Source of the DNA: Thermothielavioides terrestris NRRL 8126
Taxonomy: Eukaryota > Ascomycota > Sordariomycetes > Sordariales > Chaetomiaceae
Length of the DNA: 64,000 nucleotides
Direction of reading: 5' to 3'
Assembly: GCF_000226115.1 (NCBI RefSeq)
Contig: NC_016457.1
Coordinates: 4,712,001-4,776,000 of the forward strand
Below are positions 1 through 64,000 of the stretch, piece after piece. The first letter of the stretch is position 1; every line of letters begins with the position of its first letter. A program made the translations under genes and the position numbers. The notes below the pieces were generated by a model that worked only from the letters and a program-made list of their open reading frames with translations, ran no database searches and was not told the origin of the DNA.

Positions 1-1
1 C

Positions 2-487
2 GAGGAGCACCCGGCCGCGCGCGTGTACCCGGCCGACCGGGCGGCGCGGGCGTGGGCGCGGTCGGCGGTCGCCGAGATGCACGCCGGCTTTGCGGCCGTC
101 CGGCGCGAGATGGGCATGAACGTCGGCGTGCGGATCGCGCTGGCCGAGGAGGCGTTTACGGACGCGCTGGTCGCGGATCTGCGGCGGCTGGACGAGCTCT
201 GGAGCGAGGGCCTGAGCCGGTTTGGCGGGCCTTTCTTGGCCGGCGCCGAGTTCACGGCCGTGGATGCATTCTATGCGCCTGTCGTGCTGAGGCTGCAGAC
301 GTACGTCGGCACGCTGGACCGGATGGGCGAGGCCGCGAGGGGTTATGTGGAGAGGATGTTGCAGGTGGAGGGGGTGCGGGAGTGGGTGGACGCAGCGCTG
401 AAGGAGACATGGCGGGAGCCGGTGCACGAGGCGGAGTGCTTGGAGGGGAAGGGGAGGACGTTGATTGCTGACTTGAGGGCGGCGTAG
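2..487 (+). CDS. Glutathione S-transferase-like protein, C-terminal part (5' end outside window)
   Basis: The frame is open from the window edge to TAG at 485-487, giving about 161 residues. The readable part is an all-helical, Ala/Arg-rich sequence. It opens with a PADRAARAWARS segment followed by AEMHAGFAAVRREM, and later has a FGGPFLAGAEFTAVDAFYAPV segment (cut to its core here). This is the usual layout of the GST C-terminal helical domain, in which the helix-6 region carries the Ser/Thr-x-x-Asp N-capping box. The thioredoxin-fold N-terminal half, with the glutathione-binding residues, lies upstream and cannot be seen. Expected role: cytosolic glutathione conjugation or peroxidase activity; the substrate is unknown. 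It sits 0.7 kb upstream of a gamma-glutamyltranspeptidase-like gene on the same strand. The family call rests on the C-terminal domain only. Confidence 0.7.
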   Translation, partial: EEHPAARVYPADRAARAWARSAVAEMHAGFAAVRREMGMNVGVRIALAEEAFTDALVADLRRLDELWSEGLSRFGGPFLAGAEFTAVDAFYAPVVLRLQTYVGTLDRMGEAARGYVERMLQVEGVREWVDAALKETWREPVHEAECLEGKGRTLIADLRAA

Positions 488-1187
488 GAAGGGAATGAGA
501 AAAGGAGTGGCAAGCGACTTGCAGATGGGCTATCAAGCCAGACAAGCGTGGGTGCTTCTTGATGTCCGCTCTGGGATATGATTATGTACACGCAGTGCCG
601 CAGGGCTGTCCGGTCTTTTCCACCTTGATTCCCACGCGGTTTCGACTCGGAAGCTCTTACGGCGTGCATGTAGACGTGTGAGTCACGCTATTTCCGGCTG
701 ACCGTCCCCTTCATGGATATGATATCCGGCGAGTCTTTTGTCCATGTTGTTTTTATGTTTTCATACCCAACCAAACGGACGCTGGCTGGTGTTATAGTTG
801 CGAAATCCGGGTATGCCAGTGCCGGTGTTGTTTATTAACTTGCAAGCAAACGAATCTACAGATTACACTCCTCCCCTTAAACAAGTCAAACATTCCGCCG
901 GTCCGGGTTGATTACGTAGGTATCCAGGAAGCCGCCCCTGGTTCTCGGCTCCCCGCGGTCTCCACTCCATCCGCAGCGAAGACCAAGGAGGGGGAGGGGT
1001 CGCACCGCTGCGGCCCGCTGGCCCATTCCGCAACAGGCCGGATATATACCGGAGGCGATAAGGGGTCAACATGTCGAGGATCAAGTGTTTGTTTGCTCAT
1101 CCTTGCCGCCGGATTGCCATCGGTCCCCGACAGCCCTATCCAACAGCAGCAGCAGCGCAGCCCTTCACACACTCATCGAGGTTCGAC
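488..1187. other. Intergenic region
   Basis: This holds the presumed 3' UTR of the GST gene and the 5' region of the gamma-glutamyltranspeptidase-like gene. No further gene is supported. An in-frame upstream ATG at 1071 would extend the next protein by 39 residues (see that entry). Confidence 0.5.
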
Positions 1188-3234
1188 ATGCCGCTCACGA
1201 CGCCGTCCGTGTATCCGCCGCCGTCGGCCGAGTTCATGAAATGGCCTAGCCGCCGGAGCGTGGTACACAGCACGAAGGGCATCGTGGCCTGCACCCAGCC
1301 CCTGGCCGCCAAGTGCGGCATCGACATTCTTAACGCCGGAGGCAACGCTGCTGTAAGTCATATCATCGTTGCTACCATGGACAGCCGGGTTGGAGTCAAG
1401 CTAACCAAAGCACTCTCATAGGATGCAGCCGTGGCAGTGGGTATGGCATCATGAGGCCCTCTAGGAACGTACTGCAACCAGTCCCACTTATGCTGACCCG
1501 CCAGCCGCCGGCCTCAACATGACGGAGCCCTGCTCGACGGGGATCGGCGGCGACATGTTCTGCTTGTACTACGACGCCAAGACGGGCACCGTGTCGGCCC
1601 TGAACGGCTCCGGGCGCTCTGGCGCCAAGTGCACGCTCGAGAGGATCCGCAAGGACCTCGGTCTGGCCGACGGCGAGTCCGGCACGATCCCGATGAGCAG
1701 CGTTCACGCCGTCACCGTGCCGGGCGCCGCCGCCGGCTGGGTCGACACGGTCGAGCGCTTCGGCAGCGGCAAGCTGAGCCTGGCACAGATCCTGGCGCCG
1801 GCCATCGAGCTCGGCGAAAAGGGGTTCCCGGTGTCGGAGGACGCCGCCTTCTTCGTACGAGCGACCCATCTAGCTAGCTTCCTGTGCATTGGCCGCCCCC
1901 TCTCCCCGGGCTTTTAGCAAGCAGACTGACAACCTCGGCAGTGGCAGCGGTCCGAGCAGATCCTCCGCAAGGCCTCTCCCAACTTTGCCGAGATGCTCAA
2001 GCAGGACCCGTCGGCGCCCGACGGCGTGCGCGCACCCCGGGCGGGGGACATCATGAAGCTCCCCAACCTGGCGCGCACGTTCCGCACGCTCGCGGCCGAG
2101 GGCAAGAAGGGCTTCTACACCGGGCGCATCGCCGAGGAGATCATCCGGGTCGTGCGCGACCGCGGCGGCCACCTCGAGCTCGAGGACCTGCAGCACCACC
2201 TCGAGCAGGGCAGCGAGCCGGTGGACCCCATCTCGCTCAAGTTCCGCGGCCAGGGCACCGGCGCGTCCACGGGCGGCATCGAGCTGTGGGAGCACCCGCC
2301 CAACGGCCAGGGCATCATCGCGCTGATGGCCCTCGGCATCCTGCAGGAGCTCGAAGCCCAGGGCAAGATCCCGACCTTCACGCCGGCCGACCACAACACG
2401 GCCCCCTACCTCCACGCCATCATCGAATCCCTGCGCATCGCCTTCGCCGACGCGAACTGGTTCGTGACGGACCCCTCCCCCAGCACGACCACCACGCACC
2501 CGCCCGTCCCCACGGCGGCGCTCATCTCGCAGCCCTACCTCGCCGCGCGCGCGGCCGCGCTGTTCGACCCGCACCGGGCCAGCCCGCTGCCGGCGCACGG
2601 GTCGCCGGCGCTGCGCGCGAGCGACACGGTGTACCTGTGCGTGGCGGACGGCGCGGGCAACGCCATCTCCTTCATCAACTCCAACTACGGCGGCTTCGGC
2701 ACGGCGATGGTGCCGCGCGGGTGCGGCTTCACGCTGCAGAACCGGGGCGCGGGCTTCGCGCTGGACGCGGCGCACCCCAACGCGCTCGCGCCGCGCAAGC
2801 GGCCCTACCACACCATCATCCCCGCGCTGGCGACCAACCTGCGGGACGGCAGCCTGCACAGCGTCTTCGGCGTCATGGGCGGCTACATGCAGCCGCAGGG
2901 CCACGTGCAGGTGCTGCTGGGCCAGCTGGTGGGCGGGCTGAGCCCGCAGCAGGCGCTGGACGCGCCGCGGGTGTGCATCGGCGCCGGCATGGCCGACGTC
3001 GGCGCCGTCGGGGACCTGACGGTGTACGTGGAGGAGGGCATGCCCGAGGAGACGGTACGCGGCCTGCGGGAGCTGGGACACCGCGTCGAGGTGCTGAGCG
3101 GCTGGGGGCCCAAGGGCAGGCAGATGTTTGGGCGCGGGCAGGTGATCCGCTGGACGGTGGACGAGGTCGATGGGACGGGGGTGTGGTCCGCGGGCAGTGA
3201 TATGCGTGGCGACGGGGCGGCGTATCCGGCGTGA
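1188..3234 (+). CDS. Gamma-glutamyltranspeptidase-like hydrolase (Ntn-hydrolase, YwrD-like)
   Basis: Predicted exons 1188-1352, 1422-1440, 1505-1854 and 1942-3234 give 608 aa. The introns (69, 64 and 87 nt) have GT/AG ends and CTGAC-type branch sites. The family is made as one chain that cuts itself before a Thr nucleophile and hydrolyses or transfers gamma-glutamyl groups from glutathione and its conjugates. The N-terminal part has STKGIVACTQPLAAKCG, then an AGGNAADAAVAV segment rebuilt across introns 1 and 2, then TGIGGD. The likely nucleophile is Thr407 in ASDTVYL, followed by DGAGNAISFINSNYGGFGT, which leaves a large subunit of about 406 aa and a small one of about 202 aa, normal for the family. 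No signal peptide is evident, so a cytosolic enzyme is likely. The start at 1188 was preferred to 1071 because conserved sequence begins just after it. The gene converges on Grx5, with only 129 bp between stop codons. Confidence 0.92.
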
Positions 3235-3363
3235 GGCAGGCTGTTCAGGGAAAGGAAGAAAGGGGAGTGGTGTTAGTTTGGCAATGTACAATTCTAACAT
3301 GCTGTGGGCTCGTGGTATCTTCGTAAATATACACAGTTGCTGCGTGCGCGCCACACCTTTAAA

Positions 3364-4036
3364 TCATTCCTTCTTCTCCCCTTCGGCCTGCGCCTCCTCC
3401 TTCGCCAGCACGCCCTTCTCTTCGAGCAGCTTCGCCAGCTCGCCGCTCTGGTGCATCGACACGATGATGTCGCAGCCGCCGATGAACTCCTTGTCGACGT
3501 ACAGCTGGGGGATGGTCGGCCAGTCCGAGTACTCCTTGATGCCTGTCCGCCTGGTCAGCCTCCCTCCCTCCTGATCCAAGAAGCGCAAAAGCGGGGGGTG
3601 GGGCGGCGGGGGAGGAGCAAACCCACCCTGCCGCAACTCCGGATCCTCCAGCACGTTGAACGCAGCGAACTTGTTCGGGTCGACGCCCTGCAGGCCCAGC
3701 ACCTGGATGCTGGCGCGCGAGAAGCCGCACTGGGGGGTCTCGGGCGTGCCCTTCATGAAGAGCACCACGGGCGCCGACGCCACGGCCTTGTCGATCGCCT
3801 GGCGCACCGAGTCCGAGAGCAGGCGGCGCTGGGCGGCCAGTGTGAGCAGAAATGTCGTGGACGGCGAGGCGGTGGATGCTGCGGAGGGGACCGCGACGGG
3901 CGTTGGCCGGAGGGCCGCCGAGAAGGCCGTCGAGGCCGGGCGGACTGCCTGCAGTGAGGTTAGTGGGAGGGAAACGAGAGTGCATGGGAGTCAAAGGAAC
4001 TCGATTTACCCTTGACAGGATCGCGCGCGAGAACAT
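3364..4036 (-). CDS. GRX5: Mitochondrial monothiol glutaredoxin, CGFS type (Grx5-like)
   Basis: Predicted exons on the minus strand are 4036-4010, 3948-3627 and 3542-3364, giving 175 aa; introns are 61 and 84 nt. The first exon encodes only nine residues (MFSRAILSR), and splicing adds a Ser/Ala/Arg-rich, acid-free leader of about 50 residues typical of a mitochondrial presequence. The mature domain has [17 protein letters not shown] with the CGFS active site near residues 83-86, then WPTIPQLYV (cis-Pro TIP motif) and GGCDI, which together bind glutathione and a bridging [2Fe-2S] cluster. Known role of the family: cluster transfer from the Isu scaffold to later iron-sulfur assembly steps. The C-terminus is a charged Glu/Lys tail. 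All expected motifs are intact. Confidence 0.93.
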
Positions 4037-4706
4037 TATGGTGGCGGTATGGGGTTGGTTGCCAAGTGCAGACCAGGAGCGGGAGAGAGGCGAATGCGAT
4101 GATCCGATGATTGCTTATCGAGACTTTTTCTCAGCAGATTACCAATGATGTCAGGGGCATCATCAGCAGAGGGTTAGGGTTCAAGTGCATCCCACTTCTG
4201 TTCTACACAGTATTCTGGACACGAGTCGCCACTAAACTTTCCTAGCTTGATGTACCTGGGAGGCATCGGGTAGATTGTGTCCGTGTGTTCGAGCGAGAGA
4301 AAAGGACGTGAGTGCCCAGTCGTCCCCTCGAGACAGCTGAGACTTGGTTGCCTCAGCGCATCATGCCTGCCTTGTATCCGTACTCCGAACTGGTGAGTTA
4401 AACGTTCCCCAAGTTTCCTGACACAGGAAGACTGCACGAGGTTCAAATGAGAGGGTTAGGGTTTATTGATGCAAGGTGATCTTTCAAAGGTAGCAACTTC
4501 TCCGTACCTCGGCAGCCATCGGACACCCCCATCATCCCCCGAGGCTTGGCAGAAGCTGAAACGCAACAGGAACCTATTCCACTCACTTCACGCATTGCAC
4601 CGACACAGCGGCCACTCGATCCTCTATCTCTCGCTGACGTTTTCTTCTATGGCCAAATCTAGTGATACAATAATTTAATTTCCGCCCCCAAACTTCCCCC
4701 CCCAAA
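4037..4706. other. Intergenic region between Grx5 (divergent) and the SDR gene
   Basis: It should contain both divergent promoters. A 90-codon minus-strand frame at 4174-4446 has no recognisable motif and is not called. The segment is bracketed by two telomere-like 14-bp direct repeats, listed separately. Confidence 0.4.
4168..4463. repeat. 14-bp direct repeats (AGAGGGTTAGGGTT) bracketing a 268-bp segment
   Basis: Identical 14-mers lie at 4168-4181 and 4450-4463. Each contains one TTAGGG unit, the fungal telomere repeat. The segment between them has no recognisable gene. It could be a small insertion, a telomere-repair scar or chance. Confidence 0.45.
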
Positions 4707-5907
4707 ATGCTTGGCCTGTAAGTGTCTTCTCCAACGACTTCCCCCGCCAAGTTCGACCACCGTCCGGGCCCTCTTCTCACACACATTTCCAGCCTCTCCC
4801 TCGCCCTACGCTTCTTCCGCAGCCAGCTCCGGCCCTTGCCCGTGCCAACCACCTCCTACGCCGGCCGCACCGTCATCGTGACCGGCGGCAACGGCGGGCT
4901 GGGCCTCGAAGCGGCCCGGCACTTCGCCCGCCTGGGCGCCGCGCGCGTGATCCTCGCCTGCCGCCGCGTCGACAGCGGCGAGGCGGCCAAGGCCGACATT
5001 GAGAAGTCCCTGTCTCTTCCTAGCGGCTCTGGCTCCCCTAGCCCTTCTTCTGCTGGGGTTGTGGTGGAGGTGTGGCCGCTGGATTTGTGCTCCTTCGACA
5101 GCGTGCGGGCCTTCTGCCGGCGCGCCGAGGCGGAGCTGTCGCGGCTGGACGTGCTGCTGATGAACGCGGCCGTGCTGAATGCCGACTGCGTGGAGATGGC
5201 GGAGGGCTATGAGGTGCAGGTCACGACGAACGTGATTTCGACGTTTCTGATGGTGCTGATGCTGCTGCCGCTGATGAAGAGGACGGCCGCGAAGCAGAAT
5301 GTCGAGACGGTGGTTACCGTGGTCTCGAGCGAGGCGCATTCTCTGGTGAGTTCGAGCGGTTTCGGCTCTGTATTCTCTCTCCAGTTACTGTGGCTGACGG
5401 AGCCCCTTCGGGCGGGCGGGAGAGCAGACCAGGTTTGCCGAAAAGGATCAGCCGCGCATCTTCGAGTGCTTCCGTCCCGGCAGCAATATCTACGAACGCT
5501 ACAGCACCGCCAAGCTGCTAGACGTGCTGATTGTGCGGGAGCTTGCCGAGCGGCTGGATGCTGCCAGTCCCGGTGGTACTCCCGTCGTGGTCAACACGGC
5601 AAACCCTGGGCTGTGCAGGTCCCGCCTGTTTAGGGATATTCCCTCATTTGCACGCTTCCTGTTGGCCGTGCCCATGTTCCTAATCGGCCGCACCCTGGAG
5701 CAAGGCTCGAGGGCGTTGATGGCTGCGGTCGCAGGCGGCCGCGAGAGCCACGGCCAGTATGTCGATAGCGGCCGGGTCGACATGCCAAGCCCGTTTGTTG
5801 TGTCTCAGGAAGGCAAGACTGTGCAGAAGAGGGTGTGGGACGAGCTGATGGAAATCCTCGAGGGCATTGTGCCGGGTGTTACTGCCAATGTTGGACAGGC
5901 CCCCTGA
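4707..5907 (+). CDS. Short-chain dehydrogenase/reductase (retinol-dehydrogenase-like SDR)
   Basis: Predicted exons 4707-4717, 4793-5345 and 5428-5907 give 347 aa; introns are 75 and 82 nt. The first exon is only 11 nt and was chosen because it joins in phase to the conserved sequence. The Rossmann-fold cofactor motif TGGNGGLG is at residues 34-41 and is followed by a Cys-Arg-Arg stretch after beta-2, which favours NADP(H). MNAA is the structural NNAG-type motif, SS at about 182-183 supplies the catalytic Ser, and YSTAK places Tyr213 and Lys217 in the YxxxK pair. A short hydrophobic and basic N-terminus could anchor the enzyme to a membrane. Substrate is unknown; steroids, retinoids and secondary metabolites are typical for this group. 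The full catalytic set is present, so it should be active. Confidence 0.88.
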
Positions 5908-6447
5908 TCAGGAGAGCTCGGCCTGGGTGCGCGGCAACTCTCCGTGCGCAGGGCACCGTACCAGTGGTGATCCCTTCTTTGCGTGCTTGCAGCACCTAAT
6001 CTGACAGACCAAAAAATTCCCAGTTTCCCTGCTTCCTACAGCTTCTGAGTGCTTCACCACAAGCTTCTAATCATCTCGGGAGCTGACCAGCCCGGAGGCA
6101 TCCGGTGGAGCCCCGAGCGAACGATTGACTTCTACCCCACAGTACCCGCCCCTAAACTACCCCAACTTCCCCGCACCGGCCCGGCCCCGGAGCCTCGGTA
6201 TCGAAGATGCACATGCGGGGCTCATGCATCACCCGCGGCCGTCTGCAATCCAGTCAAGGTAGGCTGCGAAGGACGGGTCCCTCCGGAGGGCTGATGCATC
6301 GTAAAGAAGTTCGGTCAGAGTTGCATTCATGTAAATATAGCATATCCTTACGCTTCTGGTTCTTACCCTTCGGACGCCCCAAGCCCCAGTCAATAAATAT
6401 TATCGTCTTCTACATGCGAGAATACACAGCCTTCTAAAGGTCCCGAA
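5908..6447. other. Intergenic region
   Basis: Lies between the SDR gene and the CoA-transferase-family gene on the same strand. A run of small overlapping frames shows no recognisable domain. I see no gene here. Confidence 0.4.
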
Positions 6448-7823
6448 ATGCCCGGCCCGCCGCCCCTCGCGGGGATCAAAGTCCTCGAATTCGCCGGCCT
6501 CGCCCCAGGTCAATCCCTCCCTCCTTCTCACACCACCTTCCAAACTAACTCACGTCCTGAAGCAGGCCCCTTCGCCGGCATGCTCCTCGCCGACGCGGGC
6601 GCCTCGGTCTTGCGCATCGACCGGCCGCGCAGCAACTCGTCCTCCCCACCTCCCGCCGCCGACCTTCTAACGCGCCACAAGTCTTCCATCGCAGTCGACC
6701 TCAAGTCCCCCGGCGGCGTCGCCCTGATCCGCCGCCTCGTCGCCCACGCAGTAAGCACCAAGCGCACAATCCTGAACACCACCCCCCTTTCAAGCAACGC
6801 CCTCAAGCTAACCCCCACCGGCCCAGGACGTCCTGATCGACCCGTTCCGCCCAGGCGTGCTCGAGTCCCTCTCCCTCGGCCCCGCGCAGCTGCTCGCGCT
6901 CAACCCGCGCCTCATCTACGCCCGCCTGACCGGCTTCCGCCGCGACGGCCGCTTCGCCCCGCAGGCCGGGCACGACATCAACTACCTGGCGGCGGCGGGC
7001 GTGCTGGCGCTGCTGGGGCGGCGCGCCGGGGTTGCCGGGGTTGCTGCCGGCGGCGGCGGCTCCCCGCCGACCCCGCCGGGCAACCTGCTCGCCGACTTCG
7101 CCGGCGGCGGCGCCACGCTCGTGCTCGGCGTCCTGCTGGCCCTGCTCGTCCGCGAGCGCAACGGCGGCCGCGGCCAGGTCGTCGAGGCCTGCATGGTCGA
7201 CGGCGCCCGCGTACCTGGCGTCGTTTGCGCGGCTCGCGCGGCGCACGCCCGTGTGGGACCGGCCCAGGGGGCAGAATCTGCTGGATTCCGGGTGTCCGTT
7301 TTATGACGTGTACGAGACGAAGGATGGGGGCTGGATGGCGGTCGGCGCGCTGGAGGAGAGGTTCTTTTTGGAGCTGGTCAGGCGGTTGGGGATCGAGGGC
7401 CGCGGGTGGGAGCAGGGGAGGAGGCATGATCGGCGGCTGTGGCCTGCGCTGAGGCGGGAGTTGGAGGAGGTGTTCAAGACGAAGACGAGGGACGAGTGGG
7501 AGCGCGTGTTTGAGGGGACGGATGCGTGCTGCACGCCGGTGTATGAGTTTGGGGAGATGAGGGGGGATGAGCAGAAGGGAGGGGACCTGCGGCCGCCGGT
7601 GACGCTGAGGGAGACGCCACTGCTGGCGGTGCGGAAGGGGGCGTCGGATGTTGCGCACGGGCAGGGGCCCGGTGTCGAGGGCGAGGGGTATGTTGGGTAT
7701 CCGCTTGAGCCCGGGCAGGGAGGGGAGGAGACGCTGCGGGAGTGGTGTGGCTGGACCCGGGGCGAGCAGTTCGAGGTGGAAGCAGGCGGCGGCCTGGTGC
7801 TGAAGGACAAGGCCAAGTTGTAA
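6448..7823 (+). CDS. CaiB/BaiF CoA-transferase family III, alpha-methylacyl-CoA racemase type, with apparent +1 frameshift
   Basis: Predicted exons 6448-6508, 6566-6750 and 6827-7823. Family members either epimerise 2-methylacyl-CoA esters for beta-oxidation (peroxisome/mitochondrion) or move CoA between acids. The start shows [24 protein letters not shown] across intron 1 (abridged), then the CoA-binding region. The racemase catalytic set is recognisable: His/Asp in GHDINYL, Asp in LLADFAGGG and Glu in GALEERFF. The frame changes at 7206-7208: the first part ends ...CMVDGA and the continuation AYLASFARL is in another frame. One extra C in the CCC run explains it exactly. Removing it gives about 413 aa, normal for the family. 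It could be a base-call error in GC-rich DNA or a real disabling mutation. Intron 1 (57 nt) has no stop and a length divisible by three, so its retention would keep the frame. Confidence 0.82.
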
Positions 7824-8504
7824 TCGGACGATCTGGCAGCCATCCGCCAACCGAAAGAGTTTCTGAAAAGGCCCGCCTGCCGTCTATACCATAATGATGA
7901 TACCGGAGAAAACCGCCGAGATACAGAACCCATACCCTCTATAAACCCATTTTTCAAACACAGCAGACCCGTCTTTGCCGCTGACCCAACCACTACCAGG
8001 AAAGTACTTGCCAGCCGAACGCGAGGAGGGGAAGTGTCCGCCCTGCCAGCGCAGCAGTAATTAGCAACATAGCAACCTCATGAGGCGCAGAACAAAGCTC
8101 GAAAGCGTGAACCCTTCTTATCTTCATTCCCGACCATGGGCTCGGCCACCTTTTTCACGCCGGGCTCGGCGGCGGATTTGGCGGCGGCGGACTGGGAGAC
8201 CGGTCTCGCGAATTCTGCGCCATGGTTCTGGCTTTCTTCGGCTCGGGGGGCTTGATCTTCGTTCGATCACTTGCAGAGTAAAAGGCCGGGAAGGAGGACG
8301 CGCTGTGAAGCACAAGAGAAGAGTTCTCCAGCCCGTACGATATGGATTTCGTTACTGGCCTGGCGAAGAGGACAAAAAGAGAAAAAGAAAACAACGACAT
8401 CCAGCCTCCTGGCGTAGAGCTCGCCCATGCCAGCTTATCATAACTAAATGGACGACAGGTTCATGGAGCACAGCCAAGTCGGACTCTCCCCTCCTCCCTC
8501 CCCT

Positions 8505-8530
8505 CCCCCCCCCCCCCCCCCCCCCCCCCC
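8505..8530. repeat. Poly-C run of 26 bases
   Basis: An uninterrupted run of cytosines within a wider C/T-rich stretch (about 8487-8534). On the opposite strand it is a G-run able to form quadruplex DNA. It is prone to length error in both replication and sequencing. Confidence 0.9.
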
Positions 8531-8837
8531 TTTCAGAGATGCGTGCTGAAATCTCTGCGCCGTGTGTGCTTTGCTTCTTTTCCCGATCCCATGCGTCCTT
8601 CTGCACGTCTCCTCTGCTGCCGGCAGCCAGCCAACTCCGGGGGGCGGGGGACCCAGCGCGACGGGCCCGGCGCGCGCGCCACGGTGTGCTCGTCATGCAG
8701 CGCCGGAACTCACTCACACAACAACTAACGTTAGTTATGCACCCACACCAACCTGGAAAGGGAGGGCGGAGAAAGAAGATTGAAGGGGGAGGTGGGGGGA
8801 AAGGGGGAGGGGGTTCGCTCCGAATCCACTTACACTA

Positions 8838-8861
8838 GACAAGCAGACAAGCAGACAAGCA
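8838..8861. repeat. Three tandem copies of GACAAGCA
   Basis: The 8-bp unit GACAAGCA repeats three times without mismatch. It is a minor minisatellite with no evident function. Confidence 0.8.
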
Positions 8862-9835
8862 GTGACTTCCCCCCTTGCAATCGTCGACAATTTCGGTGTA
8901 GTTACTTTCACAATCTGTTAGCTATTCTGTAGTGTACTCCGTAGTCCATGGGCTTTCCACCGGCATCTCGCAATCCCGTTTTTCGTGCATCCGCATCCGC
9001 TGAAAATCCAGGCAGCCGGCCGCATTGCCCAGGGCTTGGGCGCGGGATGCGGCGTGGGAAAATAAGCAACAAGAACACCCCAAGATAGCGAGCACGAGCA
9101 CGGCGCTTGGGTGGTGTGCTTCACCGCCAATCCGAACCGTGGCTGGCTGCTATTCACCGAAGACCTGCAGGAGAGATTCGGCCTGCGAGGGGTGTGGGGA
9201 AACACTGCGTAACGACTCCGGGCTCCGTACCTCGAGCGACCTTTGACCGCTCGGGTACGGATAGTGGGAGTTGAGTTGTTGAGACTTGCGTCAGGGGTTG
9301 AGCTGCAAACGCAGTGGAATGAGGGTACATACACTAAACCGTGCAGCCCAGATGCCTCCCTGCAACGAGTTACTACGACAAGGGAAAAAGAACAAACACA
9401 TTCACAACAGCAGCAGCAAGCAATCTTCAAGGCTAATCTACCAATGGTATCGAAAAAGAAAAGGAACAAGGAGCAGATATGGGAATGCCCTCTACCGCAA
9501 AACTCCCTCCAGTTCCCCCGATCCATCATCTGTCCCACCTCAAAAACGCTCGCTCAGCTTGAATCGTCAGTTGCCACAGCACGCACACCACTCACCACAG
9601 AGCATCAGACTTCCTCCATCCCAACGTGAGACACACACACGTGCGCACACATCCAGCCACATCTCATCTCGTCTAATCTTCTCTCATCACACTCCATTCC
9701 GTCATGAATCAACCCTCGACCACCACCATCATCACCACCACCCCCCTCACCCGGGTGTCTCTTCTCTTCCCTCCCCTCCCTCCCCTTCAACACGCTTCAA
9801 ACTCGCTCTCTCGAAAAAGGGTGCGATGTGCCCGC

Positions 9836-12419
9836 TCACTGCACCTGGCTGACAATCTCGCTCGCGCGGGTCAGCGACTCGACCATCTGCTGGCACTCCT
9901 TGCGGCGGCGGATCGTGTAGTCGCTCTCCTTGAGCAGGTCGTCGAGCTCGCTCTGGCGGTACATGTTCTCGAGCAGCTCCTTCTGCATCTCGTCCTTGGT
10001 ATAGCTGCACAATTGTTCCCATTCTAGTCAGTATATATGCATTGCACCGTTGTATGTGGATGTTTAAGGCGTGAACAAGGCGGAAGGGAGGAAAAAAAAA
10101 GAAGAAGAAGAAAACGCACGTGACGAGGTTCAGCATGATCGCCTTGGGGACCATGTCGATCATGGTCCGCTTGACGATGTTGAAGTAAGACGAGATGAGC
10201 AGCTCTGTAGGGATCACGGCCGTCAGTTTTCCATTCTCCTTCCCCGGTAGCAGGGACAAACAGGTAAAGGCGCCGACTCACTGATAACTTCCACCTCGAT
10301 GCCCTCCCGCTCCGACAGCGTCCCCGAAGCCTTGAGCGTCGGCGGTGGCGGCTCCATGGCGGCAGCCTTCTTCTTGTTCTTGGCGGCAAAGAAGCTGCCG
10401 AAGAAGCCCGTGTTCGACTGTTCCGAGTCGGCGCTGCCGCCCGGTGTCGGGCTGCCTGCGCGCGCCGGCGTGGCGGCCAGGGGCTTTCCCGTCTTGGGGT
10501 CGACCTGCACCGGCCGCGGCGGGTTGTGCCTCTCGTTGACGATCGCCATGGCCTTGTACAACGTCAGTCCGTGACCCAATGACAACTCCGGCGAACAGAG
10601 CTTTTTGAGACTTTGAAACTTACCCGGTGACCGTTCAGGAAATCAGGGTGCGCCGTGTTGATATAGCATGCCTCCATGGCGACCAGATCCCGCACCAGCT
10701 TGTTCGTCGGCTCCATGGCCTTCTTGAAGAAGGCGATTACCACGGCGTGGATCTTCTCCTTTAGCTGCGGGTACCGCCGGTACAGCTGCTTGCTGAGGAG
10801 CTGCGAGAGGATGCGCACCAGCTCGTCGTACACGAGCGACGCGCACTTCAAGCTGGGCTCCTCCAGCCGCTTGATCTGCTGCTTGACGATCAGCTCAAAG
10901 GCGGTGGTGCCCACGAACAGCGCGGGTGAGGCGCCGGACGAGTTGTACAGGATGGTGCGGATGTCGACGTCCTTGACCTGGTCGAAAGGGTCCACCGCCT
11001 TGACGCCGTTCGAGTACAGCTCGTGGAAGACGAAGCTGATTCTGGCGCCTCCCGAGAGTTCGGTGCTCGACAGCTCTGTGTTGTTGCCGTCCAGCACCGT
11101 GCGCCACTCGTTGGTGAACTCGGTGATGATGTTCAGCACGATGTTGGCGCTGTTGCCGAGCATCGACGGCCCCAGCGACTCGAGCTCCTGCGTGTACTTC
11201 TGCAGCGAGCTGGAGATGCGGGCCTTGATGTCCGGCAGGGTCTGCTTGATGTGCATCATCAGGATGAGGTTGAGCTTCCGAGCCAGGTAGGGCGTGCCGC
11301 AGTACGAGCTCTTGTTCCGGTACGCCTTGTGGCTCTCGAAGAAGTTCTTCTCGGCCTCGAGCGCGGCGTTGATGGGCTTCTTGTTGTCGATATCCCTCTG
11401 GCCGCGGTTCACCACCGGGACGTAGCCCAACCGGAGGGGGATGATACGCCCCGCCAGGATGTCCACCACGTCGGTGCCCTCGTCCATCAGGTCGACCTTG
11501 GTGAGCACGCCGATTGTCCGCTGGCCCTCGGGGTCGACCTCCCTGGCCAACTTCAGACCGTCCGAGTTGGCCAGATCGACGTTAGCGGCCGTCACGGCAA
11601 GGATGATGGCGTTCGACTTCTGGATGTACTTGAGAATCATGTCGCGGATCTGCCTCTCGATGTCGCGCGGCTGGTCGCCTACGGGCACCCGCGTCAGGCC
11701 GGGCAGGTCGACGAGGGTGAGGTTGAGCACGTTGGGCGAGTAGATGCGCAGGTTGATCGGGGCGGGCGAGATGCCGGCGTTCCGGCCGACCTTGGCCTCG
11801 GTCTCCCGGTTGATCTCATCGCGGATCTTGTTGAAATCGAAGAATTTCTGGCCTGGGATGTGCAGGAACTCGCCCCACTCCTCCGCGTTGGCCGCCTTGT
11901 CGGTGCTGTCGGCCAGCTGCTTCTCGACACCGACACCGTTCGCGTGCGACTGGGCTGGCCGGTTGATGAGCTGGAGGACGAGCGGGCGTCGGGTAACGAT
12001 GCCGGAACCGCGGGGTAGGCTATGATGTCGTGCGCGTTCAGTATGTGGCTGATTGGGGGTAGATGTCTCCGCGGGGCAGATGAGGGGTGCAGGCCGGGGG
12101 GGGGGCCGGATCGGGGGCGAGCGAAGGGACAGAGAGCAAGGTACTCACAAGTCGCGGCCGACGATATTTTCTAATACTGAGCTCTTCCCGCTGGACTGGC
12201 TGCCCACAACGACTATTTGCGGCAGATCGATGGGGTTGTTGACGCCGACGGTGGTGAAGACATCCTGCAGTCGGTTGACCAGTCTGGGCGGGGCAGGGGT
12301 CGGTCAGTGCCTGACGGGGCAACACCCCAACGATGCAACGACGTTCCGACGTACTTGATGAGTCCGGGGTCAGAAATGCCGCCGGGAGTGCTGAGCGACC
12401 CAGGGGTATCGGCCGTCAT
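9836..12419 (-). CDS. VPS1: Dynamin-like GTPase Vps1 (vacuolar sorting / peroxisome fission)
   Basis: Predicted exons on the minus strand are 12419-12355, 12283-12149, 12019-10624, 10552-10282, 10204-10120 and 10004-9836. They give 706 aa, very close to the roughly 700 aa usual for fungal Vps1. All five introns have GT/AG ends and all phases agree. G1 is GSQSSGKSS (residues 49-57), G3 DLPG (171-174) and G4 TKVD (240-243). A middle/stalk domain follows, then a Pro/Ser/Gly-rich insert ([15 protein letters not shown]) where classical dynamins have a PH domain. The C-terminal GTPase effector domain starts near [20 protein letters not shown]. Known role: assembling into collars that cut vesicles from late Golgi and endosomes and divide peroxisomes, with actin links. 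No damage is seen. Intron 3 uses the less common AAG acceptor. Confidence 0.97.
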
Positions 12420-13735
12420 ATTTACGGATGTGCACGGGGGAAATCGTGTGGTTGCAGGTGTTGCTGTTGGAGATCGGGGCCAGGGGCGGGAAGGCGACCC
12501 TTAGCTGCCGCCGGGGGGCGATGACAGATATCGGCTTCGGGGGACGCTCTTGTCTTTAAAGCGTTGGAGCTACGCTTGTCCTTGCGTCGACAGCCGGAAT
12601 GCTGCAGGACGGGCGCGTTGTCTTGTTTGCAGATATGAGGATTCGGGAGTGGCAGGGACGGGTCGGCAGGACGGGCGTCTTGGGTTTGGACGGCAAGACC
12701 AGGGCCAGACCGGCGATGCGTGGACTTCGTTGCGTGTGGGGCCGGAGCGTCGCAGCCTCCCGTCTGTGCAACGCAAGCCGCGCCTCTCAGCCGTGCCGTG
12801 CACGTGATCTGCCTGCACCCGGGCATCCCCTGCACCCTCGCCCGCGCAACTCCAAGTCAACCAACGGGGAATTGAAACTGCAGCGCACTTCGCCAGCAGC
12901 GAGATGGCTCGAACGAAGCAAGCCTACTGTGTTGCCTCCCTGCCTCACAAATCGAGCCAATCTCCCAACTCGCAAGAGATGACGTTGGACTCCACCGTTT
13001 TTTTCAGTTATTTGTCTGCCTAGAATAGCCAACGTTATTCCGCCGTCGTCACTAACAGCATTCGTCATGCAACGCCTCACGTTGACGCCGCCCACAGAGA
13101 CGCCGCCCACAGGAAGGGGGAAGGAGAGGGGGGTCAGCCGGCCGGTCCCCCTACACCAACGTTAGACCATGCGGCACCTCAAATTCGCCCTCGCCCAACA
13201 AAGCCAGCATTATCCTGATGGACACAGACGGCTCGCTGCTCATTGCACATACCCCTGGCAAGCACCGAGTTGAGTCGATTGAAGACCTCAGCTAGCTACC
13301 TACCGTGCAAAGAACGAATATTGAAAGCCCTGCTGTGTCCGCAACGGCACTTATAGCTAGCTCCTGCCTGCCGTCCCGGACTGGGATATTAACTGTCTCG
13401 TCCACTTGTGCCCGGCCAGCCGCTGTGGATGGCGGCCGGCTGTCCATCTGGATCTGGCACGCTGTCTTCAAGCCAGTGCAAGAATGACGAAGCAGGAGAG
13501 ATAAAAAAATAAAGAAAAGTAGCAGGTAAAACAGTAAAACGCCTTGTATCGCAGCCAGAACGAAAAGCAATGCACCGTCCCTGCCACCTATAACACCACC
13601 AGCCCCCATCTCCAAGTTCGCCGACCCCATGCTTAGCAGTATGACCAGCCGTGAGACAACCCATCCACTCCATAATGATGCTGGAAGACACATGGCAGCA
13701 GACTTGTACTGAGGTGCCTCTTGCCACGCCAAAGA
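12420..13735. other. Intergenic region upstream of Vps1 and downstream of the WD40 gene
   Basis: Contains the Vps1 5' UTR and promoter and the 3' UTR of the WD40 gene. Frames such as 13292-13732 on the minus strand have no recognisable domain and skewed composition. No gene is supported. Confidence 0.4.
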
Positions 13736-16366
13736 CTACGCCTCTTCCGAATGCCGGCCGCCGTTGCTAGCTCCCCGCGCCGTGCCGTTAGAGTACCGCT
13801 TCTCCGAGGACATCGCTCGAGCCCGTTCCCGATTTGACCAGCTAACAGAGCCCAAGCGTCAATGACATGCCCGACCTGGTGCGTGCTAACGCGGGGGAAA
13901 GCGGGGGAAGGGGGGAAACAGTCTGCAACTCACATTTTGATCCTTCCGTCGTCTCCCGCCGTGGCGAACATGCACGGGTCGCACGGGTTCCAGGAAACCG
14001 TGTTGCAGCTCGGATGGTGAGCTTCAGCCTCGTGCACGAGAATTCCCTTCATCTTGTGCCAGATGAAGACGCGACCATCTACAACAACAGGAGAGCTTTG
14101 CGTTAGCAGGGTGACCACCTCTCTCGCCGCGGTGCGGGACTATATAGCGCGCCAGGATATGAAAATCTCACCTTCGCTGCCGCTGATGACAAAGTTTTCG
14201 TTGGCGCCGCCGAAACCGCTGCGGATGGTGAACTGCCCGCCCGTCTGGCCCGTATATCTCTGCACCGTCTCGCGGGTCTCGATGTCGATCAAGAGCGCCT
14301 CGTTGTCGCTCTTGTTGACCAGCATGTACTTCGAGTCCCGGCTGATGCTGACGCAGGTGGCTCTGCTGTTTAGGGCCAGGTCGTAGACGAGCTCCCGCGT
14401 GCCGAAGTTGTAGACGTGCAGGTTGCACCGCTCGTCCATGGCCACCAGCCAGCGCTGGTCGGGCGACAGCGCGACATCTTCGGTCCGGTGCGTCTTTGCA
14501 AAGGAATAGACGCACTCCTCCGCCATGTTCCACAGGCAGAGCGACTGCTTCTTGTCGAAGGACCCGAGGACGAACGTCCGGCCGTCGGCGGGCCACACGC
14601 AGCTGCTGATTGGCTCTTCAAATCCGCTGAGCGTGCTCACACATTCGCCCGTCTGTAGCCTCAAGTCAGTAAGTCCAGTACGTCGCGCCTTGCCTTGGCC
14701 AGTCGTCGCCGCCGAGAAAGAAAAGGAAACGAGAACACTCACATCAACGTGCCAAACCTTGGCGACGTGGTTCTTACCGCAGCTGACGAGTAATTTGCTG
14801 TCAGGCGACCACGCAACACTGCCAATTCCACCGGGATGCCCGCGGAGCTCGTGTAGCAACGTAAGGTGCTCCACGTCCCAGACGCTGACTGCCTCGTCCG
14901 TACCGCAGCTAGCCAGGCGCCTGCCGTCGGGCGAGAAGCAGACCTGCCAGATCTCCTCGGGCCTTTTCGACGCTTCGATTCGAGGGCTGCATAGCTCAAC
15001 CAGCACTTCCGACGGGAACCGGCTTCTGTCGCACGAATGGTCCGTGTAGAGCGAAGGCGGCTCCTCTGTGGTGTGGTAGAGGCACCTGTCCACCTGGCTG
15101 CGTTTCACGTCGTGCAGAAGCGCAGCGAGGCGGTGGTCTGGAAGCATGACTTCCGGGGATATCGACTCTGCAGCAATCGAGCGTCAACCAATTGCGGCAC
15201 GAAGCACGCATACGCACGGGCGGGCGGTGGTAATTCGAAAACCCACCTGAGAGACGCTCTAGTAGAAGCTGCCTGGACCGGCCATCGGCGCCATCCCAGT
15301 TAGCCCTGCTTCGGAGATCTTCGGCATCCTGGCACATGAGGAACCTCGAGAGGAGATGGAGCGTCTGGTGCTGGTCCGAGCACAGCGGCGACAGCTCGTT
15401 GCGGAGCACAGTCAAGGCTTGTGACGTCTCCCGCCGCTCCAAGAGCTCGAGGAACTTCTGCTGCCGAATCTGGAACCTCATGGCATTGCGGTCCGCTCCC
15501 GGCGCCAACACCAGGCCATCTCCGGACCCCTGACCGGGCCGCCGACCGCTGTCCCTAGAGAGCAGCTGCTCCGCTTTGACCCAGTCGCCGCCCAGCACGG
15601 CGTGCCGGAAGGCAACCACGTCTGGGCTCTCGACCTGGAAGCCGCTCTCTTCAGCAACACTCTCTGCTGCCGCATGGTATCCCAGCTCATTCAGGGCCTG
15701 GATCAAGATGCGCGTAATCTGCTCTCGATCGTGGCCCAAGTAATCCTCGCGCTGCCCCGCCACCGGTCCCCCGTTGGCGCCGGCGGCTCGCGGCCGGTTC
15801 GACACCACCCGCGCAGCCCGGGTAGACGGGCCCCCGTTATCGATCTCCGTCAGCATGCTGTCACAGCGTCTTCGCTTCGGTTGTAACTGGTTGCCTGCTC
15901 CGCCTTCCTCGGCCTCCTCAGACTCGGCCCTCGGTCTCCTTCCAAGTATTCCAGCCGGCCGGCTGGGCGACGGTGGCAAGGCTGTGTCTCGGGAGCCAGA
16001 CCTGGGCCCGGCGAGCTGAGTGGAGCTGGGCACTGACGTCGGGTTCGGAAATTGCAAGGGCGGGAGCGGCGACGGCGGTGGGACGGTGTCGTTCGGAGAC
16101 ACTAAACGGATGGGGGGCGGGGAGGCCGGATTGTCGGGCGGGGGCGGAATATAGATAGAACCTTGGAGGGGGGGTTGGTCTGCCACGGCGCCAGAGTTGG
16201 GTTCTGCGGGAACGAAGAGCGGTCCCGCAGAAAGACAAGGTGGATGGCGTGTGTGTTGAGATGGATGCCTTTCTCGGGGGTGGGAGGAGCGGTTCGGCGT
16301 GATCGATGACGGTGCCGGGGCATCAACGTTTGGATGCTGGATGTGCGCTTGAGCTCGACCGTCCAC
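13736..16366 (-). CDS. GID7: LisH-CTLH-WD40 protein, Gid7/WDR26-like (GID/CTLH ubiquitin ligase subunit); start uncertain
   Basis: Predicted exons on the minus strand are (16366)-15247, 15167-14743, 14652-14172, 14078-13934 and 13841-13736. All phases agree; the open part encodes 758 residues. A Pro/Ser-rich N-terminal third ends in a basic PKRRRC patch. A LisH motif (REQITRILIQALNELGYHAA) and a CTLH-type helical region follow, then WD40 repeats with GH...WD-type endings such as LASCGTDEAVSVWD, KVWHVD, LCLWN and FATAGDDGRIKIW (the last rebuilt over the final intron). In the family, Gid7/WDR26 dimerises and helps join GID/CTLH E3 complexes into supramolecular rings that target gluconeogenic enzymes and other substrates. 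The 5' limit is unclear: the frame opens at 16366 without ATG next to a CGCCAG acceptor-like site, so a short upstream exon is likely. The first in-frame ATG, at 15856, would remove the proline-rich region. Confidence 0.87.
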
Positions 16367-18080
16367 AGCTGGCGAGAAAAACGGTAGGGACTTCCAAGTC
16401 GATCATGAGATGCCGTTGCTACCGAGTGTCGACAGCCGCGGGCACCATGGAAAAGCGGGCCAGCTTGCGTGCTTCGTCCGGACGTGCACAGTGCAGGTTG
16501 TCTGGTGGGTGGTCCAGTGATCGCCAGATGAGGAACTCGCAGCGTCCAGCTCAAAAATAACAGTCTAGAGGAAGGTCAGGTAGTTATGTACTTGAGTATG
16601 GAGTGTCATAAGCAGCTGATGAGCGTTTGACGTCCATCTGTCAGAGCCCAGTGCGTCTGCTGGCCAGGTTGCCAAGAGCGGGTGGGAACCTGCTGTGGGA
16701 CAATGAGTGAGCTGTCCGCCAATGGTGAATGCCAGCAAACGTTAGTTAGCGTCCCAGCATGTTTGGGTAGGTGCTCCCTGTCTTCTGCAGCCGTCAGGGT
16801 TCCTTGTTTGGGGACCAAGGGTAACGTGGAGGTTACGGAGTGCCGCGTCGTTGATTGGCTTCCTGCCCTCCAGCCCGGAGAATCCGCTGCAATTGCTGCC
16901 TGTCGTGCCAGTGCTTTATAATTGGTGTATCGTTCGGATGTCCGCACCCACCTTAATATGAACTCCTGTGCTGTGGTACGGAATACAGAATACAGGGTTG
17001 GTAGGAAGTCAATGGAATGACACTTGCTTCATCCTCTGCACTATGTGCAGTGAAGAATTTCCGGCATGCACAGCGCAACCGACAAGGACCGCGCTTTCCA
17101 TCCGACGTTTCATTCCCGTCGAAGGTGAAAGAGCAAACGTGCCATCGGGCGACGTGGACAGCTGAGGAACATCCACATTCACATCCGCATCTGACAGCCT
17201 CGCCTCATCTGCGTTCCATATTCCGCCCCAACTTTGAGGCTGGCTGTGTACCTGCCTCCTGGCACCTGCCAGGCTTTTGTTCGTACATGATTAATCTTAT
17301 TTGTTTTCACCTTAAAATTAACCTTGCAAAATTCTTTGATTATCTCTAGGCGGTGATTCTAAATGTCGGGCGTCTAAGCTTGACTGCCACCGAGCGATGC
17401 GCTGCCGCCAGAGACTTCGTGTGTAGCTGGCGTCCCGTTCGAAGCCCTATCCTGCTGGTCTCGCCAGCTCCGCGTCATAATGGCTATAACAAAGTCATCT
17501 TTCTTCATAGCCAGAGACCGATGCTTGTGCTTCCCTGGAATCTTCATGTATGCCGCCAGGAGGGCCTCGCGGATACCAAAACATAGTTGACAGCCTTTTT
17601 TTCCTTTTCTTCTTTCTCCTTTTTTTTTTCTATTTTCTTCTTCTTTCCCCCTTTTTCTTCTTTTCTTCTTGTTTCCTTTCTTTTCTTTTCTTTTGTTCTG
17701 TTTTAAGGGGCGGGTGTTGGGGAGGTTGGGGAAGGGGGTAGTAGTGGTTCTCGCGACGGGATGAGAACAGAGAAAAGACAAACTGGAACTTTTCCTCCAT
17801 TGAGTTGGTGTTTTGCCCACATGAACAGCTCTGGGACTAGGTGGTGTGGTTGGTAGCTCGGTGTCTACGCTTCCTCCGGACTAGAGAGAGACTTCCCGAC
17901 TACTCTTTTATCCAGGCCATCTGGGGGAGGGCTAGGAGGGCGAGGTGAAGCGAGTATGCAAGAGGCAAAACGGGCAGTTACATGCGCTTGAGTGCCCGGA
18001 CAAAAGCAGCGTTACCCAGGTGCGGGCGCTAGCTCGTCCTCAACAAGTAGACGTTCTGGCCAGAGTTGATAGCGAGTAAG
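16367..18080. other. Intergenic region upstream of the Gid7/WDR26-like gene
   Basis: It should hold the promoter and probable first exon of the WD40 gene. The rest has no gene I can support. Frames at 17374-17820 on the minus strand are translations of a pyrimidine-rich tract, listed separately. Confidence 0.4.
17595..17704. repeat. Polypyrimidine (T/C) low-complexity tract
   Basis: About 110 bases consist almost only of T and C (with very few A or G) in irregular TTTC/TTC units. It makes artificial Lys/Arg/Glu-rich frames on the other strand. Confidence 0.85.
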
Positions 18081-18111
18081 TGGTGTGAGTTCCACGGATC
18101 CGTCTGACATC

Positions 18112-18331
18112 ACGCGTCTCTACCTACCTGCTCATGGAGCACATGTCGGACGGCAACCTGCTTTCGCTGCACCGGAGGCCCAAACCCTTCGAGGTAAGGC
18201 GATTCTACACAGCCGAGATAGCATCAGGCCTCGAAGCAATCCACAAGCTCGGCTTCGTCCTGGGACTCCAAGCTTGAAAACATTCTTGTAGCTGAAGATG
18301 GCCCCCTCGATCTCGCCGATGTTGGGATCTA
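18112..18331 (+). pseudogene. Decayed AGC-type protein kinase fragment (subdomains V-VII)
   Basis: One frame reads YLLMEHMSDGNLLSLHRRP, then FYTAEIASGLEAIHKLGFVL. These match the hinge/alpha-D and alpha-E regions of PKC/AGC kinases. A 1-nt frame change near 18260 follows, and the next frame reads DSKLENILVAEDGPL...LADVGI, which matches the catalytic loop and DFG region (DLKxENIL...G...ADFG). The loop Asp-Lys-Asn remains, but the HRD arginine region is broken by the frameshift and the DFG reads DVG. A TAG follows at once. No full kinase N- or C-lobe could be recovered nearby. This is a relic, not an expressed kinase. Confidence 0.65.
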
Positions 18332-19436
18332 GAAGGTTTCAGCAAACAACAAAACAATCTTGACGGTTGCGAACTCCGCTAGCAACTGGCATCGAGCAGC
18401 TAGGGTCAGAGCCAAAGCCTGGTCAATCCCAGCGTGATCAATTCTCCCCTGAGCAACCACGCTCAGGCTGACTACTCGCAACAGCCCGGGATGCTTGAAG
18501 CTCACTAGACTGTAGGCGCGGCTCCATTCACTGCTCCGGAGCTGGTGTTGCGAAAGGAGTACTCCTATGACCAAGACTGGCGGTCGCTAAAAGTGATCAT
18601 GTAAGTGGCACACCTCGTCCATCCATGCATCTTCTCTTCCCATGATATCGCTTCACGGCGTAGCTGGTGGAGTAGCAAGTGGGTTATAACCCATACGGAG
18701 TATGCCGTAGAGGGAAAGTCCGCTACCTGACCTAGGACACAGCAGGTTCGAACTCCTCGTGGGTTGGGGCCCCTATCCAGGCCGCAACCATCTATGCCCT
18801 CCTTCAACCGGCTCTTCATCAACTGGCGAGATAGTCTGCTCTTCCCTGCGGACGGCGAGCTCTACATGTCTAGCATCCATCTCCTCCGGAAGCCGCCCCC
18901 TACTCCTCAGTCTTACTCTCCAGATCCCCCTCACCTGAAACCCTGCTCAGCCCAACCGGACCTAACCCTGTTTAACCTAACCATAGCTAACGTCCCCTCC
19001 CCCCCTCCTTCCTCCTGGTCCTCTCCCAGTTCCTGCCACACTGTCCCGCATCACAGCCTCCACCACCAAGACCGTAAAACCCGCCTTGGGAGCCTCCGCC
19101 TGCTAGCGTAGGTCCGATCGTTCCAGGTGCTGGTGGTGCCGCTGGCGTGGCTAGTGGTGTTGGTGCCGGTGATGGGGCGGGGCGGCAGCCGATCGACGAG
19201 GCGGAAGAGTATAAGGGGGGTCTGCCGATTCTGAGGTGTGGTTTCAAGAGGTTTAGTTAATCCTGAATTGACGGTCTTGGGTGTTTGGGGGTGCTTTGCG
19301 TTCGGGAGGGGAATTCAGGGGCTGGAGTGGGTGCCATCTGTTTGGCTGTGGGCCTGGTGATTGGCCTGGCCGAGATGTCCGCTCCTCGCTGTGGTTTGTC
19401 CCTGGTCTCGCATGTTGCTCAGGCTTGATAGTAGAC
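18332..19436. other. Intergenic DNA leading into the repeat block
   Basis: A plus-strand frame at 18764-19111 (NRLFINWRDSLLFPADGELY segment, then Pro-rich) might be a further relic, but I do not recognise it. Base composition is still ordinary; AT enrichment starts only after about 19600. Confidence 0.35.
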
Positions 19437-19766
19437 GTTAAAGAGGTCCCGCCAAGACTAATTTCGGCCAATTGTCGGCAATGTTTTTACACCGTCAATA
19501 CGTCGCCAAGATCGCTATGGGGTTTGCACTATCGCCAAGGTTTAGTTCGCCAGGGGTACGGGGGGAGGCGCTAGCCCCCCGCTAGTTAGGATTTAGGTTA
19601 AGGTTAGGATATAGGCTATAGTTAGGGTATGGGTTATCCTCGTTTTCTTTTTTTTCGATTTGGTTGAGGTATTGTAAAGTTGTTGTTATTATAAGTCTTA
19701 CGATTTTACATTGTTAATATTTGAAGTTATAGCGGCCCCGCTTACTCTTGGCGAGTTGTAATTATT
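19437..19766 (+). mobile_element. TIR element (MITE-like) copy A, left part, split by LTR element I
   Basis: It starts with GTTAAAGAGGTCCCGCC and matches copies C and D along its length, including the CGCTAGCCCCCCGCTAG-type segment, the TTAGG-rich core and a TTTTTTCGATTTGGTTGAGG block. The match stops where the 5' LTR begins. The missing right end is at 50078-50124. The two parts together make about 377 bp, the same size as copy D. The first 150 bp are close to the other copies; towards the LTR it becomes rich in transitions to A/T. Confidence 0.85.
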
Positions 19767-20266
19767 TGTTGGATTGGGGTAATAGACTACCTGGATATAG
19801 GGGGACCTAGTTTTTCTACTTTTCTATTTGTCTTAGAGCGTTGTATTCGTTGTTAAGGGGTCTAGCCCTCTAATCATATATATTTAAGTGGGCTAAGCCT
19901 ATCTTCTTTATTATTAAGTAAGACATTAAGTAGTTGTCAATATACGTTCGTTGACACTACGTTGATGGTCCTCCTTCTTCTAAGAAGGCTATTGAGCCTC
20001 TCCTTTCGTTGTTCTACCTCTGTCTAGACGGTAGGCATTCGAGCTATTGAGCTCTAACTATATTCTTATTGTCTTTTATCTTTCTACTATATTCTACTAG
20101 ATGTACTTGAGCTATATATCTTCCTTTTGGGAGATATCTTTCCTATTACTCAATATATACTATCTTTATCCGTCTAGAGGTATACTATATTCTTTTAGGA
20201 GCTATCTTATACGCTTGATCCTAGGTATAGTAGGGTAGGTTGGTATAGAGGTTTTATACTATTTTA
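19767..20266 (+). repeat. Element I 5' LTR
   Basis: 500 bp, starting TGTTGGATTGGGG and ending ...ACTATTTTA. It aligns end to end with 49579-50077. The two differ mainly by transitions, for example GTTTTATACTATTTTA against GTTTTGCACCATTTCA at the ends. TG...CA-type ends are inferred from the less mutated 3' copy. Confidence 0.85.
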
Positions 20267-21429
20267 AATAGGGGCTTAATTAGAGAGGAGCTTAGCTTTA
20301 TATCTAAATAGGATAGTATAGACTACGAAGTTTTCTAAGATTATAGAACTATACGATACTATATTAATAGCTATATAACGACGATATAACTAACCTATTA
20401 AGGCTTTGGTATACCGATACCAGCATCTCTAGGAGGTATAGAAACTTATTGAGGTATATACGTTCTAGGGGTCTGTTGAGACCTTGTCCTAAGAGACCTT
20501 CCTTTACCTAAATAGCGTAGGGTATCGAAAAGATATCTTGTTATCTCTAATACTTCGAAGACCTATTGAGGCTTCGTTATCGTTGATATAGCGGTTGTAA
20601 AACGCTAACCTAATCAAAAGACGATAGTTCTATCCTCCTAAATAGAGATAGAGGTAGAATTTTCATCGATTATTATTTTCTTCCTTAGTCTAGTCGAACT
20701 AGTTACAAAAGTAGTTAAACGTAGTAGCTACTTATAAGCTTCTAAGCTTAGGACTATACCTTTATAACATTTAGCTTCTTCTAATAGTATATCTAGTACT
20801 GTTTTATATTAGATACAAGGTCTTGATATAGACTTTTGCTTTTCTTCTTAAGAGCTATACTTTTACCGCTATTACACTAGTTGGGTCTAGTATATTAGTT
20901 GCTAGGGGTATCTAGGTAATCTACAAGGAACCTATAGTCATCCTTTAAGGCGTTTAGACTATATATTTCGAAGGAACCTAGCTTTTTAAGAAGTTTTCTT
21001 CCTCTAGATAGACGTTAAAGGAGTCGATATTCCTATAGAAGTATATATATTAGTCTTTTTATAGTCTATCGATATAATCGTTACCTTTTTTAAAGACGAT
21101 AGCTAAGCGTCTAATAACTAGACTCTAGCGATATATATATATATTGTCTATAGAAGCTCTAGGAATTCTATCGACCTCTATAATACTATTAATCTTAATA
21201 TTAACCTCCGAAGGAGAGTCTAAAGATATATTTATCTTATAGCCTTTCTAAGGTATACTAAACGAAGAAGACCTAGCTAAAGTAGTATAGATACCCCTTC
21301 TATCTTCGCTAGATACCTCTACTCTACTTATCTATATAGAGGTACCTATAGTAATACCTTCTAGTCTCTTCGAAGCCAAAGCTCTAAGGAAGATAACTAA
21401 GTATGTTCTTACTATTATATTTAGTATAA
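20267..21429 (+). other. Element I 5' internal region
   Basis: AT-rich, RIP-decayed sequence between the 5' LTR and the first coding-like stretch. No primer-binding site complementary to a tRNA 3' end is obvious after the LTR. It probably includes the 5' UTR and the start of gag, but I cannot define it. Confidence 0.35.
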
Positions 21430-24400
21430 CCTTTCTAACCTCAGTGAAGGCTAGCCTTTAGGGCCGCTTCTCTAGTTAGAATACTATACATTGGATCAAG
21501 ACCTTTAAAGAGATGTATAAGGCTTATTAGGTTACTAATAATAAAACCTATATATACCTATTTAAACTTTAGTATAATACTATAATCTAGCCTATTATCC
21601 GTCATTAAGAGAAAAAGGACTAAGAGACTTAGATAGCTTTTAAAGCTAAGTTCCTAAAATACTAGAAGAACAACGATCCTAAGTAGTATAGAGATAGAGG
21701 TTACCTTTATAATCTAATCAAAGGGAGATACTAGCTAGTTAGCAAAGTTATCTACGACTATTTCAAATTGATCGACTATATATACGTTGTCGCCTTTACT
21801 AAAGTTTATAAAGAGCTATAGTATATAATCGTTTCAACTATATAGTATACACTTGATTAACGGATCTAGGTAGCTCTTAAGGACCGTTGATATACCCTAA
21901 AGAAGGACGATAAGGACTCTATCTATACTACGAAGTAGGTAGACTTCCTCGAGTTCGTTTAGAATACTCTTTAGAAGGGTCTCAATATAAGAGACCTCTT
22001 TCTTAAGACCTATAAATGTAAGATCAATCTATAGAAGTACTACTCGCCTTCGGCTATACCTACTATTAAGACGACCTCTAAGCTATAGGAATAAGAAGAG
22101 GAGGAGCTAAAGAAAGCTCTTATACCTATATTCGACGATATTAACAATCTAGCTAATTAGCTCTAACGTCTATATATCTAGAAGTAGAAGATCGCTAAGT
22201 AGTTTAAATAGAAGATCGAGGCCCTCTATTTATATAGAATCGATCCTATTCCTAACGAGATCGAGGTTCTTTAAATGTATTTCCAATAGCGGAGCCGTTT
22301 ATAGGAGAGACGTATTAGCTTTATTACTAGCCTATATATTAATAGTTGTCCTTCTAGCTATAGTAGACCTATAAGCTTTGGCTATTACTACTATTATAGT
22401 GACTCTAACTATATAATCTTTAAATATATAGAAGTTGTAAAAGCTATAGCTATAGATCTAATATATTATAAAGGTATAGACTATTGCCTTAGCGATAGAA
22501 GTAAAAAAGGCTATATATTAGCTAAGATGATTACCTTTGTGAAAGCAGATGTTGACAATGTATAAAAGGTTGGCAAGATCAGCTAGCTTATCCTTATATA
22601 TATAGCCTATTGCCTATAGTATAATAGCTACTCTATATACTAGGCGTACTATTGTAAATATAAGCGCTTAAATAGTTGCCCGTTTAAACTAGATATATCC
22701 CTAGTACTAAATAAGTACTATCTCTAGTAGCCTAAACTATATTAAGAGCCTACAACCGTCTAGACGATAATTAATCGTCTTATATATAAAGGGGAGCCTA
22801 AGCTCACCTCCACCTTTTATTATATAGCATTTGATCAGTTGTTGTTTTATATAATTCTATTAAAAGGAGGTTATATCTTGACTTAGAAGGTTGTCCTATA
22901 GCCTATACTAAAGGCTAATAAATTTTATCAACTACCTCTTCCTCTCTTTAATTAGACTAAAGGGGAAGCTAAAGAGGAAACGGACGAGGAAGCGGAGACT
23001 ATACTTCAAGATATACCGCCTACTAAGCGTCGGTTCACTAAGGATAAAAGGGAAAATGACTTCTAGATAGGCGGTACTCCTATACCTCTAGTAGAGCCTC
23101 TTTATATAACTATCCTTAAGAACCTAGCTATAGCAAATCGTATAAAGAAAAAGGAGCTATAGTCTAAGCTACCTACGCTAAAGGTTACTACGTTGCCTCT
23201 ATATATAAAGGATATAATCTATACTATAATAAAGGCAAAGACTAGTCTAACCTTTGATAACTTGGTCTATATCTCGTCTAAGTATAAAGATACTCTAATT
23301 ATATACTTATAGAGCATTTCCACCGATATCGAGGTCATTGACTATAAAGGGTCTAATGTTCCTAAGCCTAATAGACCAACTACTATACTAAAAGATATAA
23401 GGGTCTATATATAGGCTCTATATATTAATATAAATACGTTTAACGACTCTTCCTCTAGTTAGACTAAGATAGTTCTAGCAATCTTTAGAGTTACTAAGGA
23501 TAGTATATAGGGCATCTATATAGAAAGCCTCTAGGAGCGTTAGATTTATAAAGGTCTATCTAGAGACATTGACGATCGTATCTATACTCTACTTTAAAAG
23601 TCTATCTCAACGCTTTTAGTCTTATAGTATATAGAACTTAGTACAATAATAAAAGTATAGTCTTTTCCTACTCTATATATCTAGTTCGAGAAAGGCTATT
23701 ATAATAAGTACTTTGCCCTAATCGACTTTAGTTTAAAGTGCAACTATATCTTAATAAGTATTGTCGAGAAGTATATAATACTATACTAGCCTACTAAGGT
23801 CATCTCAAAGGGTCTTTATAGCTTAGCACTGTTTATCGAAGAGACTTAGGTCACTCTATACCTAGGAGGAATCGATATTAACCTTCACTTTTTTATAACT
23901 AAGGACATTGCTAGTAGTTATAAAGTAATCTTTAGTATATTATTTATTAAGGATACTACTCTAACCTTCGATTACTACGATAGTAACCTAATTACTATTA
24001 ATCTAATTATAAAGGAGAAAATAGTCTAGATATACGTCGTCTCTAAGAAGATTACTTAGTAGAATTATCTACTATCTCTAATATAACTATTCACTTAAAA
24101 GTAATTTCAAGGATTAACGAAGAGTCTCGAAAGAATCTTTGACTAAATAGAGATAAAAGAGGGCGAGACTACCCTTAGTTTCTTCGACGATCGTATAGGT
24201 AAAGTAGTTTTTTATTTTGTTTTATAGAAGTCCTATATACTACTCTTTAGCATTCTTTTTCATATTGTACATTCTTATTCGTTGTCTTCTCTATCTAGAT
24301 AGAAGAAGAAGGGCAAGATTAAATTGTTGCCCTATTCAAAAGGGAAGAGGGGGACCCCGATTAGAAACCCCTTTTCTAATAGAAGGCTAAGGTAGGTATT

Positions 24401-27400
24401 CTATCGTAAGTTCAAAGAGGCCCTAAGGACGTTTATACTCTAGAAGAATATTGTAAACAAGGTTTAGTCTATCGACTTAGTATCGTTGGATAGCTCTACG
24501 TCGGAGGGAGACCTATTATAGCGAGAAAAGCGGCTTACAAAGGCTAAAGCTAAGATATAGTTCAAGAAGGACTAGGAAGACCTTATAGTCCTTCGTTTCT
24601 TAGATCTTAAGCTAGGCTCGAGACTTACTAAGAAGCGCCTTTAAGAAATGCTCACTATTATAGACAGTTTTCTTACTAAGCTAGAGAAAGAGATGTTCGC
24701 TAAGATCTTATAGAACTAGGAAGCTACGTTTATATAGGATTTTACTAAGTACGAGTATATCTATAAAGACGTCGTTCTGCCCTAGTATATTAGGACTATT
24801 TTATATAAAGCTTAGCAAAGCAAGTCGATCCTAATCCTAAAACCACTAATATAGAAGGTCGTTGATCTACTTAGAGAAAGGCAAATATAAGAAATTATTA
24901 AATATAGCTATATAAACTACTATAATAACTAGTTCCTAGTTCTAAAAAAGGACGGTAGTTTATAGCTTATTAATAATACTTAAAAGGCTAATGCTATAAC
25001 GATCTATAATACTTTTGTTCTATCTATTATAGAGGAATTTAATAAAGACTTTAGAAGCTATAGACTAATGTCCCTCCTAGATCTCTTCTCTAGATATAAC
25101 TAGGTCAACCTCTATAAGTATAGCTAGGATTTAACGACTTTTACAACGCTAATCAGGCTCTTCTATATATATATACTACTAATAGGAGATATAAATTCTA
25201 TTACCTAGTTCTAGCGAGCTATAACAATGATCTTTAGTAACCTTATCCCTAATGTCTATTGTATCTACCTAGACGATATTACTATAAAAGGTCCCTAATC
25301 TAATTATACTAGCCGTCTAGATAGAGGGGGACGTCGAGAATTTGTTATTAAATATCTTAAGAATATCGATATAATGTTGCTAAATATAGAGCTAGTAGAT
25401 ATAACTATCGCTACTAAGAAATCGAAGTAGATATAACTAAAAGTAGTCCTACTTAGTTATCTCTATATACTAGAGGGGCGCCTTCCTAAAGAAGCGAAGG
25501 TAATTAAGATAAAGGAGTAGAAGACCTATTCTAATGTTAAGGAGGTATATACCTTTGTTAAAATAGTTGGATACTACCGAATTTAGATCAAGGGTTTTAC
25601 GATTATCGCGATTCCTTTATATACTCTAATGAAGAAAGATACTAAGTAAACCTAGGGGCCCTCTAAATAGAAGGCGATAGATAAGTTAAAAGAGAAAATC
25701 ATTACTACTCTAGTTTTAGCGATACTTATCTATAGTGATCCTTAGTTCAATATAATTTTTTTAGTCTATAACGTTAATATCCTTAGATAGAGCGAGGTAC
25801 TTAAGTAGGTTAGCCTCGATAGTAAAAGACACTTATACTAGTTTGAGAGTAGTATCTAATTAGAGGTAGAGAAGTGGTATAATACTACGAAGAGGGAGTT
25901 AAAGGGGCTACTCTTCCTTCTAAAGCATTTTCGTCGTTACCTCTTTGGTATACGTTTTATTGTAGAGACCGATACTCTAGTTCTAGTCTATTAGCTCAAT
26001 AGTGCTATAAGCAATGTCCTAGGTACTTTAATAATACATTGGATCGCCTAGATCCGTCTATTTAACTTCGAAGTTAAGTATATCCTAGGTCCTAAGAACG
26101 TTATAGCCGATATATTGTCCTATAAACCTTTTAGGCCCTCTGACTATATAGAGAAGGAAGTAGAGGAGGATATCGACGATTAGGTCGACGTTTAGATCTT
26201 TGTTAACCGTATAGGCAAAGAGGCATTGTATTTGGAAAGGAAGCTAGAGCTTGTCCGCCTTTAAGATAGTTACTCCTAGCGTTCCTAGGACATCGTTTAC
26301 TTCCTATTGACGATAGAGACCCTATTAGGCTATAGGCTATACTAGAAGCGACGTTAGCTTAAAAGGGAAGCGGTAAGACGTTAGCTTAAAAGGGAAGTGG
26401 TAAAGTATTTCGTTGAAGATCGTTACCTTTTCCTCCGAAGTATAAACTATTCGTAGTATTATAGGTACGTTGTTGATACCCCTAAAGAAAGGTGTTTAAT
26501 CTTCGACTAATGCTATAGCGAAGTTAGCTATTGTAAAAGAGAGACGACGTATCGACAAATGACGAACTACTACTATTAGCGTAGTATATACGAAGATGTA
26601 GTAGAGTAGATCTAGGCTTATACACTGTATTAAGCGTATAATGCCTAGAGGTTCGAGGAAGTAGTAAACTGGACTACGCCTCCGCCTTTCCCTTTTACTA
26701 AATAGTACCTCGATATCCAATATATACCGTCTAGCTATAGGGAGAAGAAGTATTTCCTCGTCGAGGTATATAACAATCTTATAGGATACATTAAAACTAA
26801 GATCTTACTAAATAAGTCCTCTAAGGCTATTAAGTCCTTTATTATATAATATATCCTTTGTCGCTAAGGCTACTCCGTTGTTATAGTCGTTGACAAAGGC
26901 TCTAAGTTTAAGGGCGAAGTTAAAGAGATCCTCTATAAGCTATAGATTAGGAGAGTCATTATCTCGTTGTACAATTTACGTATAAATAGAGTAAATGAGG
27001 CCAGCTATATCTCAATTGCTACCTCGCTTATAAAGATGACTAATAATATAGGAAAAAGGTGGAGGGAGCTCCTTCTATATATCTTATATATAGATCGTAT
27101 AACCGTTAGAGGCTCTTATAGAATATCTCCCTTCTTTTTTACCTACAACTATAAGCCTATTAGTCTAGTCGAGTTTAATGTTCCTATTTAGCGAATTCTT
27201 ATCTAAGACTCTATCTATACTTAGATAGAGGGAGAGGATTTTACAAGACTCTATATAAAGCTTATTGCCCTCTATACTTATATCCTTAAGGAAGCTAAGT
27301 ACAACTATAAGATTACTACTAAATAGGTTGCTATAGCTTATAAAAAGCTAGCTAAACGCTATAATAAAGCCTATAAATGTAAATTTCGCCTAGAAAATAT

Positions 27401-28340
27401 AGTAATATCTATTAGTAACCTCGTCCTTATCTATAATAATATTTAGCAACTAGATATAAGCTTAGTCTAGAAGCTAGAGTACTACTAGTTTAGCCTATTC
27501 TATATTTAGATAATTAAAGACTAAGACATTTACTTCCTAGAGACTTTGGACAGTATACCTATTTAGATACTATATCCTCCAAATTATATAAAGAAGTTCT
27601 TTAAGTTGGATAACGTCTAACTAGAAGTAGATAGTACGAACCTATTCCTTTGCTTAGAGGGGTATAGCGACGACGAGCGCTACTACGATAGTCGCTATAA
27701 CGATAGCCGCCTTAATAGAGGCTATCGCCTCGATAGTCGCTATAACGAAGTGTAGAACAATAGAGGAGCTGATCCTAGCCCTAGTACTAGCTGAGACTTA
27801 GCTGCCTTAGTACTCTACGATAGGGAGATATATACTAGACACTTCTAAGGAGAACGCTACTACTTCGATAGTTGCTTAAAGCTCTATAAAGATAGTGAAA
27901 AGGGGTCTAGTACTACTAAAGACAACTAGAATACTAGCGACTAGACTATAGGTTATTACCTTTATCAACTAGCTAAGACTTCTAATAGTAGTCAACTAGT
28001 TGGGCTTCTTTGTAGTAGCGAACTATATAGTGCCTTAACTAGTTAATAGCATTGCCTTAGCGATCCTCATTGTACTTATAGCGATAGCCTACTAAGGGAG
28101 GAAATCGTATAAATAGTTGCTAAAGACGTTGTAACTATAGTAGAGGAAGAGGTCCTTAAAGAGGAAACCCTTAGTTGTACTATAGCGCTTTAGGTAGGCT
28201 AAACTCGTATTACTATAAAGGGGGTAAAGAAGGAGCGACCTCGTTAAGAGCTTATTATAGAAATCCTATATAGAAAACTACTTGGTTTTTAATACTAGCC
28301 CTCTAGACGTATAAGGATATATAGTTTAAGAAGGGGGGAG
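21430..28340 (+). pseudogene. Element I gag-pol remnant (gypsy order: PR-RT-RNaseH-IN)
   Basis: The frame is broken by many TAG/TAA codons. Recognisable blocks on the plus strand: a protease-like ALIDFSLKCNYIL near 23730 (ancestral D-S-G position altered); an RT palm with FLVLKKDGSL, SLLDLFSRYN and DLTTFTTLIRLF; then CIYLDDITIKGP near 25260-25295, the Y/F-x-D-D catalytic motif; and an integrase C-terminal half near 26960-27190 with SIATSLIKMTNNIGK, DRITVRG and SPFFFTYN, as in fungal gypsy integrases (ADRTTVR...TPFYLVYG). A purine run AAGGGGGGAGG at about 28334-28344 follows the last coding-like sequence. RT before IN places it in the Ty3/gypsy group. Gag upstream is inferred mainly from position. 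No function is expected. Confidence 0.82.
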
Positions 28341-29939
28341 GTCCTAGAAGCTACTACCTCCAATAGTTTCACTAGCGTTTTACTATGTTTTCTTCCTAAT
28401 ACCTATTGTTATATTGGCCTCCTACTCGCTAGTAATATCTTCGTTAACTATGTCTTACTTAGTCTTCGTCTATCTACTATTGTTCGTTTATTTTTATCCC
28501 TTAGGCCTTTATTCTTTTTCGCTAGTACCTAAGTTTTCTTTCTAAGGGGCGGCCCTACTCTTAGGGGCTTTATAGTCGTTCTTGCCTTTTCTTTTTCACT
28601 TTTGCCCTCTAGATAGATAGTTTCTATTGTATAAGACTAAGTTTCTTAGAGCCAAAGTCAAGGCTAAGAAAAATCTATAATTAAGATATATAGTCTCTTA
28701 ATCTACTATCTATAGGCTAAGCTTCTAGGCTATATCCTACCCTTTACCTATCCCTATCTATTTTCTCTGTCCCTTAGTGATATAAGCTCTTATAGTTGGC
28801 CTAGTACTATACTATTTGTTCCCTAATAGCAACCTCTAGTAGGATAAACTACTCTTAGCCTACCTCTTCTAGGTATAGCTTTAGTCTAGGATCGTTCTTC
28901 GGATTATATAGAAGATAGTTCTATAAGATCAAGTCCTAAGCTAGGTGCTTCTAATTATTCTTATAGATATAAGTCTAAGTATATTCCTTCTCTAACTAAA
29001 TGCAATTAGCGTATTTATTACTAAAGAGAGGAGTAAGAGAAGTATAGCTATTAAAGAGCTAAATTATATAAACGTTTTCGTTCTTACTAAAAGAAGTTGT
29101 CGAACACTAGTATAATAGTTCGTAGCTATAGTAAAGTACTTTATTGCTATAGGAGTATCAGTCTTCCTCTGTTTAGAGGGCGAATACGAAAGGGAAGTAT
29201 AGCACTTACTTATAACCCTATACCTAGATTAAAAGTGTTGACACTCGGTTTAGGCGTATAGTAAGATGATATATCTAACGCCTAAGTGGTCTACTATTGT
29301 AATACTCTATAAACACTGGACAAAGGACCTAGGTATTATAGTGCTACTCGACTATATCAACCAATCTATCGTCGATATAAACTAATCGCTATATCTTATA
29401 CTAATCTTGCTAATTGCTTAATAGGACCTACTAGACGTATAGCAATCTAACGTTTAGTTAGTAAATCTTGATTATACTATAGATAGCTTTATATTTAACT
29501 AAGATTATAGTATACTCGTTAGTATAGCGCTTATCTTTCAGTATTGGTAGATCCCTTATTTTGCTTTAGACCACCTAGATATACTTCTAAGCTATAAAGA
29601 TTGTTGTTTTCGATACTAACGAGAGATCGATCTAGCAGTTTATAATCTTATATAGTAGTAGCCTTTGGTTGTTCATTTTATCAATGATTTCCTATAACGT
29701 ATTGCAGGTACGCTAGTTGCTTAGTATTATAGTTTCTAAGTTGTAAATTTGTATATAGGAGCTATATATAAATTCGAAAGGGAAGTAGAAGACCTAGCTA
29801 AGAACCTAATCCGACTAGAGAGAGAAGGGCACTAGAATAAAGTAGCGAGAAGGTTAGAGGAAGAAAATAATTTTAAGATAGTAAGGAGAAGAGGAAGGCC
29901 TTAAGAATTTAGGGGACAAATACTCATTTCTAGTTAATT
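28341..29939. other. Element I internal DNA between pol and the third frame
   Basis: AT-rich and heavily mutated. A Lys/Arg/Glu-rich coding-like stretch exists near 29760-29910, but I could not assign a domain or a boundary. It may be the N-terminal part of the third frame, or a spacer. Confidence 0.35.
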
Positions 29940-30561
29940 AGTAGGCGCTATAAGCCTTATTTGTTTTCTTTCGCCTAGTTTAGGAAAGAGCTAAGTAGCC
30001 TTCCTACCTTCGAAGGCTTACCTACCTCTTTTTCTTAATCCTCTCGCTAGTTCGCTTACAATCGACCATTTCTTCTACCTCGTCTATTACGCTCTGATTT
30101 TTTCTTACGATCGTTTTAATTGGTCTAGATCTTTTTGCCTAGAGAGCGACTTTTCTTATAAGCCAATTTTTTATATACTATCGTAAATATCGCTATAGGC
30201 CATTGTAGGATTCCCAATTTCGTAGGGCCTATATAGCCCTAGGCCAATATAACTGTTAACCTAGGATAGAAGTAGCTATTTAGAGAGCTTAAGTTTTATA
30301 TACCGTAAAGTTTGTAGAGGCCTGTCGACAATAGCAATTAGGCGTAGTATTATACCTCCCTTATATAGCAAGAGCTAGGCTTAAAGATACTAGGCTACCT
30401 AGGTAAGACTAGCCCTAAGCTTTTCCTATTTTTATAGACTTTGAAGAAGTACCTATAAGATATAATTAACCAACGACCTAACTAGATCCTAAGCCCTTAG
30501 CTTAGTATAAACCCTAAGATTATAAAGTACCTATTCCTAGACTAGCTAAAGGGAAGGTCTT
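29940..30561 (+). pseudogene. Element I third frame, part 1 (before element II)
   Basis: Codons starting at positions divisible by three read through this part with only TAG/TAA stops, each one transition away from Gln or Trp. It ends ...LKGRS at the element II target site GTCTT. The frame continues in register at 41153 once element II and one target duplication are removed. No domain was recognised in this part. It has moderate coding character only. Confidence 0.55.
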
Positions 30562-30810
30562 TGTTACACGCCGATGGCTCTCGGTGACCATCTGACGGTA
30601 AACGTATGAGGGTGAGAAAGATCAATGCCTCTCAGCTTCGTTAGCTGATGAGGCGGCACTCCTAAACACTAGTATATGTTACAAAAGTATATTGATACAG
30701 TCTGTCTTCCTACGAAGGGGTTCTAGGTGAGGTTCCCCTTTTTAAGGGAACGCTTGTCACCCCTGACCGCGGTACGGTTATGGGTGCCCTTGCCACAGTT
30801 GTATATAACA
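30562..30810 (-). repeat. Element II 3' LTR
   Basis: 249 bp, with TGTTA...TAACA ends. It differs from the other LTR at about twenty sites, all transitions as far as I can align them, with no length difference. Its base composition is close to normal genomic DNA and unlike the adjacent internal sequence. Confidence 0.93.
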
Positions 30811-30999
30811 AGTGCCTAGGGACAAGAAGAAAAAGATGGCGTCCTCGCCATCATTATAGAACTTAATATAGGATGAAGGAGCGTATAGAAAGGGAAGAAA
30901 ACTAATCTACATTATACCTTATATAGGTTTTGTATCCATTATCTCGTCCTATAGCGAAGTCCTCTATTGCGATATGTCCGTTCACTTGTTCTACTTATC

Positions 31000-33150
31000 G
31001 AGATCAACCGTACTATTACTAGTATAGGGGTCGTCTCTTTCGACTTTAGATGCCTTTGTTGCCGCCTTATATTCAGCAGAAGTAGGCGTCTTCTTAAGCT
31101 TTTTGGGAGGACGTATTGGCGTCTCCTATACTTTGTCGTCAATGGTTACTTTACATTGGCGCTTAGTAGCGGTGACTTCGACCGTTTTAGCTCTCGACGT
31201 TGAATAGGTGTTCTCATTGCGCTAGCTTTGTAGCGTCTTAGCTAGTGTCGTCGATGCAATTGGCGGCGCGGCTTTAGCAATAGGTGCCTTAGTAGGCGTT
31301 CTCTAGGCGAGTGGCTATATAGTCTTAGTAGAGTATATAGCTGTTACGGTTATAGCTTAGCTAACCTTAGGTGCTGGTTCTTAGCGCTTGTTGGGCTAGA
31401 CGGTCGTAATAGTCTATCTCGTAATTTCCGTCTCACTAGGAATTACGCCTAATACGACCGTATAGGCCTTGAGGATTGTTATATAATGTTCAAGGTCTTA
31501 TATACGCTTCGACAAACTTATATAGATAATATCTTGTATATCGGAGGTTATATATATAACTACGTCGATATCTTTGTAGAGTATATTGTTTATACAATGG
31601 AGTTCTATTATAGTCTTGTCGTAGGCTTGCCGTATATCGTTGATCTTCTTGATCCAATGATAGTGCATTTTATCTAGGTTGGCTTAGAAGGCAAAGGTAT
31701 CTAGCTCTATATATCCGGTGTTCCTATTTATATCTATAGCGCCGATATATCTTGTAGATTCTATAGCGATATTCTCGACTTCCTTGATATATACTCAGTA
31801 CTTTTATACGAAATGCAACAGGTCTTTAGTAAACGCCTATACGGTCTTTATATTAGCTTAGAGGGATTTGATAGTAGCTTCGTTCGCGGTAATTGTATAG
31901 CTAGCATCGCTTACTATATCTATAGCTTTAGCGTTGTTGTAGTATACTAGGCTAAGCTCTACTAATATCGTATTGATAGATAGGTTGCCCTCCTCTTTAG
32001 GCGATATATATTGTAAGGTAAGGATCTCGATGGTAGTCGGTATATAGCTTGTAGTCACTATTCTAGTCTCCTAGAACTCCTTAAGGGCCTTTTTGACTAT
32101 ACCTTTGATCCTATAGATATATAAGTTGTAAGCGAAGCTAGCTAGTTTATCACTAGGATCTTTTTTCAGGACTATACAATAGAATCTAGTGAACTACGTT
32201 GTAAGCTTAGCTATATATTCTTCGTTATAGCCGAAGTCTATATATATATAGGTAAGTGCCTTGCTTATAGTAGCGATATACTTGTTTATAGCTTTTGTAG
32301 GGCGACGGGAATAACTATAGGATATATAGGTCTCTTATAGCTTTGGAATACAATATAGCTCTATGGCTATATCCTCCTTATCACTAGTATAATTGGCCTT
32401 ATCGTCGTCTAAGGTATCCTAGTCGTCGTCGCTTACGACTGTTTTATTATTAGATACGATATATATAGCTTGTTAAGGCTCTTTACGCTATACGTAGACG
32501 ATTACAACGTTATCGATAATAGGGTATTGGATCCTAAGCGTATATTAGAGGGGTTGTTCTTCTTCTATATACTTGTGAGTAAGAAGAGCGTCGAGGTACT
32601 CTTATACCACATCGCTATTTAACGCTTCTTTATAGTCTTCGGTGACTTTAGGCTCGTCGTCTAGAATAACAATAGGGTCTAAGATAGCGGCTTGCTCCTG
32701 TTCCTTATATATAGTTTCCAAACTATTCTAGATCGCTCTAGCTATATTAGCTTTCTTAGCGACTGTTATTTCGATGTTATAGGCGACTTTGGCGACGATG
32801 TCCTTGGTTGTAGCTTGGTGGGACGTATACGCTTCTATAGCGTACGAAGGGGTATTAGGTATATTGATGACCTTCGTAGTACCTTCCGTTTACTTTGTAG
32901 CGAGGCGAGCGCTTTCTCTTTTTTAGGTACCGGTAGTATAGGTTTTAGTAGGAGTCTTTTATATATAGGGAGGTATTCTATATACGATAAAGGCTAGTCG
33001 GGTGTCTCCCTTAGTAATGTCGATATAATCGTGTTTAAGCACTTTGCTACTTAATGACGTTAGTGAGCTAAGAGAATCGACTATATAGTCGCCTCTGTCG
33101 TTAACGTAGATACTATAAGAATGTATAGCGGATTGTTTCGAGTTGCAAAT
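31000..33150 (-). pseudogene. Element II third frame downstream of pol (unidentified protein)
   Basis: I followed one minus-strand frame (codons ending at positions divisible by three) base by base from about 32100 to 31020; it appears to extend up to about 33150, so up to 700 codons. Stops are TAG, TAA or TGA in positions that fit RIP of Gln, Trp or Arg codons. Content: an acidic segment with SDDD/LDDDK, a helical stretch (KMHYHWIKKINDIRQAYDKT) likely to form a coiled coil, a Pro/Thr/Ala-rich part and a Lys-rich C-terminus (PPKKLKKTPTSAEYKAATK). No enzyme motif, zinc knuckle or membrane segment is recognised. It occupies the env position of a retrovirus-like element. It could be an accessory protein or captured host sequence. 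Confidence 0.6.
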
Positions 33151-33959
33151 ATAGTGTAAGCGCGTGCCGACTGATAGTAGCTTATATAAATGTATATAGC
33201 TTAGTGATAAGAAGGTTTAACGATCGATTATATAGCGAATACGAATGACTACGATAAGGAATTGTTAGGGAAGATGGATACGTTGAGGTTGATATATAAA
33301 AAGAAAGGAAATTGTAGTGGTCTACGTTGGGCCGTTCTAGAAGTAAATAAAAACAATGGCGCGATGCTTATAGCTAATGAACAGTGTTGCTATCTAGTAG
33401 TAGCCGAAGAATAGAACATTATACCTTCGAGGCTTGAAGCCCTATACCTTTATAGCAATAGAATAGCTTTCTTTGACTATTTATAGGTCAAAGTCAATAG
33501 CGAATCTAGATATAGGAAAACTGGAATAAGCAAAGTACTTGACGAACTGAATAACTATAGTTTTATAACTAAAAGTGTTAGTAATGTCTAAGTAAAGGGT
33601 AAGGAGAAGAAAAATTAGGAGATCTATAAGATAGAGGACGACGCTTATACGTCTAGTAGTAGTATAACGGTGATAGATATACTAAAGCGAACATGTTCTA
33701 ATAAGGAAAGTATAAGCGAACAAAAGGAAGAAAGGGAAATAGGAAAGAAGGAAAGAGAAAGAGAAAGTCAATAACAGTATAGCTATCAGTGGTCGTTGCC
33801 CTTCCTTCGCAGTAGCTCGACGACAACTTAGTTCCAAGACCAAGGAATCTCCTTTACTTCCTCCTATTCCTTAATAGCGATACCCTTGTTATAATGTTCC
33901 TTCTCCTAGTCGATAGGGTACGCCTTTTTATACTCCTCAACAAGTTCCTTAGCACCGTT
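33151..33959. other. Element II spacer between third frame and chromodomain
   Basis: Low-information AT-rich DNA. On the plus strand it is purine-rich near 33690-33775. No frame could be assigned. Confidence 0.35.
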
Positions 33960-36900
33960 AATAAGCTAGATATATAGAATCCACTAGTCGTCTTTGACGG
34001 TAAATCCTTTCTATTGTACTAGATACTCGACTTTGGGTCTCTAGTTCCTCTAAGTGATACGCCGTTGTACGATTCTCTCGACTTCCTAGTGCTCGTCTCC
34101 GTCAACAATTATAGGGCTAGGGGGTTCCGCGTTATAGCCAAAGGGGTTTTTCCCCTAATCCAGCTTCTATAACTGGGAAATTAAAACTATAAGATGGACT
34201 TTCCAACTAGCTAGGAAGTCAAGTTTATAGGCGTTCCTGTCGATTTTATAGACAATCTTGAACAGTCTTGCCCACTATAGCGACTACTTTCGTTTAGGCT
34301 TTCCTAGAAGATAGTATCCGTTATATAGTCGTAGGTAAATAGTGTCTCCTACTTCGAACTCGATAGATATATGCTTATCGTTGTAACGTATCTTCGTAAT
34401 AGCATCTATATAATCGATCTATTCTGCTACTTCCTTTTAGTATTGTTGTCTAAGGATACTAATAGCTTCGGCGGAGGCAACGGTGCCCTTCTTACAATGA
34501 AGTATATCTAGGATAGAGCGTAGTTTAAAGCTATACACCAACTCGTTCAACGATCTTCCAATAGTGACTACGAATATATTGTTGAGATTGTACTACAATA
34601 TAGGGAGAAGTAGAGGCTATAGCGTTCCTAGTTTTTCTATAGCTTCTATACGGATAGCGATTTCTACTATCTAGTTCGTCCTTTCTAACTGACCGTCCGT
34701 CTAGGGATAATGGGCTATCAAGAAAAGGAGGCTAACGCCTAAGATATAAAAGATTTCTTTCTATAGGTTAGAGGTAAACTTAGTGTCTTAGTCGCTAATG
34801 ATTTGCGTTGAGAGTCCCTAATCTATATATATTAGCGCTCTAAGAATTATAATAGCCTATTCTTCTACTAACATTTTGTCGTTTCTAGCTATAAGAAGCT
34901 TCTTCTTACTAAACTTATAGATGATGATGTATATAGTGTTGAGAATCGGGTACTTCTTTATTGACTACGGTATCCCTTCGGAGGGTATAGCAGATAAACC
35001 AACGATAAAATCTATAGTGATAGTATAGAAAGGCTACAACGGTGTCCGAATTGGCTAAAGGTCTCTAGGCTTCGGTTCTCTCAAGGTCTAGTTCTCTTTG
35101 TATATAGGGTAGTGCTAAACGTACTTATATACTATCTAGCGCTTTCGATTAAACGCGAATGCCGAGAGGTTCGCTATTATATTGTCTATACCGAAGTGGT
35201 GAGTGTTGTTGTATACAACGGTAAGAATGTCTTTAATATAGCTACTAGGGATGTAAAGCTTCCTCGCTCCTTCGTAGTCGACGTAGTAGAGGAGACTGTC
35301 CTTCAGTTTATAGGGTCCAAGCTATAGCTTTCGGTACTACTTTTTTTATAGCTCTCCTTCTCGCTTTTTACATTCTCTCTGTTTAGCGATCTTCTTAGCT
35401 CGTTCTTCTATATTGTAGAGACTCCTAATGATCTTATTGTACTGGTGGTCGTTAGGGTAAACTATAGTCAACTTAGCTTTAAACTCGTCACTGATAACTA
35501 GTTCGAAGGTGCTAGTGTCTATAATATAGTATTCCTCGGTGTCGATCTAGGTAGTAGACCAAATGTCCTCTAGTTCGTTGGTAGCGTCTTAGGTTTCGTT
35601 AGGGGCGTCCTCTTCGAAGGTCGGTAGGCGTAACAAGGCGTTTAGCACAACGTTGAGCTTTCCTAGTATATAGAAGATATTGAGATCGAACTAGGATAGC
35701 TAGTTTATAGCGTTAACGAGCTTTAGGTTGGCCTTTACAAGGTCCATAGTAGCGAGAGATATATACTTTACAATGCCTCTAGTCGCTATATGGTCTATTA
35801 GAATGTTTATAGAGTATTAGTTTGACTATACCATTTTCCAGAGCTTCCTAACTACTTATACAATAGTGGCGACTTCTACTTCTATACTTCTATACTTCCT
35901 TTCTACGTTAGAAGTCAGATAGGACAAGAATATAATAGGCTAGATCTCGCTATTTGGGATATCTTAGCCAAGGATACTAGTGCCGTCCTATTCGCTATAG
36001 AGTTGAAAGACGATTACTCTATATCCTTTGCTACTTACGTCGAGCTTGATGAATAGCGGCTTATTAGGATAGTGATGATATAGGAAGTATTGTTTATATA
36101 GGTGTTTCTATAGTAGCCTAAAGGACTCTAGTTCCGTTGGTATAGGCTTGAATTTAACGTTCAAAGTAAATGCCTTCCTAGTATTCTTCGACTTGGCGAT
36201 AGGAAGGTCTTCGTTTACTCTCCCTTAGGCAAGGAGTTTAGTCTTATAGTCCTATAGAGGCTACGCTTTCGCTACGTACTACGGGATGCCTTTGTATAGC
36301 TATCCGGCTATACTAAGGTACTGTTCTAAGGTCTCAAGGGTATTAAGGAACTTAAGTTTCTTAAATATAGCGATCCTATCGTTCGTCTTAGCCACTCCTT
36401 CGCCATTGACTATATAGCTAAGCAGTCTCACTGACGGGTAGGCTACAAAGGATTTTTCTACTAAAATATAAATATATACCTTGTCGAGGATATCGAGAAC
36501 CGTTTCAACGTACTTGAGGTACTCCTCTATATTCTTACTAGCGATAATGATATCGTCGATATAGGCGTATACAAAGTGCTTATACTTATAGAATAAGTGG
36601 TCTATAAAGCGCTATACGAAAGCTAGCGAGTTTTTAAATCCTATTAGTACAACGTTCGAGCGTTCTAAACCTCTAGGACTGATAACTACTATATAGTCAC
36701 GGTGTTCTTCTACGATTGGAAGCTGGAAGAAGAATCTAGAGGCGTCGAATACTATAAAGATCGTATTACCTATCATTATATTTATAATGTCATTTTAGTT
36801 GAGCAATGGGTATATATCCGGTACTACCAACGTATTTAGGGGCTGGAGGTCCACTATAGCTCTGCCTTTGGTTTTTCTAGCAACTATATAGTAGACTACG

Positions 36901-37980
36901 AAGACTAGGTAAGCGATAGGGGTTGGCTAGTCTATAAAGTCCATCTTTCCTTGTATATATAGTTTATTATATTCTTCGTCGACGATCGCTTAGTCTTTAG
37001 CGCTTAGTAGATAAACTTGAACGGGCTTAAGCTGATTTTACTATCTATCGATAAACGGAATTCTTATCTTCTGATCCTTTAGTATAGGGACAATGCTATA
37101 GTTATAGAAGACGTTATACTTGTCTAGCAGTGCCTTTATCTCTTCCGTATACCGTTTGTCCCTGCTATAGACGCTTACCCCTACTACTAACTTGATATAT
37201 AGGATGTCGTCTAGTCTTTCAATGCTATAGGATAGCGTATAGAACTCTTGCTTAGTGGGTAGCTTGTGCTTATCCTCTATCAGTATCTCTGTTATCGGTT
37301 CTTTACCGCTAGGCTCCTATTGCATAGTTGTTGTCATCTATATATATTTGTCGTTCGTAACGTTATCCTAGGTCTACTATATAAGGTTCTATACTATTGC
37401 CTAGATATCCTCCTTTAAGCTATACTAAAGAAGGTGTCCAATACGTTGTCCTTCGACAATGGTGATCGGGCGAGCAATGTTGTTCCTTACAACGGCTTAG
37501 TATACACTCTTCGTATCTACGATAGCGTCTAGTATACCTTCGACGTATAAAGCGAAGTAGAGCTCGCGTTTCTAGCTGCCTAGATTGTCGTCATCGGTGT
37601 CTATAGGCTTGAACGCAGTCTCGATCAAGTGTTCCATTATAGGTACGACCGTTATAGTGTTTACGGCTTTCACCTTCTGGATTGTTCTTTTCCGTTCTAC
37701 GTATACTCTTACCTTTATATTGTAAACGGACTAGAAGTAATAGGTAGATATATTGAGGTTAATCTTTACTCCGTTATAGAATATAAAGTCAGTTCCAATC
37801 AATAGTTTCGCTCCTAAGCCTTCAATGACGTTGGCTATTATAGTGAAGTGATCGTCTACGTTGGTACTATAGACGATTCCTCGGATATAGAAGTTAAACT
37901 CGACTTGCTTCTTGACTTCGGTATAGGCTCCAACGCCTTTAACAAAGTACAGCTTTATATCGATCTAGCGTAGGTTCTTA
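33960..37980 (-). pseudogene. Element II pol remnant (RT, RNase H region, integrase, chromodomain)
   Basis: Minus-strand blocks in order: an RT palm with VFDASRFFFQLPI (near 36740-36700) and HFVYAYIDDIIIA, with the Y-x-D-D motif at 36563-36552; an integrase C-terminal core motif near 34715-34685 reading HYP-stop-TDGQLERTN, where the stop is TAG in place of the usual CAG (HPQTDGQ.ER.N); and a chromodomain near 34095-33970 reading EVERIVQRR...VEYLVQ-stop-KGFTVKDD, where TAG replaces the usual TGG of the VKW/VQW motif. RT before integrase, plus a C-terminal chromodomain, defines a chromovirus. In the family the chromodomain reads H3K9-methylated nucleosomes and steers integration into heterochromatin. 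Frames are broken; no function is expected. Confidence 0.85.
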
Positions 37981-40850
37981 GCCTACTTAGAGATAAACTC
38001 CTTGTCGACGAGGTTAGCGTTGCTACTTATATCGAAGTAAACCTTGGTGCCTAGCTCGCCTAGGTTCGCGCTAATATTGATTATAAGGTATATAGCTTGC
38101 TTGTCCAATGCTTTCAGTGGCAATATATATAGCTACACTTCTATAATCTGTCCTTCGGTTAGTATAAAGTTTATATCCTTATTATTAAGCTTATCCTCGT
38201 TGTTACTAAGATCGTATTAGCGGTCTATCTAAGGTTATATAGGCTTATACTTATCTTCGTCGCTATTGTTGGCTATATACTTGAAAAGCTTACAATATAT
38301 TACGAAGACTCTGCTATAGGCGATATATTGCTAAATTCGTAGAAGCTATCGTAGTAGTTTGTTCCGACTTAGTCTAGGTTAACGAAAGGTATAATATAAG
38401 TGGTAAGAACTATCGGCTTCCTCGTCTTTCGACTCCTCGTCCTTAGCTTTAGTATCGTATTCGTCGATAAGAATATACCTAGTCTTCTTTAGCATCTTAT
38501 AGTAAAGGTTGACGTCTTTGTCGTCCCTTGTCACTATAATCTTGCTATAGTATAAGAAGGTGCTATCTTCGAACTACTTTTTATATATATATATCCGAAT
38601 CCGTTAAAGTCGTCGAGGTCGAGGTAGTCTTCCCTAGTTGCCGTTGTCGCCTCTTCTCTAGCCGTTGAACGGTTTAACTCCTCTTCTACGATCGTTGAAT
38701 AGTCAGTATCCTCTTCTATATCTAGTTGTACTATAGAAGTTTCGGTCACCGAATAGCTATACTTAGTTACTATCTCTACGTTAATTGTTTCTAGGTCGCT
38801 AGGGTTTGTCTTTGTCTCTTCTCTAAGGATCGTAGTGTCCTCTTTTGCCTCTTCCTATCTAGAAGGCTCCGCTATCCTCCTAGTCGTTTCCTCGTCCTTC
38901 GTTGTTGTACTCTATATCTACGTTGTTGGCAATAGGACCGTGGCCAATGATATAGCCCTTGGCGATGTCCTAGCGAAGCTTGTCTTTGACGATATATACT
39001 TTAGTGTCGAGGATGCTAAGGAACGTACCTATCTCCGTAGTTACATCTAGTTTAGGGTATAGCTAGTGAAGCTCTAGATAGAGGCAGTTGTATAAGCGTA
39101 TTAGACGTTGCTCCTTAGTAGTGTCTCCCTAAATGTATATATATTTAAAGTATTCTATAGTAAATTTCTAGACTAGCTTGTCTTTATAGTTGTCCTTCGC
39201 GGTATACTAGTTTTTATTTAGCTATTTCTCTGCTTTATGTCTTTTGATATCAAACTCCTTTTTCAAGCGTTTAGTCTATATTTTTATAGATATAGTCAGT
39301 GCTGCCTTTTCTATAGTAGAGAGCTACTACTTATACTATTGTAGCGCTAATTCTCGAAATAGGGTCTATATCTCTATACGTAGGGTCTCTTCTTTTGCTA
39401 GGTAGTATCTAACGACCTAATCCACCTACTTAACCCAAATGTTGACATCCCTATAGTATAGCTGCTATTTATTGTACTATAGGTCTTAGGGTTCTTTAGC
39501 CTCGTTCTCTATATTCGGCTAGAAGAGACCGGTATCCTAAATCTTCTATTTCAACATAGGTATAGCTAGTTACGAAGATATAGTGCTTCTATCCTTGGTT
39601 TCGAGCTAACGGTCTTCTACGCCTATAGCCCTATTCGCCTTTTCGATTATAATGTTCAAGTTCTCTATTATTCTAGCTATCTAGGTAAGAAAGTCCTATA
39701 TAGCGAACGTAGCTTAGATGTCTATAGCTCTAGCTGCTTGTCTAAAGGGTCTAGCTCCTTGTCCAGAAGGTCCAGCTACTTATCTATATAGTAGGCTCGA
39801 TATCTCTTAGAATAGTAAAGAGACATTAGAGTCGACCAAACTGTCTATATATTCCGTCCTAGGGTTCTAGATAACTATGTTTAGTCTAGGAAGCTCGGAT
39901 AGGTACTAGGATAGTTGGCTAGACGTCTATAGTAGCGGCTAGGGAACCTAGTCGAAAGCGCTAATCAACTAAGCTATTAGAGATAATAGGTCTTCCTCTT
40001 TAGGTTATCGGTTCTAAGGCGGTAGATCCTACGATCCTCTTAGCGGTACTTAGTAGCGTCTACCAAGATTGTAGCTACTAACGGTATAGGTTTTACGTCC
40101 CCGTTAAAGAATAGTTGACGTGTTTTAGGGCTCTAGTTGCTCCTAGAAGGTTAGGCTTAGTAGAGTTGCTAGCTAGTTCTTAGTCGGATTACATCTAGTT
40201 CTTACTAATGTTTCTAGTAGTATAGCTAGTCCTAGTTGCTGATCGTTGGTCCTTTAAGGCTTTAAGGTCTTTAGCGGTCCTCGACTCTCTAGTGCTAAGG
40301 TCTCTAGCGTTTCTTAGGTCGAGTCCTTAGCCTTCGAGGTAGCGTCTTCGATCCTAGGGTCTAGGATAAGGTTCTTGTTGACGGCTACTCAGATTTTGCG
40401 TCTAATAGTTGCAAGGTGGGCACAAAGAATATAATTGTTGAGTATCTAAGAGGGAGGGTACTCTACGATGTACGGTGTTCCAGTGTACCGTTGGGCATAG
40501 GCGTCTTCTTCTAGTGCCTCTTCGAGTAATGTAGCGGCTTCTAGGTATTGGAGGTCTTAGGGGTTAATAGCGGTTATCCACTGGACGTTGTAGGTGACCT
40601 CGAAGTCCTTAATAAACTTGAGTGTCTGCTATACGTCCTTATAGACATTGGCGTTTATAAGGCTTGAATCCGTCTAGCTTCTAACTCTTTGCAAGTGCTT
40701 AGTACTAGAATGACGGTAGCTAGGTCGTAAACCGGTTCGTTATAGATCGTATACTCCGAAGCTTGCTCCTTTACAAAGGAGCATTATCTACCTCAGGCGT
40801 TGCTCTATACAACTTACTAGGCGTAACTCGTAATATCTCCCGATCTGAAC
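37981..40850 (-). pseudogene. Element II gag and protease remnant
   Basis: Minus strand. Near 38042-37997 the sequence VYFDISSNANLVDKEF resembles the aspartic protease start (D-[ST]-G-[SA]), with a later LLIGTDF matching the C-terminal (I/L)-L-G-x-D element. Upstream, 39400-38850 is a long charged helical region (FDIKRHKAEK, DNYKDKLVQKFT, GDTTKEQRLIRLYN) of the type found in gag capsid domains. A Glu/Asp/Thr-rich segment lies at 38749-38534. I looked for a zinc knuckle between them but could not establish one. The gag call is by position and character, not by a firm motif. Confidence 0.6.
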
Positions 40851-40880
40851 TTGGCTCCCCTCGACGGGAAGTGAACAGGT

Positions 40881-40903
40881 TCGAATCGTTAGTAGGCACC
40901 ACT
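40881..40903 (-). other. Candidate primer-binding site of element II
   Basis: Read on the minus strand, the 5' LTR ends ...TAACA, then AG, then TGGTGCCTAC. TGG 0-5 nt after the LTR is the usual start of a site complementary to a tRNA 3' CCA end. The complementary strand continues into TTCGAATC, the T-loop consensus, about 15 nt upstream of CCA. The pairing would therefore extend into the T-arm. The spacing is one nucleotide shorter than in a canonical tRNA. Confidence 0.5.
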
Positions 40904-41152
40904 TGTTATACGCCAATGGCTCTCGGTGACCATCTGACGGTAAACGTGTGAGGGTGAGAAAGATCAATGCCTCTCAGCCTCGTTAGCTGATAAGGCGGCA
41001 CTCCTGAACACTAGTATATGTCACAAAAGTATGTTGATGCAGTCTGTCTTCCTACGAAGGGGTTCCGGGTAAGGTTCCCCTTTTTAAGGGAACGCTCGTC
41101 ACCCCTGACCGCGGTGCAGTCATAGGTGCCCTTGCTATAGTTGCGTATGACA
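40904..41152 (-). repeat. Element II 5' LTR
   Basis: 249 bp; see the paired LTR at 30562-30810. It is followed on the plus strand by the target duplication GTCTT. It includes CGGTGACCATCTGACGG and a TTCCCCTTTTTAAGGGAA hairpin, both conserved in the two copies. Confidence 0.93.
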
Positions 41153-41157
41153 GTCTT

Positions 41158-42079
41158 TAATAGATCGGTTTTTCGATATCTATTTTATAGATATAGATAT
41201 TTCGCTCTTCGATATAGAAGGTATATTGTTTAGTAAAGAATAGCTAGATTATAGGATAATCTTAGACGTTATATAGTTTTTTTTTCGCTTTTACAAGGAT
41301 TGTCTTTAGATCTATCTATAGCTAGTCTTAGACTATAGTTCTACACTAAAGGAGTTCTACCGATCTAACTAGAGGGTCATTACTAACAATTGCTATTTCT
41401 AGGTTTTCCTTTACTTCGTTAGCGGAAGGCATTAGGTAATTACGATCTTCGATTAAGTCGAAGGTCGGCTCTACTACTTCGACTCCCTGTTTAAGAGCTT
41501 AGAGATATATACTAATATCTTATTAGAGGTCTAGATCGCCTTTTAGTCTATCTATAGGTTCCTTTAGATATAGCTATATAAGGAGGTTATCGTCTACTAC
41601 CTTTAGCAAAGTTTAGAATAGGAGTATAGATAGTTTGCTCTCGAGTTTATATAGGCCTTTCTTTAAGAACTCTAGCCCCGCCTTCTAGACAGATAGATGT
41701 AGTTTAGGCTACCCTAGCTTTAGCTATACTAAGGAGATAGCGAAATAGTTATATAGCGATATATATTACATTTATAGTTAGGAACTTATAGGCTAGCTCT
41801 TAGTACCTTTAAGGATTACCTACTTTGTACTAAGGTAGTCCCTTTATTACTATAGGACAATAGTAAGATGTACAAGCTCCCTCTAGACCTATTGTCTTTG
41901 ACCGAAGAGCCTATATAGCCTATAGTCTTGGAGTACAACGAAGATAAGGTGATCGAAGTCCTCTAGGCCAACAACGTATTTACATTCGATGTTCCTAGAC
42001 TTAATGACCTACCTATATATCTCTATAACCACTTTAGCGATATAGAACTTAGGATCCTAGTTATATATTTAGTAGTATT
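41158..42079 (+). pseudogene. Element I third frame, part 2: Ulp1-like C48 cysteine protease domain
   Basis: Codons starting at positions divisible by three; the first follow directly from part 1. The domain start reads E-stop-LDYRII (TAG for a usual W in WLDDxII), then NNCYFQVFLYFV. His at 41430-41432 is followed by TAG for Trp (H-W), and Asp at 41481-41483 lies in YYFDSL exactly 17 residues later, the His-Asp spacing I know for yeast Ulp1. A Gln codon turned TAG (41721) is followed six residues later by AGC (Ser, 41739) and GAA, in a GDS-E context where Ulp1 has Q-x5-C-G. The nucleophile is therefore Ser in this copy, and Gly reads Glu (one transition). The Asp-to-nucleophile gap (86) is longer than in Ulp1. 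It ends at the element III target site. The known role of C48 enzymes is cleavage of SUMO or related C-termini. Confidence 0.7.
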
Positions 42080-42465
42080 TGTAATAGCATAGCACGCTAA
42101 CCACCGTTATATAACTCGTATACAGACCTATTACATAACTATATACTTACGTGACCTCCTAAGTTGGTAGATTTATAGAATTCGAGTCGACTTCCGGATT
42201 AGGAAGGAGGGGTTGACTTACCAATAAGGAAAAACGCGCTAATAAGGCGAACCGCATCTTACCCTACAATATATAGACTTTATAGCCCTACTACAAATTG
42301 TAGCCCTACTATAAATTGTCTATATATACTACCTAAGGTATTTGAGTATAGTTTTCTACCTATATATTGATAGTTTTCCTCTCTCTCCTTAGACTTAAAG
42401 TCTTCGTCAATCGAGGATCAATTCAGCTACGAGTCATCTAGCACTTGTTTTACCTTGCTATAATA
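42080..42465 (+). repeat. Element III 5' LTR
   Basis: 386 bp, beginning TGTAATAGCATAGCACGC and ending ...GCTATAATA. It aligns without gaps to 48245-48630. Differences are transitions. Confidence 0.95.
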
Positions 42466-44450
42466 TTACTTTAAGTCTTACTACTATAGGCCTACGAAGG
42501 CGATATAATATCCAACATAGTCTTTCTCGACAAGACCAGTTTAGTTGGCTAGGGAACCCGAATCTCCGACAGAACCTTCGACTTGCCGACAATGCAGTAC
42601 AACAAGTTGGCTAGGAACCAATTGGCACCGAGGATAAACCGTCAAGTGTACAATAGGTTGCTGATAGCAAAGCAACCTCTAATCGACTAGCAGCAAGTAG
42701 TACGATTACCCTATCGAAGCGATTCAACTATATCGATCGACAAAAGAAGTCCTAAAAGAGATACAATACCGATAATAACTTATAAGATAGAGAATGTAGG
42801 TTATCCTTCTAGGCCTACCGAATAGGGCTAGAATACCTAGAAGATTAATCAAGTAGATCTCTATAAGTTCAATGTAGAAGGTAACCAAGGTATCTAAATT
42901 CGATTGAAGATTAGCGATTTAACTCTATTTAACTCTTAAACCTAAATAACTACCAACTTAATCGAAGAATATAAATTTACAAATCCTATTCTTAAGTTTT
43001 TCAACTGAATTAGCTAGATCAAGTATTTAGCTAAGGAATAGGAAACAGATTTGATTAAACGTTATCTAAGGCTTAAGAACAAATATATTACTATTGCTTA
43101 TTTCTCTTAGGATAACGAACCGATTACTCCTAAAGAGATCTAGCTATTGAGTACTAAATAGGTCGATCAATTATAAGGCAACGATCTTATTAAGATAATT
43201 CGATTAATTATTATACAATGTAATATAGCAATTGGATAGGCTATAGCTCTACGAGTCACCTATAATACGCTAGCCAATTCGATAGCAATGCTACTTACAA
43301 GGGTTTAGCAATTTAAATAAGAATAAGGCAATATCTCTAACTCTAAAGAACTTTCTACTTTATATACCTAAGTTGAGGTACTCTTATACAATAAAATAGC
43401 ATTAGAAGACAAAAGGATAGAACTCCTTAAGAAGATTGCTAATATAGTCGATCTATAGGGCTAAACTATACCTTCGACCTAAACTAAACCGATATAAACC
43501 GAGATATATACAGAGTTATATAACCTCGATCGTCTAATCCTAATAACCGAAAAGACTCCCAAATCTACGACTTATATAAAAACTACGAAGATTACCGACC
43601 CTAAGAAGTTTATCGATAGCAAAGACCTAAAGTATTTAGTCTAGAAGGTAGCTATACTTTAGAAGATCAAGGGGAACTACGAATTGTTTTTAATAGAGGA
43701 CTCGAAATTCGGATATACAATGTCTTTTATTGGTAGCAAAGCAATAGAGGCTCTTATACCCTACTTCGAGGAGAATATAGCAAAGCTAATCACCAATCTT
43801 AACAAGTTATTCGACTTCCTAGACGGATTTTATATCGATTCTACTGAACTCTGTTATATAAAGAACGATTTTACAGTCCTAAAAATAAGATCTATACCCT
43901 ACTATAAGTTCCTTACTAAGTTTGTCCACCTTACTACTAAGTCTAAAAAACCTAAAGACAAATAGAAAGAAGAATTCTATACTCGACTCTTTTAGAGCCT
44001 ATATTTCCAAATAATAAGAGACCTAGTCGATCTAAATATTAGCTTTAACGACTTTATTCGCCTTAGACACTAGTTCTCTTTACTCTAGGAGATGGCTAAG
44101 AAGGATTAGAAGGATAGAAAATCTAGTTCACTAGGATCTAGACAATCGAATAGAGGAATAGCTCCTATAAAGAAAAAAGAAAAGACCCTTTAGCCAGATA
44201 GTTTCGATAGAGGTAAAGCCAAATTAGGATCTCCTAGGCTCTCTTAGAAGGAGCGTAATGCCCTAAAAGAAGAGGGTAAGTACTTCTATTGCTAAGAGAC
44301 CGGTTATATAAAGGCGTAGTGCCTAAAATATATTGCAACTACAATTAAGAAGATAGAGGCAAACCTAGAGAAAATAACGAACTTAGTCAAAGAAAATAAG
44401 ACTAAGACTATCGAATCGGAAAACTAAGAGCCCTAAGGAAAATAGACTCT
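42466..44450 (+). pseudogene. Element III gag remnant
   Basis: Plus-strand coding-like DNA between the 5' LTR and the protease. The longest intact piece is 43684-43965 (93 codons), with ALIPYFEENIAKLITNLNK and LTKFVHLTTKSKKPKDK. A Cys-containing motif near 44283-44325 (YC-stop-ETGYIKA-stop-CLKY) fits a mutated CCHC zinc knuckle. The function would be the capsid/nucleocapsid protein. No primer-binding site is clear after the LTR. Confidence 0.65.
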
Positions 44451-47400
44451 AGCTTAGAGCTAGATATTAGGTTAGCGGCTACTTAGATAGACCTTTAGTA
44501 GCTTATAGGCGGTTAGAGTCTCTCCTTCCCCTATACATTAGCTATTAATAGAACTAGTATTACTATCATTATACTCGTTGACTTTAGAGTAAACGGATAT
44601 ACCTTTTTTAATTGAACCTATATAAAGTGAATCGCTAAGAAACTTAGTATTAAAGAAATACTACTCGAGACTCCGATCTCTATAAAAGACTTCCAAAGCT
44701 AATCTATAAACCCTATCGACTCGATCCTAAGACTCGACCTCCGAATTGATAAAAGAATATAGAAGGACACTCTATTTTTAGCCCTCGATATAGAGAAGGA
44801 GTATTAGCTATTATTAGACTAATAGTAGCTCGCTTACTACAATATTCTACTAGATATTCGTCAATATCAACTAATCTAACCTAAAGACAAATTATATAAT
44901 CTAGAATAGAATTATATCTTTAAGATTCTTTACAACTCCCTTGTTCCTAAGGTACTAAACCCTAAATACTAAAAGGATACTAAATAAAGAGACTAAACGA
45001 TAAAGCGTTAAGATTAGTGTTAGAAGGCTTAATAGTAGCTATAAATACTAAAGTATAGAGAAACACTCCTTAAACCCTTATCCAACAAATCTTACTAATT
45101 GATACAATCTACTAAAGATCTAGGAATATATCGATTAGTACAACCTAAAACAAGTCTAGGATTATATTAATCGGTACAACTTAAAGTCTCTAAAACGTAT
45201 ACCACTAGGAGCAATCTCACTGAACCCCCTAAGAAACCCCTTTAGAAGGTATTATTCGAAGGTATATAGGACAATAGCCTCTAGAAGATAGACTAGACAC
45301 TGAAGAGAGAGGAATTTATCCCCCTAAGAACCTATACTCGACCTATAATACCTAAGGAAGAGGAGGAATAGGCCACTTCCTAGGTAGAAGAAGGCGAGCA
45401 ACTATAGATTCTAAAAGACCTAATCAAAGCTATAATCATCTCTACTATAGCCTTTAATAAAATGTTCCTTAAAGGAAACTAATAAGGGAATTCTATACTA
45501 GGGTTTATTACAATTGCCTAGATCGACCGAACTATTAAAGCTAAAAAGACTAATAAACTCCTCGACGACGAGGACAAAGAGGTCTAAGCCTAAGTCGAAG
45601 AAGCGATTACAAAGTACCCTTACTTTACCGAATTTGCCAATGTATTCTTAAAAAAGGAATCTAATAAGATACTACTAAGGCGTAAATACAACTATAAAAT
45701 TGAACTTACTGGACTACTACCCTAGCGAATAAGCCCCTTATACTCCTATACTTTCAACTAGCTAGAGACTATGAAAAAGTACCTAGTTGAGAACCTATAA
45801 AAGGGTTTTATCGAGCTAAGTGCCGCCTTATATAGCTCCCCTATACTCTTCGCTATTAAAGGAGATAGGACCTAGAGATTTTATATCGACTACTAAGCCC
45901 TAAATGAGGTTACCGTCAAGGATCGCTATCTACTACCCTACATTGACGAAATCTTATAACAACTAGGAAACGCTAAAATCTTTACTAAGATCGATATCTA
46001 GTAAGCCTTCTACTAAATCCGACTTACCCCTAGAAGCGAAGACCTAACAACCTTCTAAACCTAATATAGTCAATTCCACTATAAGGTCCTGCTATTCGGC
46101 CTATATAATAGACCTACTACCTTCTAGCAATTCGTCAATTCCTAGTTCTTTAAGTACTTCGATATATTTATAACTATCTATATCAATGACCTAATTATCT
46201 ACTCTTAGAACAAAGAAAAGTACTATAAATATATACGACTTATCCTTTAGAAGCTATATAAAGCAGGTCTCTAGACGGACATCAAGAAATATAAATTCTA
46301 TACTACCGAAACCAAGTTCCTTAGGTTTATCGTTAGCACTGAAGGCGTCTAAGTAGACCTAAAGAAGATTAAGACAGTAGTTTCTTAGGACCGACCTACT
46401 ACTGTATAGGGAGTATAAGCCTTCCTTAGATTCTACAACTTTTATCGCTAATTTGTCTATAAGTATAGAAGGATTATATATCCCCTATAGCGTTTAACCA
46501 TCAAGGGAAAACCGTTCAAATAGACCAAAGAGTATAAGGAAGCCTTCTAAGAACTTAAAAGGCGAATAACCAACACCCTACTCCTTAAATACTACGATCC
46601 TACCAAAGAGAGCTAAATCGAAGTCGATATATCTAGTAGAGTCGTAGCTAGAGTCTTCTAGTAGAAATACAACGATAGTTGGCACCCTATCACGTTCTTC
46701 TTAAGAACAATGTCTAGACTAGAAAGCAATTACTCTACGACAAGCCACTAGGCCTCCTCAAGCCCTTAGAAGTCCTTGCAAGACCTTGGTAGCACATTAC
46801 TATAGACTTCTATACAATGCTCTAAGACAAGTTGGGCTACAACTAAGTCTTCGTTGTAGTAGACCGCCTAGGGAAGCGTAGCTACTCGCTCCCCTGCTAT
46901 AAGACCACCATTGCCAAAGAGATAGCGCAACTCTACTACCAATATATTTAGTATACTTATAGAGCCCTAGAATCGATCACTTTAGACTAAGGCCCTCAGT
47001 TTATCTCGGTATTCTAAGACGAGTTCTATAAAATCTTTAGAATTAACCTACGCCTCTCTTCTTCAAAGTACCCCTAGACGGACGGGTAGACCGAAATTAT
47101 AAATCAATACCTCGACTAGCATCTATACCCCTTCGTTAACTATTTCTAAGACAATTGGTTAGAATTATTGTCTATAATAGATTTTACTTAAGCCATTTTA
47201 CCCTACTCGTCTACTAGCCTCGCCCTATTCGAGGTCGAGACTAGTATACTCCCCTAGATAATCTACAATTAGTAGAAGTATACTTGAGAATTTAGTAGCG
47301 CTAAAGACAAGCTTAATCGCACTAAAGTGTAGAAGATGCTCTCTAAAATCAATTCTATTATCCAATTCGCTAAAGAAAGTATATAGAAAGCCTAGGAAGC

Positions 47401-48232
47401 CTAAAAGCGGCAAGTAGATAAGTATCGGCGGCTAGAAGAATTTAAAGTTGGTTAGGAGGTCTACATTACGAAGGGCCGCTAATAGACGAACCAACTAAGC
47501 GACAAGCTCAACTACCTAGTCGCTAGGCCTTTCTCAATTATCGTTAAGAAGGGTTATTCTTATAAGCTAAAGCTACCTAAGACCTAGAAGATATACCTAG
47601 TGTTTACTCTAGATCAACTCTAAAGGGCATTGAATGACCTATTACTAGGTTAAGAGCTTTAGCCTAAGCCGCTAATTAAGGTAGATAGCGAATTAGAATA
47701 GTAAGTTAAAAAGATTTTTACCTCCTAGATATTCAAAGGGAAACTCTAGTATTACGTTCAATAGATCGGTTAAGGCGAGGACTCTAAATGGTACGACGCT
47801 ACTAATTTTAAAAATGTACTATATCGCCTCTAGGAGTTCTACAAGGAATTCCCCTATATAGCCGAACTACCTTGGCGATTACCGTAATAGCTAAAAGCTT
47901 ATAAAGAGAATTACTTTGATAATAAATACCTAGATAATAACCTACTAATACCTAAAGGACAATGCAATCCAACTCGATCTAGGAGACGTTATATATACGT
48001 ATAAACCTACTATAAGGTCGTAGGATGATATTTCATCCTAGCTCCCTTATATACCCACTGGCCTAGATATAGCATCTTATATAGCCTAGTGGGCTATAGG
48101 GCAGATTTCTAAGTCCTATAGAACTCAATTGTATAAACTTTGTAAAAAATAGGCTTGCAAGCCAACTCTTCTAATTACCAACAGCTAGCGGAGGACTATA
48201 ATATATCTATCGTATAGGTACAACGCTTTTTC
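44451..48232 (+). pseudogene. Element III pol remnant with integrase chromodomain
   Basis: Protease-like VDFRVNGYTFF near 44575 (ancestral D-S-G-A). RT: FYIDY-stop-ALNEVTVKDRYLLP and FTKIDI near 45870-46010, then IYINDLIIYS near 46176-46206, where the first catalytic Asp of Y-x-D-D reads Asn (GAC to AAC). TETKFLRFIVSTEGV and an RNase H start follow. Integrase: GPQFISVF near 46992 and YP-stop-TDGQTEIINQYLD near 47070-47120. Chromodomain near 47740-47815: YYVQ-stop-IG-stop-GEDSKWYDATNFKN, the stops replacing the aromatic Trp residues. All breaks are transition-type. The domain set is complete in order, so the ancestor was an autonomous chromovirus. Confidence 0.9.
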
Positions 48233-48244
48233 GAGGGGGGGTAA

Positions 48245-48630
48245 TATAACAGTATAGTACGCTAACCACCGTTATATAACTCGTGTATAGACCTATTACG
48301 TGACTATACACTTACGTGACCTCCTAAGTTAGTAGATTTATAGGATTCGAGTCGACTTCCAGATTAAGAAGGAGGGGTTGACTTACCGATAAGGAAAAAC
48401 GCGTTGATAAGGCGAACCACGTCTTACCCCGCAACATATAGACTTTGTAGCCCCACTGCAAATTGTAGCCCTACTGCAAATTGTCTATATATATTACCTA
48501 AGGTATTTAAGCACAGTTTTCCACCTATATATTGATAGTTTTCCTCTCTCTCCTCAGACTTGAAGTCTTCGTCAATCGAGGATCAATTCAGCTACGAGTC
48601 ATCCAGCACTTGTTTTGCCTTGCTGTAACA
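48245..48630 (+). repeat. Element III 3' LTR
   Basis: 386 bp, beginning TATAACAGTATAGTACGC and ending ...GCTGTAACA. It is preceded by a G-rich polypurine tract and followed by the target duplication GTATT. Confidence 0.95.
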
Positions 48631-48635
48631 GTATT

Positions 48636-49440
48636 TAAGGAAGCCTAGCTCTCTAACTAGAGTAAGAAAGGAGTAATTGCCACTGTCTAAATCATCCTTA
48701 CGCCTTAGTCAAAGAAGGATATAGCCTACTAGATATACTATTATAAAGTTATAGGACTCCTACTAAATAAATAGCTAAGTAGCGTACCGCCTTTATAAAA
48801 CCTTATAGACGACCTTAGACAATAGCTACAAAGTACATTTCTAATACCTAGTACTATTCTACCCTTTCGACTAGAGGACTAGCAAGCTACTTTAGGTCTA
48901 TTAACGACATTTATAGAAGATCTTGACAATATATCAACCTAGTAGGATATTAAAGCTAAGATTATAGAGATTACTACGCTATAAGCGACTACGATATAAA
49001 GGTTTGTTGATGCCTCTATAGACAAGATGAACTAGGAGCGCCTCCTTAGTAGCGACCTAGTCAAGGACCTTAGGGTACTAGTATAGGTAGCCCTTAAGAA
49101 GATAGTACTCGATCTCTACCTTTAGGAAGAGGAGACGCTTGTCTATATGCTTATAAGGAGGCTAGACTACCTTAAGATGCTTTATACGCTAGTATAGAAG
49201 TATCTTTAAGCGTATAAATCATCTATATTATCTAACTAGATGTCACCTTCAGTATAGTACTATAGTAAGCGCCCTTATAAGGAGCTTACGAAGCCTAGAC
49301 GTCTACTTCGCCTACCACTATACAACCTATACAACTATACCTTCGTTTATAAGTATAAGTATCTAATATAGTAGTAGGGCTAGGACGTATATATTAAAGA
49401 GGTAGAGGAGTACGAAAGACGGTAGGATCAGCTACTATAG
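48636..49440 (+). pseudogene. Element I third frame, part 3 (after element III)
   Basis: Joining 42079 to 48636 keeps the reading frame: ...VIYLVVF is followed by KEA-stop-LSN. The frame goes on with a Leu/Lys/Asp-rich helical sequence (FVDASIDKMN, LLSSDLVKDLRVLV, EEETLVYMLIRRLDYLKM) and then a Tyr/Arg-rich end. Stops are TAG/TAA only, as far as I read. The frame ends about 130 bp before the 3' LTR polypurine tract, so the gene belongs inside the retroelement. No domain was recognised in this part. Confidence 0.6.
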
Positions 49441-49578
49441 CCAACTAGACCTTTGTAAGCCGAGCGAGCTATATATAGGGAGTAGCTCAAGGAGTAGCGA
49501 CGATAAGAAGCGCCTACTAAGAGAGCTTTTAAAGTATAAGCTTACCTATAGAAGTATATAGTAAGCTCGAAAGGGAAG

Positions 49579-50077
49579 TGTAGATTAGGGTAATAGACTA
49601 CCTAGATATAGGGGGACCTAGTTTTTCTACTTTTCTATTTATCTTAGAGCGTTATATTCGTTGTTAAGGGGTCTAGCCCTCTAATTATATATATTTAAAT
49701 AGGCTAAGCCTATCTTCTTTATTATTAAGTAAGATATTAAGCAATTGTTAATATATATTTATTGATACTACGTTGGTAGTCCTCCTTCTTTTAGGAAGGC
49801 TATTGAGCCTCTCCTTTCGTTGTTCTACCTCTATCTAGACGATAGGCATTCGAGCTATTGAGCTCTGACCGTATTCTTATTGTCTTTTATCTTTCTACTA
49901 TATCCTACTAGATATACCTGAGCTACGTATCTTCCTCTTAGGAGACATCCTTCCTACCACTCGATATACACTATCTTTATCTGTCCAGAGGTACACTACA
50001 TTCCTTTAGGAGCTATTTTACACGTCTAATCCTGGGTGTAGTGGGGTAGGTTGGTATAGAGGTTTTGCACCATTTCA
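49579..50077 (+). repeat. Element I 3' LTR
   Basis: 499 bp, starting TGTAGATTAGGGTAATAG after the purine run GAAAGGGAAG and ending GCACCATTTCA. It becomes less AT-rich towards its right end, close to the block boundary. Confidence 0.87.
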
Positions 50078-50124
50078 TTGTATTTGGCAGTCTCCGAAAT
50101 TAGTCTTAGCGAGACCTCTTTAAC
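50078..50124 (+). mobile_element. TIR element copy A, right end
   Basis: Starts TTGTATTTGGCAG and ends with the inverted repeat ...GAGACCTCTTTAAC. It aligns to the last 48 bp of copies C and D and completes the element interrupted at 19766. Confidence 0.82.
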
Positions 50125-50180
50125 GACGACTGGCTTGATTTCTGCCAGTTTGGGTAGTCAGGGAGGGGGCTTCCACGGAG

Positions 50181-50547
50181 GTTATAGAGGTCTCGCCAAG
50201 ACTCATTTCGGAGGTTACCGCTTATAAGTATTTACAAATCGCTAAGGGGTTGACGACTTCGAGCAATATCAATAACGAACAATCGTAAAGACTCGTTGCA
50301 ACAACTTTACGAAACCTCAATCAAATCGAAAAAAAAGAAAACTAAGATAACCTATACCCTAACTATAACCTATATCCTAATTATAACCCGAACACTAACT
50401 AGCGGGGGCTAGCGCCGTCCCCTGTACCCCCGGCGAACTAACCGCTTGGCGATAGTGTAAACGCCTTGGCGATCGTGGCTACGTAAAAACGTTGTAAAAA
50501 CAGTGTCGACAATTGGCCGAAATTAGTCTTAGCGGGACCTCTTTAGC
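50181..50547 (-). mobile_element. TIR element (MITE-like) copy B, inverted
   Basis: 367 bp, in opposite orientation to A, C and D. Left end GTTATAGAGGTCTCGCC, right end GCGGGACCTCTTTAGC. The internal AAAAAAGAAAAC and CCTAAC-rich core is the reverse complement of the others. It lies only 56 bp from the end of copy A, which makes an inverted pair. Confidence 0.88.
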
Positions 50548-53500
50548 CATTAGCGGCTATGGAATATAGACTTGGGCCTGGGAGCTAGGTGCAAGGGCTC
50601 TGCCATACGCCTCTCTTCTGTTTTCCGGGTACCAACGCCCAGCTCCCACGCCGAGCCTGTCTACGCGCCCCCTCATGCAGTGTATGGGATAATCCGATAC
50701 TCATGCTTGGCCTTGTTCCTCTTCCAGGAGTCTAGAGCCGTGTGCCCACAGGTAGGCTACTTACTGCTACACTACAAGGAACATCAACTTCCAGTTCAGT
50801 AATAGCCTTCATAGCATGACATCCAAGCACTGACGGAGCTCAGCAGGAGGCGGTTGGTCGAAGCAGTGACCCCTGAGCGCACTTATGGTGAGCGCCACAA
50901 CAAGAGGTTAACAGGCCCACCCTCGGCCAGGGCTAATGCAAGCTTTACACTTTGTGCCAACTCGAGAGACGTGTCTCAACCATGGTTCTGGGACCTGCAG
51001 GTCCGAGCACAGGCATTCGACAACGTGCGAGTTGCGCAGGAGGACATGACCGGAAGCTTGAAGGAAGTGTCCAAGCGGTAAGTCACTATGAGGACGCTAT
51101 CGTGCTCATAAGGCCCATATCCACAACTTGAATCAACGATCCCGGCGCTATTATGGGCCCTCTTGCGGCCGATAGTGCTGTGGGTTCCTGCCGCGGCGGT
51201 TCCATCACTCCCAACTCCTTGGTAGGTCTCTCCATCTCCGATGCCACCCGCTCGGAGGTGGTGAGACTCCGACCGAGTACGGAATACACAGGTAGATACT
51301 TTCGCAGCGAGAGGGGGGAAGCTGGCTGTCACCCCCCTGGGAGTGGCACAACTCCTGTCATGTACACGACAAATTAAGTGACAGAAAGCCCAGACCTTAG
51401 CTCCGTCGCACTGGAGAGTTCCTGGCAGTTGGTACCTTCCCCCGCGCGCGATGCGGACACCATCATGTCAACGCCATCGAGCTAGTGACTTGGCTAAGCT
51501 TGGGTATCCTTCGACGCGAAGGTTGGCGCTCACGGCCCGAAACATAAGACTCGGGGGATTAGGTCCGCCCGTCGGCGTCACCATGTAGTGTAAATGGTGT
51601 ATTCCGTACCTACTAACGTTAGGTACTATGGAGATTTGATTGATTGTCGTTCGTTGCAGCGGAATGAACCGTCATCGTTAGGCTCAAAGCTGGGTATACT
51701 GCGTAAGAGCCAAGGGGGGAGCTTCCATAACTCGGTCGAGTCGGCGAGCGGCTTTGCGAGGTTAGTTAGCATGTCCTGTGTTCACCAAGTCGACGATTAA
51801 GGGGTCTGTCCACTGTGTACACTAACGCTCCTCCTGTTCAACGAAGGTTCTTGGTGTTGAGTTAGCGGAGATCAAGACTACCTTACCTAAACTATAACAG
51901 GACAAACTCTCTCCGAGCCTCGGCACGGAGGTTGCCGTTGGCCAAGAGCCTAGCCAGCTAGACCCTAACCCAAAGCAGCACAGGCCGCATGGCACTTAAC
52001 TCCTCAGGGTTCATCACTTTGTTGAGCCGGGAGAAGCTGGGTCGCGATTACCTGGTCGCAAGTTCTCGCGCAGATTCAATTCATCCGGCGAAGAAGCGAG
52101 AACCGGCTCGACCGCTGAGTGCGACGAATGCCGGTTGGCGAGTGTCCACCTCCCTGCACAGTAACTGGCAGTTCTGTCGAGACTTTAGCCTTCAAGGCAG
52201 CTTGGCCCTTTCACTTTAACAGCAGGGACTCATTTCAAGCGCGGTAACCCAATAACGAGCAACTCGCAACGACGGCAGATCATGTACTGCGGTATTCCGT
52301 CGTTTGCTTCCTGTGCTAGTGTACGGCATGATGCAGCTTCTCACTCTTCTCCAGCGTCTCATCGTCCCATCGGCGGCTGATAAGAAGAGCCGACAGCCCA
52401 GCTGTGCAGGGGCTCATGCACTCGGAATTATTCCGTCGATCATCGGAATGCGGCACACACTTTGGAGGGGGGCAGGATCGACTGCGACCTTCGGCGATCG
52501 ACCGCGCAGGTCGCACAAGAGGAGAGCCTCCCGCCTCCAGGAACCTGTGGCAGAGAGCACTGTGCTACACTCCACGAAGTGTCAGGCGGGCAGGACGGAA
52601 GTACTGTGATACAGAGAGCAGCTCGCAGCACCCGCTGGCGCTGATCAGCTTCCAGTTGCTTGCTCGGGATGCAATGATCCTCTTCCAGCGGCGCGGCCAT
52701 GCATGACATCTCGGCGAGACCTCTCCGGACGGCCAGGCGCTAATTTCGTGTGACGGAGTCATGTCTTCTGCATGGTGTGTGCCGTGCAAGCCTGGCGTCG
52801 GTCGTATTGGTGGTCGATGCAGAGCATCCAGAAACAAAGCACACTCGCGTCAGCGGAATGTGTCCTGCGTATGCAGGAAAAGATGTGTGCCTGCAGATTG
52901 CCGGACGGCTTAATAACTCCCTGGTACCCCCACATGCCGGCCTGTCTTCTGCCAGGCCATCTCACTTTCCCGTCGTATCACAGTAGTGTACACGATCATC
53001 TCGGTGTTAGAGCGAGGAACCGGGTCTAGCGTACATCGTGTAGTGTACCGCGCCTCACCTGCAGTTTTATCCAAATGCGAAGCCGGTTTGCAGTGGTCGA
53101 GGGCGCACGGCGAAGGCGAATCAGATCATGGAGGGGTGTCGGCGCCACCACTTCGCAGTATGTATACGCCGTCTTCGTGCTTCGTTCCGGTTTCCGCGCT
53201 CTTCAATGGCGAGGAGAGCGCAGAACAATGTCTCACAATAACTCTTGCTTTTCGTCCCTCCCCCTCCCCCCAACACTTGAGGTATGGAGAGCCGAAGTTC
53301 GATGGCGGCAGCAGCCACGACGGCCCGAGCAACGCGGCCCTGACTGACCGGTTGAGCTGATCGCCCAGACCGCTTGCTGCAGAGTCGAGCGGATGAGGAA
53401 GTTAGTGGGCCAGTGTTTGAACCGAACCGGGAAAAAACAAACGATCCCGACACCACTTGGCCGAAGGCACAGAACACCAGAATATTGCAGCGGAGACCGC

Positions 53501-53787
53501 TGTGCATTCTCGTTAATTGTGAAAAACGGACTACTACCAGACGATGTAGTGTCAGGTAGTTATTGCGGGCCCTTTCCTGCACAGGCAACCGCTTGTTGCA
53601 GACCCACGGAGCGCTGATCGCCCCAAGACGCTGCGAAATAAAGCAAGGAGCATGACGGGACGGCGCGAGGCAAAGAAATAAAGTTGGAGGTTGCCGTTTT
53701 CGATCGCCCAAACGTCGACCCTGGCCTCATAACTCCATCGCACTGCAAGCAGAGCCAGCTGAAACTCCATGTCCTTACACGCTGGAG
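50548..53787. other. Gene-poor flank of the repeat block
   Basis: Base composition returns to near normal. Many overlapping small frames occur in all phases, none with a domain or consistent coding character (the longest is 196 codons, minus strand, 53121-53711). I see no gene. Confidence 0.4.
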
Positions 53788-54175
53788 GTTATAGAGGTCC
53801 CGCCAAGACTAATTTCGGCCAATTGTCGGCAATGTTTTTACAACGTCAGTACCCCGCTAAGATCGCCAAGGGGTTTGCACTATCGCCACAGGTTAGCTAC
53901 GGGTTAGTTCGCCGGGGGTACGGGGGGCGGCGCTAGCCCCCCGCTGGTTAGGATTCGGGTTAAAGTTAGGGTGAGGGTCAAGGTTAGGGTGCGGGTTAAC
54001 TTCGTTTTCTTTTTTTTCGATTTGGTTGAGGTTTGGTAAAGTTGTTGCTGTGAGTCTTCGCGATTGTGCATTGTCGATGTTGCTCTAAGTCGTCGCGGCC
54101 CCGCTTACCCCGTAGCGATTGTAAATACTTGTAAGCGGCAACCTCCGAAATTAGTCTTGGCGGGACCTCTATAAC
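53788..54175 (+). mobile_element. TIR element (MITE-like) copy C
   Basis: 388 bp with 31-bp terminal inverted repeats that I read as perfect (GTTATAGAGGTCCCGCC at the left, its complement at the right). A TA next to each end fits a TA target duplication. There is no coding capacity. The core has degenerate TTAGGGT/GGGTTA units and a TTTTTTCGATTTGG block. It is the least mutated copy. Confidence 0.92.
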
Positions 54176-54623
54176 TACGACCCAGAATCCAGGGGTCGTC
54201 CGTCCATGGGTGGTGCCGAGCAACGGTGGACTGGCTGACCGCATTCTCATTCAGGTGCCCGGGCCACCCGATAACTAAGGGAAGGTAGGTTAGCGTCAAT
54301 CATTGAGAGCGACACGAAACTCCAAAGCGAATGTCATGACAGCTCTGTGGCGTGTGGGTGGGGAATAGAGATCGCGGCTGCCGCTGCAGATGGAGGGCGC
54401 CATCCAGGCCGTCTTGTGACCTCTGCGCTAACTGCAGTATCGGATCCCGATGCCGTGCAAACCAATGACCTGCAGATGAGGTGCGTCGTGGACTTCGCCT
54501 CCAATATACATACGGAGCGTGCGCGTTGAGGAATGCACACCTGTCCGGTCTGTTGTCAAGCAGCTTTGCCAACCTGGAAGGTACTTCAGGTTTCTCTGGA
54601 CAGTCCCATATGAGGTGCACATA
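54176..54623. other. Intergenic DNA between repeats
   Basis: Short frames on both strands overlap each other without a recognised domain. No gene is supported. Confidence 0.35.
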
Positions 54624-55163
54624 CACTCCAACCCTTGTTTGTTTGTTAGCTTGGTACTTACGGTGGATCACAACAGGGATGTGAAAGCCAATCAACATTG
54701 GATTACAAAGACTGTACAGTACTTAATCCTCCATAGAAAAACAGAGGCGAAACAGGTCAATTTCAGTACCCCGTGTACCCCCCCTGATTCTCAATCACCT
54801 GCGCCAGCCGCCTTGGCATGGAATGAACCAACTGCAACAGATAGTCAGAAGGCACTGCATCCCACGCCTGCAAAATAGCTTCCTTCAATGCCTCGCCAGT
54901 TGGCCAAATAGGATAGTTGCGTTCGATCCATCGCTACCTACCTGGCTTGATCTGGCTAATTTGGCTGATTTGGCTGCCCTGGCCGATTTGGAAGGATTTG
55001 ATGGTTTTGATGGTGGTGATGCTTTTTTGATGGTTTGGTTGAATGCTGTGCCAGAGCCAGGAACTGAACTAGTGGGTGAAAAGGCCAATTTTTGGTTAGC
55101 TACAGGCCCCTGTCAAAAAGTGGGGCGAAGAACCAAACTAACAAACAAACAAGGGTTGGAGTG
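54624..55163 (-). mobile_element. Internally deleted Tc1/mariner-like transposon
   Basis: 540 bp, flanked by TA on both sides (54622-54623 and 55164-55165). Terminal inverted repeats of about 30 bp begin CACTCCAACCCTTGTTTG. The interior keeps the 3' end of a transposase gene on the minus strand, plus unrelated TTTGGCTGA-type repeats. It cannot be autonomous. Confidence 0.88.
54763..54930 (-). pseudogene. Tc1/mariner transposase, C-terminal fragment
   Basis: The minus-strand frame reads WIERNYPIWPTGEALKEAI, then AWDAVPSDYLLQLVHSMPRR, then VIENQGGYTGY and a stop. This matches the conserved end of Tc1-type transposases (AW..IP..Y...L..SMPRR...VI...G..T.Y). The DDE catalytic domain and DNA-binding domains are absent. 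The frame itself has no RIP-type stop. Confidence 0.85.
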
Positions 55164-55175
55164 TAAGGGGTAGAC

Positions 55176-55551
55176 GTTAAAGAGGTCCCGCCAAGACTAA
55201 TTTCGGCCAATTGTCGGCTATGTTTTTACAACGTTTTTACGCAACCCCGATCGCTAAGGCGTTTGCTCTATCGCTAAAGGTTAGTTCGCCGAGGGTATAG
55301 GGGGCGGCGCCAGCCCCCCGCTGGTTAGGGTTTAGGTTAAGGTTAGGATACGGGTTATAGTTAGGGTGCGGGTTATCCTCGTTTTCTTTTTTTTCGATTT
55401 GGTTGAGTTTTCGTAGAGTTGTTGCGACGAGTCTTTGCGATTGTTGTTGTTGATGTTGCTCGAAGTCGTCGTGGCCTGCTCACCCCTTGGCGATTTGTAA
55501 TTCCTTGTACGCGGTAAAATCCGAAATTAGTCTTGGCGGGACCTCTTTAAC
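55176..55551 (+). mobile_element. TIR element (MITE-like) copy D
   Basis: 376 bp; ends GTTAAAGAGGTCCCGCC and complement. It inserted only 12 bp from the mariner-like element. Same orientation and core as copy C. The five bases left of it (TAGAC) are also shared with copy A. Confidence 0.92.
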
Positions 55552-56989
55552 GACGACCTATTGCTGCTGGTTGGCCTATGCAGGGTCGGCCACATGGTTT
55601 TGAACCAGGGGCCAGCAGAATCTTGTTGGTCCCTTCGTTGCTGTGGTGCGGTGAGACGTTGAGAACCCGGAAACGCAGTCATGCAAACGACAACCACAAA
55701 CCAAGAGCGTATCTGTACCGTGCTGTGGTATCTACAGCGGTCATGGTCTTGAAGCGGGCAGGGCAGCCGGGAGTGCTGACTACCTGACCTACCTACCTAA
55801 GGTAGGGACTTAACCGCTTACCTCAAAAACGTTAGTTCATAGTACATACAGCGCCAATGCAACATGCGGTTATCACTGCGTAGGTACTATAAGGAACCTA
55901 GTGTAGGTGGTGCGACTCCCGAGCTATTCTTGTCGCATGGGGGGGAACGTCGACAACGAGCCTCCATGTTGGAAGCACGCAACGGGGTGGTCCAGCGTGG
56001 GGGGCTAGTACACTACTAGTGGAGTGAAGGAACAACTGTGTACGGAATACTCCGTACAGGACATTACACTGGACTCTCGTTTGGAGCCTCGCCCCTCGCA
56101 GCTCTTTCCCCATCTTTCTCTGAGCGACAGATTCCGAAACCAGGCACCTTGGCGGGGCGCAAGAACACAACGGCAGAAGGGGCCCGGCTGCTGGTTACGA
56201 TCCAGGGTCGCGTTGTGAGTGCAATCGAACCGCTTCCACATTGCATGCCTCCGGTACACAGTACATATAGTGTACAGAGAGCACAACTGCGCAAGCACCC
56301 GGTCTTCCTGGAGCGTTGGCCTTTTTTTTTTTTGTTGCATCTCTTCACCTCGGTATACGGACTACCTACGCCTCCGTGAAGGAATGAGCCCGAGATTCCA
56401 GCGCCGAGTTCCTGGAGAACCTGGAATGACACCCCTGAGTGCCTGCAATGCTTCGTCGTCGGGGTCAAATCTCAGGTGGCCATCGAACCGAGCGCACGGT
56501 CCGACTCGTTGCTGGTAACCCGGAAACGCTAACATCAGTTGACCCACACCATCGATTAGCGAACTGCCCAGGGTTTGCGGGGCATACTTCCAATTCAGGT
56601 GTAACTACCCCGGACTGCGCACATCGTCGTGCACACAACGCAAGCGGGTGAGAAAAGGGGTTTGGCGTTTGGCGGGCATGTTCTCTGGGGCAGTGATTGA
56701 CCGACACTTTGAACTCCTGGCTCGAGGACAAGAAAAGAGAGGGCAGACCCCATAGCACCCATGCTCTTCGACTCGTTTCTGGTCCACTGAGGTCCCGCCG
56801 CCCCCGTCAATCAAAATACCGTACCCTTAGTGTGTGGACGGTGACGTTTTTGAGGATAATGTTCAGGAGAGCTAACCTGGTGACTGACAAAAAGAGCAAA
56901 ATCCTCCGGTGAGAGATACATGGTACACATAAGTAGCTGCAGCGCGGATCCAAGGGAAAGAAGAAGGAAGGAAGCACAGATCTACAATA
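55552..56989. other. Intergenic DNA between repeats
   Basis: Contains an 18-bp near-perfect palindrome at 56040. Frames up to 134 codons overlap in several phases, with no recognised domain. No gene is supported. Confidence 0.35.
56040..56057. repeat. Palindrome GTACGGAATACTCCGTAC
   Basis: 18 bp, one mismatch pair from a perfect palindrome. Related to the perfect version at 57490. Half-sites such as TACGGAATA or TATTCCGTA recur at about 16979, 51280, 51600 and 57848. Confidence 0.7.
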
Positions 56990-57367
56990 CAATGCTTGTT
57001 TGTTTGTTAGTTTGGTTCTTAGCCCCACTTTTTAGCAGGGGGCTACAGCCAACCAAAGTTGGCATTTTCACTGGCCGATTCTACTCTCAAGCCTCATCAC
57101 TCTCCAGACTTCAAGTCTAAGTGAGGCACGTTCGGAGAAAGTGAAGCAGTAGATTGAACGCAATTCTCCTGTCTAGCTAGCTGGCTAAGTACCAAAGGAA
57201 GCTACATTGCGGGGAAAAGCTACGGTGCCCACTGACTTCCATTCTATTGTGGTTAGTCCATTCTATGCCAAGACGGATAGGTAGGTACCTGATAGCTCTG
57301 GTGATTTAGAGTTCTGGTCCTGATCCACCAAAAGTACCAGACTAACGAACAAACAAGGGGGGCATTG
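56990..57367. mobile_element. Short Tc1/mariner-like non-autonomous element
   Basis: 378 bp, flanked by TA (56988-56989 and 57368-57369). The ends share TTGTTTGTTTGTTAGTTTGG with the element at 54624, and subterminal GCCCCACTTTTT...GGGGCTAC sequence is also shared. The terminal few bases (CAATG...) differ, so it is a related but separate subfamily. There is no coding remnant. Confidence 0.78.
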
Positions 57368-58157
57368 TACTGTCGATCCCCGCGGGAATTGAAAGCATCC
57401 AGAAGATGGAAAGTCTGCTGAATGCTGTGCTGTGAGTACACTCTACACTTAGGCATGCTACACTCGTATGGAATATGTGGTGTACCTATGTACGGAATAT
57501 TCCGTACTGGGCCCATTCCGAAGATTGCCGGCCCGGTCTGTTCAATCGTCGTTCCCGGGGTTTCAGTGCTGCAATCCCTGTCCCCGCTGCGACGGCCCCA
57601 CCACCTTGGTTCGTTGCCCCCCTTGCTGGGTAAAGGTGCCTGTCCGCAAGGGCTCCATCGACCACGCCGCTGCCCATGTCAAACTAACGACAGTTAAAGT
57701 TAGTGACGGATAGCGCATGTTCCTTTTCGAACATAGTTAATGCCTCCTGGCTCGACTTGGCGCGCGCTGCGCAGTCCACATGCTCCAGCAGCGAGGGTGT
57801 TCGTTTATTAATCTCGCGCCAGGCCGGCCTTCCTTCGGGGCGTGTGTATTCCGTATTGGAGCTGTCAACTTTGAATACCCCCTGACCCCCCTGGAGCCTG
57901 GCTCTTGATTTCTCTCCGAGACGGCCGCCGCACATCGGCGTTTTTGTCTCACTTCTCCGTGCTTCGTCTCTCCATTCCTCGTTTTGGGCGACCTTGATTG
58001 TGAAGCGCAGTCGACAACGCAACCAGATTGGCCATCGTCTCTGCTTACACGGGCTTGGTTCACATACCAACATCGTCTCCGACCCGGGCGCTCAAAGGGA
58101 AACGGGCCAGCGTCCCTTCGGCAATCCGCGCCCTTCTTTCACCATGCGGTCCCTTTA
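57368..58157. other. Upstream region of the PH-like gene
   Basis: Includes the perfect 18-bp palindrome at 57490 and presumably the promoter and 5' UTR of the gene starting at 58158. An upstream ATG at 58144 opens a three-codon frame (MRS-Leu-stop) just before the main start and could act as a minimal upstream frame. Confidence 0.4.
57490..57507. repeat. Perfect palindrome GTACGGAATATTCCGTAC
   Basis: An 18-bp perfect inverted repeat, about 650 bp upstream of a gene start. It could be a dimeric-factor binding site or a dispersed repeat unit. Confidence 0.75.
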
Positions 58158-60413
58158 ATGGCTAATACGTTCAACTTCCGGCCTCGTCCCGCACCCTTAA
58201 CAGGGCTCCCATCACGTTCCCTCCCCCCCAGCCGACGGGAGAGTATCGCAGCAGTCATGGAGGGCGCTCTCAGCATGCCCCCCGACCGGGGCGCAATCAT
58301 CGGGAGAGCAGTCTGGAAGGTGCCTAGCTCGCGTCCCCGACCCTTGTGGCGTGCCGCGCACTCCATTCGCTAACTGGTGTACGTCCAGGCGCGATACGTA
58401 GTTGTCGGACCCGCGAATCGAGGGCAGACACCGGCGGCGCCCGCCAGGGTACCGCCTAACCGCAGCTCGACACCCAGGGAGCTCGTCAGGGTGGCCCCGG
58501 ATGGCGTCTTCCTGTCCATCTACAAGTCCAAGGTGAGCATTTCCAGTCCTGTTTCACCGGAAGCCCAGCCGGCGCGGCGTAGCCCGGAGTCCCTGACAAG
58601 AAGCGGGAGGACATAGGAGGATACGGAGCCGATACAGCAGCACTCCATCAATTCGATTACCGATTGCGAAGTCCAGATGCTGGCGCACCGGAAGCAAGGG
58701 CCGGTCCTCCCAACTCTGGTTGTCAATGTGCTCCCGGACCCCATGTTGGACAAGATTCGGAAGCGGCGTTCGAGCAGAACGGCCGGCTTCACTGCGCCCA
58801 AGGACACGGGCCCCACGACCCTCCTGTTTCGCTCCGTGGACGAGCAACCCTCGCTGCAGGAATGGGCTCGCGTTATTCGGCAGCACATCCAGCCGGTAAT
58901 CCCGGACAGAGCGCCCCTCAGTCCACTCACGCCCGCCTCCCCAAGCTTCATCAATCCCTTCGCGCCTCGATCTAGGGAACCTAGTGACGTGCAGCCGCCA
59001 AGGCCAGGGAGCGGAAGCGGTTCCCGACCCGGGTTCTTCTTGAAGAACCCCAGCCAGATGCACACCGGCCGCGATCGCCCCGTGACTTTCTCGGACTCCC
59101 CGAGCCTGCGCTCAAAACGAAGCGACCTCTCGTCACAGACCAGCTCAATAAACACATCGCATGCAGGCATCCACAACTACACCGCCATGGTTCCGGCCGA
59201 TCTCCCGTCTCCCGCGACAACAATTGGGGAATACCAGGGGGAATTTATCGAGGGTTGGACATCGGCGCAGGGCAGGTCCTCGGCGCTCAACTCACCTATC
59301 AGGGGCCGTGACAGCGTCAGCTCACAAGCCCAAACCCCACTGCCAACAATACCGGATACGAGCTCCCCGCCCGGGCCCCGGGAGACGATCCTCGACCGAG
59401 CGTTCCAGATGCGCTGCATCCCCGGCTCCGAACGGGAGGTCCCTGGGGAGGAAAAACTGAGTTCTCTGGCCAGGTTCGACGCACTGATGCGGGAAATGGA
59501 CGAGAAGCGGAGACAACGCGAAGCCGAAGAAGCGAGGCAACGGCCGCAGGCCACGGCCGCGCCATCGACCGCGACGCAGGGCTCCGAGTTGAAGAGCGCG
59601 TTTGATGACGACGACTCGGATTCGGATTCGGAACGAGACTCGGACGAGGACGAGGACGAGGAGGATGAGGAGGAGGAGGAGGAGGACATGGTAGGGGAGG
59701 CGGATGTTGATGACCGGTTCACATCCTCGACAACACCAGCCCAGCGGGCCCTGGATTTCATCGCCGGGAGGCGCGGACCGACTCAGCGGCATCAACTACC
59801 GTTGCGGGACATTAGAACCCCTCCGAGTTATAACCACGACGCCTTCATGGCTTTGACGAGCAGCGGGGCTTCTCAGCTGCGTCCCCAGACGGGCTACTCC
59901 AAGAACCGCAGCAGACCGAGCATGACCCAGAGAACACACAGCCAACCACAACTCGCTACGATTCTAGCCTCGTTCCCGACACCTGCCGACGGCAGCGGTG
60001 CTTTCCCAAGCTGGGACCCCGGGGAGGGGAGCGGAACGTTCAGTTTCACCCCTGGGTCGCCGTCAGCTCTGCACCGCAGCTCGACCGAGAAGCGGCAGTC
60101 GGCGTCGAGCGCCAAGCGCCTCAGCTTCACCGAGTTCACGCGGCGGCTGAGCAGCACGAGCAGCTTGCTCCTGATGCAGACAAACGCAAGCGGTGCCGCG
60201 AGCAGCCGGGCTAGCCACAGCGACCAGGACCTCCAGCCGCCGCCGCAATCATCCGCCCAGCACTTGCACCACCTGCATCCCAGGGCTGGTCTGCAGACGC
60301 CGCTTCAGCAGCAACAGGCAGCGCAGTCCACGCCTCCGGTGAGCGAGCGCGAGCGGTGCGGCTGGCGTGGCAGTGTCGGCGTGTTCGGGGGCGGCGAGGG
60401 TGGCTTTCTTTGA
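58158..60413 (+). CDS. Fungal PH-domain-like protein with acidic region
   Basis: Predicted exons 58158-58319, 58389-58532 and 58617-60413 give 700 aa; introns are 69 and 84 nt. The third exon's acceptor could also be 3 nt further on. The N-terminus (ANTFNFRPRPAPLTG, then PPSRRESIAAVMEGALS) is followed by a beta-rich region that looks like a pleckstrin-homology fold: WKARYVVVGP, LVRVAPDGVFLSIYKSK, SINSITDCEVQML, LPTLVVNVLPDP, TLLFRSV and a closing helix SLQEWARVIRQHI. After about residue 220 it is disordered, Ser/Pro-rich, with an Asp/Glu/Ser run near residues 400-440 and a conserved-looking end CGWRGSVGVFGGGEGGFL. Probable role: a membrane- or phosphoinositide-binding adaptor. I know of similar fungal hypothetical proteins but no tested function. 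Confidence 0.78.
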
Positions 60414-62513
60414 CGGGGCGGCCCTGGCTCTCTCCAGTTGGAGGAGCGTCGATGCCTGCTTGTCAGACCCCAGCAACCTTCCAACCTCTTTCCAACCTAT
60501 GTTTTTGACACCTGTCGAATAATACCCAGCATCCCTTCCTACACAAACCATAAGGGCTCGGTTGAGTCACATCAAACCAACAACTCTCACGTATTCGCTC
60601 AACATCTTTGCCTCGTTTGTCGCATCCCGCAACCTCACAACCGCCGCTATCATACCTCACCACCCGACCGAACCATCCTATGTGACGACCGGCTCATGAC
60701 CGAGAGAACATGACGCAAGGGGCAGCTGGCGTTAATCATGATCTAGCATACCATACCCTGCTGTTTTGCATCTGTCGAATGGAGGCGGCTCAACGTGCAA
60801 GGGCACGAAGCAATGGCTTTCTGGGTCTGTAATATGCATTCAGCATTGTTTTTCTTCTTCTTAGTGAAATAACTCTTTTGTCTTTGCATTTTCAAGGAGA
60901 CCAACACTTTGCATTCCCTCCGAACGGGCTCGCTGCCCAGATGGATGAGAAGTTAGGTATGTAACTATTGGATTCATTGTACACCAGCACCACAAGGCAC
61001 ACACGTACTCAGTACATACCATATAACCCTATCAACCTTTGTATCCACCTCTATCCAAACATACAACTACCTCGCCTTATTTCTGGTCGATCTCTCTGAC
61101 ATGGATGACGATGAAACCTGGAATGTTTGTAAACACAACCTCCATCCCCAAGTCCACCGCAGCGCTGCCCTTATACCGGTCCTCTTAATGCAGGGATGGC
61201 CCTGTTTACCTCTTCACGTCGCCCCCCCAGGTACGGAGGTAACTACAGCAATAGTAGCAGCAATTAAAACTCCCCGAGTCAAGCAGTGGGACGTGCTCCC
61301 GTCGGTTCCAACAGCATGGAACCGACCATCCGACCCGACGACCAACCGACCCGATGGCTCCCAGCCAACCACCCCGTCTGTCTTGGTATGTACCCGGGCG
61401 TATAGCCAAGAAGCGAGCCAGCGATCCAGCGATCCAGCCAGCCGGGAGACACAGGGGCCCCGGCCGCGCAAGCAGAATTCCAGCCAGCCACCAACCCTGC
61501 GGAGTATGTAGGTACATACAGTACACTGTTAGTTAATGTTTGGCTACTTGAAGGCCTCTGAGACCCAACCAGTAGCAAGGAACCAAACTGAGCCAACTGA
61601 AACCCAGCTGGGCGGCAAGCCAGCCAAGCCAGCCAACCAGCCTACCCTTATATAGCAAGTCCCAACCGCGGCCGGTGGCGTCCTGTGTGTGTACAGTACG
61701 GATTGTAAAGGAACAGTTATGTTTGCCGTTCCCGTTGTCGTTACTGTTAAGCATCGTGAGGGCGCCCATCCCGTCCGGTCCGTGTCCCGCTCCGCTGGGC
61801 TGGGTAGGAGGCGCCTACCAAGTAACCCAACTACGGATCCGGATCTGGATACTTCGCGGCGTCACTGTGGAAGGGCAAGATTGAGAGAGCAGTGTCTCGA
61901 TGCTGGAAGTTATAGTGTATTATATATGAATTACAACTTCTGGGAAGATAGTTTACTCGGCCAGAGTGTGATGAGCAACTTGAGAGTCTTTAACACGCAC
62001 AGAGTGGGAACTGCCCTGAAAGTTCCATGACAGCGAACGCAACTTCTCCATGGGCATTGAACACACCAGCCGCACCAGCCACATTTACTGATGAATCGTT
62101 AGCCCTCTCCAATTGTCATCGGTGAGATTTAAGCGATTTCAAAAGCCAGCAGGGTAGAGAACTTCCGATGATGGCCAGTAAATTTAGCTGCTCCCACGCG
62201 TTCCGCCACACACACAAGCCACGCAACGCAAAGCGCACCTTTTCTGGCCCGTCTGGCTTGGACAAACAGAGCTGCACTCCCACCATGAATTATCCCATGC
62301 CTCCTGAACGCCCCCAGTTTAGTCCGCGAAAATCTTCCTTCCCTGCCCCCCCACCCCACACGAGTTATTTTTCCGGGCCACAGCCAAATCATCGAGTGTA
62401 AACCTCACCACTCGGCCAAGGTTGTCCTCACTCCTCCCCACCATTCACACCTAATTCCAGACCTATCCCACTGCGGAAGGAAACCTTGACCGCCGACCAG
62501 CCAAACCCTCAAC
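60414..62513. other. Intergenic region between convergent genes
   Basis: Holds the 3' UTRs of the PH-like gene and Cse1. The TGGCTGGCT/CCAGCCAGC-type simple repeats around 61420-61640 are low-complexity. Frames such as 61101-61511 have no recognised domain. No gene is supported. Confidence 0.4.
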
Positions 62514-64000
62514 CTAAGCAAGGTACGGCGCCAAGGCAGCCCGCGCCTCGGGGACCAGCCGCTCCTGCACGAAGGTGGCGATCTTGCCGCCGTGGCGCTG
62601 GTTGGCCTCCTTCAGGTACTGGCTGACCCACTTGTCGACCTCGACGATGTCGGGGAAGTCGTCGCGGGGGCCGCGCTTGCAGGTGTTGAGGGGGGTGAAG
62701 CCGAGGCCGAAGCCGATGTCGTCGACGTCGGCCTCGTTGACGATCTCGTCGCCGATGCCGGCGGACACGCGCGGCGGGTTCTTGAGCAGGTCCAGCAGGT
62801 GGTTGCACGTGAACCCCCAGCCCTTCACGTAGCGGTTCGCGAACGACTCCGACTCGCACAGCGTCTTGGTGTACGAGATGACGCCGAGCTTGCGGTCGAC
62901 GGGGCGCACAAACGTCCCTGTCGTGGGCAGGATGACGGTGAGATAGAACGGCGTGAAGACGTTGGCTTGGATGGCCTCGGCGTGTTTGATGAAGTAGTCG
63001 GCGCCCAGCTTGGCGTCGCCGGCCCTGGCTGAGACGAGATGGTAAAATCGGGCCACGCGGGACTTGAACGAGTCGGTCGGGTTGCTTTGCAGCTTGCTAA
63101 AGATGAGCGTGATGATCGTCCCGAAGTACGGGTCCAACACGTCCCTGAATGATCGTTAGTGCTGAACTTTTCGTTCTGGGGTACCGGCTAGACTCGACAC
63201 CGCTTACCCAGAGAATGTGCCGACGATGGCCTCGAGGACATCGAAGGCGTTCTGATCCGTCTTCTTCCCGGCAAGGAGGCGTTGGAAGATACTGAGGAAG
63301 GGCTCCAGCTTCTTCTCGGCCTTGATCTCCTCTGCCGCCTTGGGAATAATGGCTGCAATGAACCTTGCCAACGACGGGACGTTGCCTCTCGTTTCCCACG
63401 GGCCCGGGGCGAGAACGGCCTCGATCAGGATCTTGAAATCACCAGGCACCTCTCCGGACGGGTTGAGCTCCAGAAGCATGGCGAATATCTGGAAAACGAA
63501 AGGCACAAACTCTGCGGGCAGGCTGTCAGAAATACGGTCATCGTCGGCGGCCAACTGTTTGCGACTCACCCGAAACATCCTCGCTAAGGATGGCGGCAAA
63601 GGGCGCCCATAGCCGAGGAACCAGGCCCAAGGTAGGCGAGTTACTGCAGTACCTGCTTCGAGTCAGACACACAATGTTCGATTCCGAGAGAGATAGGGGA
63701 GCCGTACCGTACGAGGGCACCAATTGCCTCGAAGTGGTAGTAGTAAAAACGTGGGTTGCTGGGATTCTCCTTGATCACGTTTGTGATGTTGATCAGGTGG
63801 TTGAGAACGCTCTCGGCACCGCAGTCCAGGATCCCCCCCTTCATGACGATCAGCACCCGCATGATGCACCTCATTAGAAATTCGTTCTCCTGCAGTTTGG
63901 GGGCCGACACGTCCTTTTCGATCAGCGCGAACAGGTGCTCCAGCAAATCCTTGGCATACGGCTGGATGTCGTTCGGCGAGAACAAGTGCTGGCCCTGCTC
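62514..64000 (-). CDS. CSE1: Importin-alpha export receptor Cse1 (CAS), C-terminal part (5' end outside window)
   Basis: Minus-strand exons in the window: (64000)-63708, 63652-63570, 63511-63208 and 63144-62514. The introns are 55, 58 and 63 nt and all phases agree. The visible part is HEAT-repeat helices: NEFLMRCIMRVLIVMKGGIL and FYYYHFEAIGALVRYC, then LWAPFAAILSEDVSEFVPFV and FQIFAMLLELNPSG, then LDPYFGTIITLIFSKLQSNP and, near the end, VEVDKWVSQYLKEAN. These are typical of the C-terminal half of Cse1/CAS. The protein carries importin-alpha, together with RanGTP, out of the nucleus so it can be reused. The stop (TAG, 62514-62516) and C-terminal length look normal. The cargo- and Ran-binding N-terminal arch lies outside the window. 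Confidence 0.95.

What the first reader, a model, noticed from the sequence alone, without database searches (positions are those of the whole stretch)
29940..49440. Ulp1-like C48 protease frame downstream of pol in a gypsy element, split by two later retroelements and recoverable in frame
Seen: plus-strand codons at positions divisible by three run from about 29940 to 30561, resume at 41158 after element II and its GTCTT duplication, and resume at 48636 after element III and its GTATT duplication, with no frame loss at either joint. Stops are TAG/TAA only, as far as I read. In the middle piece His (41430), then a Trp codon changed to TAG, then Asp in YYFDSL exactly 17 residues on, and a Gln-x5-Ser-(Gly/Glu) motif at 41721-41744, reproduce the H-W / D / Q-x5-C-G layout of Ulp1. 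Known: C48 proteases are carried by some DNA transposons (for example plant Mutator-type elements). I know of no described gypsy element with such a frame between integrase and the 3' LTR. Inference: the ancestor encoded a SUMO-directed or self-processing protease that might counter host SUMO-dependent silencing.
Basis: partly seen in the sequence, partly recalled or inferred. Interest (0 to 1): 0.86.

Follow-up and report, generated by a model that had tools for sequence, protein, structure and literature searches.

The report
Gypsy retroelement with extra protease-like gene
A dead fungal retroelement family carries, between its integrase and its last repeat, an extra reading frame whose middle part looks like, but is not proven to be, a SUMO-protease-type enzyme; the extra frame is a constant part of the family, while the enzyme assignment rests on a four-residue motif.

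Summary
The frame belongs to the LTR element. In 19 of 19 other fetched copies of the same genome its middle piece runs into last piece and 3' LTR; 50 of 51 scored pol copies have the middle piece downstream; one copy of each of two further subfamilies has the same layout. Transversions, which RIP does not make, favour third codon positions in the outer parts (31 of 54, p=0.0004), in all ORF3 weakly (40 of 86, p=0.012), not in the protease-like middle (9 of 32).

A better one lies at 41607-41630: Gln-x5-[Tyr/Cys], His-Asp-Gln-Cys spacings 17/42/6 as in the host's Ulp1-like protein; Cys in 3 of 48 places, Tyr in 45.

C48 membership stays motif-level (p about 0.001-0.05). Pfam, PDB and protein-database searches found no C48 match, structure models failed, and Arg follows the Cys position instead of Gly. 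Best reading: an additional ORF with a remote Ulp1-like domain; new variant of a known kind.

The parts
19772..20264 (+). 5' LTR of element I (493 bp as aligned; by eye it may start at 19767)
   Evidence: 89% identical to 49583-50075; the 54 differences are 25 A/G and 29 C/T, no transversions
25026..25298 (+). reverse transcriptase piece, frame 0
   Evidence: Pfam RVT_1 E=1.9e-4, 21.7 bits (cut-off 29.6), with X at stops
25812..26003 (+). RNase H piece, frame 0
   Evidence: Pfam RT_RNaseH E=3.4e-6, above its cut-off, with X at stops
26481..26639 (+). integrase zinc-binding domain, downstream of RNase H as in Ty3/gypsy
   Evidence: Pfam Integrase_H2C2 E=4e-5, 24.1 bits (cut-off 25.5), with TAG=W and TAA=Q; 0 hits with X; also in 1 of 2 other copies tried
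27761..29850 (+). stretch between pol and ORF3 without detectable coding
   Evidence: 27761-28130 very variable, transversions 26/23/21 (B) and 24/18/15 (C), gaps in frame 3 of 9 (B) and 6 of 6 (C); 28131-29850 few transversions, 6/11/14 (B) and 6/6/8 (C)
30108..30561 (+). ORF3, first piece (shared frame; ends in the target duplication of element II)
   Evidence: same frame in A, B and C subfamilies; transversions 2/4/9 against B, 1/1/3 against C
30562..41152 (+). element II, nested LTR element with terminal repeats of about 250 bp
   Evidence: 91% identical ends, GTCTT duplication; no Pfam hit in plus frames of 30811-40802
41158..42079 (+). ORF3, middle piece, carrying the C48-like motif
   Evidence: present in 19 of 19 other fetched A copies; 94 protein matches in the genome, the window's own included
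41241..41630 (+). C48-like core: possible Trp-Leu position 41241, His 41430, Trp position 41433, Asp-Ser 41481, Gln 41607, Cys/Tyr position 41625, Arg 41628
   Evidence: the Trp-Leu position is a stop in 26 of 26 copies and is aligned with the C48 Trp only with TAG=W or in a loose path
42080..48630 (+). element III, nested LTR element with RT and RNase H
   Evidence: 90% identical ends, GTATT duplication; RVT_1 E=4.6e-16, RT_RNaseH_2 E=3.6e-13
48636..49520 (+). ORF3, last piece (codons start at 48637; frame shared by the subfamilies to about 49.52 kb)
   Evidence: transversions 11/6/22 against B (p=0.006) and 2/1/8 against C (p=0.02), counted over 48636-49500
49583..50075 (+). 3' LTR of element I (by eye it may start at 49579)
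   Evidence: a related LTR also follows ORF3 in the B and C copies

Best explanation
Element I is a large (about 13.1 kb without its two inserts) Ty3/gypsy-type element of a filamentous ascomycete, inactivated by RIP. Beyond pol it carries a further reading frame of roughly 750 codons (ORF3), set off from pol by some 2 kb, just before the 3' LTR. The middle third of that protein most likely descends from a C48/Ulp1-like cysteine protease with the His-Asp-Gln-Cys layout; the parts on either side are of unknown kind and are the better conserved ones. Most likely working (inferred): the protein is made from a downstream or spliced message as in other elements with an ORF3; it uses its flanking parts for targeting and its protease-like part to remove SUMO or a related modifier from host silencing factors or from the element's own integration complex, as suggested for Ulp1 domains of Ginger1 and VANDAL elements. 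Shown: family-wide presence, position, coding signal in the outer parts, motif. Inferred: protease fold, activity, substrate, benefit.
For: Middle piece, last piece and LTR follow one another without a break in 19 of 19 other fetched A copies, the best DNA matches; one B and one C copy followed have pol upstream and LTR downstream. 50 of 51 scored pol copies have the middle piece downstream on the same strand, 44 at 2.9-3.3 kb. Third-position transversions against B: pol 42 of 61, ORF3 outer parts 31 of 54 (p=0.0004), whole ORF3 40 of 86 (p=0.012). C48-like: HMM-HMM alignment puts 33 columns on HW...DS, score 23.3, above 100 of 100 column shuffles (maximum 20.5) and 30 of 30 frame controls (maximum 19.0). 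A semi-global profile alignment puts His, Asp, Gln and Tyr/Cys on the four catalytic columns; 2 of 1000 shuffles do so with X at stops, 1 of 1000 with TAG=W. Spacings 17/42/6 equal those of the host Ulp1-like protein. Cys in 3 of 48 places, Tyr in 45.
Against: No C48 match in Pfam, PDB or the protein database. HMMER with a C48 profile hits 8 of 18 rows, best 1.4 bits. With the four catalytic columns hidden the alignment loses its place (X rows) or keeps only His and Asp (TAG=W rows). One antisense frame does as well as the real frame (2 of 100 shuffles each). Over the whole of ORF3 the score is ordinary (44 of 300 shuffles as good). The residue after the Cys position is Arg (25 of 26) or Lys, not Gly. 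The His position is Tyr in 3 of 3 B copies. The protease-like part shows no third-position excess (9 of 32) and differs from pol (p=0.0004) and the last piece (p=0.03). A host Ulp1-like domain RIP-damaged in silico to the same GC still scores a median of 107 bits (from 210) with a profile of its relatives, so RIP alone would not hide a typical member.
Confidence: 0.57

Rival explanations
1. ORF3 is a real additional ORF (env-like or of unknown kind) and the C48 motif is a chance likeness picked out by a reader looking for known motifs.
For: No profile match; likeness confined to the catalytic motif; Arg instead of Gly after the Cys position; no coding constraint visible in that part; the RIP-tolerant pattern is expected 0.05 times per window.
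Against: All four catalytic positions fall at the exact spacings of the host Ulp1-like protein, which 1-2 of 1000 shuffles reach; the strict pattern is expected 0.007 times per window; His, Asp and Gln are the commonest residues over the 26 copies pooled.
Confidence: 0.3
2. The 3' region is a non-coding tail; the frame is an artefact of reading RIP stops through.
For: Stop density in this frame is no lower than in its other plus frames; the middle piece has evenly spread transversions; no protein homologue. That many A copies keep one frame is no argument: the A copies have hardly any gaps in the spacer either (17 of 18 without one). The stretch 28131-29850 has 14 of 31 third-position transversions against B, not clearly less than ORF3.
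Against: Third-position transversion excess in the outer parts (31 of 54, p=0.0004), as in pol; between subfamilies the gaps found in 30111-49500 in the alignments of the window with one B and one C copy are multiples of three (9 and 3 bases).
Confidence: 0.1
3. A DNA transposon or host gene with a C48 domain inserted into this one copy of element I.
For: C48 domains are carried by DNA transposons (PMC2836005, PMC3212892, passages read).
Against: 19 of 19 other fetched copies and both followed subfamily copies carry it at the same place; 50 of 51 pol copies have it downstream. Capture by the founder of the whole family remains possible.
Confidence: 0.02

Closest known systems
Ulp1-carrying DNA transposons and Cryptons: Ginger1, Mutator-like VANDAL/Kaonashi, CryptonF/S (PMC2836005, PMC13317346, PMC3212892; passages read)
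   Same: C48-type domain carried by a mobile element beside its transposition enzymes; in Ginger1 beside a gypsy-like integrase
   Different: those are DNA transposons or tyrosine-recombinase elements; here it lies in an LTR element, apart from pol, and the domain is not confirmed by profile
Ulp1-carrying non-LTR retrotransposons: nematode NeSL families and Utopia-1_TSP (PMC4640811, passages read)
   Same: retroelement with a Ulp1-like protease domain
   Different: there N-terminal in the protein of a non-LTR element; here near the 3' LTR of a gypsy-type element
LTR elements with additional ORFs: bdelloid Vesta/Juno with GDSL or DEDDy ORF3, orchid Gypsy with an AlkB-like domain, plant aORFs (PMC5408684, PMC9289625, PMC7264820; passages read)
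   Same: additional ORF in an LTR element; in bdelloids and plant aORFs between pol and the 3' LTR
   Different: 'Ulp1' occurs 0 times in the main text of each
Host Ulp1-like SUMO protease gene of the same genome (L002/L003)
   Same: identical His-Asp-Gln-Cys spacings
   Different: no stops, clear PF02902 match (E=9.5e-18); aligns with ORF3 only at the motif

Membership tests
Peptidase C48 (Ulp1, PF02902) | profile match over the domain | tested here: not met
   0 families for four readings of the single pieces, for 16 copies with X and for 22 copies with TAG=W/TAA=Q; none of 8 whole-ORF3 readings matches PF02902
Peptidase C48 (Ulp1, PF02902) | His-Trp and Asp 17 residues apart | tested here: met
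   His 17 and Tyr 9 of 26; Trp 9 and stop 17 of 26; Asp 23 and Asn 3 of 26
Peptidase C48 (Ulp1, PF02902) | Gln-x5-Cys | tested here: inconclusive
   Gln 17, stop 9 of 26; Cys in 3 of 48, Tyr in 45 of 48 places found with a pattern written on the Cys form
Peptidase C48 (Ulp1, PF02902) | Gly after the catalytic Cys | tested here: not met
   Arg 25, Lys 1 of 26
Peptidase C48 (Ulp1, PF02902) | CE-clan fold | tested here: inconclusive
   AlphaFold2 models pLDDT 28.7 and 36.1, not usable
Peptidase C48 (Ulp1, PF02902) | SUMO or ubiquitin-like deconjugating activity | not testable with these tools
   needs a protein assay
Ty3/gypsy LTR element | order RT - RNase H - integrase | tested here: met
   RVT_1 (under its cut-off) and RT_RNaseH; Integrase_H2C2 downstream, just under its cut-off, seen only with stops read as residues
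Ty3/gypsy LTR element | two LTRs flanking the internal region | tested here: met
   493 bp, 89% identical
Ty3/gypsy LTR element | target site duplication of element I | tested here: inconclusive
   no clean duplication read at 19762-19766 / 50078-50082

The most novel reading that the evidence does not exclude
A fungal Ty3/gypsy lineage carries its own Ulp1-type cysteine protease as a separate ORF3 next to the 3' LTR, fused to flanking parts of unknown kind, and used it against SUMO-dependent silencing; its fast protein-level divergence between subfamilies would reflect an arms race with the host.
Probability: 0.3. Interest if true: 0.72.

Novelty: new variant of a known kind. Interest (0 to 1): 0.5.

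Why it matters
Ulp1-type proteases recur in unrelated mobile elements (Ginger1, Mutator-like, Crypton, NeSL/Utopia; passages read), which suggests that undoing SUMO-type marks helps transposition or escape from silencing. An LTR-element case would add another major class. Seven of the ten paper searches combined Ulp1/C48/SUMO-protease terms with retrotransposon terms; in the titles and abstract starts of the papers they listed (capped lists; 20 of 35, 30 of 166, 15 of 83, 15 of 161) I saw no LTR element with such an ORF. The library lacks most subscription papers and all Repbase entries, so this is no proof of absence. Independently of the protease question, the case shows how transversions can test RIP-ruined DNA for former coding.

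Tried and rejected
One-off insertion of a C48 gene into element I: rejected. Stop type and stop density as evidence for the frame: rejected as uninformative. Frame conservation among A copies as evidence for coding: rejected, because the spacer of these copies is as free of gaps. Conserved frame from 29940: rejected. An antisense coding frame as the reason for the flat transversion pattern in the middle piece: stops counted, nothing better found.

Led nowhere: Pfam on pieces, copies and read-through; PDB profiles; protein database with one ORF3 region (1454 candidates) and with 17 copies (capped at 8000 candidates); viral contigs; two AlphaFold2 models, so no fold search was made; HMMER --max with a home-made C48 profile; hhalign in global mode gave a degenerate 6-column alignment. 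The last part (recount of gaps) returned nothing because its input files had been overwritten; the gap counts given are read from the table.

Rows chosen or dropped: 20 of the 40 scored DNA places came as loci (L007 is the window itself). Of the 19 other A copies, 13 have no gap in the three pieces and 6 (L008, L010, L016, L019, L020, L022) have one or more. The frame test used 12 of these 13 gap-free A copies (L024 left out) and 6 B/C copies, so its result (17 of 18 keep one frame; L068 has its last piece interrupted) is on pre-selected copies. A1 has the window and 15 A copies (L010, L019, L022, L024 left out); A2 adds L050 and six B/C copies; A3 leaves out L068; A4 leaves out L018 (it has TGA); A5 leaves out the window, L018, L020, and after L021 and L068. 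In one search the rows of the six-frame p2 control start at different offsets, so its frames are mixed; one search repeats the control in register. The pattern was written on the Cys form, allows 2 mismatches and does not reach the B copies, so its 3 of 48 is not an unbiased rate.

Full report
What is there. The window is G000:C1:4712001-4776000 of a 36.9-Mb, six-contig genome. An AT-rich block (33-42% GC in 2-kb steps, 20-50 kb) lies in 51-70% GC DNA. It holds three nested LTR elements. Element I has 493-bp LTRs at 19772-20264 and 49583-50075 (89% identical). Element II (30562-41152) and element III (42080-48630) lie inside it with duplications GTCTT and GTATT. Without them element I is about 13.1 kb (my arithmetic); an uninterrupted copy on C6 spans 13,127 bases between its LTR ends. 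RIP is plain: all 54 LTR differences are transitions, TpA/ApT is 1.88 in the middle and last ORF3 pieces against 0.55 in 1001-12000, and (CpA+TpG)/(ApC+GpT) is 0.33 in the middle piece against 1.23.

Element I is gypsy-type. Frame 0 carries RT (under its cut-off) and RNase H by Pfam with X at stops and an integrase zinc-binding domain downstream, just under its cut-off and only with stops read as residues. Between RT and integrase the frame shows a strong third-position excess of transversions against two other subfamilies (15/4/42, p=7e-9; 15/3/43, p=1e-9). RIP makes transitions, so transversions record divergence before RIP.

ORF3 belongs to the element. The middle piece has 94 protein matches in the genome, fragments and the window's own included. 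In the 19 other A copies fetched (the best DNA matches) the last piece and the LTR follow it without a break; 18 of 19 also have the full first piece and the upstream spacer, L010 not. One B and one C copy followed have the same pol, spacer, ORF3 and LTR (their gag was not fetched). Of 51 pol copies scored (of 129 candidates), 50 have the middle piece downstream on the same strand, 44 at 2.9-3.3 kb. This excludes a single insertion into element I.

Where the frame runs and whether it codes. After integrase comes a very variable tract (27761-28130) and then 28131-29850, where transversions against B are 6/11/14 and against C 6/6/8: no detectable coding, though a weak signal cannot be excluded there. 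One-base indels separate subfamilies within 29940-30107, so the shared frame begins near 30.1 kb; a one-base gap at about 49.52 kb ends it. Of the 19 other A copies 13 have no gap in ORF3; this is no evidence for coding, because 17 of 18 have none in the spacer either. Third-position transversions against B are 9 of 15 in the first piece, 22 of 39 in the last and 9 of 32 in the middle. The outer pieces together exceed the neutral third (31 of 54, p=0.0004; this grouping was made after seeing the numbers); the whole of ORF3 does so less clearly (40 of 86, p=0.012). The middle does not (p=0.58) and differs from pol (p=0.0004) and from the last piece (p=0.03). So the part with the protease-like motif diverged between subfamily A and B/C at a near-neutral protein-level rate. 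Relaxed or diversifying selection would both do this; I cannot tell which. Subfamily C is a mosaic: like B in the first part of the middle piece and like A in the last piece.

Stops. In this DNA TGA is rare in every frame, and the ORF3 frame has as many stops as its neighbours. 21 of 35 stop-bearing codon columns of the middle piece are stops in all copies compared (nine, at least seven per column), against 27 of 66 in pol. Some stops of the middle piece may thus be older than the RIP of single copies, a point against intactness of the domain when the family spread.

The protease question. Pfam finds nothing in the pieces, in 16 copies with X, in 22 copies with TAG=W/TAA=Q, or in 6 of 8 whole-ORF3 readings; the other two readings (TAG=Q) gave only unrelated matches far below cut-off. 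PDB profiles find nothing. Two protein-database searches find nothing at E<=1; they need shared five-residue words and similar length. Two AlphaFold2 models have pLDDT 28.7 and 36.1. For comparison, RT and RNase H of the same element are found with X at stops, but the integrase core is not, even with read-through. Simulated RIP on a host Ulp1-like domain down to GC 0.33 halves its score against a profile of its relatives (210 to a median of 107 bits), leaving it easily found in 20 of 20. So if ORF3 has a C48 domain, it was a remote member before RIP.

What supports C48 is the motif. HMM-HMM comparison of 23 X-masked copies with a C48 profile of 17 sequences puts 33 columns on HW...DS, score 23.3, P 0.018, above 100 of 100 column shuffles and 30 of 30 frame controls. 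With a looser setting the path continues so that Gln, Glu, Tyr and Arg meet Gln, Asp, Cys and Gly. My own semi-global profile alignment puts positions 91, 108, 150 and 156 on the catalytic His, Asp, Gln and Cys columns, with spacings 17/42/6 identical to the host protein L002. The score is reached by 20 of 1000 shuffles with X and 6 of 1000 with TAG=W; 2 and 1 of 1000 shuffles get all four residues right. The strict pattern is expected 0.007 times and its RIP-tolerant form 0.05 times per window of such DNA, each found once. Against this: hiding the four columns destroys most of the match, one antisense frame does equally well against its shuffles, and over the whole of ORF3 the score is ordinary (44 of 300 shuffles). 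Across 26 copies: His 17/Tyr 9 (Tyr in 3 of 3 B copies), Trp 9/stop 17, Asp 23/Asn 3, Gln 17/stop 9, all changes in the RIP direction. The Cys position is Tyr in all 26 of these and, by pattern, Cys in 3 and Tyr in 45 of 48 places. The Cys places belong to more than one subfamily judging by their identities, which favours Cys as the older state; this is inference. The following residue is Arg or Lys, not the Gly seen in the C48 sequences.

How it may work (inferred). Additional sense ORFs after pol are known in other LTR elements, and splicing that could express them has been reported for plant ones (PMC7264820, passages read); bdelloid elements have captured several kinds (PMC5408684, passages read). 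Ulp1 domains in other mobile elements have been suggested to act through DNA repair during transposition (PMC2836005, passages read). In some VANDAL elements the VANC anti-silencing gene contains a Ulp1 domain (PMC13317346, passages read). By analogy the outer parts would aim the protein and the protease-like part would strip SUMO or a related mark from silencing or integration factors. None of this is tested, and the lack of constraint in the middle part fits equally well a domain already losing its enzyme role.

Known or new. Ulp1/C48 domains are known in Ginger1, Mutator-like, Crypton, NeSL and Utopia elements; additional ORFs are known in LTR elements. In the listings of seven paper searches (four of them capped) I saw no report of a C48-type ORF in an LTR element; the library lacks most subscription papers. 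I rate it a new variant of a known kind, with the family-wide extra frame firm, its coding likely, and the protease assignment at a little under 0.6.

Noticed in passing
G000:C1:6053870-6057418 (L002) and C6:2166009-2169557 (L003): A Ulp1-like SUMO protease gene stretch is present twice, 3549 of 3549 bases identical, on two contigs of a genome with RIP: recent duplication, a RIP-free segment, or an assembly effect.
   Followed up: partly
genome-wide, for example C2:8844496, C4:3424020, C4:1888071, C1:2961967, C5:441056, C4:2114359: Eight of the 11 last-piece matches that begin at residue 47-70 have no middle piece of their own; several breakpoints near residue 60-70 suggest a non-autonomous, internally deleted derivative of the family.
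   Followed up: no
41158-42079 and 48636-49500: Subfamily C is a mosaic: no fixed purine/pyrimidine difference from B in 41160-41429, but only 7 from A (against 39 between A and B) in the last piece, so subfamilies recombined before RIP.
   Followed up: partly
41158-42079: The protease-like piece has no third-position excess of transversions (9 of 32), unlike pol and the last piece, and 21 of 35 stop columns are stops in all copies compared. Unexplained.
   Followed up: partly
27761-28130: Very variable tract just after pol: 70 transversions against B and 57 against C in 370 bases; gaps against C all in frame (6 of 6), against B 3 of 9. Possibly a variable pol tail.
   Followed up: no
19431-19685, 50252-50563, 53772-54094, 55170-55445: Another diverged repeat, in direct and inverted copies, flanks element I on both sides.
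   Followed up: no
30562-41152: Element II is 10.6 kb with LTRs of only about 250 bp and no Pfam hit in its plus frames with X at stops; minus frames were not scanned.
   Followed up: partly
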